From Alphaproteobacteria bacterium (GTDB lineage: Bacteria > Pseudomonadota > Alphaproteobacteria > Micavibrionales > Micavibrionaceae), in the NCBI GenBank assembly GCA_021775995.1, contig JAJFGS010000011.1:186001-250000 (forward strand): 64,000 nt of DNA. Direction: 5' to 3'. Within the stretch, counting starts at the first letter, position 1. Each line of letters opens with the position of its first letter. A model generated the notes under the pieces. The model was given only the letters and a program-made list of their open reading frames with translations. It was not told the origin of the DNA and did no database searches. Below are positions 1 through 64,000 of this stretch, piece by piece. Both the position numbers and the translations under genes were made by a program.

Positions 1-82
1 CGAACAAAGCGCGCGTAAAAACGCACTGAATGATTTAGCACGCCAAATTGAACGACAAGTTGCGCTATATTTTAATAAATAA
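1..82 (+). CDS. lptE: LptE, LPS-assembly lipoprotein (3' end only)
   Basis: The reading frame entering the window ends with the residues DLARQIERQVALYFNK and a TAA at 80-82. This tail resembles the C-terminus of alphaproteobacterial LptE, the outer-membrane lipoprotein that plugs LptD and helps insert lipopolysaccharide. In this class lptE usually lies directly upstream of holA, which is found 1.6 kb downstream here, so position and sequence agree. Only 26 residues are visible, so the call rests mainly on synteny. Confidence 0.5.
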   Translation, partial: EQSARKNALNDLARQIERQVALYFNK

Positions 83-223
83 TCTCCTTAATAGTGATTT
101 TTTATATTGACAGTTTTCCCATAAAAGAATTATAAAGATTGAGTTAAACGCTTTCATACGGTGTTTAATCGTGGGTTTTGAAGGGGCAGCTTGCACCACG
201 GTAAAAAAGCTAAAGAGCGCTAT

Positions 224-319
224 AGCGTGCGAAATGCTATGGTCCCAATTTTTATAAGAAGCTCAGGCGAGTAAACTCGCTACGCTTTTTTAACGGACCT
301 GGCGGAATTTCGGAACGCT
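224..319 (-). repeat. Palindromic intergenic element, copy D
   Basis: Imperfect inverted repeat. The left arm at 224-245 (AGCGTGCGAAATGCTATGGTCC) corresponds to the complement of the right arm at 295-319, sharing AGCGT, CGAAAT and GGTCC blocks. The centre carries a GCGAG-TTTA-CTCGC hairpin preceded, on the minus strand, by CGTA. The layout matches the elements at 1602-1707, 10627-10719 and 50596-50695, although this is the most diverged copy. The rest of the 338-bp gap (83-420) holds a CGCTATAGCG palindrome at 218-227 and no evident gene; T-runs after both arms could act as terminators. Confidence 0.45.
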
Positions 320-420
320 TTTTTTGTGCCTGCATTTTAATTGTAGCGCCCATCAAAACCTCCTCTCCAACAGATCATAATTTTTCGCTTTACCGCGAGG
401 AAAATACTTATGGAGAAAAG

Positions 421-1554
421 ATGAGTACACCACATTTATTAAACCCTGATTTTATAGGCGATAACACTGTTAAAGAACTGCAAGAAGCCAAACCCAACTG
501 GCGGGCAGGATTGAATCGTGCCTTTAATGCCGTTGCAAAAATTTTTAAACCGCAATTACCCGTCAATGTTCATTATTTAAGTGATAATGGGGGATACCCA
601 GATACTGCAAAAATAGAAATAAAAAAACGTTTGGCAGATATCAATTCAATCCTATCAACATTAACTGGCCAAAGCCCCCCACACACCGATTATCATGATA
701 TCCCTTCACAAGACTGGCGCGCTGGTGCCTTTGATCTTGCACAAATTACCCGTGATACCGTCCGAGGTGTTGGTAATGTTATCTTTCTCAACTGCGCACC
801 AAGACGAAAAGAACGTGGCAAGAAAGTAGATAATGAAGGTGAAGGTGTTTTTATTGGTATGCATCGCAATGGCACAATTATTTCTGCTGTAAGCGAGGAT
901 AGTTTTTCTCTTTTCCGTGATCTTATTGAAGAAGGAGATCTTGAAATATATCGCGCGGGCGTTCAAACAAAAGGCAGTCAATTCCGCTCCCGTGATTATT
1001 TTCCTTGGCTCAGTCAAATGATTGCAAATAACTTACAAAAACAGTCATCTGGTTGGAAAGCAGGTTTGAGTGTTGAAGAACGTCGTTCCTTTTTAGAAAA
1101 ATTAAACTTCGTAAAAACAGATCAGGTCTTGGATATTAACAATATTGCTGATTTTAAAAAAGAACCTTATGTTTTACGTGCAGACTGCCATGACAACTTA
1201 AAACTCAGTCTTAGGGCGGCTGATGTGCAAGATTTTTCTATAAATACGCCTCTAAATATAAAAATTGGAGATCAGGTATTTATCGCTGTTTTAAAAGAAA
1301 ATATGTTTGACCCTAATCCACATAGTAGCGATATTGCTATTGCATTCGGTTCAGCTGGTAACTGGCCTGACAGTAAAGAAGGTAAATTCTTGGAACTTGC
1401 TTTATTGGGAGATCGCTTAAAAAGCAATCTAGGTATTTCTGACTTAAAAGAAGGTGTTTCTGTTGAAATTGTTGGTGTTGCCAAAGAAAATAATGAAGAA
1501 AATAATGTTGAAATTCTTCATCCACAGACTAAGGAAGTAGCACTGAACGCATAA
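421..1554 (+). CDS. Divergent SAM hydroxide adenosyltransferase-like protein (DUF62 family)
   Basis: 377 residues, well above the roughly 260-280 usual for this family. Residues about 93-105 read HDIPSQDWRAGAF, close to the family block in which ITHDIPPQD is followed by an AGAF-like helix; a GVFIGMHRNG segment near residue 140 sits where members have FVGPDNG. The C-terminal part (about 255-360) has the spacing of the family beta-barrel domain. Authentic members hydrolyse S-adenosylmethionine to adenosine and methionine. The usual N-terminal TDFG..D motif is replaced by SDNGGYPD, and the DPGVGT loop by a basic NCAPRRKERGKK stretch, so activity is doubtful. The ATG follows a GGAG five bases upstream. 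It separates lptE from holA, an insertion relative to the common order. No signal peptide or membrane segment is seen. Confidence 0.5.
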   Translation: MSTPHLLNPDFIGDNTVKELQEAKPNWRAGLNRAFNAVAKIFKPQLPVNVHYLSDNGGYPDTAKIEIKKRLADINSILSTLTGQSPPHTDYHDIPSQDWRAGAFDLAQITRDTVRGVGNVIFLNCAPRRKERGKKVDNEGEGVFIGMHRNGTIISAVSEDSFSLFRDLIEEGDLEIYRAGVQTKGSQFRSRDYFPWLSQMIANNLQKQSSGWKAGLSVEERRSFLEKLNFVKTDQVLDINNIADFKKEPYVLRADCHDNLKLSLRAADVQDFSINTPLNIKIGDQVFIAVLKENMFDPNPHSSDIAIAFGSAGNWPDSKEGKFLELALLGDRLKSNLGISDLKEGVSVEIVGVAKENNEENNVEILHPQTKEVALNA

Positions 1555-1601
1555 GCCCAAGCCAGGACTTGAAAATCCTAGCTTTTTCTTTACTCTATCC
1601 C

Positions 1602-1707
1602 AATAGTCACACGAATTTATTTCCCTGCTAGGCGCAAGGAACGTAGCGTAGAAAATCTACGTGAGTGACGTAGCAACAACGCAGGGGAATAAATTAGAAA
1701 GACTATT
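1602..1707 (+). repeat. Palindromic intergenic element, copy A
   Basis: Long imperfect palindrome ending two bases before the holA ATG. Outer arms 1602-1628 and 1681-1707 share AATAGTC, AATTTATT and CCCTGC blocks in complementary order. The centre is a hairpin CGTAG-AAAAT-CTACG at 1647-1661, followed by TGAGTGACGTAGCAACAA. The same centre and tail recur in the copies at 10680-10710 and, on the minus strand, in 50596-50695. A GTG at 1661 is in frame with holA but lies inside this element and is unlikely to be the true start. Confidence 0.6.
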
Positions 1708-1708
1708 C

Positions 1709-2734
1709 ATGAAGTTAACGTGGAAACAGATTGACCCTTTTTTAAAAAGCCCAGATCCAAAAGCACGGGTTGTTTTAATCTATGGGCCAGATGATGGTTT
1801 AATGCGGGAACGCGCCATTAAAATTGCAAAAACCATTGTTCCTGATTTGGACGATCCTTTTAACGTCGTTACTTTAAACGCCGATATTTTAAATGATGAT
1901 CCTGCCCGCTTATCTGATGAAGCCAGTGCCATGTCAATGATGGGGGGCGCACGTGTTATTCTCATTAAAGATGGTGCGGATAAACTAACAACAACAATAA
2001 AAAGTTATCTCGAAAATCCGAGTGCCGAAAATTTAGTCATTGTCGAAGCAGGGGAGCTCGGTACACGCTCTTCCTTGCGCCAATTATGCGAAAAATCAAA
2101 GAATGCGGCGGCGCTACCTTGCTATATCGAGGATGAACGCGGCATGAGCAATCTTATCCGCGAAATGTTATCAGGAGCGGGTTTTCGAATAGAAGCCGAT
2201 GCACTTCATCTACTTTCCAGCTCTATCATGGGCGACAGAGCGCGGGCCCGTGGAGAAATAGAAAAACTCATTACCTACATGGGCAAACCCGAAGGTCACA
2301 ATCTTGTTGTCACCCAAGAACACGTACAGGCATGTTGTGGTGATGGTGGCGCAGCCTCGCTCGATGATTTGATTTATGCGGTAGGGGGTGGCAATCCAAA
2401 GATAGCCATGGCTTCTTATCAACGTCTCATTGATGAAGGAGTAGCCGAAATCGTCATTTTACGCACTCTACAAAATCATTTCCGCCGCCTTCATTACACT
2501 GGCGCCATGATGGGGCAGGGCAGCAGTTTGGAAAGTGCGGTTAAATCACTTCAACCACCAATTTTCTTTAAATTTGAACAAGCCTTTAAATCACAAGTCT
2601 CCAAATGGCGGGGACGCAAGCTAGATATCGTTATGGGCAAGCTTGCTGAACTTGAAGCTCAAACAAAACGTACAGGCGCACCCGTGCAGACCCTATGTGC
2701 CCAAGCTGTTTTATCTTTAAGTGTGATGCGGTAA
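1709..2734 (+). CDS. holA: DNA polymerase III delta subunit
   Basis: HolA is the clamp-loader subunit that opens the beta sliding clamp during chromosome replication. The product is 341 residues from the ATG at 1709, a normal length. After a short lead it has RVVLIYGPDDGLMRERA, the family's remnant of a nucleotide-binding strand-loop-helix, and a C-terminal helical collar domain ending with the conserved run of aligned helices. A GTG at 1661 would add 16 residues but lies inside a palindromic repeat, so the ATG is preferred. The gene converges on parB. In alphaproteobacteria holA normally follows lptE, as it almost does here. Confidence 0.9.
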   Translation: MKLTWKQIDPFLKSPDPKARVVLIYGPDDGLMRERAIKIAKTIVPDLDDPFNVVTLNADILNDDPARLSDEASAMSMMGGARVILIKDGADKLTTTIKSYLENPSAENLVIVEAGELGTRSSLRQLCEKSKNAAALPCYIEDERGMSNLIREMLSGAGFRIEADALHLLSSSIMGDRARARGEIEKLITYMGKPEGHNLVVTQEHVQACCGDGGAASLDDLIYAVGGGNPKIAMASYQRLIDEGVAEIVILRTLQNHFRRLHYTGAMMGQGSSLESAVKSLQPPIFFKFEQAFKSQVSKWRGRKLDIVMGKLAELEAQTKRTGAPVQTLCAQAVLSLSVMR

Positions 2735-2894
2735 CAACCAACACGAAACATTAGTCTTGCTTTCATAGGTATATTGTCCTATTATAAGGTTGTTATTGGG
2801 AAGTTTTGTGCCGACAGCATACCCCCCCCCTCAGATTTCCAACGAACAAAAAGAGTAACTCGAATTTTTAAGCAAATTCAATAGCTTAAAATGG

Positions 2895-3863
2895 TTAAAA
2901 TTGAGGTTTTTTAGGGGTATGGGCTAAACGTTGTAAGATATCATCTAATTGATCGAGCGTTTTAAAATCAATAATCATCTTGCCTTGGTGTACGTCTTTC
3001 ATATCAATAGAAACATTCATACCAATTTGGTCAGAAACCTCTTTTTCAAGTGCCAGCGTATCAGCGTCTTTTTTGTTAAAGCCCTTTTTACCTGTTTTGC
3101 CTGCGGTACGGGTTTTAATTTCTCGACCTTCAGATTGAGCAACCAGTTTCTCTGTATCGCGAACAGATAAGCTATTCTCAATAATATTAAGAGCAAGATC
3201 AAAGGCTTGCTTCTGCCCAACCAAGGCCCGCGCGTGACCAGCGGTAATATCGCCAACATCTACCATGGTTTGCACACTCTCTGGTAAATCAAGAAGACGG
3301 ATCATATTGGCAACATGGCTACGGCTACGGCCTAAAATTTTACCAATCTCTTCATGGGAATTATCAAACTCTTCATGAAGGCGTTTATAACCACGCGCTT
3401 CTTCGATAGAGCTTAAATCTTTGCGTTGTAGATTTTCAACCAACGCAATTTGAAACATGGATTCATCATCCAGCTCACGAATAACAACAGGCACTTCATG
3501 CAATTGTGCTTTTTGTGATGCGCGCCATCTGCGCTCTCCTGCAACGATCTCGTAAAAACCTTTACGAGATTTATCAGGCCGCACCAAGATAGGTTGGAGC
3601 AAACCATGCTCAACAATTGATGTTGCTAATGTTTGTATACCTTCTGCGTCAAAAAATTGTCGTGGCTGTGTCGGGCAAGGATATAGTTTTTCTATACCAA
3701 CTGTTTTTCTGGCATTATTGGGCGTATCTTTATCTTCAATGTCGTGGATTGGGTGCAAATCTTCTTCGTCACCGAAAAGCGCGTCTAATCCACGCCCTAA
3801 GCCACGTTCCTTAGGATTTGGTTGGGGATTCAACATCTGTTTTTCTTCTGTTTTTGTGCTCAT
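2895..3863 (-). CDS. parB: Chromosome-partitioning protein ParB
   Basis: ParB binds parS, spreads along DNA as a CTP-dependent clamp and partners ParA to segregate newly replicated origins. The 322-residue product has the N-terminal RGLGRGLDALFG peptide that contacts ParA, the CTP-binding core with GERRWRA near residue 108 and ENLQRKDL, a helix-turn-helix around IGKILGRSRSHVANMIRLL, and a C-terminal dimerisation domain. It lies 16 bp after parA, in one operon on the minus strand. Five parS-like palindromes lie in the genes just upstream, at 5143-7758. Confidence 0.95.
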   Translation of the reverse strand: MSTKTEEKQMLNPQPNPKERGLGRGLDALFGDEEDLHPIHDIEDKDTPNNARKTVGIEKLYPCPTQPRQFFDAEGIQTLATSIVEHGLLQPILVRPDKSRKGFYEIVAGERRWRASQKAQLHEVPVVIRELDDESMFQIALVENLQRKDLSSIEEARGYKRLHEEFDNSHEEIGKILGRSRSHVANMIRLLDLPESVQTMVDVGDITAGHARALVGQKQAFDLALNIIENSLSVRDTEKLVAQSEGREIKTRTAGKTGKKGFNKKDADTLALEKEVSDQIGMNVSIDMKDVHQGKMIIDFKTLDQLDDILQRLAHTPKKPQF

Positions 3864-3879
3864 AAATACCCTTTAAACC

Positions 3880-4722
3880 TTATGCCACCCGGTTGGGGGA
3901 AACTAGTTGTCCATTACCAGTTATTTCTTTTTCACGTTGTAAGACTTCTTTGGCTAGTGATATATAAGCACGGGCGCCAGAACAATTCATATCGTAAATA
4001 ATTGCTGGTAACCCAAAAGAGGGGGCTTCTGATAGTCGCACATTGCGCGGAATAACAGACTTATAAACTTTATCGCCAAAATATTTCCGAACGTCTTGTG
4101 CGACCTGACCTGATAACTTATTACGGCGATCATACATCGTCAAAACCACGCCATGAATATCAAGGTCGGCATTAAAATGTTTTTGCACGCGTTCAATTGT
4201 TTTAACCAAATGACTTAACCCCTCAAGCGCAAAAAATTCGCATTGTAATGGCACAACAACAGCGTCTGATGCAATCAAAGCGTTCAAAGTGAGCAGACTC
4301 AGTGATGGTGGGCAATCAATAATCACATAATCATAACCCATCGGCACGCGTAGCGCGTCTTTAAGGCGAAACTCACGACGGGAAACGCTTACTAACTCAA
4401 TCTCTGCTCCAGATAGGTGAATAGAAGAGGGGAGAACGTCTAAATTCGGCACTTTGGTCTGTTGTACCGTATCCAAAACAGCCGCATCCTCAAAAATAAC
4501 ATCATACGTACTGTTTCTAAGACCCGCACGCTTAATACCCAAACCCGTACTGGCATTGCCTTGCGGGTCTAAATCAACCAATAAAACCTTCTGGCCAATC
4601 GCACTCAATGCTGTGGCTAAATTAACCGATGTCGTTGTTTTACCCACACCACCTTTTTGGTTGGCCACCGCTAAAATACGCGGTATTTGTGTTTTATTAT
4701 GATCTGTTGGTCTGTCGGTCAT
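3880..4722 (-). CDS. parA: Chromosome-partitioning ATPase ParA
   Basis: A deviant-Walker MinD/ParA ATPase that forms a nucleoid-bound gradient moving ParB-parS complexes. The Walker A motif KGGVGKTTT is about 23 residues from the chosen start, followed by DLDPQGNASTGLG and the DCPPSL Walker B region. The start at 4722 (MTDRPTDHNK) gives 280 residues and has GGAGG 11 bases upstream; an in-frame ATG at 4794 would add 24 residues (MASNAIRDYIGG...) that are not typical of the family but are open and have a weak purine-rich leader. The gene lies between rsmG and parB, the usual alphaproteobacterial order. Confidence 0.94.
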   Translation of the reverse strand: MTDRPTDHNKTQIPRILAVANQKGGVGKTTTSVNLATALSAIGQKVLLVDLDPQGNASTGLGIKRAGLRNSTYDVIFEDAAVLDTVQQTKVPNLDVLPSSIHLSGAEIELVSVSRREFRLKDALRVPMGYDYVIIDCPPSLSLLTLNALIASDAVVVPLQCEFFALEGLSHLVKTIERVQKHFNADLDIHGVVLTMYDRRNKLSGQVAQDVRKYFGDKVYKSVIPRNVRLSEAPSFGLPAIIYDMNCSGARAYISLAKEVLQREKEITGNGQLVSPNRVA

Positions 4723-4884
4723 ACTACTTACTTCCTCCGCTCTTTTAATCGCGCGATGACCTCCGATATAATCTCGAATAGCGTTTGATGCCATATCTCG
4801 CCCCTGTCTTTTTTAATTGTGTCTTTTCTAATTTTTTATTTGTATTATTATACATAGCCGAAAAAGCACCTTAATATCAAGCCT

Positions 4885-5493
4885 TTATGTTACTTTGTTA
4901 TCGTTCCCATATAATGGGTAAATGTTTGAAAAAACTAGTATTTTTGCATTTTCATCCGTTTTACTCACAAACGTACGGCAATCATAAGTCCAGCTTTTAG
5001 ACAATTCCTTCAATTCTTCATTCGCCTTTGCGCCCTTTAAGAAAATCAGTGTTATTTCAGGATTTGTCGTGATCCAACGCTTACAGTGCTCAAAAAGTTC
5101 GTTCAACGACGCCAAAGCCCGCGCCGTTATGACATTAGGTTCTGTTTCACATGAAACATCTTCAATCCTTGAATTATAGACCGTTGCACAACTATTGGTT
5201 TCACGTGAAACGGTTTTTAAAAAAGCACATTTTTTTTGATCAGACTCAATTAAACGCACATCAATATCTGGCATCATTATTGCCAGCACCAGACCAGGAA
5301 ACCCTGCGCCACTGCCTAAGTCAAATAGCGTCTTTGTATCTTTAGGAATAAAATCCATAATTTGGAGAGAGTCTTCAAAATGCCGTTCCCACGCATTATC
5401 TAACGTATTTGAGCTAACAAGATTAATCTTTGATTGCCACGTAGCAAGCAGCTCTTGGTAAATTTTAAGCTTGTCTAAATACTCTTTATCCAT
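4885..5493 (-). CDS. rsmG: 16S rRNA (guanine-N7) methyltransferase RsmG
   Basis: RsmG (GidB) methylates G527 of 16S rRNA using S-adenosylmethionine. The 202-residue product is of normal length. It carries the SAM-binding motif FDLGSGAGFPG at about 57-67, preceded by the family signature WERHFEDSLQ, and an LIESDQKKCAFLK acidic strand. It starts two bases after the mnmG stop, so the two genes are probably translated together. Two parS-like sites are embedded in its coding sequence at 5143-5158 and 5197-5212. Confidence 0.93.
   Translation of the reverse strand: MDKEYLDKLKIYQELLATWQSKINLVSSNTLDNAWERHFEDSLQIMDFIPKDTKTLFDLGSGAGFPGLVLAIMMPDIDVRLIESDQKKCAFLKTVSRETNSCATVYNSRIEDVSCETEPNVITARALASLNELFEHCKRWITTNPEITLIFLKGAKANEELKELSKSWTYDCRTFVSKTDENAKILVFSNIYPLYGNDNKVT
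5143..5158. promoter_or_regulatory. parS-like site 1 (in rsmG)
   Basis: TGTTTCACATGAAACA, one base different from the bacterial parS consensus TGTTTCACGTGAAACA. It lies inside rsmG, about 1.3 kb from parB, and is expected to bind ParB. Confidence 0.8.
5197..5212. promoter_or_regulatory. parS-like site 2 (in rsmG)
   Basis: GGTTTCACGTGAAACG. The central 14 bases match the parS consensus exactly; only the outermost base on each side differs. It is 54 bp from site 1, also inside rsmG. Confidence 0.85.
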
Positions 5494-5495
5494 GA

Positions 5496-7376
5496 TTAAG
5501 CCGCACGTTTCTTAACATGACGCAGCAACGCCATCATTGCCGCAGGCGTCACCCCAGGGATACGAGAAGCCGCTCCTAATGTCGTTGGACGCACTAATTC
5601 TAGCTTTTGACGCACCTCATTGGATAACCCACCAATATGGCTGTAATCCAATCTATCCGGGAGTTTCAATGCCTCGTCTCGGCGGAAAGACGCAATTTCT
5701 GCGGTCTGCCTATCCATATACCCTGCATAAAGTGCATCTATCTCAATCTGTTCCCTAATAGAAACATCAACCGCAGACAGCTCAGGCCAAACTACTTCTA
5801 AATCGTGCCACTGAATATCAGGATATCGAAGCAGCTCAAATGCCGAGCGACGGCGGCCATCCTGATTAATGTTAAGACCTGCCTTCACCAATGCATCAGG
5901 CGTGCTATTTAGCGTTTCAACCATAAGACGGGCTTCCGCTAAGGCTAATTTCTTTTGATTCCAGACTGTTTCACGTGAAATACCAACACAACCGATCTCT
6001 ATGCCTTTATCTGTTAAGCGCTGATCAGCATTATCAGAGCGAAGCAATAAGCGATACTCTGCACGGCTTGTAAACATACGATATGGCTCAGGGGCACCAC
6101 GTGAGATAAGATCATCAATTAGAACCCCAATATAGGCCTCAGCGCGGTCTAAAACAAAGGTTTCAGCCGCTTCACGAACCTCGGATTTGGTCTGTAAAGC
6201 CGCATTTAAGCCCGCCATAAGCCCTTGAGCCGCTGCCTCTTCATAGCCCGTTGTCCCATTAATTTGCCCTGCCAAAAACAGCCCTGACAAGCGTTTTGAT
6301 TCCAGCGTATTCTTCAAATCCCTTGGATCACAATAATCATATTCAATCGCATAAGCCCATTCTATAACTTTAGCATTCTCAAGCCCCTTAATAGATTTTA
6401 GCATCTCAGCCTGAACCTCTATCGGCAAAGCATTGGATATACCATTTGGATAAACTGTATGGTCATCTAACCCTTCAGGCTCCAAGAATATCTGATGGCG
6501 ATCTTTATCAACAAAGCGAACAACTTTGTCCTCAATTGATGGACAATAACGCGGTCCTTCACCTTCAATTTGTCCAGAATACATCGGCGCTCGGTGTAAA
6601 TTATCATGGATAATCTGATGTGTTTTTTCATTGGTATAAGTAATATAACAATCAATCTGCGGAACGGTAATTTCGTCTGTTAAATAAGAAAAAGGAATTG
6701 GTTTTTCATCCGGCTTTTGTGCCTCTAAAACGTCCCAATTAATCGTCCGGCCATCTAATCTTGCAGGGGTTCCTGTTTTCAGTCGAGCAAGCGGAAACCC
6801 AAGCGTTTCAAGGGTTTTAGCCAATCCAACGGCGGGAGCTTCGCCCACACGACCAGCTGGAATCTTCTCTTCTCCACGATGAATAAGACCGCGCAAAAAC
6901 GTCCCTGTTGTCAGTACAATTGAACGGCATAAGAGGCGCTCGCCAGTCCCTGTAATAACGCCAGCAATCTCATCATTCTCAATAATTAAATCTTCCGCAC
7001 CGCCTTCTATCAAATTTAAATTTGAACAGTTTTTTAACAAGGCCTGCATACCTTCACGATAGAGTTTACGATCGGCTTGCGCCCGTGGTCCACGAACGGC
7101 TGGCCCCTTAGACGCATTTAACATTCGGAACTGAATTCCCGCCTTATCAATAATCTGCGCCATGATGCCGTCCAGCGCATCTATCTCTCTCACCAAATGC
7201 CCTTTACCAAGACCGCCAATAGCGGGATTACAGGACATGGCCCCAATCGTATCTAGTTTATGTGTTAAAAGCGCTGTTCTAGCCCCCATTCGTGCAGAAG
7301 CCGCCGCCGCCTCACAGCCAGCGTGGCCGCCGCCGACAACGATAACATCATATTGATTTTGGGGTGCTGTATTCAT
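5496..7376 (-). CDS. mnmG: tRNA uridine-5-carboxymethylaminomethyl synthase MnmG
   Basis: MnmG (GidA) works with MnmE to install the carboxymethylaminomethyl group on U34 of certain tRNAs, using FAD, NADH, a folate and glycine. The 626-residue product begins with the dinucleotide-binding motif [12 protein letters not shown] (about 13-24). It has the GidA signatures [11 protein letters not shown] and [16 protein letters not shown] and a C-terminal helical domain that contacts MnmE. It is full length and sits between mnmE and rsmG in the common order. A parS-like site lies in its coding sequence at 5967-5982. Confidence 0.96.
5967..5982. promoter_or_regulatory. parS-like site 3 (in mnmG)
   Basis: TGTTTCACGTGAAATA, one mismatch to the parS consensus, inside mnmG. 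Confidence 0.8.
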
Positions 7377-7444
7377 AAGCGGCGTTATACAGAACTAACA
7401 CAAAAATTGCGAGTCTTTTTGCTCAAATCCACTGTTAGCTTGGC

Positions 7445-8809
7445 TTACTTCCCAATACAAAAATCTCTAAAAATGACATCAAGCAAATCTTCAACATCAA
7501 CACGGCCTGTGATACGCCCTAACGCGTTAACCGCAAACCTTAAATCTTGCGCTATCAATTCAGGCTGTTTTTGAGATAAAGCAGCGTCCAATGAAGTTTT
7601 GCAATCTTGCAAATTCTGACGATGGCGTTCACGTGTTAAAGATGGCGTTTCACGTGAAACAGCAAACTCCTTAGCTATCTTGTCCGTTAAAACGGAAAGA
7701 AGCTGATCAATATTCTCACCAGTCTTGGTAGAAATTAAAATAGGTTTCACATGAAACAAATCTGAAACGGAAGAGTTTAGATCCGATTTATTGACGACAA
7801 GAACAGAACTTTCATCCATTAAATCCAAAGTATGTTGGTCCGGATTTGCAGAACTGGAATCAAAAACCAGAACTCTTAAATCAGCTGTCTTGGCTTTCTG
7901 TATTGCGCGACGTATACCCTCAGATTCAATAGCTTCTTGACCATCATCGTTAATTTGATCAGGCCGCAAACCCGCTGTATCCGCCAGTATCACAGGATAA
8001 CCACCGAGGTTTAAATGTACCTCAATAACATCTCGTGTCGTGCCCGCTATATCAGATACAATCGCAATATCACGTTGAGCTAGTAAATTAACCAAAGAAG
8101 ATTTACCTGCATTCGGCGCACCTATAACAGCGATATGAATACCATTTCTTAAACGTTCCCCACGACGATTGTCATTTAAATGGGCAATAATTTCTTCCTG
8201 CAATTTTTCAATCGCTGGCTTTGCTTTTGCCGTTTCAGTATCTGGGACATCCTCGTCTGGAAAATCTATAATCGTTTCTACATAAGCTAGCGCACGCGTT
8301 AACTCTTCTGCCCAACCATTATATAAAGATGATAAAGCGCCACCCATTTGTGACAAAGCTTGCTCTTTTTGGATTTTGGTTTCGGCGTCAATAAGGTCGG
8401 CAATAGCTTCAGCTTCGGTTAAATCGAGCTTACCATTATCAAAAGCACGGCGTGTAAATTCTCCATGTCCTGCTATTCGGTGAGCTTCCATTGTCCCTAA
8501 TACACCCAGAAGCTCTTCTAGAATTGCTGGAGAGCCATGACAATGATATTCAACAATATCTTCACCTGTGAAGCTATTTGGTGCCTTAAAACCAATAATC
8601 ATGGCATGGTCTATAGTACCGCCTGTTTGAGGGTTGATCAGAGCCATTAATTTTGTTTTACGTGGCTCCGAAAGAGATTGCCCCTTTGTTATTGCCCCCA
8701 AGGACTGCCATGATCCAGGTCCAGAAACACGAATAATAGATACACCCGCCTTTCCAGGCGCGCTAGAAAGGGCAAAAATTGTTTCAGATACTGTATGATC
8801 ATGGGTCAT
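7445..8809 (-). CDS. mnmE: tRNA modification GTPase MnmE
   Basis: MnmE (TrmE) is the GTPase partner of MnmG in U34 tRNA modification. The 454-residue product has the N-terminal folate-binding domain (SSAPGKAGVSIIRVSG), a helical domain, and an inserted G domain with P-loop GAPNAGKSSL near residue 230, DTAGL as G3 and NKSD as G4. It ends in CIGK, the conserved C-terminal motif with the catalytic cysteine. It is complete. Two parS-like sites lie in its G-domain/C-terminal coding region at 7646 and 7743. Confidence 0.96.
   Translation of the reverse strand: MTHDHTVSETIFALSSAPGKAGVSIIRVSGPGSWQSLGAITKGQSLSEPRKTKLMALINPQTGGTIDHAMIIGFKAPNSFTGEDIVEYHCHGSPAILEELLGVLGTMEAHRIAGHGEFTRRAFDNGKLDLTEAEAIADLIDAETKIQKEQALSQMGGALSSLYNGWAEELTRALAYVETIIDFPDEDVPDTETAKAKPAIEKLQEEIIAHLNDNRRGERLRNGIHIAVIGAPNAGKSSLVNLLAQRDIAIVSDIAGTTRDVIEVHLNLGGYPVILADTAGLRPDQINDDGQEAIESEGIRRAIQKAKTADLRVLVFDSSSANPDQHTLDLMDESSVLVVNKSDLNSSVSDLFHVKPILISTKTGENIDQLLSVLTDKIAKEFAVSRETPSLTRERHRQNLQDCKTSLDAALSQKQPELIAQDLRFAVNALGRITGRVDVEDLLDVIFRDFCIGK
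7646..7661. promoter_or_regulatory. parS-like site 4 (in mnmE)
   Basis: CGTTTCACGTGAAACA, differing from the parS consensus only at the first base; inside mnmE. Confidence 0.85.
7743..7758. promoter_or_regulatory. parS-like site 5 (in mnmE)
   Basis: GGTTTCACATGAAACA, two mismatches to the parS consensus; 97 bp from site 4, so sites 4-5 are paired much as sites 1-2 are. Confidence 0.7.
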
Positions 8810-9039
8810 AGCGGCAATCTATCGCAAAGTCTAAGATTTGGCAAAGAGGATATTGGCGACACCTATCTAGCATGCTACCGTTCTTGTCAGGATTTTTCTT
8901 ATTAAACTAAGAGTTGCAGATAAATTTGTAATTTTGAACAAACATAGAAATTCCTAAAAAGAAGAAATAAATAAGTTGGTAGATAGCAATAGTTGGTAAA
9001 TAACGAGTTAATTTTTATTAAAGAAAAGCATAAAAAACA

Positions 9040-10623
9040 TTGAGTGAAGAAATTGCAATTCAAAAAAAGATGGCGAATAAAGCTTTAGCGCAAATTCGTT
9101 CGCTAACCCTTGGAAACGGTGTCAAAAAGGATTCGATTCATATCATTAAAGACAGTAGTGAGATGATCAATTGTGAAGCTATAACGCATCTTGAATTAAT
9201 TCATGAAGTTAAAGAAGAACAAAAAAAAGGCCAGCATCAGGCTGGAGAAATCATAGAAGACCTCACCACTCTTCCAAAAATTATTGAAAAAATTTCTTCT
9301 AGTGCCATTAAAAATATAGACATGCGAAAAGCCATGTCTAATGTGCTTTTATCACGTCCTGATAAAGGGTTTTCTATCCATGCCGAACAATTTGATGTTG
9401 AACCACTAAACAAAGAATTTTGTTCTTTTCAGCCCTGCCAAGCCTGCCAAGGCAATGGAAGCGCGACATGCCAAACCTGCAACGGACAAAAGATAGAAAA
9501 ATGCAGCCAATGTTACGGGCGGACAACAATAAATTGTAATTTCTGTAGCGGAAGCGGCATTAAAAAAAGCAATGATGGTGTTGAAAGGCAATGTAACCGC
9601 TGTTTTGGTAAGCGAAATATAAAATGTCCACGATGCCAAAGCAGAGGCACCCTTCCTTGCAGAAAATGTGGCGGTACAGGTAATACAAAATGCGGAACAT
9701 GTGGCGGTATTGGAGTATTTACCTATATTACAAAAATTATATTTAAAATGAAAACCCTCTTTGAAATTGATCGCGCTTCACTACCCCATCCTGCTGTAAA
9801 AATGATCGAAAATAGTGGCGGTAAGTTAGTTGAGAACGGTCACATTAAAATTCATGGTGAAGCCGTCAAACGTGAAGATGGGGGGTTAGCCATACAGTAT
9901 AAAGTTCAATTCCCATACGCGGATTTAGACATCGGCGTCAATGGCAAACCTATAAAAGTCCATATGTTTGGCTTTAAGGCTAAAATGTTAAAGGTTTCTA
10001 ATTTTCTCGATCAATTAATAGAACAAAATTATGCTCTCCTACTCCGCGCTGCAAATAATGACGGTAATGTTGTCGGCCATATACGAAAGGCAAGCAAAAC
10101 CAGAATGATTGGCGAGGGGCTTTTGTTTTCTGTAACCATGCGACCTAAAAAAGCAATGATGACCCTTAAAAAGAAATTTCCTATAGGGGCCAGCAATGAA
10201 ATTATAAAAGATATAATTATTCAGTCAAATAAAGCCCTGATTAACATTAGCCGAAAAAGCCATCTCAGCGGCCTTGGAATTGGCCTAGCGATAACTGGTA
10301 TTATAAATGCAGCATATTTCTTTGGGCCTGTACGTACTATAGTTTCAGGTAAATTAGGGGACACCCTAGCATTAACAGCGACAGATTTTATATTAATCCC
10401 GATAGGCGGTGTCATCACAATGATGGTTTCAAAATACATGGCTGCTAGCCCGCTAAAAAAAGCATTAGGGCCTCTTATGCCAGAACGTCAACGCAGTGCT
10501 TTTAAACCTATTAATCACAACAGCCAGTGGCCCGCCTATGTCGGTAGTGCCATTATTTTTATTATTGCTGTTTCTTTAACAACCGTCATGAGCCCCGCAA
10601 CACCAAGCTGGTTTTTATTTTAA
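9040..10623 (+). CDS. Membrane protein with eight DnaJ-type CxxC zinc motifs
   Basis: Not recognised as a named family. Residues about 133-228 contain eight CxxCxGxG-like motifs in a row (CQAC, CQTC, CSQC, CNFC, CNRC, CPRC, CRKC, CGTC), the pattern of the DnaJ cysteine-rich domain, which has only four. No J domain (HPD motif) is present. A soluble region of about 180 residues follows, then three hydrophobic stretches near residues 408-430, 440-465 and 500-522. This suggests a membrane-anchored protein with a large zinc ribbon facing the cytoplasm; binding of unfolded protein or RNA is inference. The start is uncertain: TTG at 9040 or ATG at 9070 (MANKALAQ), neither with a strong ribosome-binding site. 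It is divergent from mnmE across 230 bp and looks like a single-gene unit. Confidence 0.6.
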   Translation: MSEEIAIQKKMANKALAQIRSLTLGNGVKKDSIHIIKDSSEMINCEAITHLELIHEVKEEQKKGQHQAGEIIEDLTTLPKIIEKISSSAIKNIDMRKAMSNVLLSRPDKGFSIHAEQFDVEPLNKEFCSFQPCQACQGNGSATCQTCNGQKIEKCSQCYGRTTINCNFCSGSGIKKSNDGVERQCNRCFGKRNIKCPRCQSRGTLPCRKCGGTGNTKCGTCGGIGVFTYITKIIFKMKTLFEIDRASLPHPAVKMIENSGGKLVENGHIKIHGEAVKREDGGLAIQYKVQFPYADLDIGVNGKPIKVHMFGFKAKMLKVSNFLDQLIEQNYALLLRAANNDGNVVGHIRKASKTRMIGEGLLFSVTMRPKKAMMTLKKKFPIGASNEIIKDIIIQSNKALINISRKSHLSGLGIGLAITGIINAAYFFGPVRTIVSGKLGDTLALTATDFILIPIGGVITMMVSKYMAASPLKKALGPLMPERQRSAFKPINHNSQWPAYVGSAIIFIIAVSLTTVMSPATPSWFLF

Positions 10624-10626
10624 TAC

Positions 10627-10719
10627 CGACTAAAACCTAATCGCTCCCGCCTTATTTCTAAAGCAGGAGCGATCAAGGGACGTATGAAAACCATACGTGA
10701 GCCAGTAGCAGTTCAGTCG
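10627..10719. repeat. Palindromic intergenic element, copy B
   Basis: Fills the gap between two convergent genes. Weak outer arms CGACTAAAAC (10627) and GTTCAGTCG (10711-10719) enclose a strong hairpin (ATCGCTCC ... GGAGCGAT, about 10640-10673) and a second hairpin ACGTATG-AAAAC-CATACGT at about 10680-10697. The latter is followed by GAGCCAGTAGCA, the same centre and tail as copy A. The first hairpin may also terminate the gene at 9040-10623, although no T-run follows. Confidence 0.5.
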
Positions 10720-10724
10720 TTCAT

Positions 10725-11291
10725 TCAAAAACTGTGTTTTTTCTTCTTATTACGTTTTTGCAGTTTTAAGGTCTGGTCATTCTTACAACCTCTGTAAGCA
10801 GCAATAGCGAGGGCACGGGGATTGCTGCCTGATGAGATGCTCCGAAGTTCTGGACCAATTTGAACACGTTGTGTTGGATTAACTAATTCGCGGGGACCGA
10901 GGGCAATACGAACCCCAAGAACTAAACCAAGCGCAACAGGAACGGCTTTGTTTCCGGCAGGGCGCCGGTATTTACTCTGGTCAGCGAAATCCTTGTGCTT
11001 TGCATCTGGGGAAAGATGCGCGTTGAGATAGGAGAGACAAGAATCGACCTGAGAAGATTGAGGAGATTTTCGTGTGTATGAGAGAGTATAATCTTCGCGC
11101 ATCTCCTCTAGATTTAACGCGGAAGCTTTCGTTGTTTCGATAGCAAATGCGGGCGCGATAACAGATATCACGACGACAAATCCAAATAAAACCATCAGAG
11201 GGTATGCAAAACGCAAAACATTTTTTCGTTTGAAAAATATGCGTCGTTCACTCTGAAAAGCTGTTTTATCTTTTTTTAAATCATTTCCCAT
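10725..11291 (-). CDS. Unknown membrane-anchored protein
   Basis: 188 residues from the ATG at 11291, which has AGGTGG about five bases upstream; a GTG three codons earlier overlaps that ribosome-binding site and is less likely. A basic N-terminus is followed by one hydrophobic segment (LRFAYPLMVLFGFVVVISVI), then a region with two cysteines (SCLSYL and YRGCKND). It ends in a very basic KRNKKKKHSF tail. The middle KAVPVALGLVLGVRIALGP is mildly hydrophobic. No family was recognised. The topology suggests a periplasmic or secreted body with an uncleaved or cleaved signal segment (APAFA could be a cleavage site). It lies 226 bp downstream of rho in the same direction of transcription, separated from it by a terminator. 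Confidence 0.55.
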   Translation of the reverse strand: MGNDLKKDKTAFQSERRIFFKRKNVLRFAYPLMVLFGFVVVISVIAPAFAIETTKASALNLEEMREDYTLSYTRKSPQSSQVDSCLSYLNAHLSPDAKHKDFADQSKYRRPAGNKAVPVALGLVLGVRIALGPRELVNPTQRVQIGPELRSISSGSNPRALAIAAYRGCKNDQTLKLQKRNKKKKHSF

Positions 11292-11461
11292 TTGAACCAC
11301 CTATTTTTTTATTTTTGTACAATTCATTTGGCGATTGCACTTTTTCCTTCTTAGATAAAACGAGGAAGCGCTTTATCCATGATTAATTAAAACACGTAAG
11401 TTACATTATGGCAATTAGTATCGTTTCGATTTTATGGGGAGTTTATCTAAAATTTTAAGCA

Positions 11462-11490
11462 ATAAAAAAACCCAGCTAAACAACTGGGTC
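11462..11490 (-). terminator. Rho-independent terminator of rho
   Basis: On the minus strand a stem ACCCAG/CTGGGT (11470-11489) with an eight-base loop is followed by a run of seven T. It lies 26 bp after the rho stop codon. Confidence 0.85.
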
Positions 11491-11516
11491 ATTTAAATCT
11501 ATAGGTGGTTAAATTG

Positions 11517-12773
11517 TTACTGATTCATGCCATTAAAGAACTCATCATTCGATTTGGTTTCTTTCATTTTACCAAGCAGGAATTCAACAGCGTCTACAGT
11601 TCCCATTGGATTAAGAATACGACGAAGAACCCACATTTTTTGTAAGGTATCTTTATCAACCAGAAGCTCTTCTTTACGCGTACCAGATTTTTGAATATCA
11701 ATCGCTGGGAAAACACGTTTATCAGAAATCTTACGATCCATAACAATCTCAGCATTACCCGTTCCTTTGAACTCCTCAAAGATAACTTCGTCCATACGTG
11801 AGCCCGTTTCAATCAAAGCTGTCGCAATAATTGTCAATGAACCGCCTTGTTCAATATTACGTGCCGCGCCAAAAAAACGTTTCGGACGTTGGAGCGCATT
11901 CGCATCAACACCACCTGTTAGAACTTTACCGGACGATGGCACAACCGTGTTATAAGCACGCGCCAAACGCGTAATAGAATCTAATAAAATTACAACGTCA
12001 CGTTTATGTTCAACCAAACGTTTTGCTTTTTCTAAAACCATTTCAGCAACCTGTACGTGCCGTGACGCTGGTTCATCAAAAGTCGAAGAAATGACCTCAC
12101 CACGAACAGAGCGCGCCATATCAGTCACTTCCTCTGGACGTTCATCGATAAGGAGAACAATAAGGTAGGAATCTGGGTGATTTTCAGCAATAGAGGTTGC
12201 CATATCTTGCAACATCACCGTTTTACCAGTTCTTGGCGGCGCAACAAGCAACGCCCGTTGACCAAAACCAATCGGTGACGTCAATTCAATCATGCGTTGC
12301 GTATATGCTTTTTTTGTCGGGTCATCACGCTCAAGCTTGATTTTGCGATCTGGATAAAGCGGCGTTAGGTTATCAAAATTAATACGGTGACGAATTTTTT
12401 CTGGGGCTTCGTTATTAATACTACTGACTTTTAACAACGCAAAATAACGTTCGGATTCTTTAGGGGCGCGAATTTCACCGTCAACGATGTCCCCTGTACG
12501 TAAACCAAAACGGCGTATTTGTGAAGGAGATACATAAATATCATCTGGACCAGGAAGGTAATTTTCTTCAGGAGAGCGTAAAAAACCAAACCCATCTTGA
12601 AGAACTTCTAAAACCCCACCGCCAGCAATAGGCGCTCCTTGATCAGCCAATTCCTTTAAAATCGCAAACATCATGTCTTGCTTACGCATCGTATTGCAAT
12701 TTTCAATGCTTAGCTCTTCAGCAAAAGCCAGAAGCTCAGACGGTGAGCGGGATTTAAGTTCCTGTAAATTCAT
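11517..12773 (-). CDS. rho: Transcription termination factor Rho
   Basis: Rho is the hexameric RNA helicase that ends transcription of untranslated RNA. The 418-residue product has the N-terminal Rho-N helices ([20 protein letters not shown]), the RNA-binding cold-shock domain with DGFGFLRSP, and the ATPase core with APPRTGKT near residue 177 and [13 protein letters not shown]. It is full length and typical. The 294-bp leader (12774-13067) holds no evident gene. The neighbouring hemJ is the usual partner in alphaproteobacterial origin regions. Confidence 0.97.
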
Positions 12774-13067
12774 GGTTAAGTCTCTTTGTGGGAATGAATA
12801 ATCTCAAATGATATATGAGAAAAATTGAGTAGTCCTGTTATGTGATTGTAAATTAAACTATTGTAATAATTGGAAAATTTTATTTTTCTTACTTGGCCTG
12901 CGTGAAATATTCCTCTCGCGCTTTGGCTAAAAACTAACCACACAAACTTTTAAAATGTTGTGAAATCCAAGTAAGATAAAGATGTTATAGCCAGATGTAT
13001 GCCTTGAGTCAACTATTTCTTATTCATAAAAATAATATCATAATAAATACATTATGGCAATATAAAT

Positions 13068-13529
13068 TTAGAGTGGCCTCACAACAACCATGACAACAAT
13101 GATAATCATCAGAATGGTGGGAACCTCATTCCAGTAACGATAAAACTTTTCTGAGTGCTGGTTGGCATCTCTCTCAAATTGTTTGCGCCACCGCGCGTAC
13201 AGGCCATGAACAGCCGTTAGCAGAATAACAGCTGTCAATTTTGTGTGCATCCAGGGTTGTTGGAATAAATCAGGATTGAGCCACAGCATCAGGCCGCCAA
13301 AGACAAAAGCCACAATCATCGCCGGGTTAATAATAAAACGCAGTAAGCGGCGCTCCATCACTTTGAGCGTTTCAGACAGCTCCGAGCCTTTCGTCGCCTT
13401 CACATGATAGACGTACAGCCGTGGCAAATAGAGCATTCCTGCCATCCACGAGATAACGGCAATGATATGAAAGGCCTTAAGCCATAGATAATTTGCTAAT
13501 AGAAAATCAGTCACTATTAAACCCATCAT
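13068..13529 (-). CDS. hemJ: Protoporphyrinogen IX oxidase HemJ
   Basis: HemJ is the membrane protoporphyrinogen oxidase that serves as the penultimate heme enzyme in most alphaproteobacteria. The 153-residue product has four hydrophobic helices. It carries the family segment KAFHIIAVISWMAGMLYLPR, with the conserved histidine in the first helix, and the MHTKL segment with the conserved lysine. It overlaps the preceding gene. The ATG at 13529 overlaps by 23 bp; a GTG at 13514 would give MTDFLLANYLW, closer to common HemJ N-termini and with a shorter overlap, so the start is open. With hemH and hemE it forms a heme group, interrupted by two unknown genes. Confidence 0.88.
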   Translation of the reverse strand: MMGLIVTDFLLANYLWLKAFHIIAVISWMAGMLYLPRLYVYHVKATKGSELSETLKVMERRLLRFIINPAMIVAFVFGGLMLWLNPDLFQQPWMHTKLTAVILLTAVHGLYARWRKQFERDANQHSEKFYRYWNEVPTILMIIIVVMVVVRPL

Positions 13530-14238
13530 AAATTTCAGGAATCCATTCAGAAAGAGTTTCTATATCATCCCAATTTAAAACAATGCCCAAATTATTTACG
13601 TTAAGGCCATCTTGAAAATTAGAATCTTCTGCTTCTGTCCAAAATTGCTCATAATTATTGTTAAGTGTTAAATGTAAATTATCTTTATCTCTATATCCGC
13701 TTCTCAAAGGAAGTAATTTAATATTCCAATCAATTTTATCGTCAAAATACGGAATTTCATAAATATAACCAACATATGATTTTCTGCTTTTAAGACAAAC
13801 TAAAACAGGTCGGGCACTTAAAAAACAATTTTTAATTAATAAAGCTTTAGACCCTCTGGATTTATAAGCCATATTCAAAGAGAACATTCTAAAATTTATT
13901 ATCAACCTATTGTTTATATTTAATAATCTTACTACATTTACAATTAAGCTAATAAATAATGTAATTACAAATGCAGAAACAGACGTATTCGTAACCGTAT
14001 TAGAATCACTCTTAAGAATAAGAGATTGTAAGCCTTTATTTATTTGGGATGGTATATCCCATGACCAAGATTGAATTAAATACGTAAAAACATAGACAGC
14101 CAAACCCATTACAAAAGTTGCGAGAACGAAATAATAACCGTTCTTATCTTTCATATTATATCTAGTTAAAGGTATGGCATGGCTTATTAAAAAACCTGAT
14201 ATAAGAATATAAATAAGATTGGAGAATAAATAAGTCAC
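13507..14238 (-). CDS. Unknown AT-rich membrane protein inserted in heme operon
   Basis: 243 residues. Three hydrophobic stretches lie in the N-terminal half: around residues 5-20, around FVLATFVMGLAVYVFTYL, and around VSAFVITLFISLIVNVVRLL. They are followed by a soluble C-terminal domain with KSRKSYVGYIYEIPYF and LLPLRSGYRD. The multi-helix plus small cytoplasmic domain layout faintly recalls DUF6338-type proteins, but no family can be claimed. The gene is visibly richer in A and T than hemH or hemJ. Together with the small gene upstream it splits hemH from hemJ, which suggests a later insertion. Its stop overlaps the hemJ start, so translational coupling has arisen. Confidence 0.6.
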   Translation of the reverse strand: MTYLFSNLIYILISGFLISHAIPLTRYNMKDKNGYYFVLATFVMGLAVYVFTYLIQSWSWDIPSQINKGLQSLILKSDSNTVTNTSVSAFVITLFISLIVNVVRLLNINNRLIINFRMFSLNMAYKSRGSKALLIKNCFLSARPVLVCLKSRKSYVGYIYEIPYFDDKIDWNIKLLPLRSGYRDKDNLHLTLNNNYEQFWTEAEDSNFQDGLNVNNLGIVLNWDDIETLSEWIPEIYDGFNSD

Positions 14239-14250
14239 AAAAATTAGATT

Positions 14251-14436
14251 TTATTCTTTTAAAGAATGTTTTTTATTTTTATATTTTCTATCATTTTTGA
14301 AAGAATTATAACCCTCTTTACTACGTAATATATCAATAGGATTTACAAAAAGACCGCCATGAAAAGAAACTTCAATAAAGTTTATAATTGATTTTTTTTC
14401 TGCATTATCACGAGGGGCTATATTTTTTGATGGCAT
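14251..14436 (-). CDS. Small unknown AT-rich protein
   Basis: 61 residues from the ATG at 14436 (MPSKNIAPRDNAEKK), preceded by AGGAG nine bases upstream; an ATG at 14487 lacks such a site. It is charged and ends in a lysine-rich tail (NDRKYKNKKHSLKE), with no membrane segment. It lies 12 bp upstream of the 243-residue membrane protein on the same strand, so the two probably form a pair. No family was recognised. Confidence 0.5.
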   Translation of the reverse strand: MPSKNIAPRDNAEKKSIINFIEVSFHGGLFVNPIDILRSKEGYNSFKNDRKYKNKKHSLKE

Positions 14437-14541
14437 TTTGAAAATCTCCTTTAACCTATTGTAACAAAATACGGAATCTTTAGGCAATTACTAAATTAAC
14501 GAGTAATTTGAATCACTTAAACAGCTATATTTTTTATGGAA

Positions 14542-15597
14542 TCATGTGCGCATACAACAATCTTTGAAATTTGAAGGGCACAAAGGTTTGCCTGTATGAG
14601 ATAGGGTTTTATTTTTACCGTTATTATCCAGCACTAGCTTCATCAAACCTTTTATAAAAACCTCAGACGTTCCTACCGTGGGCACACGATAAAAATCATG
14701 CAATCCCATTTTCTTGGCTAACGCACGATATTCAATTTCAATTTCAACCAGTGTTTCAACATGTTCTTGCGTAAAAGCATGGGGAAGAATAACAACACCA
14801 ACGTTATCATTGGCAACCTTTTGCAGCGCTTCTTCCGTTGAGGGCCCAATCCATTTTAAACGGCCCACACGAGACTGATAACAAATTTGCCAATCAGGAT
14901 TTTTAAGTCCTGTCGCCTTTATAATTTTTTCAGCACTTTGTTCACACTGCCATTGATAAGGATCGCCTTTTTCAATTATTTTTTCAGGCAGGCCATGCGC
15001 AGAAAGTAAAATACGCGGTGCCTTCCCTATCTCTTTTTCAGCTTGTACGTACACCTTCATAATATTTTCTGCAGACGCTTTAATAAAACCTTCTTCCCAT
15101 GGATAACAACAAATCTTGGTTGTGGGCATGTCCAAATCAATTTTAACTGTTTCTTTGTCCCACTCTTCAAAAGAGGAGCGGGTTGTCGTCGTTGAAAATT
15201 GCGGATAAAGCGGTAACAACATTATTTGGTCTGGTTGCCAATCTTTAACCCTTTGAGATACCTCTGCGGCCATGGGATGCCAATAGCGCATACAGACAAA
15301 GACTTTGAAGGTGCCCTCACCCTTCGCATTCAAAGTTTTTTCGAGTGCCTCTGCTTGCTCTGTAGAATTTTCAAGTAATGGGGATTTATCACCAAGCTCC
15401 TTATAGCTATTCCCTGCTTCACGTTTGGAGCGACGAATAGAAATAAGTTTTGCCAAGAAAAAACGTACAGGCAGTGATGCACGAATAATATTTTTATCCA
15501 TGAAAAAGCTAAACAGGAATGGTTTAATGCTTTCCTTTGAATCTGGACCACCCAAATTAAATAAAATAACGGCTGTTTTTTTAACGGGCTGGTTCAT
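14542..15597 (-). CDS. hemH: Ferrochelatase
   Basis: HemH inserts ferrous iron into protoporphyrin IX, the last step of protoheme synthesis. The 351-residue product starts with the usual AVILFNLGGPDSKES strand. It contains the SAHGLPEKIIEKGDPY block with the catalytic-site histidine and the LPHAFTQEHVETLVEIEIEY block. Four cysteines occur near the C-terminus (CPSNFKDCCM), a region where some ferrochelatases carry iron-sulfur ligands. It overlaps hemE by four bases (ATGA), so the two are translationally coupled. Confidence 0.95.
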   Translation of the reverse strand: MNQPVKKTAVILFNLGGPDSKESIKPFLFSFFMDKNIIRASLPVRFFLAKLISIRRSKREAGNSYKELGDKSPLLENSTEQAEALEKTLNAKGEGTFKVFVCMRYWHPMAAEVSQRVKDWQPDQIMLLPLYPQFSTTTTRSSFEEWDKETVKIDLDMPTTKICCYPWEEGFIKASAENIMKVYVQAEKEIGKAPRILLSAHGLPEKIIEKGDPYQWQCEQSAEKIIKATGLKNPDWQICYQSRVGRLKWIGPSTEEALQKVANDNVGVVILPHAFTQEHVETLVEIEIEYRALAKKMGLHDFYRVPTVGTSEVFIKGLMKLVLDNNGKNKTLSHTGKPLCPSNFKDCCMRT

Positions 15598-16634
15598 TTT
15601 TTAAAATTTCTAATAATAGAACAAAGGTTTTGAACATTTTCTGGCGGTGTTTCTTTGATTACACCATGGCCTAAATTAAAAATAAACGGCTTATCGGCAA
15701 ACGTTTCCAAAATTTTATTTGTTTGAGTTTCTAAAGCATTGCCACCCTCAAGTAAGATTTGAGGATCTAAATTACCCTGAACGGGCAGTAAATTCTGTAA
15801 ATTATCCCGCGCCCATTCAGGTTCCATTGAATAATCTAGCCCTATAGCCCTAATCCCAGTTTTTTGGGCGTATTGAACAGCTTTATCCGCCGCCTCTCTA
15901 GGAAAACCAATAATTGGTACATCTGGATATCGTACACGAATATTCTCAATAATTTGCTTCGTCGGCGCAATCGACCACGTGTTAAAATCTTCACCTTCCA
16001 AAATTCCTGCCCAACTATCAAAAAGCTGTAAGACCTCTGCTCTCGCTTCAATTTGTTTTATTAAATAATGGCTAGTTGCCTCAACCAAAATATCTATTAG
16101 TTTTTGAAAACTTTGAGGATCTTCAGCAGACCATTTTTTTGTCTGAGCGAAAGTCTTACTACCGCCACCTTCAATCATGTAGCACGCTACCGTCCAAGGC
16201 GAGCCCGCAAAACCAATAAGCGCTGTTTGATTATATTTTTCTGAATCAAGCTTTGATTTTACAAGCGAAACCGTTTCATAAATTGGATTAAGAACTTGAT
16301 CAATATTTTCAATATCCAATTTTTCAATATCCGATGGGGATTTCAAAGCGTCTAATTTTGGCCCTTCTCCCGTCTCAAACCTTAAGCTCTGCCCCAAAGC
16401 CTGCGGAATAACTAAAATATCCGAAAATAAAATAGCCGCATCCATGCCATAGCGGCGAACAGGCTGAATCGTAACCTCACTGGCCCATTCAGGGTTATAA
16501 ACCAAATCCAAAAATCCACCTGCCTGAGATCTTAGCTCTCGATACTCCGGTAAATAACGCCCTGCCTGACGCATAAACCAAAACGGAACTTTGTCGGTTT
16601 TTTGATTATTTAAATTTTGTAATATTAATTTCAT
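15594..16634 (-). CDS. hemE: Uroporphyrinogen decarboxylase
   Basis: HemE decarboxylates the four acetate side chains of uroporphyrinogen III to give coproporphyrinogen III. The 346-residue product has the N-terminal signature WFMRQAGRYLPEYR near residue 20, GFAGSPWTVACYMIEG, and the C-terminal FNLGHGV block. It is the first gene of the heme group and is transcribed away from the AT-rich region at 16635-17003. In Caulobacter the chromosome origin lies directly beside hemE. Confidence 0.96.
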   Translation of the reverse strand: MKLILQNLNNQKTDKVPFWFMRQAGRYLPEYRELRSQAGGFLDLVYNPEWASEVTIQPVRRYGMDAAILFSDILVIPQALGQSLRFETGEGPKLDALKSPSDIEKLDIENIDQVLNPIYETVSLVKSKLDSEKYNQTALIGFAGSPWTVACYMIEGGGSKTFAQTKKWSAEDPQSFQKLIDILVEATSHYLIKQIEARAEVLQLFDSWAGILEGEDFNTWSIAPTKQIIENIRVRYPDVPIIGFPREAADKAVQYAQKTGIRAIGLDYSMEPEWARDNLQNLLPVQGNLDPQILLEGGNALETQTNKILETFADKPFIFNLGHGVIKETPPENVQNLCSIIRNFKK

Positions 16635-17003
16635 CGTTAACTTTTCTCAATTCAGGTTTGCATCAAAGCAGAAAACCTAAAATATAAAAAGAATTAAAAA
16701 AAGGTTTTGGATAGTAGTAGAGGCTGTGAGAATCGGGGATTACTATTTACCCCAAACTTTGTACACAAGCCAAAAACTTTTGTAATGCAGACAGACTGTT
16801 GGAGTCGCATTTTTAGAGTTATAAATTTTGTACATCATTTTTTTATCCTATTCACACCTCCGATAACATCAAAAAAAAGTTTTTCAAAAGTGTGTAAAAA
16901 TGAAAATTTTTCTCTCCTCTGTTTTACACAAATTCTATCCAGTTTTTAATACATGTTCATAACAAGAACAAATAAAAATATAGAAAATAAAAGGGGAATA
17001 AAT
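16635..17003. other. Candidate chromosomal replication origin (oriC)
   Basis: AT-rich gap beside hemE, the position of oriC in Caulobacter and related alphaproteobacteria. Two sites fit the DnaA-box pattern TTWTNCACA exactly: TTTTACACA at 16922-16930 (+) and at 16891-16899 (-), 22 bp apart and facing each other. Two more have one mismatch: TTGTACACA at 16759-16767 and CTATTCACA at 16848-16856. Runs of A and T flank them (for example 16870-16890 and 16965-16990), as expected for an unwinding element. GANTC sites, targets of the CcrM methylase where present, occur near 16729, 16802, 17018 and 17022. The parS cluster 9-11 kb away fits. An 80-codon frame across the region looks non-coding. Confidence 0.6.
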
Positions 17004-17045
17004 ATGACAGCTCTTGCGAATCGATTCGGTTTCAACGACAATTAA
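17004..17045 (+). CDS. Possible 13-residue leader peptide
   Basis: ATG at 17004 preceded by AAGGGGA five bases upstream, encoding MTALANRFGFNDN and then TAA. The ribosome-binding site is better than that of the following gene at 17075, which is in another frame 30 bp downstream. It could be a translated leader or a chance frame; the evidence is the strong Shine-Dalgarno sequence alone. Confidence 0.3.
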   Translation: MTALANRFGFNDN

Positions 17046-17074
17046 TCAAAATAAATTTTAAGGCTCCTAATTGA

Positions 17075-17701
17075 ATGTTTTCAGATGCATATACTACGAT
17101 AGAACACGGTGATGCCGCCGCTTTGCTAGAAAAACTAAACACTAAAGTAGACGGCAGTGATTTTAGCTCTACCAACTCAAGAATTATAAGCCATTCTCTG
17201 CCTTTTTATAATGGTTATTCTCTTTTTGAGGTTAGCGATCTTGAAAGCAATCCGGTGCGTATTATCTCTTTTATTTACAAAGAAAATGGAACGACTGATG
17301 ATCTGTACATACTTGATGGAACTAACGAGCCTATTTATCTGCTTAATAAATTAGTGCCAGTATTTTTGAATGCAGAAAATGTTAATTCGTACGTACGGTT
17401 TTTCTTCTTTTATGTTCGTGGTCGATTTGGTCATTTTAATATTATTGAGAATGTTGATGAAATTAATTGGCGTGAAGAGCCTGCGCCTGCGGGACGCAGG
17501 GCCTTAGCTAAAATGATTGAGCCATTAGAATTAAAAAATGAAGACAAAGATGGTATTTATCATTTAAGTGCCAGTATCGTTTTTAAAAATTCATTATTTG
17601 AGTCTGATATTTTAGTAACAGAAGAAGGTAATGTTTCCTTAAATAATCAGGAAATGCTGGTTGAAGATATTCCTGTTCTCGATGATAGTTTTAAGCTGTA
17701 A
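17075..17701 (+). CDS. Conserved-looking unknown protein next to the origin
   Basis: 208 residues, soluble, acidic, no signal peptide or membrane segment. The central region NAENVNSYVRFFFFYVRGRFGHF followed by IIENVDEINW, and the C-terminal FKNSLFESDILVTEEGNV and VEDIPVLDD, look compact and folded. The position beside hemE and the candidate origin matches the uncharacterised gene flanking the Caulobacter origin, but homology cannot be asserted by eye. It is the first gene of a plus-strand series, and the intergenic region behind it carries a CtrA-like box. Function unknown. Confidence 0.65.
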   Translation: MFSDAYTTIEHGDAAALLEKLNTKVDGSDFSSTNSRIISHSLPFYNGYSLFEVSDLESNPVRIISFIYKENGTTDDLYILDGTNEPIYLLNKLVPVFLNAENVNSYVRFFFFYVRGRFGHFNIIENVDEINWREEPAPAGRRALAKMIEPLELKNEDKDGIYHLSASIVFKNSLFESDILVTEEGNVSLNNQEMLVEDIPVLDDSFKL

Positions 17702-17765
17702 ACCACCTAACTATTTACATAAAATTAATATATAGTAACAAAACCATGGTTATGGTTAATTCCTG

Positions 17766-17781
17766 TTAACACCCTGTTAAC
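17766..17781 (+). promoter_or_regulatory. CtrA-like binding site
   Basis: TTAA-CACCCTG-TTAAC fits the alphaproteobacterial CtrA consensus TTAA-N7-TTAAC exactly. Another TTAA at 17756-17759 is six bases before the first half, giving a second, imperfectly spaced box. The site is about 145 bp upstream of the DUF6782-like gene and about 0.8 kb from the candidate origin. It could regulate that gene or link the region to cell-cycle control. The remainder of the gap 17702-17925 shows no gene. Confidence 0.5.
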
Positions 17782-17925
17782 GCTTGGAAAAAAACTTCTC
17801 TTAAAATCCGTTTTAATGATTTTTGGTAGGAATTCGTTAATCCTTTTGGGGTCATAATTAAAGGGTAGGCAAATTTTTTATGCCGACAAAACAAAGATAA
17901 AAATCTTTAGGGACCTTTGGGAGTT

Positions 17926-19263
17926 ATGAGCAAAGAAACAAAAAATAATAAATCGTATAAAAACGGTAAGGGAATTAAATCAAGAAAATTCAGAATGGCT
18001 TACAGCGTAAATAACTGGCAGCCTGTTGAATGTACGTTGATTAGTGACCAACCTTTTTTCTATATGGATGATGTTTGTGATCTAGAAGATGACGGCATTC
18101 TTACCGATGATTTTTTAGAAGATCACGACATGATTTCCGATGGGGTACTTTTATCAGAGATTGCTCAAATGAAAGAAAAGATAGAAGCCTATGAAAGGCT
18201 ATCTGACACACATAAAAAAAATAATGATCACTGCCTAAAAGAATTTAAAACCGATTCAGAAAATTTCTCTTCTACAAACAAGCGCACCTCTAATTCATTA
18301 GAAAGCATTGAGAAAGTTTTGCTAAAGAGTCGTATGGGGCATGAGCTATTAAAATTTGCCCATAGTAAAAATATAGTTATTGAGGTTACTAAGCAAAGCG
18401 ATACGGCACATTATGATAAAAGTGCGGGTAAAATTTTTATTCGGTCTGATTTAGTCATTACCGACCAAGTCTTACTTTTGGTACAAGAGCTTCGCCGTTT
18501 TTGGCAAGATGCGCATGGTGCCATGCTTGACCCATTATCCTTACACCCTGATCAAGCCATATTGGCCAATCGTGCTCAAAAAGCAGATTTAGCCGTTACA
18601 GTTATAAGATGCGCATGGGAGATGAAGCTTCAGGGTGAATCAGCAATTTGGTCACGGATTGAGAATTCGTCTTTGGCTGATTTAGGCAGAGCTTTAGCAA
18701 GAGAGGCTTTAACAGATTTTCGTACGCTTAATAATGGTAGAGCTTTGAGCGCCGTTTTTGAAACATGGTTTTTATCAGAGCGCTGTCGTTATGAAGATAA
18801 GACCCTGATTCAAGCAATGCTGGCTGATTATCGAGGCTATATTTATGACAATACAGAGGCATCACAAAAAATTTCTATAGATTTAATCTGTAAATTAGGA
18901 GAGCAGCCTTTCGGCAAAAATTACCTGGCGTCTTATGCACAAATGATCCTGAGTGACTCATTATTTACAGAAGTACGTGACCGCTCAAATGCTAATTTCC
19001 TATGGTTTATCAAGTTTGAACGTACATTTAAAGAAACGGAACAAGAGTTGCAATCCTCACAACCTATCAAAATGGCTGGCGTCGATCAGTCAGAGAATAA
19101 GAATATATTTGAGGACAACCAGAATGAAACCGGATTGGAAAATTCCGCAACACAGCGGCACCCAGAACAAGTTGCTGGAGGAGCAAAGCCTTCAACAAGA
19201 AGCAATGTCATTGCAGTCCAATTCGGACATAAGAGAGAAATCTTACAAGAGTTACATACTTGA
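17926..19263 (+). CDS. DUF6782-like putative metallopeptidase-fold protein 1
   Basis: 445 residues from the ATG at 17926; a TTG at 17917 is an alternative. The first 130 residues are polar and probably flexible. The middle part (about 140-350) has the outline of DUF6782, a putative metallopeptidase family: an inactive-looking LLLVQELRRFWQDAHG segment near residue 183 where family members are expected to have HExxH, then a helical stretch with RAQKADLAVTVIRCAWEM. The C-terminal 70 residues are again low-complexity. The lost histidines suggest a non-catalytic role. Its 3' end overlaps the next, related gene by 140 bp. A CtrA-like box lies upstream. Family assignment is from memory of the pattern and is moderate. 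Confidence 0.5.
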   Translation: MSKETKNNKSYKNGKGIKSRKFRMAYSVNNWQPVECTLISDQPFFYMDDVCDLEDDGILTDDFLEDHDMISDGVLLSEIAQMKEKIEAYERLSDTHKKNNDHCLKEFKTDSENFSSTNKRTSNSLESIEKVLLKSRMGHELLKFAHSKNIVIEVTKQSDTAHYDKSAGKIFIRSDLVITDQVLLLVQELRRFWQDAHGAMLDPLSLHPDQAILANRAQKADLAVTVIRCAWEMKLQGESAIWSRIENSSLADLGRALAREALTDFRTLNNGRALSAVFETWFLSERCRYEDKTLIQAMLADYRGYIYDNTEASQKISIDLICKLGEQPFGKNYLASYAQMILSDSLFTEVRDRSNANFLWFIKFERTFKETEQELQSSQPIKMAGVDQSENKNIFEDNQNETGLENSATQRHPEQVAGGAKPSTRSNVIAVQFGHKREILQELHT

Positions 19264-20335
19264 TGAAACATCAGCAGATGAAGAAAGTGTAATTGTGCGT
19301 GCAAATCGTTTTATATCGCTATCCAAACCGCGCTCGATAGAAAGGGCGGTTGAGTGTGAGCAACACCTAAAAGAAATACCGTCATTTACTGAATATAATT
19401 TAGAAAACGATGGTGTTTACGATATTGGTACGTTAGAGCCCTTAGAAACCAAGCGTTACAAAAATTTGGATGCGTATCCGTACGTGTTTGAAACCGATTT
19501 AGATGTTTTAAGTTGGGCAGCAGCGTTAATGACAGAAAGTCCGTTAGGTTTTGCTTTATTAAACCAAGCGCAGGATTCAGGATGGCAATTGGCCTTAAGC
19601 GATTTAGATAGTGGTGGATTTCATCTAGACGTAAGCAACAAAATTATTGAGCTAGATAATTTTAATATGGATGTTTCTGCATTGGGCCGCTCTGCTTTTT
19701 ATAGAAATTCTTTGATCTCAATATTAGCAAAAGCTTTGCGTGATGTATGGCATGAAGATAGATGGGGCGCTTTTGAAGAACACTATAAGCCTGAAGCTGT
19801 TCTTTTGTTGGAGCGGGCAAGAGCTGCGGATACAGATTCTGTTTCAATTTTTATCACATGGGAATTGAGAGGTGCGGGATATAATGAAATATGGCACCAC
19901 GCTTTAAGTGCAGACGATGGTGATATGGCGCGCGTTCTTATAAATATTTTAGAGCGTTATCCTACTGCTGTTTATAATGGTATGGCTATGGCGCATATAT
20001 TTCGCCAATGGTATGCCGATATTGCGCGTGTTGATGCATTAGACCATGTTAGTTTGCAGCATATGGATGATATCTTACAAGAGAATGATGTACGCTTTGG
20101 TGACAAAGTGGCTTTATCAAAAGAATTTGAAATGCTCTCATTATTACCTGATGGCGTTGCTTATTTACAACAATTGGGAGATACGGTTTCTATTGATCCG
20201 TTCTTTAATGGATTAAATGATCCCGTGAATCAAACCCATCTCTTTCAAATCGTTTATGATAACAAAGTAACCTATACCAATGGAATTCCGTTTAGGGATG
20301 CTAAGCTGGCGCGTAAATTTCTCAATAAAGAATAA
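19124..20335 (+). CDS. DUF6782-like putative metallopeptidase-fold protein 2
   Basis: 403 residues from the ATG at 19124, which has GAGG ten bases upstream; the frame is open from 18953, but that part is out-of-phase overlap with the previous gene. The layout parallels that gene: polar N-terminus, then a domain with LTESPLG-like and ILAKALRDVWHEDRWG segments (near residue 197) in place of the HExxH helix, RARAADTDSVSIFITWELRG, and AHIFRQWYADI. The two are probably tandem paralogues that have diverged strongly, with neither retaining an obvious zinc site. The 140-bp overlap implies coupled expression. Confidence 0.5.
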   Translation: MKPDWKIPQHSGTQNKLLEEQSLQQEAMSLQSNSDIREKSYKSYILDETSADEESVIVRANRFISLSKPRSIERAVECEQHLKEIPSFTEYNLENDGVYDIGTLEPLETKRYKNLDAYPYVFETDLDVLSWAAALMTESPLGFALLNQAQDSGWQLALSDLDSGGFHLDVSNKIIELDNFNMDVSALGRSAFYRNSLISILAKALRDVWHEDRWGAFEEHYKPEAVLLLERARAADTDSVSIFITWELRGAGYNEIWHHALSADDGDMARVLINILERYPTAVYNGMAMAHIFRQWYADIARVDALDHVSLQHMDDILQENDVRFGDKVALSKEFEMLSLLPDGVAYLQQLGDTVSIDPFFNGLNDPVNQTHLFQIVYDNKVTYTNGIPFRDAKLARKFLNKE

Positions 20336-20411
20336 AACTACATCTTATCTTAGGTGAGCGAGCGTTTTTCGCTTTGTCCGCCTATAAATACGCTGTTAGG
20401 ATAGCTCTATT

Positions 20412-21290
20412 ATGAGCGTAGAGAAAACAAAACAGCCAATTCATGATTTTAATATGTATTTGGTGTCGGATGCCACGGGCACGACCTTGCAGGGCTTGGC
20501 ACGGGCGGCTTTGGCCCAGTTTGAAGGAATAAATCCATCTGAGCGTTTTTGGCCCATGATACGCTCTGAAGCGCAATTAGATCGAGCTATTGCTGATATT
20601 CAAAAAACCCCTGGCCCCGTTTTATTCACTTTCGTTGATAAAAAACTAAGGCGTAAATTGCAAGCCGCCTGTGCAGAGCTGGATGTGCCCTGTATGCCTG
20701 TTTTAGACCCTATTTTACGCAGTATGTCATCATATCTGGGATTGCCATCGCAAGGTGTGCCGGGGCTACAACACGCCCTAGACGATGCCTATTTTAAGCG
20801 TATCGATGCTGTTGATTTTGCTTTGGCATTTGATGATGGGCGGCATATTGAAGGGTTAGATGATGCCGACGTAATATTGGTTGGGGTTTCACGTACATCA
20901 AAAACACCAACTTGTATATTTTTGGCAAGGCGTGGAATAAAAGCAGCAAATATTCCGCTGGTGCCTTCGGTTCCATTTCCTGAACAAGTCGCCGAATTAA
21001 AAAAGCCACTTTTTATTGGCTTAACAGAGTCACCAAAACGTTTGGAAAATTTAAGGCGAAGCCGTCTTCATGCAGATGATGATAATAAACATTATGATGA
21101 AAATGATTATTTGGATTTAGAGCGTATTGAAGAAGAAATAAGAAAGGCACGACGTTTATTTTCAAAATATAAATGGCCTGTTATCGACGTTACAAGAAAA
21201 TCCGTTGAGGAGACGACAGCAGAAATTTATGCGTTATTACAAAGACATAAGGGTCGTATGAAGAAACAGGAGCAAGATCATGGGGGCTGA
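20412..21290 (+). CDS. Pyruvate phosphate dikinase regulatory kinase/phosphotransferase (DUF299)
   Basis: The family phosphorylates and dephosphorylates pyruvate phosphate dikinase (or PEP synthase) using ADP and phosphate, switching the enzyme off and on. The 292-residue product has the N-terminal YLVSDATGTTLQGLARAALAQF block and the P-loop-like GVSRTSKTPTCIFLA near residue 157, followed by KAANIPLVP, all typical of the family. The target enzyme is not in this window. Its end overlaps maf by 11 bp, starting a chain of overlapping genes to dnaQ. Confidence 0.92.
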   Translation: MSVEKTKQPIHDFNMYLVSDATGTTLQGLARAALAQFEGINPSERFWPMIRSEAQLDRAIADIQKTPGPVLFTFVDKKLRRKLQAACAELDVPCMPVLDPILRSMSSYLGLPSQGVPGLQHALDDAYFKRIDAVDFALAFDDGRHIEGLDDADVILVGVSRTSKTPTCIFLARRGIKAANIPLVPSVPFPEQVAELKKPLFIGLTESPKRLENLRRSRLHADDDNKHYDENDYLDLERIEEEIRKARRLFSKYKWPVIDVTRKSVEETTAEIYALLQRHKGRMKKQEQDHGG

Positions 21291-21876
21291 TCTGGTGCTG
21301 GCCTCAGGGAGTACTGCAAGGCAGCAAATGTTAAAGAATGCAGGGTATGATTTTGATGTTATTCCTGCCAGCATTGATGAAGAAAAAATAATTAATGCGC
21401 TCATAGAAAAAAAAGAAAACATAAAAAATATTTCTAAATTTTTGGCAAATGAAAAGGCAAAGTCAGTGTCGAAAAAACACCCCGATAAATATATAGTTAG
21501 TTCAGACCAAGTATTATATATGAATGATAAAATTTATTCTAAGGTCAAAAATAATATTGAGGCAAAAGACAGGTTAAGTTTTTTTCAAGGAAAAACACAT
21601 AAGTTAAACTCTGCTGTTAGTGTTTATAAAAATGAAGAAGAAGTCTTTTCATTTAGTGATGAAGCAAGCCTAGAAATGAAGCAGATGAGTGAGAGCGAAA
21701 TAGAAAATTATTGTCATAAAACGGGCGATATTTTAACATCCTGTGTCGGTTGCTATGCCTTAGAAGGCCTTGGAATTCGCCTGTTTCAAGAGATCGAAGG
21801 TGATTATTTTACAATATTGGGAATGCCACTTTTACCGCTTATCCAGTTTCTTGATAGCGAAGGATTTAAGCTATGA
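21280..21876 (+). CDS. maf: Maf-family nucleotide pyrophosphatase
   Basis: Maf proteins hydrolyse non-canonical or modified nucleoside triphosphates. The 198-residue product begins LVLASGSTARQQMLKNAGYDF, the expected substrate-binding loop, with VSSDQV, FFQGKTHKLNSAV and IEGDYFTILGMPL in family order. Some positions are diverged, for example the usual DKAGxYGIQG segment reads TSCVGCYALEG, with two cysteines. It overlaps both neighbours, so the PPDK regulator, maf, aroE, coaE and dnaQ form one transcription unit. Confidence 0.88.
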   Translation: MGADLVLASGSTARQQMLKNAGYDFDVIPASIDEEKIINALIEKKENIKNISKFLANEKAKSVSKKHPDKYIVSSDQVLYMNDKIYSKVKNNIEAKDRLSFFQGKTHKLNSAVSVYKNEEEVFSFSDEASLEMKQMSESEIENYCHKTGDILTSCVGCYALEGLGIRLFQEIEGDYFTILGMPLLPLIQFLDSEGFKL

Positions 21877-22682
21877 AAGCAGGCGTTATAGGGTATCCCA
21901 TTCAACATAGTAAGAGCCCCGTTATTCACCAATATTGGTTAGATAAGCACAAGATAAATGGTAGCTACCAATCAATTGAGATTAAACCAGAAAATTTAGA
22001 AGTAAAAATTAGAGAGCTTGTTAACCAAGGTTATAATGGATTTAATGTTACCATTCCTCATAAGGAAAATATTTTTAAAATTTGTGATGAAGTCAATGAG
22101 GCTGCAAAAAAAATAGGTGCCGTTAATACGGTTGTTATAAAAGACAAAAAACTATTTGGTACAAACACAGATGCTTTCGGATTTATTCAAAATATAAAAT
22201 CCTGCCAACCAATTGATTTTTCAAAGAAAAAAGCACTTATTTTGGGGGCCGGTGGGGCATCTAGAGCCATTATATTTGGGCTTTTGGAAGAGGGGGTTCA
22301 GGAAATTATTCTAACCAACAGAACTATTGAGAAAGCAGAGAAACTAAAACAATTAAACCCTCAAAAAATAAAAATTATTAACTGGGAAGAAAAAGAAAAT
22401 TTTTTAAACCAAGTAGACTTATTAATAAACACCACATCTCTGGGAATGAAAGACCAAAACCCATTAACAATAAATTTAGAAAACTTAAGCAGCAAAGCAT
22501 TGGTAACAGATATTGTTTATAACCCTTTAATGACATCGTTACTTACACAAGCAAAAGATAGGGGCAATCCAATTGTAACAGGTATTGGCATGTTGCTTCA
22601 CCAAGCCCGTCCAGCTTTTGAGGCGTGGACTGGCATAATGCCAGAGGTTACAAAGGATTTAGAGCAAAAGGTCTTATTATGA
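21873..22682 (+). CDS. aroE: Shikimate dehydrogenase
   Basis: AroE reduces 3-dehydroshikimate to shikimate with NADPH in aromatic amino-acid synthesis. The 269-residue product has the shikimate-binding IQHSKSPVIHQYW and NVTIPHKENI (with the catalytic lysine), NTDAFGF, and the NADP-binding GAGGASRAIIF with a downstream NRT, indicating NADP preference. It overlaps maf and coaE by four bases on each side (ATGA-type coupling). Confidence 0.95.
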   Translation: MKAGVIGYPIQHSKSPVIHQYWLDKHKINGSYQSIEIKPENLEVKIRELVNQGYNGFNVTIPHKENIFKICDEVNEAAKKIGAVNTVVIKDKKLFGTNTDAFGFIQNIKSCQPIDFSKKKALILGAGGASRAIIFGLLEEGVQEIILTNRTIEKAEKLKQLNPQKIKIINWEEKENFLNQVDLLINTTSLGMKDQNPLTINLENLSSKALVTDIVYNPLMTSLLTQAKDRGNPIVTGIGMLLHQARPAFEAWTGIMPEVTKDLEQKVLL

Positions 22683-23272
22683 TTGTCTTGGGATTAACGG
22701 GGTCAATTGGCATGGGGAAAAGCACCGTTGCTTTAATGCTAGAAAAATTGGACTGTGCCGTTCATGATTCTGATAAGGCAGTGCGATTGGCTTTAAGTCC
22801 AAAAGGGCAGGCCTTTGAGGAGGTTGCTTTAACCTTTCCTGAAAGTTGGGATAGAAAAACGCATAATATTAAACGGGATGTTTTGGCAAAAATAATTTTT
22901 GATGATGATAATAAAAGGGAACAGTTAGAAAATATTCTTCATCCCGTTGTTCAAATATCACAAAAAGAATTTATTAAAAAACAGACACGATTAGGGCGTA
23001 AAATTGTTGTTTTAGAGATACCGCTTTTGTTTGAAACAGGCGCTGAAAGCCGTGTTGACTATACATTAGTAGCCAGTGCGCCCTATCATGTGCAACGACA
23101 TAGAGTATTAGGTCGTGCCAATATGACCGAGAAAAAATTTGAAGCCATTTTGGCAAGCCAAATGTCAGATAAAGAAAAATGCTCGCGGGCAGATTTTATA
23201 ATTCCTACTGGAGTGGGGATGGCATACACTAACCGTAGTTTAAAGCATATGTTGGAGGAAATTAATGCGTGA
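22679..23272 (+). CDS. coaE: Dephospho-CoA kinase
   Basis: CoaE phosphorylates dephospho-CoA in the last step of coenzyme A synthesis. The start at 22679 (MIVLGLTGSIGMGKST) overlaps the aroE stop as ATGA and places the P-loop at residues 4-15 as is usual; an upstream in-frame start at 22625 would add 18 residues inside aroE and is rejected. The 197-residue product shows the HDSDKAV and LEIPLLFE segments typical of the family. Confidence 0.94.
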   Translation: MIVLGLTGSIGMGKSTVALMLEKLDCAVHDSDKAVRLALSPKGQAFEEVALTFPESWDRKTHNIKRDVLAKIIFDDDNKREQLENILHPVVQISQKEFIKKQTRLGRKIVVLEIPLLFETGAESRVDYTLVASAPYHVQRHRVLGRANMTEKKFEAILASQMSDKEKCSRADFIIPTGVGMAYTNRSLKHMLEEINA

Positions 23273-23948
23273 AATTGTACTGGATACTGAAACAACGGGT
23301 ATGGATCCTGTCGATGGGCATAAGCTAGTTGAGATTGGTTGTGTGGAATTAGAAAATCATATTCCAACGGGGCGTACTTATCACCAATATATCAATCCTG
23401 AGCGCGATGTCCCTGCTGAAGCCGCAGCAGTGCATGGTTTAACACAAGAACGACTTAAAGATGAGCCAACTTTTGGGGAGATTGTTGGTGATTTTCTTGA
23501 TTTTTTAGGCACAGATTCAAAGCTCGTCATTCACAACGCAGAATTTGATATGAAATTTATCAATGCAGAACTTAAAATATTCGGCTTTCCACCACCAGAT
23601 AATAAACGCGTGATTGATACCTTAATGATGGCGCGTCAAAAATTTCCTGGTTCACCTGCTAATTTGGATGCGCTCTGTCGTCGGTTTAATATTGATAACT
23701 CAAACCGCACGCTCCACGGTGCCTTGCTCGATTCTGAATTGTTGGCAGAAGTTTATTTAGAGCTGCTTGGTGGACGTCAACGTGGTTTAGGCATTGAACA
23801 AGAAAAGAAAGCATCTTCGGAAGAAAAAATTGTGAAAATCGAACGTAAATTTCATGAACCAAGAGAGTTTTCGTTAAGTGATGATGAGAAAGACGCTCAT
23901 CAAAAAATGTTAGATGACATTAAAGCTCCAATTTGGAAAGAAAACTAA
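23265..23948 (+). CDS. dnaQ: DNA polymerase III epsilon subunit (3'-5' exonuclease)
   Basis: DnaQ is the proofreading subunit of the replicative polymerase. The 227-residue product has the DEDDh exonuclease motifs: LDTETTG at 6-12, VIHNAEFDMKF, and HGALLDSELLAEVY. A C-terminal tail presumably binds DnaE. It overlaps coaE by eight bases and is the last gene of the housekeeping unit. It converges with the giant gene, separated by a hairpin. Confidence 0.95.
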   Translation: MREIVLDTETTGMDPVDGHKLVEIGCVELENHIPTGRTYHQYINPERDVPAEAAAVHGLTQERLKDEPTFGEIVGDFLDFLGTDSKLVIHNAEFDMKFINAELKIFGFPPPDNKRVIDTLMMARQKFPGSPANLDALCRRFNIDNSNRTLHGALLDSELLAEVYLELLGGRQRGLGIEQEKKASSEEKIVKIERKFHEPREFSLSDDEKDAHQKMLDDIKAPIWKEN

Positions 23949-23970
23949 GACAGCTTTTCTAGCTTAGTTT
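23940..23970. terminator. Bidirectional hairpin between dnaQ and the giant gene
   Basis: Inverted repeat AAAACTAAG ... CTTAGTTTT with a 13-base loop, overlapping the dnaQ stop. It has A-rich and T-rich ends suited to termination in both directions. It separates two convergent genes only 53 bp apart. Confidence 0.7.
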
Positions 23971-24001
23971 TATGTTCTTTCTAATGTGGCGTTGTTGTTC
24001 C

Positions 24002-27000
24002 TTAAGCCGCTTTGTTTTTTGATTTGCGTGTTACAACCAATAACAAACCTAATCCACCGATAAAGCCAAGTCCACCAAACATCCCCAAGGTCATCAAAGG
24101 CGACCATGCAGCCATTGAAGGCTGGTTATCGTTGGAGAAGTGACCAACCTTGGCACCGATACTATCAATGGCTTTTTTCATTTCATCAAGCTCGGCACGA
24201 AGCGTATCATTTTCTGCTTTTAACTCTTTGGACGCTTCAATCATTGGTGCAATAAGACCAACATAGTTCACAGATTTTGTACCCATCTCATCCTCTGCTG
24301 TGCGGACAAGCTCAGGGAAAATCTCTTCCAATTCTTGTGCCATCACACCGAATTCTGTTTTGTCTTCTTTGTCGTCTTTCATTTTGAAAGAATAGGTATC
24401 AACGCTGGCAATTTTATCCAAGATCGAACCTTTCTTACTAAGTGGGACAATGTCTTTCTTCAAACGACGGTCAGATACGTCAGTGATGGTGCCTGTATAT
24501 TCGATGTCACCCAGAACATCTAGCTCAACGCCTGTGGCGGGAACTTGTCCGATACCAATCAGGTCATTAGACAGATCACCGTAAAGTGTACCACCGATAT
24601 TAAGTTCGTTGGCAGCTGTGGCAGAACTTTTTTCCTGACCACTTCCGATAATGATATTTAGGTTTCCGCTTGTCGCAGAGTCAGCCGTATTCTGACCGAT
24701 AAAGACGTTCTCGTCGCCTGTGGCAATCAGACCGGCCGCCTTACCAATATAAGTGTTCTTGACACCATTCGTCCCGTCCTTACCAGCATTGCTACCAACA
24801 TAAACATTTGACCGCCCTGTTGCTGAGGTACCAGCATTGGTGCCGACATAGACGCTATCGCTTACTGTCGCAGTCGAGCTACCGGCACCGGCACCCACAG
24901 CAGTAAGCTGAGTTCCTGTCGTATTGGCATCTCCGGCTTTCCAACCAATGAACACATTATAATCCACAGTATTGAGCAAACCTGCATCTACCCCAATCAT
25001 AACGGCGTTATCTCCCGTCTTCTGCGCACCACCAGCATTGCGTCCTATGGCCACATTGTCCGTCCCAGTTGTTAGTGCATCAAGCGCATAAGCACCGACA
25101 GCAACGTTTCCAGCACCAGTTGGTGCTGTTGAGCCGTCACCCTGACCGGCACTAAAACCAACAAAAACGTTTTCAAGAGTGGTGGTGGCATATTGTCCGG
25201 CTTTAGAGCCGACCATGGTATTAGAATCGCCAGTCGTGACATCCTGCCCGGATTCACCACCAAGGAAAGTGTTGTCGGCAGCCTGACCCAATGTAAGACC
25301 AGCATCATTACCCAGTGCAACGTTACGCGCAGAATTGGCGTTATTAGGCAGAGCATTCAAGGCACCAAAACCAATCCCGATATTGTTATCTGATAGCGTT
25401 TTACCTGTATCATTACCAGCACCTTCACCGATAAACATATTGTTCACAGATCCGCCGCCAGAAGCCCAGTCTGTTACGGCATCACTCAGATCATCCAGAG
25501 CACTTGCACCGCCGCCACAACCGGTACATGTGCCGGTAACCGTCAGGTCACCCGGTATGGTCACAAGACCGTTACCGTCAAGGCGCATGCGTTCCGCCAA
25601 CTGGTTATCAGAGGAATCAACCGTTGAGAATACAAGATCTGAAGGCCAGTCGCCGCCAGTATGTTGGCCTGACGCCTCTGCATGAATTCTAACAACAGCA
25701 TCTTCGTCGATTTGACCTGCCGTACCAGGCAGTGGTGCCGAAGAAGAAGATTCATTAGAACGGAAATCAATAATACCAAGAACTTCAGCATTCTGAACAT
25801 CCGTGTCCTCGTTCTCAATACCGAATGTTCCTCTGTCCGTTGTATCACCACCGACAGTCAACTGACTTCTAGGGCTGTTTTCGCTGACACCAACATGACC
25901 AGTTGCCCTGATGATAAGCTCCGGTAATGTGCCTTCCAGTTGTCCGTTACTTCCAACCGGCTGGGTATGGAATTCGAGTTGACCTGGCAGGGAGGTACCA
26001 GTGGGGGTGCCGTCCATTTCAGCCTGTATATAAGCCACGTGTCTGGCGCTGCCTCCATCGTAGGCTTTCATGGTCAGTTCGAATACAGTATCGCCGTCTG
26101 CCACTATTGTCGGTGCGGCGCTGGTTCCTCTATGTCTTTCACCAACAACTCTGGGATTCAGGAAATTTGTATCGTTGAACGTCGCAATTTTAACAGACGT
26201 TTCAGTATCACTAGCTATATGCAGCGCTTCATCAGGCGCATTCGTACCAATCCCGACATAGTTATTGGCAAGGTCACCATAAATCAGGTCACCGATATTC
26301 AGTTCATCATCGGCACCAACTGCGGATGTAATAACATCCTTACCGATTAAAATATTTCTGGAACCTGTGGTGAGAGCGCCTGTACCACCGCCAGCTTCAT
26401 TATAACCAGCACCGGAACCTATCAAAGTGTTATGCTCACCTGTTGAAATATCACTTCCTGCTCGTGCTCCCAATGCGGTGTTATCACTAGTTGTCACGTC
26501 ACCTAAAGCACCATGACCAATGGCTGTATTTCTCCACCCTGTCGAATTCGTATCGAGCGTCCATGCACCGAGACCCACATTGGCTTGACCGGATGTTACC
26601 AATTTACCGGATTGATGGCCGACAAAGACGCTGGCATTTATTGTTGTTATGACTTGTCCGGCCTGTTTACCGATAAGTGTGTTGTGGCTACCGCTTGTGA
26701 TATTCGCACCGGCATCGACACCCATAATAGTATTATTAGAACCTGTCGTAACGTCATGGAAAGCGCGGTGACCAATGGCAACGTTGGCTTGCCCTTCGGT
26801 AACGCCTGTCACACCACGACCTGCCTGGTAACCAAGATAAGTGTTATAACTGGCCGCATTGGTGGCGTGATGATACCCCCCCGCTCCATGGCCTATGTGG
26901 GTGTTTTCGATACCGGTTGTCAATTCTGCAGCGGCAATTTCACCCAAAACAGTGTTCCCTGTTCCGCTGGTCACTGCTGCGCCTGCTCCGGAGCCAAGGA

Positions 27001-30000
27001 ACATATTGTCGTTCGGATAATCTGTATCTGCATCGGAAAGGTCATCAATCGCGCTCGCACCGCCGCCGCCGAGGGTTTTAGTTAGAACCGTACCGCCTGA
27101 TTCTTTGGCTTTAATTACGATGTCGTCTGTGCCTTCAACTAGATAGATTGTTGCCTGATTGACGGCCAAATCACCATCTGCAACGGCTGTGGCCGGGGCA
27201 GGGAGGAAGATTTCTTTAGCGGACAGATCACCATAAATGAGGTTACCAATATTCAGTTCGTCGGAGACACCCGCAGCGGACACATCAACATTATTTCCGA
27301 GCAAGATGTTACCCGACCCCGTTGTAATATTGGCATCACCAGCTAACTGCCCGATGACGGTGTTACTGCCACCAGAGGTTAGAAGGTAACCAGCATTTTG
27401 ACCTACAAAGACGTTATCACCACCCGTATTCACAGCGCCACCAGCCGCATTGGAACCTATAAGCGTATTGTTGCCACCACCTGTTCCGGTCCAACCTACA
27501 GCCCGACCGACATAAGTATTACCTGTGCCACCTGTATTCTCTTGTCCAGCTAGATAACCGATATAGACGTTCCAGTCACCAGCCAAGTTTTTTTCTCCTG
27601 CGCTGGAACCTATAGAAACGTTCTGCTCACCAGCCGTATTCAAATTTCCAGCCCAACTACCCACAAAAACGTTATTTGCTCCAGTATTTGTTCCAGAATT
27701 ACCTGAATTCTCGCCAAGGAAAACATTTCCAGTGCCGCTGGCTGATGTGCCTGAGCTTTGCCCCAGATACATGCTGTCATTGGCGTAATCCGTAATCGCA
27801 TCACCGAGATCGTCGATGTCGCCAATGGCACCACCAGAATGTAGAAGGGTGCGCCATGTTGTACCTTCGGCATCGTAATATTCAAGTACGTCGGTAGAGG
27901 CTTCGGAGTTGTAACGTATAAGACCCGCTTCCGCCGCAGGACGTTGTGCATCGGTACCGATAGGCAGTACCAGACCTGATGTCCCTTCAACGGTGATCAC
28001 GCCTGCTGTCGTCAAGCTACCCGTAATCTTGTCACCAATATTGAGTTCGCTGCTGGCTGTAATCACACTCTTTTGAGCGCCCTTACCAATCAGAATATTG
28101 TTATCCCCGGTTGTAGCAAGGCTCCCGGCATACGCACCGATAGCGACATTATAATGCCCGGTTGAAATATGCCCGGCAGACATACCGAGATAAGTGTTTT
28201 CATCACCGTCACCACTATTTTCACCTGCAAAAGATCCAAAGAAGGCATTGTCGTTTCCGGTTGTACTCGATTTCCCAGCTAGCGCACCAAAATAAGCATT
28301 GCTTATCCCCGTATCCAAGCTACCAGCATTGGCACCGAAGTAAGCATTGTCGCCGCCCGTTATATTGGAACTACCGGCACCAACACCCATAAAAGTGTTG
28401 GAACTGCCCGACGTGTTAACTACTCCGGCATTCGAACCGACAAAGACATTCCAGCTAGCGGTATTCGCCGCACCGGCATTCGAACCAATCAGAACAGCTT
28501 CACTGCCCGTTGTCATCGCCGTACCGGCATTATAACCGAGTAAGACGTTGTCATCACCTGTGGTAAGAGCTACTCCTGCATTGGACCCAAGTACTGTGTT
28601 TTGAGCACCTGAGGTAATTGCGGCACCAGCTGAGCTACCAATCAGGGCGTTATCACTACCTGTACCAAAATCGGTATTGTTACTATCGCCAGCGGCGTTA
28701 CCAACATAGGTGTTGCGCGCACCAGTTGAGTTGTAACGCCCGGCGTTGTTACCCAAGAATGTATTCTGACCTGATGTAATAACATTACCCCCGGCATTCG
28801 TACCCATAAATGTATTTTGATCACCAGTCGTAATGTTGTCACCAGAACTAATACCAAGAACAGTGTTGAATTGTCCGCCGACAGCGATAGCTGCACCAGC
28901 TCCGTCACCCATAAAGATGTTATAGTCTGTTGTGTAATCTGTAACACCGTCGGACAGGTCATCGATTTCGGTGACGCCGCCGCCGCCAGCACAAGCCGCC
29001 CATGAGCCGCCGCTATCTTTACATTCGATCGCGCCGGCATTGTCACGAATACCGTAACCTGTGGTACCGTCTGTGTCGCCGAAATTGATGTAAGAGGAGG
29101 CATCCAGTCCGATATTTCCTGCTACATCTAGTAAATGGTCAGGTGTCGGATCGCCGATCCCAACCAGACCAGTCCCTCTGACCACGAAGAGATCAGCGGA
29201 ATCATCATTCACCTGTCCGTCAGAACGTATTCCCAAAAGGTCCCCTGTTACCAATTGACCAGAATTTGCCTGAATTACCACGCCATGCGTGGCCGTTGTG
29301 AGAGGTAAAACACCCACGCGTATTGAAGGCCAGTCCGATGGGTTTACGCCGCCAAACCATGTGTTTCTGGTGTCAACTTCCATCCACATATCGCCCGCGC
29401 CATTATCATAGAAGGCTTTAACCCCTCCTGTGGTACTTCCGTTGTTTTGTATCGAGAAAAGTTCTATATCTGCGGTCGCAGGATGATTAATCGTAAGTGC
29501 TCCTGTCGGTGCATTTGTACCGATACCGACATAGCCATTGGCAAGATCACCATAAATCAGGTTACCGATATTAAGTTCATCGCTGGCTGTAAGAGAGCTC
29601 TTCTCAACCGTGTTACCGATCAGAATATTGTCATCACCTGTTGTGGCAAGTTCACCGGCACCTTCACCGAGGAACACATTATTATTCCCTGTCGTGATTT
29701 TACCGGAGTCATTACCAATAAACACATTCGCACCACCACTTATACCCTGTCCAGAGCCAGAACCGATTGCGGTATTGGCGTTTCCTGTCGTTCTGTCTTT
29801 ACCAGCCTGATAACCCACATAAGTGTTACCATCAGCAGTTGTTTGCTCACCCGCAGATTTTCCGATAAAAGTATTAGTACTTCCTGTTGAATCTCGCCCT
29901 GTTTTATAACCGATGAAAACGTTAGAATTTCCACTTGTCACAAGATTACCAGCATCAGCACCGATGGCTGTGTTTTGGTATCCTGACGTCACCCCAACCA

Positions 30001-33000
30001 AAGCATTATAACCAATAGCTGTGTTTCTATCACAATCAGTAGCACCACAAACCGCATCCAGTGCAGTCAGGGCATTTACACCCAGCGCAACATTGTGCTG
30101 GCCTTGCGTGCCCGCCGTACCAGCAAGGTTCCCCATGAATATATTGTCTTCAGTTGTGTAATCCGTAATCGCATCGGTTAAGTCATCAATCGCGATGGCA
30201 CCACCAAGGCTGGCGAAGGTCGCGAAGGTGGAACAATCATCGGAATATTCTAGGCCGCTACCTTCCACATAACGGATACAACCTTGTGATCCAGCGGTGC
30301 CGTCATCATCTATCAGGAAGTCACCACCAACCAATGCCATGCGGTTTGCCGTGGTTAAATCATAACCGCTTTGGTCACCCATAAAAATAGCAAAGGAATT
30401 TGCACCAGAAATCTGCGGTGCCACGCCTGCGGGGTTACTCAGTCCAAACGCTACTGAATAATCACCCGTAGCCGTGGTTTGTACTTCCCGTCCGAATCCA
30501 AGACTGTAATCGCCGGCAGTTACAACATCCTGTCCTAACGCAAAACTATAAAGACCTACCGCATCCGTGGTACCAGAGCCCATTGCAAATCCATAGTTAC
30601 CGCTGGCGGTTGTACCATTCCCCATTGCTACGGAATATTGACCACCTGCTGTCGTGTTTTCCCCCATGGCAATAGCGGATCTGGCTGTGGCATCGGCACT
30701 CAAACCCATTGAAATCGTATAGGCATTGGTGGCTGTGCCGTTCTGTCCCAGTGCAACGCTGTAATTACCTGTGGCTTGCGAGCCACTGCCCATTGCGACA
30801 GCGGCCGTACCGCTGGCAGTCGTACTAGAGCCTACTGCAAAAGTGTTAGCGCCTCCGCCAGCTGTTGTGTTTTGTCCGAGGGCGACGCTGTAATTACCTG
30901 TGGCTTGCGAGCCACTGCCCATCGCGACGGCACCGACGCCGTTAGTGTCAACGCCCGCACCAAACGCAAAACTGTTATTACCAGTTGCCGATGTGGTTGA
31001 ATTCCCCATCGCAAAACTTTGCGTGCTGTTGGCGACGGCTTGTTCACCCATCGCAAAACTCTCGTCACCGAGAGCACTTGTTTGGTCGCCAAATGCAACA
31101 CTTTGGGGCCCGCTGGCGATTGTAGATATGCCCATCGCGACGCTACCGCTACCGCTGGCCGTTGCATTGTAACCTATACCGATACTGTAATTGCCGACAT
31201 TGGCATCATCCCACTGTGCCGCTGTGGCTTGACCCGCACGGAAAGAGGAGCTTTGAACATCAAAGTATAGTTGTGAATCTGAACCAGCGCTTGGTACCGA
31301 AGATGTACCTGTATAGGAACCTCTGATCAGGAGGTCACCGAGAAGGTCAAGCTCGGTTGTTGGGTTTGTTGTCCCAATCCCAACATGATGTACACCGGTG
31401 TTGTAATAAATGTCATCGCCAGCACCTGCTGTCCAGAGGCCGCTACCGCTACCAACTGTGACATTAATCAGGTCACCAGCAGAGTCTTTTGCTTTTAATT
31501 CAATTTCATCATTCGCAGCATCAACCCAGAATGTTACTTGTCCATTCGCGAGGTCGCCGTCTGGCGCAGCCGCTGCTGGTGCATCAAGGAAGACTTCGTT
31601 ATTCGCCAGATCACCATAGATCAGGTTACCGATATTGAGGTAATCGCTGGTCGCTGCCAGAGGTACGCCTACACTCTCACCAATCAAGATATTGCGGCTA
31701 CCGGTTCTGGCGGCACCATTATAAGCATAAGCTCCGAGTGCGACGTTATCATCACCCGAAGCGTTCTCTCCTGCCATCTTACCGATATAAGTATTATAAT
31801 CCCCAGCGCCTGAGTTTTCACCCGCCTCAGAACCGAAGAAGGAGTTATCAAGTCCTCCGACGCTGAGTCCGCCGGCATTGGCACCAAAGAAAGAGTTATG
31901 AGTTCCTGTTTCGGTCGCACCTGAATTAATACCAAAGTAAGAGTTATTACCTCCTGTTACGGCACTGTACCCAGCCGCCGCACCGACAAAGGTATTGTTT
32001 AACGCCGAAGTACTCGAAAACCCAGCATCATCACCTATATAGATGCTGTAGCTGGCTGTGTTTACAAGACCAGCGTTGGCACCTATGAGAACAGCACCAT
32101 CACCAGTTGTCATAGCTGCACCGGTGTTGTAACCCATGAAGACGTTGTCAGTACCAGTTGTGATCGCGGCACCACTCAGAGCACCAAGCGCTGTATTATT
32201 GGTACCGCTCGCACCTGCACCACCCAGCAACGCATTATAGCCAAGAGCAACATTGTGAGTATCGCCGCCTACGTTGAAATTCTTCATGGCTTCAAACCCT
32301 ACAGCCGTGGCGTTGTTTCCCAAATTCTCAAAAGCAGCCCATCGACCGACAGCAACATTAAAATTACCACCTACATTTTTTTCACCAGACGATTCCCCGA
32401 CATAGGTATTATTAGTCCCCGTCTCTATAAAGTAACCGGCATCCCGGCCCAACAATACATTATAACGACCCAGCGTCATATTTCGACCGGCCCGATGGCC
32501 GATAGCCACGTTGTTATCACACTCCGCAGCACCAGCACAAACTGTGTCCAGAGACATCAGGGCATCAACACCAAGTGCCACATTTTGGATGCCTGCTGTG
32601 GTCGCAACACCTGCGTTATTGCCGAGGAAAACATTGTTGCTCGTGTAATTTGCGTACGCATCAGTTAAGTCATTAATTTCGGTTGCACCGCCACCACTAC
32701 CGACGGTGACGTTAATCACATCACCGGCAGAGTCTTTGGCTTTTAATTCTATTTCATCATTGGCGGCATCAACCCAGAAGGTTAGTTGTCCATTGGCGAG
32801 GTCGCCATCTGGCGCAGCCGCTGCTGGTGCATCAAGGAAGACTTCGTTATTCGCAAGGTCACCATAAATCAAGTTACCGATATTAAGGTAATCACTTGTC
32901 GTATTCAGCGGCGGCTCAATATTATGCCCGATCAGGATATTGTCGTCGCCGGTCGCACCCGCGATATTGTAAGTATTCATACCGACAGCAACGTTACGGC

Positions 33001-36000
33001 TTCCTGATGCGTTTTGCCCAGCCGCTCCGCCAAGATACGTGTTTTCAATACCAGCACCATTATTTTCACCAGCAAAAGAACCAAAGAAAGAATTGTCAGC
33101 GCCGCCTACACTAGACTTCCCGGCCAGAGCGCCAAAGAAAGCATTACTGCCACCGGTTGCACTTAACCCTGCAGAGGCACCAAAATAGGCATTGTTTGCT
33201 GCTGCAATATTGGCGTTCCCGGCCTCTTGCCCGACAAAGGTATTCCATTGTCCAGAGGTATTGGCACCACCGGCATCTTTACCAACAAAGACACTCCAGC
33301 TTGCCGTATTTACATCTCCAGCCCCGGAACCAATCATAACGGCATTATCCCCCGTCGTCATGGCCGCACCGGCATTAAAACCAAGTAAGACGTTGTCACC
33401 ACCGGAGGTAAGAGCTGTTCCAGAATCTTTACCGATTATAACATTCTGTGTCGAGGTCAATGCCGCATCACCAGCATTGTGACCGATAATCACGTTGTCG
33501 ACGGCTGCGTTTGTTGCGCCTGTTCCAGCGTCATGACCAATGGAAACATTGCGTGATGCGGTGGCGGCTGTATAGGCTGCGCCCGTACCAATCGCTACAT
33601 TCTCAATACCCGTTGTATTACCGTTACCGGCATCAACACCGACAAAAACATTTTCCGTCCCTGTGGTTAGTTCCCGTCCAGCCCGCGAACCCAATGCCGT
33701 ATTGGCATCACCTGTCAGGCTGTTTCCTGTAAGCGATTGCCCGGCCTTTGTTCCGATTAAGGTGTTGTTATCAGCACCGTCATCCAACCATTGACCAGCC
33801 TGATCACCTATGGCGACGTTTTCGATACCGTCACTGGTTACGGAACCCGCCGATACACCAATCAAGGTGTTCGAGTCACCTGTTGTTAAATTGTACCCTG
33901 CATCCGCTCCCATAATTGTATTGGAAGTCCCTGTACTTAAGACACGGCCGGCATTTTTACCCACGGCAGTGTTGGAAGTACCTGTTGCAGCACCGTCAGC
34001 GCCGGCTGTTTCACCAAGGAACAGATTCTGTTTCGCGTAATCTGTCGCTCCATCGCCGAGATCGTCGATGTCGCCAATCGCTCCACCAGAAGAGAGTAGG
34101 GTGCGCCATGTTGTGCCTTCGGCATCGTAATATTCAATGACATCCGTAGAGGCTTCGGAGTTGTAACGTATAAGACCCGCTTCCGCCGCCGGACGTTGCG
34201 CATCCGTACCGATGGGCAGAACCAGAGCAGATGTACCTTCAATTGTAAGTACGCCTGCGGTGACTATACTACCTGTAATTTTGTCACCGATATTCAGTTC
34301 GTTGGCGGCTGTGGCGGCTGTTGGCTCTATATCATAGCCGATCAGAATATTGTCTGATCCACTTGTAATTGTGCTACCGGTCGAATAACCGAGTGCTACG
34401 TTTTGTGCCCCGGTGTTATTGGCGGGCGTGGCATCGCCGCCATACAGAGCAAAGTTACCGAGCGCAACATTCGAGGATGACACCATGCGGCGTCCGGCCT
34501 GAAGCCCCATAAAGACGTTGCTGTTGCCGTCTGCGATATTTTCACCGGCCTGATAGCCCATGATTGTATTTTCCTCACCCGTGGCTAAATTAAGCCCTGC
34601 ATTTGATCCGACAAATGTGTTGTTCTGAGGAATATTAACACCGCCAACCGTCACACCGTTTTGTCCGGCCCGGAAGCCGAGATAGGTATTGTTACTGCCT
34701 GTATCATTGTCGTCACCGGCTTCACGCCCGATAAAGGTATTGGCACCACCTGTCGTATTGGACTGACCCGCCCAGTCACCGACAAATGTGTTGCTGTCAC
34801 CGGATAGATTGTTTAAGCCAGCCCAAGCTCCGACAAAAACGTTCCAGTCACCAGTTTCATTCTGATAACCGGATGCTTCTCCAACAAAAACATTTCGAAT
34901 ACCGGAATTGGCAACGGCGGTACTTTCATCATAACCGGCTAAGTGGCCGATATAGACGTTTTGACTGTTTGTGGCATCACGACCCGCCAGTGTTCCCAAA
35001 ATAACACTCTCACCTCCTGTGGCCATATCCCGCCCAGCATCTTCCCCGATAAAGAGGTTGTTTTCTCCGCTGGTGATAGATGCACCAGCATTCTGACCCA
35101 TAAAGATGTTGGAACTGGTGTAATTCGCGGCTGCATCACCGAGATCGTCGATGTCGCCAATGGCACCACCAGAATGTAGAAGGGTGCGCCATGTTGTGCC
35201 TTCGGCATCATAATATTCAATAACGTCAGTAGAGGCTTCGGAGTTGTAACGCAGAAGACCTGCTTCCGCCGCAGGACGTTGTGCATCGGTACCGATAGGC
35301 AGTACCAGAGCGGATGTCCCTTCAATTGTAAGTACGCCTGCCGCAGTCATGTCACCGGTGATTTTATCACCAATATTCAGTTCATCGTTGGCACCAACGG
35401 CAGTCGTAAGAATATCCCTACCGATTAAAATGTTGCGAGAACCTGTTGTCAGTGCGCCCACTCCAGCACCGGCGACATCATAACCAGCACCCTGACCAAT
35501 CAAAATATTGTCATCACCAGATGAAACACTGTAACCAGTGTACTCACCGAGGAACGTATTATTATCCGCGCCATCATAGTTTCGCCCGGCGTACTTACCA
35601 ATAAAGGTGTTGTTGTCTCCGAGACCACTACCGGCACCAAGGCTGCCACCAGCCAAATAACCCAGATACGTATTGTCACTCCCTAAAGACGCATCCCCGG
35701 CAAAATGACCGACATAAGTATTTTTGTCCCCTGTTAGGTTTTTTTGACCGGCTTGGTTACCGATATAAGTATTGTTGGTTGCGGTTGTATCCTCACCAGC
35801 TCTATAGCCAATAATGGTGCTACCATCTTGCGTCGTAAGTGATTGTCCTGCAGAATCCCCGATAAGGGTGTTGTCGCTTCCTGTTGTAAGGCTCAGGCCT
35901 GCATCTCTACCCATCATGATGTTCCGGCTTCCTGTTGTTAAAGCCGCACCGCTATCCATACCAAAAGCGGTGTTGCCCGTACAATCATAGTTTGGGGCTC

Positions 36001-39000
36001 CCGTAACACAACCGCTGTTCATAGCCGCTAGAGCACCGGAACCGAGCCCAGTATTGTCTATACCATCGGTACCGTTACCAACACCTGTGCCAAGAAACAT
36101 GTTGTCATTCGGATAATCTGTATCTGCATCGCCAAGGTCGTCGATGTCACCAATAGCCCCACCAGAAGAGAGTAGGGTGCGCCATGTTGTACCTTCGGCA
36201 TCGTAATATTCAATAACGTCAGTAGAGGTTTCGGAGTTGTAACGTATAAGACCTGCTTCCGCCGCAGGACGTTGCGCATCCGTACCGATGGGCAGTACCA
36301 GAGCGGATGTACCTTCAACTGTCAGCACGCCTGCTGCAAGTAAACCACCAGTTATTTTATCACCAATATTCAGTTCGTCATCGGCTGTGGCGGAAGACGC
36401 ATCGGTTCCCGAACCAATTATAATATTTCTGTCACCAGTTGTTGTTGCATTACCAGCGCTGTCACCAATAAAGGTATTTTCAAACCCTTCTGTGTTTAGG
36501 AATCCTGCGTCACCACCTAAGAAGACATTCTTGTTACCTGTGGTGTTTGAAGCACCCGTATCATACCCCAAAAAGACGTTATGGAAGCCGGTCGTGCTGG
36601 CAACACCTGCCCATGTTCCTACATAGGTATTGTCTTCCCCAGTTGTGTTTTTATTACCAGCACCGTCACCAATAAAGGTGTTTTCACTACCTGTATTTAG
36701 TGGGTCAGCACCAGCCGTATTACCAACAAAGGTATTCGAGGTTTGCGTCGTCAGGGCTAGACCAGCATCCTTACCGATCATGATATTGCCGCTGGCTGTT
36801 GTATGCGCCACACCAGCATTGTAGCCCATGAACACGTTGTCATCACCTGTTGTGATGGCCGTTCCGGCCAGAGCACCGATGGCCGTGTTTTGAACACCAG
36901 TTGAGAGGCCGGAAGCTCCTGATAATGCCTTGGGTCCGATAGCAACATTATAACCATTGACAGCACCGGGCGTGAAGTAGCGCAGTGCTTCATCTCCAAA
37001 TGCCGCATTATTGGAAGACAAAACGCTGTCTTCTAGGGCGTTCCGTCCCATGGCGACGTTAGAATTCCCTGTCGTGTTGGAATTTAAGGTCTGGGCACCA
37101 ACTGCAATGTTGCTGCCTCCGGTCGTATTGGCGCGCAGTACATTCTTACCGACCCCGGTGTTTTTTCCGCCCGTGGTGTTGGACTCCAAGGTCTTATAAC
37201 CAATCGCCGTGTTCCAGTCCCCGATTGTGTTGGCAATCAGGGTCTCAAAACCTATAGCGGTGTTCGCATCACACTCAGTTCCTGAGCCTCCTGTACAATT
37301 ACCCGTCGTAGCCAGACCGGCCAGCGCGCTTTCGCCTAACGCAACATTACCCGCGCCATCTGTAGAGGCAGGTCCGGCATTCAGACCCAGAAACATGTTG
37401 TCGTTGGTCACATAATCTGTCTGCGCATCTGTTAAGTCATCAATGGCAATTGCACCTATGGCAGTTGCACAATCAACCCATTCAAAATTTGTCGTGCCGT
37501 GTTCATAGGTCAGACAGAATTCATCCTCACCAACGCCAGGGTCGGTGGTGGAGTTTAACATTGTTACTTCGATTGTATCCGCGCCGATTGTGAATGTACC
37601 GTCTGCGGCAATAGTTGCGTCACCAGATAGGGCCACGGGGTTGAAGTTGGTGGCATCATTAACCAGTATGTGTCCAGCGGTGTTCGTTGTCGCCATAAAC
37701 AGACCATCATCGGGAATGGTCAGGTCGCCGGTTACAGTTGCATCACGACCGATTGTGACATCGCGTCCCGTGATGACGTCGCCATCAGTGTCGATAATGA
37801 AAGATGTTGCGCCATCATCGACTTGGAAGGAGCGGCCTGCGCCTAAATTTTCAACATAAAACGGAATGGCTGTGGAGGTGGCGAGTGTTGAAGCACTAAT
37901 AATAAATTGGTCACTTGCGCCGCCGCCTGAAGAGGCTGTATTTTCACCGAAAGCCATACCTGTCTCGGCTGCTGTGAGTTGCCAGTTCCATGTTTGGTTA
38001 TTGGCACCGCTGTTAATTGTGTTATCCGCTGTTGCGGCGGTGATGTCTGAAAGGGCACTACCACCACCAACATCTGTGGAGACAAAACAGTTGGCTAAGT
38101 TTTCATCACAATATTTATAGGCACCAACTTTTGGATCGGTTGATGTTGTGCCGATATCTCCGAAGAAAATATCTCCAATGTTTAGTTCTTCATCCGCCGC
38201 CGCGCCACTGGCATCAATGCCACTACCAATAAGGATGTTTGAACTTCCTGTCGTTGTGGCTTCACCAGCCAGATAACCAAGGAAGGTGTTAGCATTCCCA
38301 TCTGTGATTGAATCCCCAGCATAGGCACCTATAAGCGTGTTTTGCACCCCGTCATTCATGCCTGTACCAGCTTGAGCACCCAGAGCTGTGTTCTCTGTTC
38401 CGACGCCGCCACCTACACCATAAAGGGCATAGTGACCGACAGCTGTGTTGTCGGTATCGCCAGCGGCTACATTTTCATGCAACGCTCTTGAGCCAATCGC
38501 CGTTGAATGGTTGCCAACTCCATTAAATCCTGCCAGATAACCGAAATAAGAATTCTCTTCACCAGTTAAATTATTTTCACCAGCTGATTCACCGACAAAT
38601 GTATTCTGAATTGCTGTTGTGGAGAGACGCCCAGCATCTTGTCCGAGTAAAACGTTACTGGAACCAGTCGTAAGCGATAGACCTGAATTTGCACCTAGAG
38701 CCGTATTATCAATACAATCCCAATTTGGAGCACCTGTAACACAACCACTATTCAAGGCCGCTAGAGCGCCGTCGCCAAGTCCAGTGTTGCGTAAGCCGTC
38801 GGTACCGTTACCAACACCTGTGCCAAGGAACATGTTGTCATTCGGATAATCTGTATCTGCATCAGTTAAGTCATCAATAGCGATGGCGCCTGCGGCGACG
38901 GAACAGCTCACCCATTCAAAATTCGTTGTGGCATGTTCATAGGTTAGGCAATATTCATCCTCACCAACGCCAGGGTCAGTGGTAGAGTTCAGCATTGTTA

Positions 39001-41161
39001 CTTCAATTGTATCTGCGCCGATAGTCAGTGTGCCGTCGGAGGCAATAGTGGCGTCACCAGACAGAGCCACGGGGTTAAAGTTTGTTGCGTCATTGACCAG
39101 TATGTGTCCAGCAGTGTTCGTTGTCGCCATAAACAGACCATCATCAGGAATGGTTAGATCACCTGTTACAGTCGCATCGCGGCCGATTGTGACATCACGA
39201 CCCGTGATGACATCGCCATCGGTGTCGATAATGAAAGATGTTGTACCATCATCCACTTGGAAGGAGCGGCCTGCACCTAAATTTTCAACATAAAACGGAA
39301 TGGCCGTAGAGGTTGCCAGCGTTGAAGCACTAACAATAAACTGGTCGCTGACGCCACCACCTGCAGAGGCTACGTTTTCACCGAAGGCCATACCTGTTTC
39401 GCCCGTTGTCAGTTGCCAGTTCCATGTCTGGTTATTCGCTGCGTTGTTAATTGCGTTATCCGCTGTTGCGGCTGTGATATCGTCCAGATCAATGCCACCA
39501 CCTGCGCCTGTAATATCTGCGGCGGTTTGGTCACAATCAATCGCGGTACCATCGGACCGGCAATAACGGCCAGCTGTTGTTATGAAGTCAACTTGCGGGT
39601 CTGTCTCGGTTGCGGACAGGTCTGCAGTACACTCAACCTTTGTTCCAGTTGATAGACAAATTTTCCCTGCCGCACCTAATGGCTTAACGATGTAAGGGTC
39701 AGTTTCGTTTGCACCAGTAGCACCAACAATAGCAGCAGTCATGGATTGTAGATTTACTGCATCCAAATCACCTGTTGGAGTTACTCTAGGATCTGCAACA
39801 AGTGTAACACCACTTGTCATGTCTAATGTTCCAGTAATATCTACTGCTCCAGTAATAGATGTGTCGCCTGTAATTGTAACTGTATCTGTTCCCGCATCAC
39901 CTAATATTGTATTGCCGGGGACGTTAAGATCATTCAGTGTTAATGTACCACCAACACTTAAATCAACATCAACGATAGCATCACCAGTAATGCGTGTGTC
40001 ATCAGTTATGCCAGTACCTAATGTTGATGCCCCACCAACACTTAAATCGACATCAACAATTGCATCACCAGTAATAGTTGTATCATCGCCTACGCCAGTA
40101 CCTAGGGTTGATGCGCCGCCAACACCCAATGTTCCCGCAATAGTGGCATAACCTTTAATATCCGTTAAATCACCAATAGCGTCTCCTAGGGTTGATATTC
40201 CGTCAACGTCTAGATTTCCACCTGTCGCCAAGTTTCCAGCGGTGAGGGTAGTGGTAACAGTCATGTTATTGGCAGCCATATCTGCCGTTGTTGAGATGTC
40301 TGCTGTTGTTGCGATGGTACTAGCGGAAGTAACAGGGCTTAAAAATTCTACGTTTGCACTACCTGTTAATTCAGAAATAAAGTCTGTTTTAACACTAGGA
40401 ATTTCCCCTGTACCCGTTGTGCCGTCACCAATTTTTAGAAGTTGTAGGGCGGCATCAAATTGAAATTGTGGATCTGTTCCATCTGAAACTTCTAATTTTT
40501 TTTCAATTTCAGCAATAGTTGGATCTCCAGATTTTAGATTCCAAAGACCTGCGGCGATAGCCCCTGCGTCAGCAAAGGTGTAGCCCATAATAAGGTCGTC
40601 AGAACCTGACGGTTTATCAAGTAAGGTGGCTGGATCGTCATTACAGCTTGTCTGAAAAACACCATCTGGACCAGAAGAGATAACGGCCAAAACATAACCT
40701 GTTTCTGTTGCGTTACCTTGTTCAAATCCAACACCTGCACCACAGGCCGCATCGTCGATTGTTGTTCCATGATCCCATGTACAATAGCCGTATTTCATAC
40801 CCCAAGGGTCTTGGGTTGAGGCACCAATAGAGGCAGGAATTTCACCACCACCAGTAAGTCCAGCTATCGCCGCGCCATAGGGTATAGGCTCAATCGTTCC
40901 ATCACTATCACAGTCATTGGGAGATTGTGATGCGGCGGCAATCAGGGCAAGCTTACCCGTCGCAATCATATTATTTTCGGCAATGGTTCGTTTTGTCACA
41001 ATGGACATGGTACGAACAGGGCCCTTCATAATGGTCATTGTCGCCGCGCCAAGAATACCAACCATTCCGACGGCACCGAAAAGCATGAGGAAAATATTCC
41101 CTGCTTCAGCTATTCTACGACCGAGATGTTTTTGTTTTTTATTTATATGAGTATCGCCCAT
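24002..41161 (-). CDS. Giant repeat protein with peptidase S74 chaperone domain (adhesin/fibre-like)
   Basis: 5,719 residues in one open frame, start ATG at 41161 with GGGG eight bases upstream. Residues 1-45 have a basic head and a hydrophobic segment (IFLMLFGAVGMVGILGAA). Residues about 60-200 resemble a pseudopilin body (DPWGMKYGY, later ISSGPDG, and four or more cysteines). Then come thousands of residues of short repeats of the type NTFIGxxAGxxTTG, broken by IDDLTDA linkers and larger recurring modules. Residues about 3320-3590 are YadA-head-like (SVAMG, SFAFG, YSVALGQ). Residues from about 5563 form a peptidase S74 intramolecular chaperone with SDRRLKK, carrying the Ser and Lys of the self-cleaving pair, then a coiled coil. 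A last hydrophobic segment and the tail RKSKNKAA end the protein. S74 domains trimerise and mature fibres and phage spikes, so a trimeric surface or envelope fibre is likely. The gene is GC-richer than its surroundings and splits the usual dnaQ-secB neighbourhood. Confidence 0.8.
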   Translation of the reverse strand: MGDTHINKKQKHLGRRIAEAGNIFLMLFGAVGMVGILGAATMTIMKGPVRTMSIVTKRTIAENNMIATGKLALIAAASQSPNDCDSDGTIEPIPYGAAIAGLTGGGEIPASIGASTQDPWGMKYGYCTWDHGTTIDDAACGAGVGFEQGNATETGYVLAVISSGPDGVFQTSCNDDPATLLDKPSGSDDLIMGYTFADAGAIAAGLWNLKSGDPTIAEIEKKLEVSDGTDPQFQFDAALQLLKIGDGTTGTGEIPSVKTDFISELTGSANVEFLSPVTSASTIATTADISTTADMAANNMTVTTTLTAGNLATGGNLDVDGISTLGDAIGDLTDIKGYATIAGTLGVGGASTLGTGVGDDTTITGDAIVDVDLSVGGASTLGTGITDDTRITGDAIVDVDLSVGGTLTLNDLNVPGNTILGDAGTDTVTITGDTSITGAVDITGTLDMTSGVTLVADPRVTPTGDLDAVNLQSMTAAIVGATGANETDPYIVKPLGAAGKICLSTGTKVECTADLSATETDPQVDFITTAGRYCRSDGTAIDCDQTAADITGAGGGIDLDDITAATADNAINNAANNQTWNWQLTTGETGMAFGENVASAGGGVSDQFIVSASTLATSTAIPFYVENLGAGRSFQVDDGTTSFIIDTDGDVITGRDVTIGRDATVTGDLTIPDDGLFMATTNTAGHILVNDATNFNPVALSGDATIASDGTLTIGADTIEVTMLNSTTDPGVGEDEYCLTYEHATTNFEWVSCSVAAGAIAIDDLTDADTDYPNDNMFLGTGVGNGTDGLRNTGLGDGALAALNSGCVTGAPNWDCIDNTALGANSGLSLTTGSSNVLLGQDAGRLSTTAIQNTFVGESAGENNLTGEENSYFGYLAGFNGVGNHSTAIGSRALHENVAAGDTDNTAVGHYALYGVGGGVGTENTALGAQAGTGMNDGVQNTLIGAYAGDSITDGNANTFLGYLAGEATTTGSSNILIGSGIDASGAAADEELNIGDIFFGDIGTTSTDPKVGAYKYCDENLANCFVSTDVGGGSALSDITAATADNTINSGANNQTWNWQLTAAETGMAFGENTASSGGGASDQFIISASTLATSTAIPFYVENLGAGRSFQVDDGATSFIIDTDGDVITGRDVTIGRDATVTGDLTIPDDGLFMATTNTAGHILVNDATNFNPVALSGDATIAADGTFTIGADTIEVTMLNSTTDPGVGEDEFCLTYEHGTTNFEWVDCATAIGAIAIDDLTDAQTDYVTNDNMFLGLNAGPASTDGAGNVALGESALAGLATTGNCTGGSGTECDANTAIGFETLIANTIGDWNTAIGYKTLESNTTGGKNTGVGKNVLRANTTGGSNIAVGAQTLNSNTTGNSNVAMGRNALEDSVLSSNNAAFGDEALRYFTPGAVNGYNVAIGPKALSGASGLSTGVQNTAIGALAGTAITTGDDNVFMGYNAGVAHTTASGNIMIGKDAGLALTTQTSNTFVGNTAGADPLNTGSENTFIGDGAGNKNTTGEDNTYVGTWAGVASTTGFHNVFLGYDTGASNTTGNKNVFLGGDAGFLNTEGFENTFIGDSAGNATTTGDRNIIIGSGTDASSATADDELNIGDKITGGLLAAGVLTVEGTSALVLPIGTDAQRPAAEAGLIRYNSETSTDVIEYYDAEGTTWRTLLSSGGAIGDIDDLGDADTDYPNDNMFLGTGVGNGTDGIDNTGLGSGALAAMNSGCVTGAPNYDCTGNTAFGMDSGAALTTGSRNIMMGRDAGLSLTTGSDNTLIGDSAGQSLTTQDGSTIIGYRAGEDTTATNNTYIGNQAGQKNLTGDKNTYVGHFAGDASLGSDNTYLGYLAGGSLGAGSGLGDNNTFIGKYAGRNYDGADNNTFLGEYTGYSVSSGDDNILIGQGAGYDVAGAGVGALTTGSRNILIGRDILTTAVGANDELNIGDKITGDMTAAGVLTIEGTSALVLPIGTDAQRPAAEAGLLRYNSEASTDVIEYYDAEGTTWRTLLHSGGAIGDIDDLGDAAANYTSSNIFMGQNAGASITSGENNLFIGEDAGRDMATGGESVILGTLAGRDATNSQNVYIGHLAGYDESTAVANSGIRNVFVGEASGYQNETGDWNVFVGAWAGLNNLSGDSNTFVGDWAGQSNTTGGANTFIGREAGDDNDTGSNNTYLGFRAGQNGVTVGGVNIPQNNTFVGSNAGLNLATGEENTIMGYQAGENIADGNSNVFMGLQAGRRMVSSSNVALGNFALYGGDATPANNTGAQNVALGYSTGSTITSGSDNILIGYDIEPTAATAANELNIGDKITGSIVTAGVLTIEGTSALVLPIGTDAQRPAAEAGLIRYNSEASTDVIEYYDAEGTTWRTLLSSGGAIGDIDDLGDGATDYAKQNLFLGETAGADGAATGTSNTAVGKNAGRVLSTGTSNTIMGADAGYNLTTGDSNTLIGVSAGSVTSDGIENVAIGDQAGQWLDDGADNNTLIGTKAGQSLTGNSLTGDANTALGSRAGRELTTGTENVFVGVDAGNGNTTGIENVAIGTGAAYTAATASRNVSIGHDAGTGATNAAVDNVIIGHNAGDAALTSTQNVIIGKDSGTALTSGGDNVLLGFNAGAAMTTGDNAVMIGSGAGDVNTASWSVFVGKDAGGANTSGQWNTFVGQEAGNANIAAANNAYFGASAGLSATGGSNAFFGALAGKSSVGGADNSFFGSFAGENNGAGIENTYLGGAAGQNASGSRNVAVGMNTYNIAGATGDDNILIGHNIEPPLNTTSDYLNIGNLIYGDLANNEVFLDAPAAAAPDGDLANGQLTFWVDAANDEIELKAKDSAGDVINVTVGSGGGATEINDLTDAYANYTSNNVFLGNNAGVATTAGIQNVALGVDALMSLDTVCAGAAECDNNVAIGHRAGRNMTLGRYNVLLGRDAGYFIETGTNNTYVGESSGEKNVGGNFNVAVGRWAAFENLGNNATAVGFEAMKNFNVGGDTHNVALGYNALLGGAGASGTNNTALGALSGAAITTGTDNVFMGYNTGAAMTTGDGAVLIGANAGLVNTASYSIYIGDDAGFSSTSALNNTFVGAAAGYSAVTGGNNSYFGINSGATETGTHNSFFGANAGGLSVGGLDNSFFGSEAGENSGAGDYNTYIGKMAGENASGDDNVALGAYAYNGAARTGSRNILIGESVGVPLAATSDYLNIGNLIYGDLANNEVFLDAPAAAAPDGDLANGQVTFWVDAANDEIELKAKDSAGDLINVTVGSGSGLWTAGAGDDIYYNTGVHHVGIGTTNPTTELDLLGDLLIRGSYTGTSSVPSAGSDSQLYFDVQSSSFRAGQATAAQWDDANVGNYSIGIGYNATASGSGSVAMGISTIASGPQSVAFGDQTSALGDESFAMGEQAVANSTQSFAMGNSTTSATGNNSFAFGAGVDTNGVGAVAMGSGSQATGNYSVALGQNTTAGGGANTFAVGSSTTASGTAAVAMGSGSQATGNYSVALGQNGTATNAYTISMGLSADATARSAIAMGENTTAGGQYSVAMGNGTTASGNYGFAMGSGTTDAVGLYSFALGQDVVTAGDYSLGFGREVQTTATGDYSVAFGLSNPAGVAPQISGANSFAIFMGDQSGYDLTTANRMALVGGDFLIDDDGTAGSQGCIRYVEGSGLEYSDDCSTFATFASLGGAIAIDDLTDAITDYTTEDNIFMGNLAGTAGTQGQHNVALGVNALTALDAVCGATDCDRNTAIGYNALVGVTSGYQNTAIGADAGNLVTSGNSNVFIGYKTGRDSTGSTNTFIGKSAGEQTTADGNTYVGYQAGKDRTTGNANTAIGSGSGQGISGGANVFIGNDSGKITTGNNNVFLGEGAGELATTGDDNILIGNTVEKSSLTASDELNIGNLIYGDLANGYVGIGTNAPTGALTINHPATADIELFSIQNNGSTTGGVKAFYDNGAGDMWMEVDTRNTWFGGVNPSDWPSIRVGVLPLTTATHGVVIQANSGQLVTGDLLGIRSDGQVNDDSADLFVVRGTGLVGIGDPTPDHLLDVAGNIGLDASSYINFGDTDGTTGYGIRDNAGAIECKDSGGSWAACAGGGGVTEIDDLSDGVTDYTTDYNIFMGDGAGAAIAVGGQFNTVLGISSGDNITTGDQNTFMGTNAGGNVITSGQNTFLGNNAGRYNSTGARNTYVGNAAGDSNNTDFGTGSDNALIGSSAGAAITSGAQNTVLGSNAGVALTTGDDNVLLGYNAGTAMTTGSEAVLIGSNAGAANTASWNVFVGSNAGVVNTSGSSNTFMGVGAGSSNITGGDNAYFGANAGSLDTGISNAYFGALAGKSSTTGNDNAFFGSFAGENSGDGDENTYLGMSAGHISTGHYNVAIGAYAGSLATTGDNNILIGKGAQKSVITASSELNIGDKITGSLTTAGVITVEGTSGLVLPIGTDAQRPAAEAGLIRYNSEASTDVLEYYDAEGTTWRTLLHSGGAIGDIDDLGDAITDYANDSMYLGQSSGTSASGTGNVFLGENSGNSGTNTGANNVFVGSWAGNLNTAGEQNVSIGSSAGEKNLAGDWNVYIGYLAGQENTGGTGNTYVGRAVGWTGTGGGNNTLIGSNAAGGAVNTGGDNVFVGQNAGYLLTSGGSNTVIGQLAGDANITTGSGNILLGNNVDVSAAGVSDELNIGNLIYGDLSAKEIFLPAPATAVADGDLAVNQATIYLVEGTDDIVIKAKESGGTVLTKTLGGGGASAIDDLSDADTDYPNDNMFLGSGAGAAVTSGTGNTVLGEIAAAELTTGIENTHIGHGAGGYHHATNAASYNTYLGYQAGRGVTGVTEGQANVAIGHRAFHDVTTGSNNTIMGVDAGANITSGSHNTLIGKQAGQVITTINASVFVGHQSGKLVTSGQANVGLGAWTLDTNSTGWRNTAIGHGALGDVTTSDNTALGARAGSDISTGEHNTLIGSGAGYNEAGGGTGALTTGSRNILIGKDVITSAVGADDELNIGDLIYGDLANNYVGIGTNAPDEALHIASDTETSVKIATFNDTNFLNPRVVGERHRGTSAAPTIVADGDTVFELTMKAYDGGSARHVAYIQAEMDGTPTGTSLPGQLEFHTQPVGSNGQLEGTLPELIIRATGHVGVSENSPRSQLTVGGDTTDRGTFGIENEDTDVQNAEVLGIIDFRSNESSSSAPLPGTAGQIDEDAVVRIHAEASGQHTGGDWPSDLVFSTVDSSDNQLAERMRLDGNGLVTIPGDLTVTGTCTGCGGGASALDDLSDAVTDWASGGGSVNNMFIGEGAGNDTGKTLSDNNIGIGFGALNALPNNANSARNVALGNDAGLTLGQAADNTFLGGESGQDVTTGDSNTMVGSKAGQYATTTLENVFVGFSAGQGDGSTAPTGAGNVAVGAYALDALTTGTDNVAIGRNAGGAQKTGDNAVMIGVDAGLLNTVDYNVFIGWKAGDANTTGTQLTAVGAGAGSSTATVSDSVYVGTNAGTSATGRSNVYVGSNAGKDGTNGVKNTYIGKAAGLIATGDENVFIGQNTADSATSGNLNIIIGSGQEKSSATAANELNIGGTLYGDLSNDLIGIGQVPATGVELDVLGDIEYTGTITDVSDRRLKKDIVPLSKKGSILDKIASVDTYSFKMKDDKEDKTEFGVMAQELEEIFPELVRTAEDEMGTKSVNYVGLIAPMIEASKELKAENDTLRAELDEMKKAIDSIGAKVGHFSNDNQPSMAAWSPLMTLGMFGGLGFIGGLGLLLVVTRKSKNKAA
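27804..28010 (-). repeat. Intragenic module copy 1 (LPIGTDAQRP module)
   Basis: About 200 bp encoding the recurring module with LPIGTDAQRPAAEAGL, EYYDAEGTTWRTLL and AIGDIDDLGDA. Three further near-identical copies lie at about 34056, 35137 and 36131. It marks internal duplication in the giant gene. Confidence 0.85.
31440..31640 (-). repeat. Intragenic LDAPAAAAPDGD module, copy 1
   Basis: Encodes LIYGDLANNEVFLDAPAAAA followed by FWVDAANDEIELKAKDSAGD. A near-identical copy lies at about 32700-32900, roughly 1.26 kb away. Confidence 0.8.
32700..32900 (-). repeat. Intragenic LDAPAAAAPDGD module, copy 2
   Basis: Second copy of the module at 31440-31640, differing by scattered, mostly synonymous bases. 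Confidence 0.8.
34056..34258 (-). repeat. Intragenic module copy 2 (LPIGTDAQRP module)
   Basis: Second near-identical copy of the roughly 200-bp module. It differs at few bases and reads TLLSSGG at the variable spot. Confidence 0.85.
35137..35340 (-). repeat. Intragenic module copy 3 (LPIGTDAQRP module)
   Basis: Third copy, with LLRYNSE and TLLHSGG variants; the neighbouring repeats on each side differ from those around the other copies. Confidence 0.85.
36131..36332 (-). repeat. Intragenic module copy 4 (LPIGTDAQRP module)
   Basis: Fourth copy, with the variant RYNSETSTD; followed by a distinct repeat array. Confidence 0.85.
37437..38050 (-). repeat. Intragenic 0.6-kb duplication, copy 1
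   Basis: Encodes a block with GMAFGEN, YVENLGAGRSFQVDDG, DVITGRDVTIGRDATVTGDL and DPGVGEDE. A copy of very high visible identity lies 1,434 bp away (478 codons) at about 38872-39482, indicating in-frame duplication of a large unit. Confidence 0.9.
38872..39482 (-). repeat. Intragenic 0.6-kb duplication, copy 2
   Basis: Partner of the block at 37437-38050. Most visible differences are synonymous third-position changes, so the protein block is nearly invariant. Confidence 0.9.
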
Positions 41162-41215
41162 GCTTATTGCCCCTTGATTAAACAGCTCTCCACATTAAAT
41201 TTTACGCAAAAATAG

Positions 41216-41230
41216 TTAACGCCGCGTTAC
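41216..41230 (-). promoter_or_regulatory. Dyad / near-CtrA box upstream of the giant gene
   Basis: TAACGC-C-GCGTTA is a perfect 6-1-6 dyad at 41217-41229, about 55 bp before the giant gene's start codon. Read on the minus strand, the same bases give GTAA-CGCGGCG-TTAAC, one mismatch from the CtrA consensus TTAA-N7-TTAAC. It is a candidate operator for the giant gene. The gap 41162-41408 holds no gene. Confidence 0.35.
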
Positions 41231-41266
41231 GAAACGGGATTAAGTAGAAGTTACTGAAATAAAACG

Positions 41267-41310
41267 CTATTTTTTATATATTTTTGAAAAAATAGTACGG
41301 CGGACGCCGC
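41267..41310 (-). terminator. Probable secB terminator
   Basis: Two hairpins after secB on the minus strand: GCGG-CGT-CCGC (41300-41310) followed within four bases by a T-rich run, and a nine-base inverted repeat CTATTTTTT/AAAAAATAG (41267-41295). Together they would end the fxsA-independent secB transcript before the giant gene's promoter region. Confidence 0.5.
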
Positions 41311-41408
41311 ACCACATTGGAAAGCCAATTATAGCATAGTTTTAGCACTTTGAAAGGGTTTCAAGGCTAGCCGTACGTATTATGAATAATAAGGAAAATT
41401 AAGGTTTA

Positions 41409-41936
41409 TTAACTATCAGAATTTTCATCAGTTTCCGTTTTTTCGCCAAAACGCTGTAAATACATTGCTCGGAAGTTCACCATGCCCATTTGAAGGGGAA
41501 TAAAGCCGCCTGCTTGCGTTGCATTGGCTAAAAGCATACGGATAAAGGGGAAAAGCATGCGGGGAACTTCGACAAAAAGGATTGGGTGGTGCTTTTTGTC
41601 ATCCATACCCTGTATTGATACGGTCGCTCCGTATTTGATTTCGGCAATAAACATGACCTTGTCGTCACGTTTTGCACTGGCATTAACGGTTAAAACGACC
41701 TCATAGAAATGTTCTTCAGCGGCGTCTTCTAGCTCTAATTTACGCATATCAACACTAATATCGATGTCAACTGCAGGGGCCGTATCGACTTTTTGAAGAA
41801 TTTCGGGTGAATTCGGGTTTTCAAAAGACATATCTTTCAAATATTGCGCATGAATAACCACTGGGGTTTGCGGGACAGTACCTATATTTTCATTATTTTC
41901 AGGTGTATCCTTAGATTTATCCTTTTTCTTCGCCAT
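41409..41936 (-). CDS. secB: Protein-export chaperone SecB
   Basis: SecB keeps preproteins unfolded and hands them to SecA. The 175-residue product has the SecB core (AQYLKDMSFENPNSP, then EVVLTVNASAK, IQYG-like AEIKYGATV, and the FPFIRMLLANATQAGGFIPLQM helix). It carries a charged N-terminal extension (MAKKKDKSKDTPENNEN) and a short acidic tail. In alphaproteobacteria it commonly neighbours dnaQ and fxsA; here the giant gene intervenes on the dnaQ side. Confidence 0.95.
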   Translation of the reverse strand: MAKKKDKSKDTPENNENIGTVPQTPVVIHAQYLKDMSFENPNSPEILQKVDTAPAVDIDISVDMRKLELEDAAEEHFYEVVLTVNASAKRDDKVMFIAEIKYGATVSIQGMDDKKHHPILFVEVPRMLFPFIRMLLANATQAGGFIPLQMGMVNFRAMYLQRFGEKTETDENSDS

Positions 41937-41966
41937 TATGTTTACCTTTTCGTTATTTGGTTAAGC

Positions 41967-42431
41967 TTAATTGTCTTTAGAGGTGCTATCTAGAGGAGGG
42001 ACGGTTTTTTCCACGCGCTCATAGTTTCCTTCAATAACATCATTATTGGGGTTATTTTGTTCATACTGCGCTGTATTTACAGTATATTTTGTGTTTTTAG
42101 ATAAAAATCTTTGCAAAAACACCCTGAAAACAGGGATAAGCAGTAAAAATCCAACAAAATCAGTAACAAACCCAGGGGTAATTAATAACGCACCCGCAAT
42201 AACGATACAAAACCCATTAAAAATCTCATTTAAGGGTATTTTTCCTGTTCTTAAATTATTTTGTGCTTTCATTAAAGTACCCAAACCTTGAAGGCGAACA
42301 AGAAACCCGCCGATCATTGCAGTGATAAAGCATAAAAGTAATGTTGGAAGAACGCCTACGATATTTCCTACCGTCATAAAAACGTACACTTCGGCCATGG
42401 AGATTAAAAAAAATAATATTAAAAACGGCAT
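41967..42431 (-). CDS. fxsA: FxsA-family membrane protein
   Basis: 154 residues with hydrophobic helices. It carries the family pattern AEVYVFMTVGNIVG, then IGGFLVRLQGLGTLMKAQNNL, and ALLITPGFVTDFVGFLLLIP. FxsA was named for suppressing phage F exclusion in E. coli when overproduced; its normal role is unknown. It is divergent from timA and lies 30 bp upstream of secB, the usual alphaproteobacterial arrangement. Confidence 0.9.
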   Translation of the reverse strand: MPFLILFFLISMAEVYVFMTVGNIVGVLPTLLLCFITAMIGGFLVRLQGLGTLMKAQNNLRTGKIPLNEIFNGFCIVIAGALLITPGFVTDFVGFLLLIPVFRVFLQRFLSKNTKYTVNTAQYEQNNPNNDVIEGNYERVEKTVPPLDSTSKDN

Positions 42432-42551
42432 TAAATAAGTCTTTCTTGATATAGCCCTCTTTTATCTTGAGCCTCAATGTCTTATAAAGTGTTTTATAAC
42501 CTTGAATAAGACAAGACAAGAACAAACCCCGCTTCATAGGAAATAATAATT

Positions 42552-43289
42552 ATGTCTGCTGATATTATACTTTTTGCCTTAATCGCCGCTGGATTAATTT
42601 TCTGGCTACGGAGTATTTTAGGAACGCGTGATGAAAATGAACAGCAACGCCCCAGTCTATTTTTAGATGAAGATGAAAATAACCCTAAAACCGTCATACA
42701 AAAAAAGAATGATAGCAGCAATATTGTATCTTTAAATGTTGGTCTTGGTGATAATTATGTACTTCCGCGTCATGTACGGATTGATAATAAAACAACCGAA
42801 AATAAACTTGATGATATTGCGCGCGATAATCCTAAATTTGATTTAAGTCATTTTGTACAAGGAGCAGAATCTGCTTTTGGTATGATTGTTGAAGCTTTTG
42901 CCGCAGAGGACATAGAAACATTAGAAAATTTATTGGCTCCCGAAGTTTATCAAGCTTTTGCAACGGCTATTGAAGACCGCATTGGTCGTGGTGAAAAAAT
43001 TGATACGACAATAAAAGATGTTGAGAAAATAGATATTATTGAAGTGCATATTAAGAATGACCATATCTTTATTACAGTACGTTTTTCTGCTCGAGAAATT
43101 TGTGTCATTCGTGATAAAGACGATAATATTTTATCGGGCGATCCAGATAAAACAACGATGATGGTTGATGTTTGGGTGTTTGGCCGTGAGTTAGAGGCAA
43201 GCGGCCCCGAGTGGTATTTATATGAAACGCGCGATGATGAAATCGAAGATCATAAAACACCAATTCCTGAAGGTGGATCGGATAATTAA
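42552..43289 (+). CDS. timA: Tim44/TimA-domain membrane protein
   Basis: 245 residues. One N-terminal membrane helix (MSADIILFALIAAGLIFWLRSIL) is followed by an acidic linker and a Tim44-like domain from about residue 100 (FVQGAESAFGMIVEAFAAEDIETLENLLAPEVYQAF, with EWYLYETRDD near the end). Related bacterial proteins are inner-membrane relatives of the mitochondrial import motor subunit Tim44. It starts six bases ahead of nothing else on its left and precedes mltA by seven bases, so both are likely one operon. Confidence 0.88.
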   Translation: MSADIILFALIAAGLIFWLRSILGTRDENEQQRPSLFLDEDENNPKTVIQKKNDSSNIVSLNVGLGDNYVLPRHVRIDNKTTENKLDDIARDNPKFDLSHFVQGAESAFGMIVEAFAAEDIETLENLLAPEVYQAFATAIEDRIGRGEKIDTTIKDVEKIDIIEVHIKNDHIFITVRFSAREICVIRDKDDNILSGDPDKTTMMVDVWVFGRELEASGPEWYLYETRDDEIEDHKTPIPEGGSDN

Positions 43290-43295
43290 AATATA

Positions 43296-44471
43296 ATGAA
43301 AGTCTCTCTTTTTATATTTTTGGTTTCTCCTCTTTTTATACTTGCGGGTTGTGCTGTTACTTCACCATCTGATGTGGGGGAGTTTTCTAAAACAGCTAAA
43401 TTAAATTTAGTTCAAGAAAGTTTTTCTACTTTACCCAATTGGAAGTCTGATAATTTTTCAAATTTAGCGTTAGCTTATAAAAAAAGTTGCAGTAGGATTT
43501 TGAAAAAAGATTCTCAAAGTAATTTTGGCCCATCAACAAAATTTGGTAAGAGCCAAGAATGGCAAATTGCTTGTCGAAAATTTAATTCTGTTGATAAAAA
43601 CAATGCAGCAAAGATGCGTCAATTTTTTGAAACAAATTTTATTCCCTATAGTGCACAAGCAGACAACAACCCAGAAGGCTTGTTTACAGGTTATTACGAG
43701 GCATCATTGAAGGGATCTAGGCAGCGTAGCGAAAGGTATAATTACCCCCTTCGTTCCCGCCCAGACGATCTTGTGATGGTAGATTTAGGGGCTTTTCGTG
43801 AAGAACTTAAAGGGCAACGTATTGCTGGCCGTGTAAAGGGAGGGAATTTAAAACCTTACGAAACACACAAGCAAATTATCAATGGTGAATTGCCATCTGC
43901 ACAAGATAAGGCACTCGTTTGGATTGATAATGCAGTTGATGGTTTTTTCTTACAAATTCAAGGATCCGGTGTTGTTGCTATGGATGATGGGTCTGTAATG
44001 CGCGTCGGTTATGCAGGACAAAATGGTCATCCTTATTATGCTGTGGGACGCGAACTTATAAAGCGTGGTGAGCTCAACAAAGATAATGTGTCGATGCAAT
44101 CTATTCGCGAATGGATGGTAACAAATCCAGAGCAAGCACAGGATTTAATGACGACGAATAAATCTTATGTTTTCTTTAGTGAAAATAATGGGGAAGGACC
44201 TTTAGGGGGAGAGGGGGTTGCTTTAACCGCCGGAAGATCATTAGCAATAGACCGCTCTATTGTTCCTTATGGTATGCCAGTTTGGTTCAGTACAGAAGGT
44301 TCTGAAGGAAAAAATATTAATAAGCTTATGATAACACAAGACACGGGCGGTGCTATACGTGGGCCAGTGCGTGGTGATTATTTCTGGGGCTATGGTGATT
44401 ATGCAGAAAAAATGGCTGGCGGTATGAAATCAAAAGGACGCTATTGGTTCTTATTACCAAAGTCGTTGTAA
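43296..44471 (+). CDS. mltA: Membrane-bound lytic murein transglycosylase A
   Basis: MltA cleaves the glycan strands of peptidoglycan, producing 1,6-anhydro ends, from the outer-membrane inner face. The 391-residue product has a lipobox LAGC with Cys19. It carries the MltA domain (GLFTGYYEASLKGS, then IQGSGVV and GYAGQNGHPY) and the C-terminal 3D domain with TQDTGGAIRGPVRGDYFWG, whose aspartates are catalytic. Placement after timA is the common alphaproteobacterial order. Confidence 0.95.
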   Translation: MKVSLFIFLVSPLFILAGCAVTSPSDVGEFSKTAKLNLVQESFSTLPNWKSDNFSNLALAYKKSCSRILKKDSQSNFGPSTKFGKSQEWQIACRKFNSVDKNNAAKMRQFFETNFIPYSAQADNNPEGLFTGYYEASLKGSRQRSERYNYPLRSRPDDLVMVDLGAFREELKGQRIAGRVKGGNLKPYETHKQIINGELPSAQDKALVWIDNAVDGFFLQIQGSGVVAMDDGSVMRVGYAGQNGHPYYAVGRELIKRGELNKDNVSMQSIREWMVTNPEQAQDLMTTNKSYVFFSENNGEGPLGGEGVALTAGRSLAIDRSIVPYGMPVWFSTEGSEGKNINKLMITQDTGGAIRGPVRGDYFWGYGDYAEKMAGGMKSKGRYWFLLPKSL

Positions 44472-44472
44472 T

Positions 44473-44802
44473 TTAAAACGAAGCTTCTTCTTCAGATACC
44501 ACAATTTCATCTATTGTATCTGCTAATGCACTATCTTCTTTACCAGAGAAACCATTAGAAAATTTATCTAATACAACTATTTCGCCTGCTGCCGATTCTA
44601 TTGCATTTAAAGCGGTAGGGTTAGTTATTGATTCCTCACTTGCTAAGGCATAAATTTCATCAAAAGTCAGCTCGTCCGAATTCTTTTCAATTGTTGCCGT
44701 TTGAGTCAACTTTTGACGTTGCTCTGTAACACCATAAAAAATTGGTACAGCAGCAAATGTAATGACAATTAGTATCATACAAAAAAATATAAAACGGATC
44801 AT
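44473..44802 (-). CDS. Small unknown protein with N-terminal membrane segment
   Basis: 109 residues. The first 25 are hydrophobic (IFFCMILIVITFAAVPIFYG) and the rest is acidic and polar, without cysteines outside the membrane segment. It reads as an inner-membrane-anchored or secreted acidic protein. It converges with mltA with one base between the stop codons and is followed on the same strand by the entericidin-like gene. No family was recognised. Confidence 0.5.
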   Translation of the reverse strand: MIRFIFFCMILIVITFAAVPIFYGVTEQRQKLTQTATIEKNSDELTFDEIYALASEESITNPTALNAIESAAGEIVVLDKFSNGFSGKEDSALADTIDEIVVSEEEASF

Positions 44803-44835
44803 AATTTTCCCTTACTATTAAATTTTAACTCAGGG

Positions 44836-44967
44836 TTAAAAGGTGTCTTGCACCCATTCCCCTGCTTTTTCCATGTCTTTACCAACACCATCAAAAGTAC
44901 CACTGCAAGCGTTTAAACCTAAAATTGTTACAAAAAGTAATGCCACTGTTTTTAGTTTTGTCATCAT
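44836..44967 (-). CDS. Entericidin A/B-like small lipoprotein
   Basis: 43 residues beginning MMTKLKTVALLFVTILGLNA followed by CSGTFDGVGKD and ending MEKAGEWVQDTF. The lipobox LNAC, the glycine-rich start of the mature part and the G(K)DxxxAG pattern match entericidins, small outer-membrane lipoproteins linked in E. coli to a bacteriolytic toxin-antidote locus but common as lone genes. AGGA five bases upstream supports the first of two adjacent ATGs. It is too short for many gene finders. Confidence 0.75.
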   Translation of the reverse strand: MMTKLKTVALLFVTILGLNACSGTFDGVGKDMEKAGEWVQDTF

Positions 44968-45115
44968 AGGATCCTTAATAAAGTAATTTAAAAATATTTA
45001 AACTTATTCTAAACGTTTTATTATCCCATTTCACGCCTAATATCATGAATTAGTCTACATATAGCATAAAGAGCTATAAATTACCATAATTATTTATTTT
45101 TTGGCAAAATTAAGG

Positions 45116-45191
45116 TGGTGGAGCCAATCGGGTTCGAACCGACGACCTCTTCGCTGCCAGCGAAGCGCTCTCCCAGCTGAGCTATGGCCCC
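45116..45191 (-). tRNA. tRNA-Ala (anticodon GGC)
   Basis: Folds into a full cloverleaf: acceptor GGGGCCA/TGGCTCC, D-arm AGCTCAGCTGGGAGAGC, anticodon arm CTTCG-CTGGCAG-CGAAG with anticodon GGC (reads GCC), and T-arm GTCGG-TTCGAAC-CCGAT. It has A73 and an encoded CCA (45116-45118). 76 nt. Confidence 0.97.
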
Positions 45192-45329
45192 TAAACCTTT
45201 AAGGTAAGAGAAGTGTTAGAGAAATTGGTGTGATTTTTCAAGCTTTAATCATTATTAACAAAGAAGAACTTCGAAAAGCGCTCTTTTATTATTTTATGAA
45301 TTTAATAGGGTTGAAAAATTGAAAATAGA

Positions 45330-46304
45330 CTATTCATTTTTCCACAATTTGATTTTGCGATAAATTGTTGAGGGGGCAACATCTAACATAGCTGCTGCCT
45401 TTGGAATATTGCCACATGTCAGATTAATAGCAGCTTGAATAGCGTTTCGTTCAATCTTCCATAAAGGCAAACTAATCTGATCCTTTTCTGTAATGAGATT
45501 TTTTTTGTTATAAGCCGTATTTTTGGTTAATATTTTTGGTAACATAGAGGCAAGAATAAGCGGTGTTTGTTCTAAGGAAACAATTTGGCGGATAGTGTTT
45601 TGTAATTCGCGGACATTGCCCGGCCAGTTATGATTCAAAAGAATTGTTTCTGCATTTTCAGAAAAATTTTTAATCGATTTATTTTGTTCGTCTGCATAAT
45701 ATTTTAAATAGTAATATGCGATGTCTAAAATATCTTCTTGTCGCCTCCGTAGAGGTGGCATCACTATTGGTGTGTTATAAAGGCGGTAATATAAATCTTC
45801 TCTAAAAAGTTTTTGTTCTATTTGTCTATTTATATTTTTATTGCTGGCACAGATAAATCGTATGTTTGCTTTGTGTATTGTATCTGATCCTAATTTTGAA
45901 TAAGAGTAATCTTGGCAAAAGCGCAAAATTTTTGCTTGTAATTCTAGGGACATGTCACCAATTTCATCTAAAAATAATGTGCCATTTTGAGCTTTAGCAA
46001 TAGCACCCTCTCTGGCTTGGTGTGCGTCAGTGAAGGCGCCTTTAACATGCCCAAATAATGTTGATTCAGCTAAATTTTTTGGGAAGGCCGCACAATTTAA
46101 AGCGATGAAAGGTTGGTCGTGCCTGTCTGAGTAAGTGTGGATCATTTGGGCGCAAATTTCTTTGCCTGTACCTGATTCACCTTCAATAAAAACAGGAGTA
46201 TCAGTTGGTGCTAATTTGCTTATTGTATTGTAAATATCCTGCATGACTTTGGAGGTGCCAATAAAGCGCCCAAAATCGCCATTTAGGTTGTTGTTTCTAT
46301 TCAT
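45330..46304 (-). CDS. Sigma-54-dependent transcriptional activator without sensory domain
   Basis: 324 residues. An AAA+ domain starts almost at the N-terminus: Walker A GESGTGKE at 42-49, the sigma-54 contact loop reading GAFTDA at 89-94 instead of GAFTGA, and Walker B LFLDEIGDM. A Fis-type helix-turn-helix follows at the C-terminus (GNIPKAAAMLDVAPSTIYRK). There is no receiver, PAS or GAF domain, so activity must be controlled by another protein or by expression. The target is unknown; flagellar or pilus genes are common targets of such regulators. The promoter gap to 46450 carries a terminator for the next gene. Confidence 0.88.
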   Translation of the reverse strand: MNRNNNLNGDFGRFIGTSKVMQDIYNTISKLAPTDTPVFIEGESGTGKEICAQMIHTYSDRHDQPFIALNCAAFPKNLAESTLFGHVKGAFTDAHQAREGAIAKAQNGTLFLDEIGDMSLELQAKILRFCQDYSYSKLGSDTIHKANIRFICASNKNINRQIEQKLFREDLYYRLYNTPIVMPPLRRRQEDILDIAYYYLKYYADEQNKSIKNFSENAETILLNHNWPGNVRELQNTIRQIVSLEQTPLILASMLPKILTKNTAYNKKNLITEKDQISLPLWKIERNAIQAAINLTCGNIPKAAAMLDVAPSTIYRKIKLWKNE

Positions 46305-46399
46305 GTGCCCTTAACTATCGGTTGTGATTGCGTATTAAAATACAACCTGTAGTTTTATAGTATATACCAACTGTTATGAAAAAAAAGTTAAAGGGGCAT

Positions 46400-46430
46400 A
46401 AAAAAACCCGAGAAAAATTCCCGGGTTTTA
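46400..46430 (-). terminator. Terminator of the Bax-inhibitor-1 family gene
   Basis: Stem AAAACCCGGGA/TCTCGGGTTTT with a short loop and a T-run on the minus strand, 20-50 bp after the stop codon of the 46450-47166 gene. Complementary A and T runs make it potentially bidirectional. Confidence 0.85.
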
Positions 46431-46449
46431 AAAATCATGTTTTTTGATT

Positions 46450-47166
46450 TTAGCGTTGATTCATGAAATGCAGAATGTACTGAAACATTGCAATAAAACT
46501 AATATATAGATTTAAGGCTGCGGCCCATGCCATACGGCTTGCCAATTCAGCAGGTGTATTTGGTGAGTACATACGTTTCATGTCTTGTGTTTGCCACACA
46601 GTCAGACCAGAAAATAATAAAATACCGGCACCAGCAATAAGATTAGACATCATACTATTTTGGAAGAATATATTTATGACACTAAAGGCAACAAGACCGA
46701 TAATCCCCATGCTGAGGAAAGTTTGCATACCACTTAAGTCTTTTTTTGTTGTGTAGCCAACGATGCTTAATCCCGCAAACATAGAGGATGCGATGAAGAA
46801 AGCTTTTGCAACCGAAACGGCGAAGGTGGGATCTTGAGTTGCTACGGCGGCGATAGCGGCGAAGCTAATACCGTAAACAACGGACACACCATAAAAAGCC
46901 AGCATCAATTGTGAGGCTTTCATTTTTTCTGGACGAAAACCAAACCAAATAATGGCAAGCGGTGCAAAAACTACGATGTATTTTTGCGGTCCACCGAGAA
47001 ATAAATTCAGCAATGTATCATTAGTGCCAACAACCAGAGCAACAAGAGCGGTAATCAGAACACCGCCACTCATTCTGGCATAAATATTGTTCATATGTTT
47101 GCGTAACCCAGCATCCATGTAAGTGGTGCCTTGGGTTTTTGTTGTCTCAAAACGATTAGTTTCCAT
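46450..47166 (-). CDS. Bax inhibitor-1/YccA family membrane protein
   Basis: 238 residues with about seven hydrophobic helices after a soluble head of about 35 residues. Family features include MNNIYARMSGGVLITALVA, SMGIIGLV, and the C-terminal AWAAALNLYISFIAMFQYIL followed by HFM. Bacterial relatives bind FtsH or conduct calcium; function here is unknown. It forms a single-gene unit with its own terminator. Confidence 0.9.
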   Translation of the reverse strand: METNRFETTKTQGTTYMDAGLRKHMNNIYARMSGGVLITALVALVVGTNDTLLNLFLGGPQKYIVVFAPLAIIWFGFRPEKMKASQLMLAFYGVSVVYGISFAAIAAVATQDPTFAVSVAKAFFIASSMFAGLSIVGYTTKKDLSGMQTFLSMGIIGLVAFSVINIFFQNSMMSNLIAGAGILLFSGLTVWQTQDMKRMYSPNTPAELASRMAWAAALNLYISFIAMFQYILHFMNQR

Positions 47167-47581
47167 TTGTTTTATTACTCCTTTGTAAAAAACGTGTTTG
47201 CATCAAAAACTTATTCGATGCTTGTTGTTCATTTGTTACCCGATTTTACAAATATTTTGTGGCTATTACAAGACAAACCCAGATATGGGCAAGGTGCGGT
47301 ATTTTTGAGCGTTTTGTGCCCGAATTTATGTTTCGTAACCATTTGATGTGGTTTGTAAAAACACCCCTCTTTCTTTTTGCTCGTTGGAAATTTGGGGAGG
47401 GGGGGTAGGAAGGCTGAAAAAAGCAGCGCAGATGGCTTATTATATGATTGTTTGGGTGAGTGGTTTGTTGAAATGATCATGCCCGCAGTATAGCAGGAAA
47501 AGTCTTAAAAATAAAGGAATAGTTTCCTAATTTTAAGTATTTAGTTTTAAGTAAGTTAGATAAATCTTATACAGTTTGAAT

Positions 47582-47615
47582 GTTCGCTATTGGTCGCTTA
47601 CGACTCAAAGCGGAC
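47582..47615. repeat. GTTCGCTATTGG...AGCGGAC palindrome, left
   Basis: Inverted repeat with arms of the type GTYCGCT/AGCGGAC around TATTGGTCG. A close relative lies at 49422-49445, so the two bracket the gene at 47774-49405. The rest of the 607-bp gap 47167-47773 contains no supported gene. Confidence 0.5.
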
Positions 47616-47773
47616 ATTACTCATTCCTAAATAACATCCAATAATCTTTAGTTTTTGTATGAGAAAACCATAGATGATAGGGGCGCGGAAATGCTGGCGT
47701 TTGATAGTCTGGTTTGGAGAGGGTTTTCTGTATAGTATGGTTAAGCTATTAAAACCAATGGGCATGATATTCG

Positions 47774-49405
47774 ATGAAAAAAATTCTTAAAATTACTTTT
47801 GCTATAATTGGTGGACTAATCATTTTGATATTAGCTCTGCCGCTTATTTTGAAACTCTATCTTTGGGGGATGAGTCAGCTTGTAAAAGAAGCCGCTCAAG
47901 AAGTTCAGGTTCAGTATGAGAGGATGGAAGAAAGGCAAGATCAAGAAGATCGTGAGTTTGCCGCATTAGCTGTAGAAGAGTTTAAACAGGCTTTGGAAAA
48001 GAAAGATCGATTGGAAGGGCTAAACAAGCAGGACATTCAACCACCTTCTGAATATGTTGCCGAAGAAAAATTAATATTAAAATTTAAGAAAAGTATTGAA
48101 AACAACAAAGAAGGTAATGTTGAGCTACAACGTTTGAGCTTTCTACCGTTTTTTTTGAAAAATGATGACATTGAATATGCCTCTAAGTTAATAGCGCCTA
48201 TTAATACTGAAGTATTTAAAGCTTTGGCTCATTCCTATTTTGCTCTATTTTACGCTCAAAACGGCGACTGTCAGTCTGCTAATGGTTACAATGAGAAGTT
48301 AAATGAAGCATTTTCATCCAACACATGGGCAATACTAAGGGCGGAAAAACCAAAAGATGAGATGTATATAAAAAGGATTATTCCCAATTGGTCTGAGGCC
48401 GTCCTGCTTTGTGATAACTACGTTTCTGCTCTTGAAGTTTTTCAAAAGTATTACCCGCAACGGATAGCTAAGCCTGAGCTTTTGGTACGTGTTTATGGAG
48501 ATTACGGTATTGCGTTTTATGATGCAGGACAGAAAGACGAAGCGAGCCGTTTCCTTAAACTTGCTGATGATTTGATGCAGAATAAAGAAGTAGAAAAACC
48601 ACGAGCAATAACTTTCAGTATTATATACGGCTATCTCATGGCGGGACATTCTGAAAAAGCTTACGAACTCTTTAAGGAGAGGCAAAGAGGTGATCCAAAA
48701 TTTCTAGCTTCTTCTTTAAATGAAAGGCTCATGAATGAATTAGCAATTAACGGACAGATAAGAAAAGCTATAAGCCTTATGGAAGATAGAGTGCCCCCTG
48801 TTTTATTGATTGAAGCTAAAAAACAGTTATCAAAGGAAGATCATCATAAGTTTTTATTGGGCGCAAAATCAGCTTTAGAGAAAAAATCTGCACTTCCGCC
48901 CCTGTACACACAAGTGTTTGCCGATTTATATGACCTTGGTTATAAGAACGAAGCGGAAAACATGATTGCAACCTCCAAGCAATATGTTGAAAAAGCCAAA
49001 TTAGAAGACAAACACGCCTATAAAACCTTTGTCGAGGCGTTTCTTCCTGCGCTTGTTCAGGTAGAAAAAGTAAATGACGCTGAAGCTCTTCTCCCTGACG
49101 AATCTACCTTCAGCAAATCTCATGGTGCGCTCTACGCTCATTATATTTTGACAGACCAATCAGATAAAAAAGACGAAATAGAGGGTAAATACAAAAGAAA
49201 GCCGTTTCTTTTTCAGTATGGCGCTGTTCCTTATTTTCAAAAGATTGGTGACTTTGAGCGGGCTGAACAGTTTGCAGGCCAGTCAATTAATATCCAAAAC
49301 ACCTACAAGCGTCTCTATGATGCCAAGATTGGAAAAACGGCAGCGCATAGCTTTCACGACTATCAATTAACATCCTATAGAGAGCTTAGAGAGCGTCTAA
49401 AATAG
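47774..49405 (+). CDS. Unknown membrane-anchored helical-repeat protein
   Basis: 543 residues. One membrane segment at the N-terminus (IIGGLIILILALPLILKLYL) is followed by a charged helix rich in E, Q and R. The rest is alpha-helical with weak tetratricopeptide-like periodicity (AHSYFALFYAQNGDCQSA, DYGIAFYDAGQKDEASRFL, SIIYGYLMAGHSEKAYELF). This suggests a scaffold facing the periplasm or cytoplasm. No catalytic motif is visible. It is flanked by two similar palindromes, which hints at transfer as a cassette. No named family was recognised. Confidence 0.6.
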   Translation: MKKILKITFAIIGGLIILILALPLILKLYLWGMSQLVKEAAQEVQVQYERMEERQDQEDREFAALAVEEFKQALEKKDRLEGLNKQDIQPPSEYVAEEKLILKFKKSIENNKEGNVELQRLSFLPFFLKNDDIEYASKLIAPINTEVFKALAHSYFALFYAQNGDCQSANGYNEKLNEAFSSNTWAILRAEKPKDEMYIKRIIPNWSEAVLLCDNYVSALEVFQKYYPQRIAKPELLVRVYGDYGIAFYDAGQKDEASRFLKLADDLMQNKEVEKPRAITFSIIYGYLMAGHSEKAYELFKERQRGDPKFLASSLNERLMNELAINGQIRKAISLMEDRVPPVLLIEAKKQLSKEDHHKFLLGAKSALEKKSALPPLYTQVFADLYDLGYKNEAENMIATSKQYVEKAKLEDKHAYKTFVEAFLPALVQVEKVNDAEALLPDESTFSKSHGALYAHYILTDQSDKKDEIEGKYKRKPFLFQYGAVPYFQKIGDFERAEQFAGQSINIQNTYKRLYDAKIGKTAAHSFHDYQLTSYRELRERLK

Positions 49406-49421
49406 TAGACCATTATTCAAT

Positions 49422-49445
49422 GTCCGCTATTGGCCGAAAGCGGGC
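49422..49445. repeat. GTCCGCTATTGG...AGCGGGC palindrome, right
   Basis: GTCCGCTATTGGCCGAAAGCGG plus two bases, an inverted repeat that shares GTYCGCTATTGG with the palindrome at 47582-47615 on the other side of the helical-repeat gene. Confidence 0.5.
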
Positions 49446-49491
49446 GGTTGCTATATTAATTACCAGCGTTCAAACGCATTAGGTTGTTAAT

Positions 49492-50592
49492 CTAATACCA
49501 CGGGTTTTTGGTGCGTCTGGTCGGCAGGCGTTGGCGTGTTGTCCAATTTTCACGGGGAGATTGTGGTGGCGAAACTGTTTCCGCTCTTGATGCTCTGGGC
49601 GCATGAAAGGGACTCAGTTGTGGCAAATCAGGAATGGCAAAGCCTGTATTATCTGACAGGGTTTGAATACGTTTTTCAATCGGCGGGTGGGTGGCAAATA
49701 ACCCCATAAAAGGAACACGATTTTCGATACACATCATGGTGATATCCCCTGGAATTTTGGGAATTTGGTCTTTGCCCGCTATTCTCATGAGCGCACGCAT
49801 CATGCCATCTGGGTTTTTGGTCATTTGAACGGCGCCTGCATCGGCCATATATTCACGACGACGTGACAACGCAAAACGCGTGAAAATAGTGGCAAAATAA
49901 CCGATCCACAGTACGGCGGCGATGGCGACTAAAATTATCACGCCGTTGCCTTTATTGTTACTGCCACGTGGCCTGACCCAAAGTCTGTAGCGTACTTGAG
50001 ACCATAAAACTTGAGCGGCAAATCCAATCATACCCGTGAAGATAATCGTAATGATGAGTAAACGTACATCACGGTTACGAATATGAGTAAGTTCATGCGC
50101 TAACACACCTTCCACTTCATCTTTTGAGAGAGATTGTAAAAGTCCGCGCGTTACAGTGATTGAAAAACTTTTATTATCAATGCCGCTGGCAAAAGCATTT
50201 CTGGCGTGGCTTTCTATGATTTCTAAACGTGGCATTTCCATGCCAACTGTAATGCATAAATTTTCTAAAAGATTATAAATTTCTGGTTCATCTTTTCTGG
50301 TGACGGGGTGAGAGTGAGACATTTTTCGGATCATGGATGTATGAAAGAAATATGAAACAGCAAACCAGATAATTATAACTGTTAGTATTATAGGCCAGTA
50401 ATTTTTAATGATTGTGGAGGCCAGCGCATCCGCGTTTTCAAAGCCTGCATTGGGCAGAGTCATGAGGCCTACAATAGCTGCGGCTGCCCATATGATGCTC
50501 ATTATTAAAAAGGGATAAAGTGCCAGTAATCCGATAGATTTTAGATTGTTATTCCAAATGGCACTTTGTAACCCCGACGCTTTAAGTGCCAT
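49492..50592 (-). CDS. M48-family zinc metalloprotease (HtpX-like)
   Basis: 366 residues with four hydrophobic segments. The zinc motif HELTH at about 163-167 sits in EGVLAHELTHIRNRD, with the third ligand probably the glutamate in REYMADAGA. This is the M48B layout of HtpX, a membrane-protein quality-control protease. It also has the HPPIEKRI tail typical of the family. It lies downstream of lemA, a frequent pairing. A palindromic repeat (50596-50695) fills the gap and includes the region in front of its start codon. Confidence 0.9.
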   Translation of the reverse strand: MALKASGLQSAIWNNNLKSIGLLALYPFLIMSIIWAAAAIVGLMTLPNAGFENADALASTIIKNYWPIILTVIIIWFAVSYFFHTSMIRKMSHSHPVTRKDEPEIYNLLENLCITVGMEMPRLEIIESHARNAFASGIDNKSFSITVTRGLLQSLSKDEVEGVLAHELTHIRNRDVRLLIITIIFTGMIGFAAQVLWSQVRYRLWVRPRGSNNKGNGVIILVAIAAVLWIGYFATIFTRFALSRRREYMADAGAVQMTKNPDGMMRALMRIAGKDQIPKIPGDITMMCIENRVPFMGLFATHPPIEKRIQTLSDNTGFAIPDLPQLSPFHAPRASRAETVSPPQSPRENWTTRQRLPTRRTKNPWY

Positions 50593-50595
50593 TTC

Positions 50596-50695
50596 TTGTT
50601 GTTCCCATTTCCTTTTTTATATTGTTACTTGTCGCTCGCGTATTTATATACGCTTCGCTTCTCGTGCCGCATAAAAAAGAAAAGCGAAACAACAA
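50596..50695 (-). repeat. Palindromic intergenic element, copy C
   Basis: Occupies almost the whole lemA/M48 gap. Outer arms 50596-50621 and 50670-50695 are complementary at 21 of 26 positions, counting only Watson-Crick pairs. The minus-strand centre is GCGTAT-ATAA-ATACGC, followed by GAGCGACAAGTAACAA, close to the centre and tail of copy A. It ends three bases before the start codon of the M48 protease, as copy A ends just before holA. Confidence 0.65.
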
Positions 50696-50707
50696 TAAGC
50701 TTAATGA

Positions 50708-51274
50708 TTAAGTGCCAAAACTAACGTCAGGTGCCTTTTCCATGACTTCACGCTCTTCTTCTTCAACCTCATAAAACTCACTTTTTTGAAAGCCAAGGCG
50801 TCCTGCGATTAAGTTGGCAGGGAATTGTTCAATGGCCGTATTATATTCACTGGTAGCATTATTAAAGAAACGTCGTGCGGCGGCAATTTTATTTTCAATG
50901 TCCGACAATTCAGCCATAAGTTTTTGAAAATTTTGGTCGGCTTTTAAGTCGGGATAGTTTTCTGCGACCGCCATAATATTCATCATAGCTTTTCCAAGGG
51001 CTTGTTCAGCACTTAATCTTTCTTCGGGCGTGTTGGCATCAGAAACATTGGCACGCATTTTTGTTACCTCTTCAAAAACATCTTTTTCATGACCAGCATA
51101 TCCTTTGACGGTTTCAACCAAATTAGGAATAAGATCAAATCTTTGTCTGAGTTGAACATCAATGTCCGCATAGGCATTTTTACGGTTTTGGCGCAAAGCC
51201 ACTAATCGGTTATAAATAACGGCAATTGCAGCTGCAATTGCGCCGATAATTCCAAGAAAGGTAAGCAATCCCAT
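50708..51274 (-). CDS. lemA: LemA family protein
   Basis: 188 residues from the ATG at 51274, which has AAGGA eight bases upstream; an ATG two codons earlier is too close to that site. One N-terminal membrane helix is followed by a four-helix bundle with the family segments YNRLVALRQNRKNAYADIDV, LIPNLVETVKGYAGHE and RRFFNNATSEYNTAIEQFP. LemA proteins are often encoded with HtpX-like proteases, as here; their function is unclear. Confidence 0.93.
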   Translation of the reverse strand: MGLLTFLGIIGAIAAAIAVIYNRLVALRQNRKNAYADIDVQLRQRFDLIPNLVETVKGYAGHEKDVFEEVTKMRANVSDANTPEERLSAEQALGKAMMNIMAVAENYPDLKADQNFQKLMAELSDIENKIAAARRFFNNATSEYNTAIEQFPANLIAGRLGFQKSEFYEVEEEEREVMEKAPDVSFGT

Positions 51275-51452
51275 AGTCATGATCCTTTTAAAAGTTAAGT
51301 TCTAGAGCCACATTATCCAAAATTACGCCATCTGACAAATCTCAAGTTAAATTGGAAGCTGAAAACCCTATTTAAAGGATAGTTTTGATTTTCAAATCGT
51401 TCTACCTTACAATATAACTTAGCCTACCTTCTAAAAAATGGAGATATTTATA

Positions 51453-52316
51453 ATGCGCCGTCTTTTTTTCATATTTGTTATATCTTTTATGCTTATAACC
51501 TTGCCGAACAATCATAAAGCACTGGCGCAGGAGGCTGTCCCTGACATGCCAAAGGCATTGCAAGTTTTAGTCGATCGTGGGGCGCAAGCACGCTATTTAG
51601 GAAAAAAACACGGTATGCAAGGGTGGGTTACCGTGTTTAAAGGTCAGGAACAATATTATTATGCAACGCCCGACGGCAAGGGTTTTTTGATGGGCTTGCT
51701 GTTTGATGCAGACGGTACAATGGCAACGGTTAACCAAGTTCGTGACCTTCAATCACAAGGCGATGGTGTTTTAGATATTTTGGCCGTTGATAAAAAGGCA
51801 GAGCCAAGTCTTGAAATGGTAAAAAAACAAACGTCGGAAGAATTTGATTATAAGAGTCCAGCTGAGCGTATGTTTATAGATATTGAAAATAGTAATTGGA
51901 TAGGTTTTGGTTCTAAGAACGCTCCTGTGATTTATTCTTTTATGGATCCACAATGCCCGCATTGTCATGCGTTTATGCAAGATTTACGAGAAGGGTATCT
52001 TGATGAAGGTCTTGTTCAGGTTCGTATGATACCTGTTGGCTTTAGAGAAGAGACATTATCTCAAGCTGCTTTTTTATTGGCTTCTCCCGATTCAAAAGAG
52101 CGCTGGTTTAAATATTTAGACGGAGATACAAATGCATTGCCCGCAAAGACAACGACAAATACGCAAGGTGTTCAAAAAAACCTATCCTTAATGCAGGCTT
52201 GGAAATTTGATGCAACGCCGATCACTATTTATCGTGGTAAAGATGGTAAAGTAAAACTTGTACGAGGACGTGCTGGGGATATGAATAAAATTTTAGCCGA
52301 TCTACCATCATCTTAA
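51453..52316 (+). CDS. DsbC/DsbG-like periplasmic disulfide isomerase
   Basis: 287 residues from the ATG at 51453, with GGAG nine bases upstream; an earlier ATG at 51438 overlaps that site. It has a signal peptide ending near ALAQEA, a cystatin-like dimerisation region and a thioredoxin fold. The active site CPHC (about 168-171) sits in MDPQCPHCHAFM, with the cis-proline in ATPITIY. Such enzymes rearrange disulfide bonds in exported proteins, and IncI conjugation regions and type IV systems often carry one. It leads a plus-strand series that ends with the Dot/Icm genes, so a role in folding secretion-machine parts is plausible. Confidence 0.85.
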   Translation: MRRLFFIFVISFMLITLPNNHKALAQEAVPDMPKALQVLVDRGAQARYLGKKHGMQGWVTVFKGQEQYYYATPDGKGFLMGLLFDADGTMATVNQVRDLQSQGDGVLDILAVDKKAEPSLEMVKKQTSEEFDYKSPAERMFIDIENSNWIGFGSKNAPVIYSFMDPQCPHCHAFMQDLREGYLDEGLVQVRMIPVGFREETLSQAAFLLASPDSKERWFKYLDGDTNALPAKTTTNTQGVQKNLSLMQAWKFDATPITIYRGKDGKVKLVRGRAGDMNKILADLPSS

Positions 52317-52349
52317 TTTTAAATTTTCTAAGGCTCAGTCTAGTTTATC

Positions 52350-53429
52350 ATGGTTACTAATTCTAAATTTACGGTTCAGTTGCTTGAAAAAATTGGAAGC
52401 CCGCTGACGGCTGCAATAAATCATGTTGCGGGGGAAAAAGAAGAATTAGAAATTGAAGCTGCAAAAACTATGGCTCAATTATTAGGCGTGGCAACCCAAA
52501 TGAGCACGACGCTTTATAACTCTCTTGATATAAAAGAAGAAGAAAATCAGTTTGATTCAACGCGCGTGGCTTTGGCCGCTCTTGTTACGCCTTTGATTGC
52601 AGATTTTTATATTCAGACTAAACAAATTCCTGCAGAAGAAGATATAAAGAGAATAGGGCAGTCTTTAGAGGCGGTTATCAGTTTTGGTGAAAATTTTTCA
52701 CCTGCATCAGATCATCAATCGCGGTTACAAACGATAGACCATGACGGCGTATTTTTTGATAAAGACCAACCAATTTTAGTCGTGCTACAGGCAATGGTGC
52801 CAGTTATTAATGCGGTAGAAGAATTTTCATTTGGGCAGGGCAAGAAAAAGTTAGTTCAGGATATTACTGTTCGTTTAGAAACGCGTGCGGCTGATATTGC
52901 AAAAGAAGTTGGTGCTTCTGATAAATTAAAAGAATTGATTATTTTTAAAGCATTGGCCGCTCTTTATTCTTCTTGCCATCGTGAGGAAACGCGACGTGCT
53001 TCTTCGGAAGATGAAGCAAAAAGAGGAGAGCTGTCGCTTGAACCTATATGGGAAGCATTTGAAACCAAGGTTGCTATGATAGAGGCAATCATAGGAACGG
53101 GAACAGAGGATACCAATCAACAACAGGCTCCTAAAGTTGAGGCTGAAAAGGTTGTTGAGACGCCACAGGCGGATGATACGCCTCCACAACAGTCACCTGC
53201 TTCTGGTTCAACTTCTGGTCCAATGGGGTTTTTCAAAAAACCTACAGATGCACCAGCGGAAACGGAGACAAAAGAGGCGACGCCAGCGGCATCAGCGATT
53301 TCAGTAGAGGAAAAAAAGCCAGAAGCCAAAACTGAAACGGAAGCAACGGCTACAAGCAGCGCGTCGTCCAGTCCAATGGGCTTTTTTAAGCCAGGAGCCA
53401 ATAAAAAAGAAGATAGCGATGCTAGTTAA
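52350..53429 (+). CDS. Unknown protein with paired PMGFFK motifs
   Basis: 359 residues, no signal peptide or membrane helix. The first 250 form a helical, folded-looking region. The last 110 are low-complexity (P, A, E, T, S) and contain two copies of a motif, GPMGFFKKP near residue 289 and SPMGFFKPG near residue 343, separated by about 50 disordered residues. Paired short motifs in a disordered tail suggest binding of a repeated partner or a secretion signal. It lies between a disulfide isomerase and a lytic transglycosylase in the type IVB cluster and may belong to it. No family was recognised. Confidence 0.55.
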   Translation: MVTNSKFTVQLLEKIGSPLTAAINHVAGEKEELEIEAAKTMAQLLGVATQMSTTLYNSLDIKEEENQFDSTRVALAALVTPLIADFYIQTKQIPAEEDIKRIGQSLEAVISFGENFSPASDHQSRLQTIDHDGVFFDKDQPILVVLQAMVPVINAVEEFSFGQGKKKLVQDITVRLETRAADIAKEVGASDKLKELIIFKALAALYSSCHREETRRASSEDEAKRGELSLEPIWEAFETKVAMIEAIIGTGTEDTNQQQAPKVEAEKVVETPQADDTPPQQSPASGSTSGPMGFFKKPTDAPAETETKEATPAASAISVEEKKPEAKTETEATATSSASSSPMGFFKPGANKKEDSDAS

Positions 53430-53491
53430 GCGTGGTATCTTTGTGTTATGTAGAATTCGTAGTAAAGCTTTAAAAAGGGTATAATTTAAGG

Positions 53492-53911
53492 ATGTCTAAG
53501 ATTATAGCAGCTTGTTTAATGTTAGCGGCGCAGACATATTCGGTTCCGCCTGCAGTGCTCGTGGGTATTTATCAAGTAGAAGGCGGTAAACCTGGTCAGG
53601 CCGTTGGACCCAATGGTAATGGATCTTATGATTTAGGCCCCATGCAAATCAATACATTATGGATACCTGAATTGGCCAATAAATGGGGTGTATCTAACAA
53701 CACAGCTCTGACATGGGTTAAAAATGATCCTTGCACCAATATGGGTGTTGCGGCGTGGATTCTAAGGAATCACATGAATGAAACAGGGAATTTATCCCAA
53801 GCTATCGCGCATTATCATTCTAAAACACCCCGTTACGGTTATAGCTACAAAGGAAAGGTTATAACGGCCATGCGTTCTAAGGGTTTGCTTCGTGAAAGCA
53901 CAACCAAGTAA
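53492..53911 (+). CDS. Lytic transglycosylase of type IV secretion/pilus kind
   Basis: 139 residues of SLT type. The catalytic glutamate is expected to be E30 in IYQVEGG, followed by SYDLGPMQINTLWIPELA (the GxMQIN motif) and an AIAHYHS segment. It resembles the small specialised transglycosylases of conjugation and type IV systems (VirB1, PilT of IncI plasmids) rather than housekeeping Slt. No clear signal peptide: the N-terminal helix looks like part of the fold, so export is uncertain. It lies 144 bp ahead of dotD. Confidence 0.82.
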   Translation: MSKIIAACLMLAAQTYSVPPAVLVGIYQVEGGKPGQAVGPNGNGSYDLGPMQINTLWIPELANKWGVSNNTALTWVKNDPCTNMGVAAWILRNHMNETGNLSQAIAHYHSKTPRYGYSYKGKVITAMRSKGLLRESTTK

Positions 53912-54054
53912 AACGCTAAGTTTTCTCATAATCCCTGCTAATAAGTTTGTTCTCGTCTCTTGTTCTATGTCATACTAGCCGCTAAGCTATTGAAGTTGTA
54001 TGAAGTGATTCGCCTAAATGATTTAATGGCGATTTTAGGGACGATTTTGACCTT

Positions 54055-54573
54055 ATGATTGAGTTTACTAAAAATAATAAAAACAGAGCCATCCTTTTAG
54101 GGTGTTTTTCTGTGTTGGTGGTGGCCGCATGTACCCCTGGAAAGATAAAACGTGACCCGCAGGTTGTGGCATCACCTGATCGTGTATCATTGATGTTGGC
54201 AGAAGCGGCGGACAAAGCATCAAATGCGTTAGAAACTTTGGCGGCGGTTGAGCAATCAAGTGCCCCAGCGGTTGCAGTTCAGCCGATTCATAATGCGCCG
54301 CCTGAATTACAACGCGCCATGACCATTACATGGATGGGTCCTGCGGAACAGTTGGTTAAAAAATTAGCAGATCGTTCTAGTTATACTTTTATTGCAGTGG
54401 GTGATAAACCTCCTGTTCCTTTAACGGTTAATATTGATGCTGAAAATAAACCCGTTATTGATATTTTAAGGGATGTAGGGCTTCAATTTGGTATGCGTGC
54501 AGATATTAAAGTAGATAGTGTTCGTCAAATGGTAGAAATTCATTATGCACCTGTGACAGGTATGGGGAGTTAA
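54055..54573 (+). CDS. dotD: Type IVB secretion lipoprotein DotD/TraH
   Basis: DotD is an outer-membrane lipoprotein of the type IVB core complex that, with DotC, places the DotH ring. The 172-residue product has a lipobox VAAC with Cys26. Its C-terminal secretin-N0-like domain reads YTFIAVGDKPPVPLTV, followed by PVIDILRDVGLQFG, the typical DotD fold. It is the first of four genes in the order dotD-dotC-dotB-icmT, equal to traH-traI-traJ-traK of IncI plasmids. Confidence 0.88.
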   Translation: MIEFTKNNKNRAILLGCFSVLVVAACTPGKIKRDPQVVASPDRVSLMLAEAADKASNALETLAAVEQSSAPAVAVQPIHNAPPELQRAMTITWMGPAEQLVKKLADRSSYTFIAVGDKPPVPLTVNIDAENKPVIDILRDVGLQFGMRADIKVDSVRQMVEIHYAPVTGMGS

Positions 54574-54578
54574 TTCCC

Positions 54579-55442
54579 ATGAAAAAAATTCCTATAAAAA
54601 TATCTTTTTGCATTGTAATCATTCTAACTCTTTTATCAGCGAACATAAGCTACGCAGCAGTTGAGCATGACGAAGTGGGTAAAGAGTTTGAATCCATGCC
54701 TCCTCCTCCTCAATTATCCGATTTAATAAATATTAAAAAAGAAAATAAAGTGGTTGATGATGAATCACCATTACCACTAGATATTCGTGGTGATGCGATT
54801 AAAGAGGCGGCTCTTTCTTATGGCGCACGAGGCGGTTTGGCTTGGCGCACATTTCATATCAGAAGTGAATTGGAAACACGGGCGCGTTACATGGATAAAG
54901 TTTTTGATTTTCGTCAACTTCTTATACCCGCACCTTCAGGTTTGTTAATTGAACCCCCCGTCATTTCTGAGGCTATGGATGCAACATTAATTGATAACCA
55001 AGGTATGGATGCCGCATTGGCAGACCGTGTTTTAAATATTAATCGGAACGCCAGAATTGTGAGTACAGCGCGGACATGGCGTGCATATTTAGAACGTCAA
55101 TGGGGTGAAGTAACACCACCACCAGATATTCTTCGTCCTGCCGATGATGCCGAACGTAAAATTTGGGAACAGCGCGTTCGTGAAGGGTGGGCGAGAGGTG
55201 TCGAACAAGCTGATGAAATTTTTCAAGCTGATTTGAATAAGCTTGTTGCTGATTTTCGAGGAATGGTGCGTTATCGTTCCTTATTGGCGCAAGGGATGGT
55301 TTCACCCCCTTATGCGACACAAACTGATCGTGGTGTGACAGGGGGCGGTAATACCATGCGTATTGGCGACCGCGCTCTTTCTATAACTGAACTTCCTAAA
55401 CTTCAAACCGGATATAAGAAATGGCAACCCGCAGACCGGTAA
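54579..55442 (+). CDS. dotC: Type IVB secretion protein DotC/TraI
   Basis: 287 residues. Family blocks: IRGDAIKEAALSYGARGGLA, ARYMDKVFDFRQLL, PPVISEA, and WRAYLERQWGEVTPPPDILRP. DotC is part of the outer-membrane core of Dot/Icm systems and is a lipoprotein in Legionella; here the N-terminus looks like an ordinary signal peptide (cleavage near YAAVE) with no lipobox cysteine. It starts five bases after dotD and overlaps dotB by 22 bp. Confidence 0.9.
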   Translation: MKKIPIKISFCIVIILTLLSANISYAAVEHDEVGKEFESMPPPPQLSDLINIKKENKVVDDESPLPLDIRGDAIKEAALSYGARGGLAWRTFHIRSELETRARYMDKVFDFRQLLIPAPSGLLIEPPVISEAMDATLIDNQGMDAALADRVLNINRNARIVSTARTWRAYLERQWGEVTPPPDILRPADDAERKIWEQRVREGWARGVEQADEIFQADLNKLVADFRGMVRYRSLLAQGMVSPPYATQTDRGVTGGGNTMRIGDRALSITELPKLQTGYKKWQPADR

Positions 55443-56584
55443 GTCTTCTCAAAGGAAAAGATAATATTGCTGAAACGTGGCCCCATGAGCCCCCACGTTT
55501 TACAGATGATTTTATTGATGATTTTTTGCTGTGGTGTGTAAAAAAAGATTCGTCTGATATTACAATTCAAACAGATAGGCCTGTTTATAATGAGATAAAT
55601 GGTGCGCTTTATCCTGCTTTATTCAGACCTGTTGATGCAGCAGATATGAATGTTTTTCTCACTAGAATTTATGGACCCGATGCGTCGGCACGTCTGGCCT
55701 CTGGTCGAGATTTGGATTTATCTTACGAAGTACGCCCAGATCGTTACACACGTATCCGGTTTCGTGTAAATATAACGGCGATCTTATCGCGTGGTCGAGA
55801 TTCTGCACAGATTACAATGCGGGTTTTACCAAGTGAACCACCAACAATGGCTGATCTAAATGTTGAAGAAGAAATTATAAAGTCATGGATTCCACGCCAA
55901 GGCATGATCATTGTAACAGGTCCGACAGGATCTGGTAAAACAACGTTGTTGGCGGCGGGTATTCGTATGTTGATGGAAAGAAAGCGTGGCTGTGGGAAAA
56001 TTGTGGCTTATGAAGCCCCTATTGAATATGTTTACGATGCTATTAAATCTCCTCGTTCACTGATATCCCAGACTGAAATCCCGCGCCATTTACCAGATTT
56101 TGCTGCAGGTGTTCGGAATGCGCTTCGTCGTAAACCTAATATTATTCTTGTTGGTGAGGCGCGTGATAGGGAAACAATATCTGCTGCTATCGAGGCCTCT
56201 CAAACAGGGCATACAGTTTATACAACAACACATACAACAGGTGTGGCGGCTACTATTCAGCGTATGGTATCGACATTTGAGCCTAATGAGCGTTCAGAGA
56301 AGGCTTACGCCCTGATGGAAACTATTCGTATGGTTGTAACCCAAACGCTTGTTCCTAAAGTGTCTGGGGGACGTACAGGGGTAAGGGAATGGATGAGTTT
56401 TAATGATGATATTAGAGAAAAATTTCTTGATATGGATGTTAAGGAGTGGCCCGCTGAAATTCAAAGAATAATCCCTTTTCACGGTCAACTTATGGCGCGA
56501 AGTGCTGAGATTCTTTTTGAAGCCGGTGACATTGATCGCCGTACGTATATTCGTTTATCAAATTCAACTGGTGCTGGCGGGTAA
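55421..56584 (+). CDS. dotB: Type IVB secretion ATPase DotB/TraJ
   Basis: DotB is the PilT-like hexameric ATPase at the cytoplasmic base of type IVB systems. The 387-residue product has Walker A GPTGSGKTTL near residue 167, YEAPIEYVYD (Asp box), Walker B NIILVGEARDRETI and the His box GHTVYTTTHTTGV. It is complete. The presence of the motor shows that this is a working-type secretion locus rather than a remnant. Confidence 0.94.
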   Translation: MATRRPVSLLKGKDNIAETWPHEPPRFTDDFIDDFLLWCVKKDSSDITIQTDRPVYNEINGALYPALFRPVDAADMNVFLTRIYGPDASARLASGRDLDLSYEVRPDRYTRIRFRVNITAILSRGRDSAQITMRVLPSEPPTMADLNVEEEIIKSWIPRQGMIIVTGPTGSGKTTLLAAGIRMLMERKRGCGKIVAYEAPIEYVYDAIKSPRSLISQTEIPRHLPDFAAGVRNALRRKPNIILVGEARDRETISAAIEASQTGHTVYTTTHTTGVAATIQRMVSTFEPNERSEKAYALMETIRMVVTQTLVPKVSGGRTGVREWMSFNDDIREKFLDMDVKEWPAEIQRIIPFHGQLMARSAEILFEAGDIDRRTYIRLSNSTGAGG

Positions 56585-56603
56585 TAATAGGGTATTATAA
56601 ACT

Positions 56604-56903
56604 ATGGGACAGGCTGAAGATACCGCAGAAGAGAAAGTTAATTGGCATTGGCGCAATACAATGAAGCCTGTTCGCTTTTTTGGTATTGATGCGCGTGCGG
56701 CTATACCGTTTTTTATTCTCCTCTTTTATTTTCGTGTTGTTTCGCTTGTCTTAGCAATTTTAAGTACAGTTATTTTTGTGGCTTTGGAAAAGAGAGGCTT
56801 AACGTTTCCTTGTGCCCTGCGTTCATTACGCTCTTGGCTTAATGGCCAGTTTAGACCAGCTTGGGTCGCTATAAGATATAAACGCTTTATAGATTTGGGC
56901 TGA
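56604..56903 (+). CDS. icmT: Type IVB secretion protein IcmT/TraK
   Basis: 99 residues with the family blocks WHWRNTMKPVRFFGIDARAA, a membrane segment of about 25 residues, and FRPAWVAIRYKRFIDLG near the end. IcmT is a small inner-membrane Dot/Icm component needed for function in Legionella. It follows dotB by 19 bp, as in IncI plasmids (traK after traJ). Confidence 0.9.
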   Translation: MGQAEDTAEEKVNWHWRNTMKPVRFFGIDARAAIPFFILLFYFRVVSLVLAILSTVIFVALEKRGLTFPCALRSLRSWLNGQFRPAWVAIRYKRFIDLG

Positions 56904-57007
56904 AAAGCGGGATAACCGCTGAATGACCTTTCTAATATCCTTGTCTTTTTGTTACGAAAGTTCTATTTTCTTATTATCTTAACAACACACAGGCAAGGAA
57001 CGTAACA

Positions 57008-57898
57008 ATGATACGTTTAATCTCTATAGCTATATTTTCATCTTTTTTTATACACGCGATCAGTATTAAAACAGTATTTGCAGGTTTTGAATGGGTGCCT
57101 CCGATGCAAAGCCCAGCCTCTTTATCACAAAATAATGTTGTAGAAGAAGATGTATTTGTTGCTTCCCCAGTGGATACAAGCGGGGGGTTTCCTGCGCCAG
57201 AAGTATCATCAGAGCCATTGCCAGACAATTCTGTGGTGAGTATGCCAATATCAATTTTACCAGACAGCGAACATCAAAATAAACCACAAGCTGAGCCAGA
57301 AATAGCGGCTGCACCGGTAACAAAAAATTTATCAGGTAAAAAATTAGTTATTAATCCATATCCGCTTCGTAACAATATAGCACCAGTGACCAATAAAATT
57401 AGTATGCTAGAAATGTATAAGTCACTGAATGAAGAGTCTGGAGATTTGCACCCTGTGAAATTAGGAAATGGTATGACAACAGGTGCAAAAAAAGATCCAG
57501 CACCTTTGGTGCCTAAAGCCGTTAGAATGGCCTCTACGGCCCATAAAACTTTTTTAACACCGACTGGTAATGGTATGACTCCCATGATGGGGGTGGAGCC
57601 TGCTCCATTGCCAGGTATGGCTGTTCCACGAAGCCCTGTAAAAAAAGCAGTGCCATCAATAAAATACGCAGAAGCTATTGGTTTTGGTCGTGATCTTCCA
57701 CTGGCGTTGGCTTTGTCTCAGGTTATTCCTACTGAATTTATACATAGTTTTGCCAAAGATGTTGACGCTGGCGTTAGTGTTTCTTGGGAAGGTGGAAAGC
57801 CTTGGGATCAAGTGTTGAATGATATGCTAAGCCCACAAAACCTGACAGCTGTGATTCAAGGCAATCAAGTTATTATACAAAAAACAGCTAAGCTATAA
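57008..57898 (+). CDS. Secreted protein with C-terminal TcpQ-like domain
   Basis: 296 residues. A signal peptide ends around KTVFAG, then comes about 180 residues of proline-rich, poorly conserved sequence. A C-terminal domain from about residue 215 follows (GFGRDLPLALALSQVIPTEF, SWEGGKPWDQVLNDML, LTAVIQGNQVIIQ). This matches the TcpQ/PilL-type domain, related to secretin N-domains, found in pilus and type IVB outer-membrane assembly. It lies 104 bp after icmT on the same strand and probably contributes an outer-membrane or periplasmic part of the same system. Confidence 0.7.
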   Translation: MIRLISIAIFSSFFIHAISIKTVFAGFEWVPPMQSPASLSQNNVVEEDVFVASPVDTSGGFPAPEVSSEPLPDNSVVSMPISILPDSEHQNKPQAEPEIAAAPVTKNLSGKKLVINPYPLRNNIAPVTNKISMLEMYKSLNEESGDLHPVKLGNGMTTGAKKDPAPLVPKAVRMASTAHKTFLTPTGNGMTPMMGVEPAPLPGMAVPRSPVKKAVPSIKYAEAIGFGRDLPLALALSQVIPTEFIHSFAKDVDAGVSVSWEGGKPWDQVLNDMLSPQNLTAVIQGNQVIIQKTAKL

Positions 57899-57924
57899 TT
57901 TTAATTAAAAAATTTATCTCACAT

Positions 57925-59070
57925 TTATCTTCCTAAGAAATTAACCAGCGTTAAATCTGAAATTAATGCTGTTACGCTGAATGATGCTTCCAAGCCTATT
58001 TGGACTTGTTGAAGTTTCGCTACCGTTTCTGTTAAGTCAATGTCTTCAACATCCGCTATAACACTTTGTAGAGAATTTCTCTCGTAGATATATTGATCTT
58101 TAATGATAGCTGTTTGTGCCCGAACAAGCTCTAAGCGGTATTCTTCCTGCTCTAGTTTATCAACGGCCTGTACAATTTTATTCATTATATCATTTGTAAC
58201 AGCAAAGAAATTTGCTTGCTTGTCTTCAGATGGAAACGGCGGAATATCTGATCCTGCACTAATGGCTGTGGGGTCGTTTAGGGCTCCCGGTGCAGATGCA
58301 GGCGGCGGCATATTTTTGAGTACGCCCAGTGCAACAATAATTTCTTTCATTCCATCTGTGTTACCCAAAAGCGTATAATCAAAATCTGAATTTTCATCGA
58401 CGCGAACACGAACATCACCTGTTGATCCACTAACAAGGCTTGTAGAATAACCAAGTACGGTTTCATTGACTGTTGTGTAGGCATCAATGAATTCATCTGT
58501 TGTAATATTACCTTGCCCCCATTCCCCAAGAAAGCCAGCAGCGACCAGAGCCGGAGGGTTTACATTGCCAGGAGCAGCAAGATTGGTACCATCAGGAACA
58601 AAGGTTCCTAAGTAAGTATCATATTGACCTTGGTCATCTATTGGTTTGACGCTGGAGTCAGAGCCGGCAAACAAATATCTTTCACCATCTTTTGTATTGA
58701 TAAGATCAATAATAAAATCATAAACATCAGTGGCTAATTGCTGTGTTGTGTCAAAATCTGGTAAGTCTCCCCCTTGTACGGAGGTCATTGCGCCTGTTAA
58801 TGTTTTGGCTTGCGCAGCGATTTGTTGGACAGAGCTCACCATTAAATTAATACGACGGTCAGCGTTTTTAATATTGGTTGTGTATTGTTCAATAGCGTTT
58901 AAATCTGCGCGTGCGCGCTGCGATCTTAAATTATCACCCTCTAAGCCAGAAAATTGCTGAGTTTTCTTTCCTGTCGCAATTTGCGTACTGAACCTATCCA
59001 GAGTGATTTGCTGGCTTTTTAGTCTTGAAATTTGATCAAGGGCTTGGCCTAAGTTAGAAATACCAGTCAT
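57925..59070 (-). CDS. flgL: Flagellar hook-associated protein FlgL
   Basis: FlgL (HAP3) joins hook to filament. The 381-residue product has a flagellin-like N-terminal helix pair (QALDQISRLKSQQITLDRFS, then NLRSQRARADLNAIEQY) and a matching C-terminal helix (LTETVAKLQQVQIGLEASF). The central variable region is rich in D, P and G. It lies 24 bp after flgK on the minus strand and converges with the TcpQ-domain gene, with only 26 bp between stops. Confidence 0.87.
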   Translation of the reverse strand: MTGISNLGQALDQISRLKSQQITLDRFSTQIATGKKTQQFSGLEGDNLRSQRARADLNAIEQYTTNIKNADRRINLMVSSVQQIAAQAKTLTGAMTSVQGGDLPDFDTTQQLATDVYDFIIDLINTKDGERYLFAGSDSSVKPIDDQGQYDTYLGTFVPDGTNLAAPGNVNPPALVAAGFLGEWGQGNITTDEFIDAYTTVNETVLGYSTSLVSGSTGDVRVRVDENSDFDYTLLGNTDGMKEIIVALGVLKNMPPPASAPGALNDPTAISAGSDIPPFPSEDKQANFFAVTNDIMNKIVQAVDKLEQEEYRLELVRAQTAIIKDQYIYERNSLQSVIADVEDIDLTETVAKLQQVQIGLEASFSVTALISDLTLVNFLGR

Positions 59071-59094
59071 TTTTTAATCTCCTAAAATAAAATT

Positions 59095-61620
59095 TTATCG
59101 TCTAATTGAATTAATCAATTCTTGAAACATCTCGTCCGCAGCAGTGATAGTTCTTGCCGCAGCAGCATAGGCTGTCTGAACAACAATTAAGTTTGACATC
59201 TCTTCATCAATATTAACGCCAGACTCATCACTAAATTGTCTTTGAATAATGCCTCGTAATGTGTCCTCATTTTCAAATGCGCTTTGTGCTTGTAGGTAAT
59301 CTTGTGATGTTTCATCAATCACTTTTTGGGCGAAATCAATTAAATTGGTTGAGCTAAATATTCCTGTTGATACACCCGCATTTGGTCCTAAAAACTTATT
59401 TCTAAAATTAGTAAATGTTCCAGATCCGTTTGAAATTTCAGATTCATAGACATGGCTTGTTATAGGTGATATTTCTGTGTCTAGAAGAAGCCCATTTAGG
59501 GTAAAGCTACCGAAAAGAGCGCTGACAACGTTTACACCATCTACTAATGCTGGAATACGTCCCCCTATTAAGTTATTAGAGAGAAAAGAGCCGCTCGAAA
59601 TTTTGATATCTCCACCAAAGCGGTGGTTATTGTCCCAATCAACAGGGATGAGAGGCGGCGGTTGTGGCGGGTTCCAGTTAGAATTATCAATACCCGGTCT
59701 GAGTGTTAAAAATCCACCAGTTGTATCAACAAATAACCCTGGCACACCCGTTCTATTTATAGGGTCCCAGGATAATTTATCTTCTAATTCAAGGAGTGTG
59801 TCGTCCGGTTCGATTGTAATCGTATAAATTTCACCGTTACCAACTTGAACAGTGAAGGTTGGATCTACTGCCTCATAGGTTGCCTCGACGATGCCTAATG
59901 CCGCTAAAGCTGGTTCAGACATCGCTTCTTCAGGAGGAATGGCAGGGAAGGTGGTCGGATCTCTATCAATCGTTATATTTCCTGTACTTTCTAATACAAT
60001 TTGCCCATAGCTGTTCGTGCTAACAGACGCGCGGTCAGGTACAAGAGCTAAGGTCGCATTGGCTGTTATTTGATCATTAATTTCGGCGACTATTTGATCA
60101 AGAGCGCTGTTAATACCGGGGCCTAATGGATGGTTGATTGCGGCGAGTTCTAAATCAACAATAATTTCCTGAGGTAAAAAAGGATTGGAACCCTCATTTT
60201 CATTAAATGTAATTCTGAATTGATCGTTATCCGGAAAATCTAAAAATAAATCACGGTGAACATCTATTAAACTTCCTGATCCAACAGGAACAAGGCTGCC
60301 AATTTCAGGAAAAGAAGAGAAATCCATTCCTAAAACAACAGTATTGGTAGATCTTATACCAGTGAGCAGTTGTATTTCGTCAGGACCAGATAAATCAATT
60401 GTTCCGATAGCTTCTTCGTAGTTAACATTACCGAAACCAAATTCTAAAACACGGCGAATAACTGAATTATCACCAGAAGGAATGACGACATCAGGATTGT
60501 AGGTTCCACTTTGTAGAAGTGTTGGGTCGGCGACGATGTCCTTGTTGACCTTCATGACGCGTGCAAAATCAACGTAAGTAACAGGGGTAGGGAGCGGCAA
60601 TGTCGTTGGGTCTGGTGGTGTATTGTCAGGGATAATTCCATTTTGGTCTGTAAATAATTGTAAACCCTGAAGATCAAGACGGTGTGCTGTTTGATAAGCA
60701 AGTTCATCAATTTGAGCTTGGTAAGAAGGTATCGTATTATCTCTAAGTTCTATTAACCCACCTAAATTTCCACCGACGACACGCTCGGTCAAATCTGTTC
60801 TTGTAATGCGTCCACTATTTGTTTCATTGATAAGAAAAAGACCGCTGGCAGTTTCTGGATAATATTGGTTGGCGGAAATTGGCACGGCTTCAAACTCAAG
60901 CCTATGCGCAACGTCGCCCGCTAATTCTTGTCCTTCGCGTGTTTGAACAACTAAAACACCATCAGCGCGTTGGAAAAAACTTATATCCATTTGTTCAGAT
61001 AAAGATTTAATGGCAATATCACGTTGGTCTTCTAATCCTGCTACCGAATTTCCAATATTTTCTGATCCACGAATACTAATATTAATATTTGTAATTTCTT
61101 GGAGGAGACTATTAACCGTATTAACGGATGTTTGTAGGTCGCTTTGAGCATCATTACGAAGCTGTGTTAACATTTCTGCATAATCATTAAATTTATCAGC
61201 AACAACGCTAGCTTGATTAAGGGTGGCTTCTAAAGCTTGTATATCATCAGGGATATCAGAAAGGGCACTAAAAGAATCGCGTAAATCGGCAAGTTTTGCC
61301 GCGATTGAAAATCCTTTGTCAGGTGGGCCGTTAAAGCTTTGAATTTGTTGCAAATATTGAATTTGTACGTCTTGCATAGAAGAGGCACTAATTTGCGTCC
61401 ATAAATCACGTTGCAAATTCATATCAACTTGGCGGATGACGCTTTCCGTTAAAACCCCAACTGTTGTGCCACTTTCACGCAAAACTTGGGTTTTTTGTGG
61501 TGCTATTTGCCGATTATAGCCCGGTGTTGTCGCATTTGTAACATTATTGGAAATAACACTTAGCTGCTGTTGTGCAGCGCGCAAGCCCGATATGGCGGTG
61601 TTAAGTGCCTGATATGTCAT
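59095..61620 (-). CDS. flgK: Flagellar hook-associated protein FlgK
   Basis: FlgK (HAP1) is the first hook-filament junction protein. The product has the N-terminal LNTAISGLRAAQQQLSVISN followed by NVTNATTPGYNRQ, and the C-terminal VNIDEEMSNLIVVQTAYAAA followed by RTITAADEMFQELI. At 841 residues it is much longer than the roughly 550 of E. coli; the surplus lies in the central surface-exposed region. Together with flgL it shows that the organism is or was flagellated. The two dyads in front of it may be control sites. Confidence 0.93.
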   Translation of the reverse strand: MTYQALNTAISGLRAAQQQLSVISNNVTNATTPGYNRQIAPQKTQVLRESGTTVGVLTESVIRQVDMNLQRDLWTQISASSMQDVQIQYLQQIQSFNGPPDKGFSIAAKLADLRDSFSALSDIPDDIQALEATLNQASVVADKFNDYAEMLTQLRNDAQSDLQTSVNTVNSLLQEITNINISIRGSENIGNSVAGLEDQRDIAIKSLSEQMDISFFQRADGVLVVQTREGQELAGDVAHRLEFEAVPISANQYYPETASGLFLINETNSGRITRTDLTERVVGGNLGGLIELRDNTIPSYQAQIDELAYQTAHRLDLQGLQLFTDQNGIIPDNTPPDPTTLPLPTPVTYVDFARVMKVNKDIVADPTLLQSGTYNPDVVIPSGDNSVIRRVLEFGFGNVNYEEAIGTIDLSGPDEIQLLTGIRSTNTVVLGMDFSSFPEIGSLVPVGSGSLIDVHRDLFLDFPDNDQFRITFNENEGSNPFLPQEIIVDLELAAINHPLGPGINSALDQIVAEINDQITANATLALVPDRASVSTNSYGQIVLESTGNITIDRDPTTFPAIPPEEAMSEPALAALGIVEATYEAVDPTFTVQVGNGEIYTITIEPDDTLLELEDKLSWDPINRTGVPGLFVDTTGGFLTLRPGIDNSNWNPPQPPPLIPVDWDNNHRFGGDIKISSGSFLSNNLIGGRIPALVDGVNVVSALFGSFTLNGLLLDTEISPITSHVYESEISNGSGTFTNFRNKFLGPNAGVSTGIFSSTNLIDFAQKVIDETSQDYLQAQSAFENEDTLRGIIQRQFSDESGVNIDEEMSNLIVVQTAYAAAARTITAADEMFQELINSIRR

Positions 61621-61637
61621 CGTTTTTCCTCTTTTAT

Positions 61638-61679
61638 AGTAAATTACAAAGTGTAATTTTACTGTGTACTGTCCACAGT
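61638..61679 (-). promoter_or_regulatory. Two dyads in front of flgK
   Basis: AGTAAATTACA-aag-TGTAATTTTACT (61638-61663, one bulged base) and ACTGTG-N7-CACAGT (61661-61679) lie 18-59 bp upstream of the flgK start. They could be operators or RNA hairpins; the first could also end transcription from the upstream gene. Confidence 0.35.
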
Positions 61680-61728
61680 TCTATAAAGAGTATTGCAAAT
61701 GTAATGCCAGATTATAGAGGGGGCTTCA

Positions 61729-62928
61729 TTAGAAGCCTGCGCCTGTTCCAGGGGCATTTTGAACGCCTGTGCCTGAAGTTTCAGGTAGATTAAAAATAGC
61801 TTTCTCAGCTTGGCCAGTAAGTTCATTTTGTTTGTAGCGAAGTTGTAATTCTAAAATCATGGAAGTTAACATTTCACGACGTTGCATGGCGTTACTAATA
61901 TCGCGATCTTGCATTAATTTAATGGCGCTCATCGCTGCTCGAATTCTTTTCACATTCGCTGGTTTATCGTAAAGATTAGAAATAAATTCAGGGTGCTGGT
62001 AAATTTTCTTCGTTAAAATTTCCATTTGTGCATAATAGCTAGGGTGTTCACCAATTAAATTAAGCATTAATTCGTCGCTTAAACCCATTTCTTCTAATAA
62101 AGCATTGATGAATGGAGTAATTACTTTTTGTTCTTCAGGTCCGACCGTTTTTTCACCAATAATATGGGCAAAACTATTTTGAGCTACGCTGCGCATGGCT
62201 GTAAGAGAGCGCATTTCTTGATAAGGTTTTACAAATTTATGATTAATTGTATTCGCGCGAGCAACATCAGTAAATGGCTCGTTCATAAAAATTTGATCCA
62301 TAAAAGAAAAAATATTTTCTTCTTCTGGTGTGATGTCGGGGTCAATAAAATTGAGATTGATTGTTAAAGGACCATCAATAGTTTGTGTATAATTAAGATC
62401 AGCGTTTTGTTGTGCCGCCTCTTTACTTGTTTCACATAGCAAAGTGTTTTGGGCGGCATTATCATTTACGTTACAAAACTCATCTATATATGCTCTACGA
62501 CGTGTAAGTTGATCGCTACCACTGCCTCTGTCATCCATTGTTTTTACATCACCTGTTCCCAATGCACGTGCCAGAGAAGCGTTTTGTATAGCGTTTCTCG
62601 TTACTTTGATTCTCTCTTGAGAATCTGCAAGGTCTCTAACAAAAGTTCCAATTTCACACATTTGTTCAGAAGGGTGATAGTCTTTATGAGCTTCAGCAAC
62701 TTTTTGTTGAAATAAGCGCTGTGTTTCTAATTGATGTTTGGCATCGAAAAATGTTCCTATAATCTCTATCTGTAGGATCATTGTGGTTGTAAATTGCTCG
62801 GCCATTAACATGAAAGAGCCTACCCATATTCTCTTAATTGGAATCGGTTCTGCGGCCGCATGGGATTTTGAAGGCAATATAGTGACAATAAGTGCCAAAG
62901 TTAAAAGGAAATAATTTAAGTTTTTCAT
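61729..62928 (-). CDS. Unknown secreted protein, paralogue A
   Basis: 399 residues from the ATG at 62928, which has AGGAAA eight bases upstream and overlaps the previous stop as ATGA. Signal peptide ending near SKSHAAAEP. The mature part is largely helical. It has LETQRLFQQKVAEAHKDYHP, a MCEIGTFVRDLADS segment and several cysteines (MCEIG, EFCNVND, LLCETS). The C-terminal 140 residues (RSLTAMRSVAQNSFAHIIG, HPSYYAQMEILTKKIYQHPEF, LYDKPANVKR) are clearly related to the partial gene at 63539-64000. The family was not recognised; such secreted cysteine-bearing proteins beside type IV and flagellar genes could be structural components of an envelope machine, but that is inference. Confidence 0.6.
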   Translation of the reverse strand: MKNLNYFLLTLALIVTILPSKSHAAAEPIPIKRIWVGSFMLMAEQFTTTMILQIEIIGTFFDAKHQLETQRLFQQKVAEAHKDYHPSEQMCEIGTFVRDLADSQERIKVTRNAIQNASLARALGTGDVKTMDDRGSGSDQLTRRRAYIDEFCNVNDNAAQNTLLCETSKEAAQQNADLNYTQTIDGPLTINLNFIDPDITPEEENIFSFMDQIFMNEPFTDVARANTINHKFVKPYQEMRSLTAMRSVAQNSFAHIIGEKTVGPEEQKVITPFINALLEEMGLSDELMLNLIGEHPSYYAQMEILTKKIYQHPEFISNLYDKPANVKRIRAAMSAIKLMQDRDISNAMQRREMLTSMILELQLRYKQNELTGQAEKAIFNLPETSGTGVQNAPGTGAGF

Positions 62929-63527
62929 ACTATATTTCCTTTCTGTTTGAGGCGATGACATATTGTTTTAATATTATTTTGTTGTTGGATACGAGCGCAA
63001 ATTTCGGGTTCATTTTTATTTTCATTATTTAATGGTGCGCTAAGAGTAATTTTTCCAGACCAATCAACCGGTATTACGTCGTAAATTATTTTTTTGTCGA
63101 ACATAAGAGTTACTTTTTCTTTATTATTTAGACCGCTTAAGTTAATTTTTACCAACTTTTTTTTCTTATTTATTAAAAAGGACAGATCAATCAGATTCTC
63201 ATTGTTTTCATGAATTTTGTATTCTATGTTGTAAATATTTTTTGATTTATAAATATTGTGGTCCGCATTAATAAGTAGGGGTTTTTTAGGGTTTTGAATA
63301 AAAATTTCTTTTTCTTTGGTCTCGGAACTGGGAGAAAAGATAGTCCTAGAAATTTTTGTGTTTTTGCTAAAGCCTTCATATTTTTCAGCATATAAATTCT
63401 TTATTTGTTGGGGTTCTTTTGTTTCAGTAGGTAGGTAACTATCCTTGAAAAAAAACAAAGCAGCAAAGCCAGCGCATAGTAAAAATGCACCTGTTATAAT
63501 TTTGTTTTTATATGCTCTTTTCATCAT
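62925..63527 (-). CDS. Unknown membrane-anchored protein
   Basis: 200 residues. One N-terminal membrane segment (KIITGAFLLCAGFAALFFF) is followed by a lysine- and asparagine-rich, beta-like body with a DWSGKITLSAPL segment. Two cysteines near the end (PEICARIQQQNNIKTICHRL) could form a disulfide. It lies between the two paralogous secreted-protein genes, with 11 bp on one side and a 4-bp overlap on the other, so the three are co-transcribed. Very AT-rich. No family was recognised. Confidence 0.6.
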   Translation of the reverse strand: MMKRAYKNKIITGAFLLCAGFAALFFFKDSYLPTETKEPQQIKNLYAEKYEGFSKNTKISRTIFSPSSETKEKEIFIQNPKKPLLINADHNIYKSKNIYNIEYKIHENNENLIDLSFLINKKKKLVKINLSGLNNKEKVTLMFDKKIIYDVIPVDWSGKITLSAPLNNENKNEPEICARIQQQNNIKTICHRLKQKGNIV

Positions 63528-63538
63528 TATTATAAATT

Positions 63539-64000
63539 TTACAATCCTAAATTGAATAAGACTTCAGCACCTTCCCTTAATTTACTTACTTCGTTGTTAT
63601 GGTAGTCCTGTAAAGTTTCTACTTCTGTTTCTAGCCAGATTGCCATATTTGCTTCGCTACGAAGTTGGCTACGATACATATCTCGTTTTTGCATTAGTCC
63701 AATAGCTTGCATGGAAACGTCTTTTCTATCAATATTGACTGGTTTGTCGTAAAGATCGCTATAAAAATTAGGTGATTGATAAAGCTTTTTAGTCAGTATT
63801 TCCATTTGTGCGTTGTAACTAGGACTACCTTTGAGCATGGCTTCAATGTTTTCTTCGGGAATACCCATTTCTTCTAAAATTTCAGTCATGTAGGGCACTA
63901 CGCTTTCTGGTCCTTGTGCCCTTAAACCTGCTATTGCGGCAAAAGAGTTAAAAGCGACACTTCTTTTTGCGGTTAAGGCCCGTGTGTCCATATATAATTT
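63539..64000 (-). CDS. Unknown secreted protein, paralogue B (5' end outside window)
   Basis: The frame is open to the window edge: codons before the ATG at 63991 read KLY and align with the KFVKPYQEMRSLTA region of paralogue A, so this is a C-terminal part, not a complete gene. Shared blocks with the gene at 61729-62928 include LTAKRSVAFNSFAAI, SPSYNAQMEILTKKLYQSP and SDLYDKPVNI. It differs in its last 50 residues, which here form a charged helix. It is upstream in the same operon. Confidence 0.65.
   Translation of the reverse strand, partial: KLYMDTRALTAKRSVAFNSFAAIAGLRAQGPESVVPYMTEILEEMGIPEENIEAMLKGSPSYNAQMEILTKKLYQSPNFYSDLYDKPVNIDRKDVSMQAIGLMQKRDMYRSQLRSEANMAIWLETEVETLQDYHNNEVSKLREGAEVLFNLGL

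Follow-up and report, generated by a model that had tools for sequence, protein, structure and literature searches.

A 5,719-residue modular-pilin-like putative adhesin with a membrane-tethered S74 domain in a Micavibrio relative

A single gene on the minus strand (24002-41161) of a 64,000-nucleotide stretch of alphaproteobacterial DNA (herein the window) encodes a protein of 5,719 residues that combines a pilin-like N-terminal domain, approximately 200 adhesin-like repeats, and a peptidase S74 domain followed by a membrane segment. We think it reasonably likely that this protein is a giant tip adhesin resembling the modular pilins, whose membrane-tethered S74 domain would cut itself and so free the fibre. 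Bacterial proteins larger than this one exist, and size alone is not the point.

The original prediction of an uninterrupted frame of 5,719 codons had the coordinates and length right; the strand is minus. Internal stops, which it had named as a sign against the gene, were looked for and number 0 in this frame versus ∼294 predicted from base composition; the other five frames contain 157 to 524 across the same interval. The genome record holds the same open frame at 5,730 codons, and an RBS-like AAGGGG, read directly from the sequence, lies upstream of the ATG (41170-41175, minus strand). Protein-level (purifying) selection acts on the frame, because dN/dS is low in comparison with the nearest relative, genome G005 (0.134/1.2, ∼0.11, for the N-terminal domain; 0.30/1.95, ∼0.15, for S74 and the tail), and because the paralogous 17-codon repeats diverge mostly at codon position 3. 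Exact DNA repeats of at least 80 nt are absent from the gene, a few 60-mers recur, and TRF finds three short arrays only; misassembly is therefore unlikely, as judged from a draft assembly in 15 contigs.

The gene lies between secB upstream (41409-41936, minus strand) and dnaQ downstream (23265-23948, plus strand, convergent with it). Its insertion between two genes that are otherwise neighbours had been proposed from this DNA, and a search around dnaQ and secB in related genomes bears this out: the two are directly adjacent in a sister species of the same genus (G006), which lacks the family domain of the giant gene, and also in several other genera, where a family member, if there is one, lies elsewhere. 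In genomes of the source genus the family gene adjoins secB, at times in a tandem array of two or three. Where tested, the neighbours of the giant gene are ordinary genes of the chromosome. Elsewhere in the window, DotD, DotC/TraI-type, and DotB-type genes stand in a row (54055-57898), followed by a gene whose product weakly matches the secretin N-terminal domain (STN); by sequence, the row looks like the core of a Dot/Icm system in a relative of Micavibrio. The M. aeruginosavorus genome paper, in contrast, reported no type IV secretion system (PMC3189940). At 17917-20335, two open reading frames overlap in different frames, each with a match to DUF6782 (putative metallopeptidase); they are either one frameshifted gene or an overlap.

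The protein starts with a positively charged, prepilin-type leader (residues 1-21; 41099-41161, minus strand) ending in a Gly that is kept in 71 of 71 aligned relatives. The leader runs into a hydrophobic segment (residues 17-45 by hydropathy), so that the features expected of a pilin, a charged leader with Gly or Ala at its end and then 20 to 25 hydrophobic residues, are present. Beyond Gly21 the family reads N-[IV]-F-x-x-L-F-G-A-V-A-x-V-G-x-L, with the helix register (A11-x12-x13-G14-x15-L16) matching that of type IV pilins; Glu at mature position 5, frequent but not universal among type IV pilins, occurs in 0 of the 71 sequences, and tip-capping pilin subunits likewise lack Glu5 (PMC10191384). 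The domain itself (residues 22 to ∼235; 40457-41098, minus strand) was delineated by alignments and an AlphaFold2 model (pLDDT 85), which has one 57-residue helix (residues 22-78) and then a small β domain, the long α1 helix and β domain expected of a pilin fold; the β part carries DPWGxxYGYC and SxGPDG motifs. The original prediction of membrane segments at both ends holds by hydropathy (17-45 and 5689-5712), with the qualification that the N-terminal one belongs to the pilin-like domain and is not a plain anchor.

Comparison of the N-terminal model with the PDB using Foldseek gave PulG as the top match, without significance (E 0.4). VIA-align of the Foldseek candidates placed GspG, PulG, EpsG, or PilA1 at all of ranks 1 through 8 with moderate Z-scores, all below 8 (5.5 to 7.1); after these eight pseudopilins and type IV pilins, the next row falls to Z 2.2. 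At the profile level, an hhalign comparison with GspG, covering the leader and the N-terminal helix, gave E 9e-5 (probability 59), and the best hmmsearch match against the PDB was EpsG over the DPWG region, a weak one (E 0.15) with photosystem II D1 close behind. The profile of the domain also picks up small pilin-like proteins in relatives (E 4e-10 to 1e-5), which are homologous to a pilin-like protein of the source genome's own pilus cluster; that protein matches the profile at E 2e-3. Neither Pfam nor NCBIfam has a family covering the N-terminal ∼240 residues (Pfam is empty over residues 1-300 at E ≤ 1). As the N_methyl profile (PF07963, SPIII) marks four other genes of the genome and not this one, we call the protein modular-pilin-like rather than filing it as a pilin. 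The model and alignments point to a pilin/pseudopilin-like domain.

The middle of the protein had been described as short glycine-rich repeats; repeats are present, and more exactly they are 17-residue units (N-[TV]-x-[ILV]-G-x-x-A-G-x-x-x-T-T-G-x-x) grouped into 11 larger modules of 230 to 460 residues, each with an IDDL-like motif at the start, 17-residue units, and LNIG at the end. The modules, all on the minus strand and 29 to 55% identical to one another in protein sequence, are module 1 (residues 761-1036; 38054-38881), module 2 (1239-1671; 36149-37447), module 3 (1672-2002; 35156-36148), module 4 (2003-2363; 34073-35155), module 5 (2364-2827; 32681-34072), module 6 (2828-3240; 31442-32680), module 7 (3657-3890; 29492-30193), module 8 (4065-4447; 27821-28969), module 9 (4448-4703; 27053-27820), module 10 (4704-4990; 26192-27052), and module 11 (5221-5545; 24527-25501). 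Modules 6 and 7 are separated by a region with 14-residue YadA-head repeats (residues ∼3319-3578; 30428-31207, minus strand), part of which was scanned and matches Pfam YadA_head (PF05658; E 6.2e-27, stretch around residues 3155-3470).

In the predicted structure of module 3 (pLDDT 83), strands recur at intervals of ∼17 residues, and its best fold matches include the trimeric adhesin heads of CbpF (Z 15.5), YadA (Z 12.5), and BoaA (Z 11.4). Based on this one module, the 17-residue repeats are predicted to fold as YadA/CbpF-like β-rolls. With ∼200 coils of ∼0.48 nm each, the fibre would, by a rough estimate, measure ∼100 nm or more. The top Foldseek match of the module in the PDB, GlmU, was not significant (E 8.5e-3) and needed re-alignment with VIA; kinship with GlmU, LpxD, or LpxA was rejected, as the VIA rows reflect the general shape of a left-handed β-helix. 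Similar repeats are found in phage and giant-virus fibre proteins.

Near the C terminus, where an S74 domain had been predicted correctly, Pfam places a peptidase S74/intramolecular chaperone domain at residues ∼5563-5620 (24302-24475, minus strand; E 1.3e-18) with the catalytic dyad SDxxxK (Ser5563 and Lys5568). A coiled-coil-like stretch follows (residues ∼5640-5671; 24149-24244, minus strand; read by eye, with weak Pfam coil-type matches), then a membrane segment defined by hydropathy (residues 5689-5712; 24026-24097, minus strand) and a basic tail. Within the family, 19 distinct proteins keep the dyad, and in 16 of these a membrane segment follows S74. Being located past the predicted self-cleavage site, this segment would not be part of the mature fibre: if S74 cuts at Ser5563, the fibre would be set free, and S74, the coil, and the membrane segment would stay behind. 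No YadA-type outer-membrane anchor was found in the C-terminal 165 residues (Pfam, E ≤ 1).

Of the order's 126 genomes with a completeness of 80% or more, 84 carry homologs of the conserved N-terminal domain (∼240 residues). A sample of 398 genomes from across the phylum yields the domain once, in the source genome; a scan of genome contigs finds scattered copies in Rhizobiales, and the named records with the domain are largely Micavibrio or alphaproteobacterial metagenome-assembled genomes. Complete family genes range from a few hundred residues up to the giant gene, the longest found, and other long frames have 5,544, 5,186, 5,041, and 5,036 codons. In G005, the N-terminal domain is 79% identical and both ends are the same, yet the protein has only 1,059 residues and lacks the long 17-residue arrays; the giant size is therefore an expansion of the middle. 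The C termini of the family vary among S74, DUF1554/C-type lectin, and RCC1, and the ends other than S74, as read from the sequences of relatives, argue for recognition tips.

Several loci of the family have features of their own. Locus L101 (5323-12154) holds three tandem family genes of ∼740 residues with S74 and no C-terminal membrane segment. In Stella vacuolata (L113) and Brucella gallinifaecis (L140), family genes lie near apparent genes for a serine recombinase and relaxase/coupling proteins (assigned by eye), which suggests a mobile element and recalls the PilV shufflon. The two tandem Stella genes (L113:9752-15111) encode an additional conserved, membrane-like stretch ahead of the pilin-type leader.

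The source genome encodes two prepilin peptidases, several assembly ATPases, and a PilB/PilC/PilT/PilU-type set. On contig C5, a cluster comprises an A24 peptidase, a secretin, an ATPase, a platform protein, and two pilin-like proteins without Glu5. No pilus gene adjoins the giant gene in this genome; a small pilin-like gene lies within ∼6 kb of a family gene at L110 and L101, the only two loci found in a search for pilus genes beside family genes, which makes the evidence from gene neighbourhoods thin. We tentatively tie the giant protein to the C5 cluster on the basis of the pilin similarity and these two loci. Inside the pilus gene cluster, a 525-residue protein (L143:8341-9918) has ASH/HYDIN-like Ig domains.

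In the mechanism that we favour, the protein would be inserted into the inner membrane by its pilin-type N terminus and again by its C-terminal membrane segment, and the chain between them would fold in the periplasm as a β-roll fibre (as predicted for one module), probably a trimer templated by S74. Once folded and trimeric, the fibre would be cut by S74 at Ser5563, where the dyad is present, and so come off its C-terminal anchor with the tip exposed; prepilin peptidase would trim the leader at Gly21. The pilin end may then be set at a pilus tip, and the fibre pushed out, by machinery of the type IV pilus type, for which the C5 cluster with its secretin, ATPase, and platform protein is the most likely candidate, although we know of no precedent for so large a fibre passing through a secretin. 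Since relatives can carry a different C-terminal domain where this protein has S74, the family would amount to a repertoire of interchangeable adhesive tips that probably serve to contact surfaces, prey, or other cells. Some named members of the Micavibrio group prey on other bacteria, and by analogy with these relatives, prey attachment by the giant fibre is plausible. The available portion of the Micavibrio genome paper reports pili and does not mention the giant-adhesin family (PMC3189940). The original proposal of a long fibre for attachment to prey, host, or surface is thus well supported as to an S74-type β fibre (β-roll fold, S74 motif, lectin-type tips in relatives); it had missed the pilin-like N-terminal domain, the order-wide family with variable tips, and the position of the C-terminal membrane segment past the predicted cleavage site.

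The same chain could also be a long trimeric surface fibre unconnected with pili, its N-terminal helix serving only as an inner-membrane signal anchor and its export following another route, like that of the Bdellovibrio MAT proteins or of autotransporters. MAT proteins share the logic of S74 or non-S74 tips on a β fibre (PMC10769870), the β-roll modules match trimeric autotransporter heads, and no pilus gene stands beside the giant gene. We nevertheless regard this as unlikely: the N-terminal domain has a pilin-like leader and predicted fold and shares homology with small pilin-like proteins, the C-terminal 165 residues contain no YadA-type anchor by Pfam, and the start described for MAT proteins (signal peptide plus a β domain of ∼130 residues) is not seen. 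That the nearest folds, GspG, PulG, and EpsG, are pseudopilins of type II secretion would fit a pilin end joining a short pseudopilus, with a fibre that serves secretion or stays largely periplasmic. This is less probable still, given a source genome without any T2SSG pseudopilin match, lectin-like tips in relatives that point to outside ligands, and a fibre that would exceed the periplasm many times in size.

Descent from a phage, as a remnant or cargo in which a tail fibre gene was captured in the chromosome, would account for the matches of S74 and the repeats to phage tail families and to phage or giant-virus fibre models. We consider it very improbable and dropped it on account of the ordinary chromosomal genes that flank the gene where tested, the pilin-like start of the protein, the spread of the family through the order (84 of 126 genomes), and purifying selection on the gene. 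A length produced by wrongly joined repeats, conceivable for a repetitive protein in a 15-contig draft, has next to no likelihood in our estimate: the modules are too divergent (29 to 55% identity), no exact repeat reaches 80 nt, and independent genomes hold frames of 4,765 to 5,544 codons from the same family. This reading was likewise dropped.

Among known systems, the closest to our preferred modular-pilin-like adhesin are the modular type IV pilins and the Bdellovibrio MAT fibres. In the modular pilins (S. sanguinis PilB/PilC; CofB, TcpB), adhesive modules are likewise grafted behind an N-terminal pilin module, and a tip location is proposed; CofB and TcpB are trimeric, and a survey of these proteins lists a pilin-plus-S74 architecture and, as its most extreme multidomain case, a protein of 860 residues (PMC8179133). 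Unlike them, the giant protein has 5,719 residues, no N_methyl signature, no Glu5, and a membrane segment after S74. The MATs are predator surface fibres of ∼1,000 residues with a signal peptide and a β domain of ∼130 residues, and they share with it SDxxxK and S74 or alternative tips, including a C-type lectin fold (PMC10769870); the giant protein differs in its pilin-like base, C-terminal membrane segment, and ∼5-fold length, as judged from the published description of the MATs. The order of payload, S74/ICA, and membrane segment is that of the eukaryotic membrane proteins MYRF and MrfA. In MYRF, self-cleavage frees the payload, and the dyad (S578/K583) has Ser and Lys five residues apart (PMC3742443), the spacing of Ser5563/Lys5568; the payload of MYRF is a transcription factor, whereas here it would be a fibre. 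PilV of the IncI plasmid thin pilus, subject to the shufflon, is a minor pilin with a constant N terminus and a variable adhesive C terminus (PMC9045228); the N-terminal 300 residues of the giant protein match no Pfam family, hence not the shufflon N-terminal domain, and no inverting segments were seen. With the YadA/CbpF trimeric autotransporter heads the protein shares left-handed β-roll repeats; in place of an autotransporter anchor, which was not found, it has an inner-membrane pilin-like base. Our literature search on giant pilin-type adhesins found no paper that contained all of its terms.

We raise, as a tentative possibility, that these parts make up a new composite organelle across the Micavibrio order, in which a pilus machine would extrude single fibres, each chain thousands of residues long, and the membrane-tethered S74 would be a checkpoint releasing only correctly trimerised fibres from the inner membrane. 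One polypeptide would thus unite the base of a pilin, the folding of a phage fibre, and the release of MYRF, with exchangeable tips. The prey-recognition fibres of Bdellovibrio were reportedly described only in 2024. The Micavibrio order, a separate group that includes predators, suggests another solution, phage-like fibres on a pilin base. The giant adhesin offers a testable route for the folding, checking, and release of chains thousands of residues long. Its conserved N-terminal domain, so far without a Pfam or NCBIfam entry, gains an annotation, and the family supplies well-defined candidates for attachment proteins in Micavibrio.
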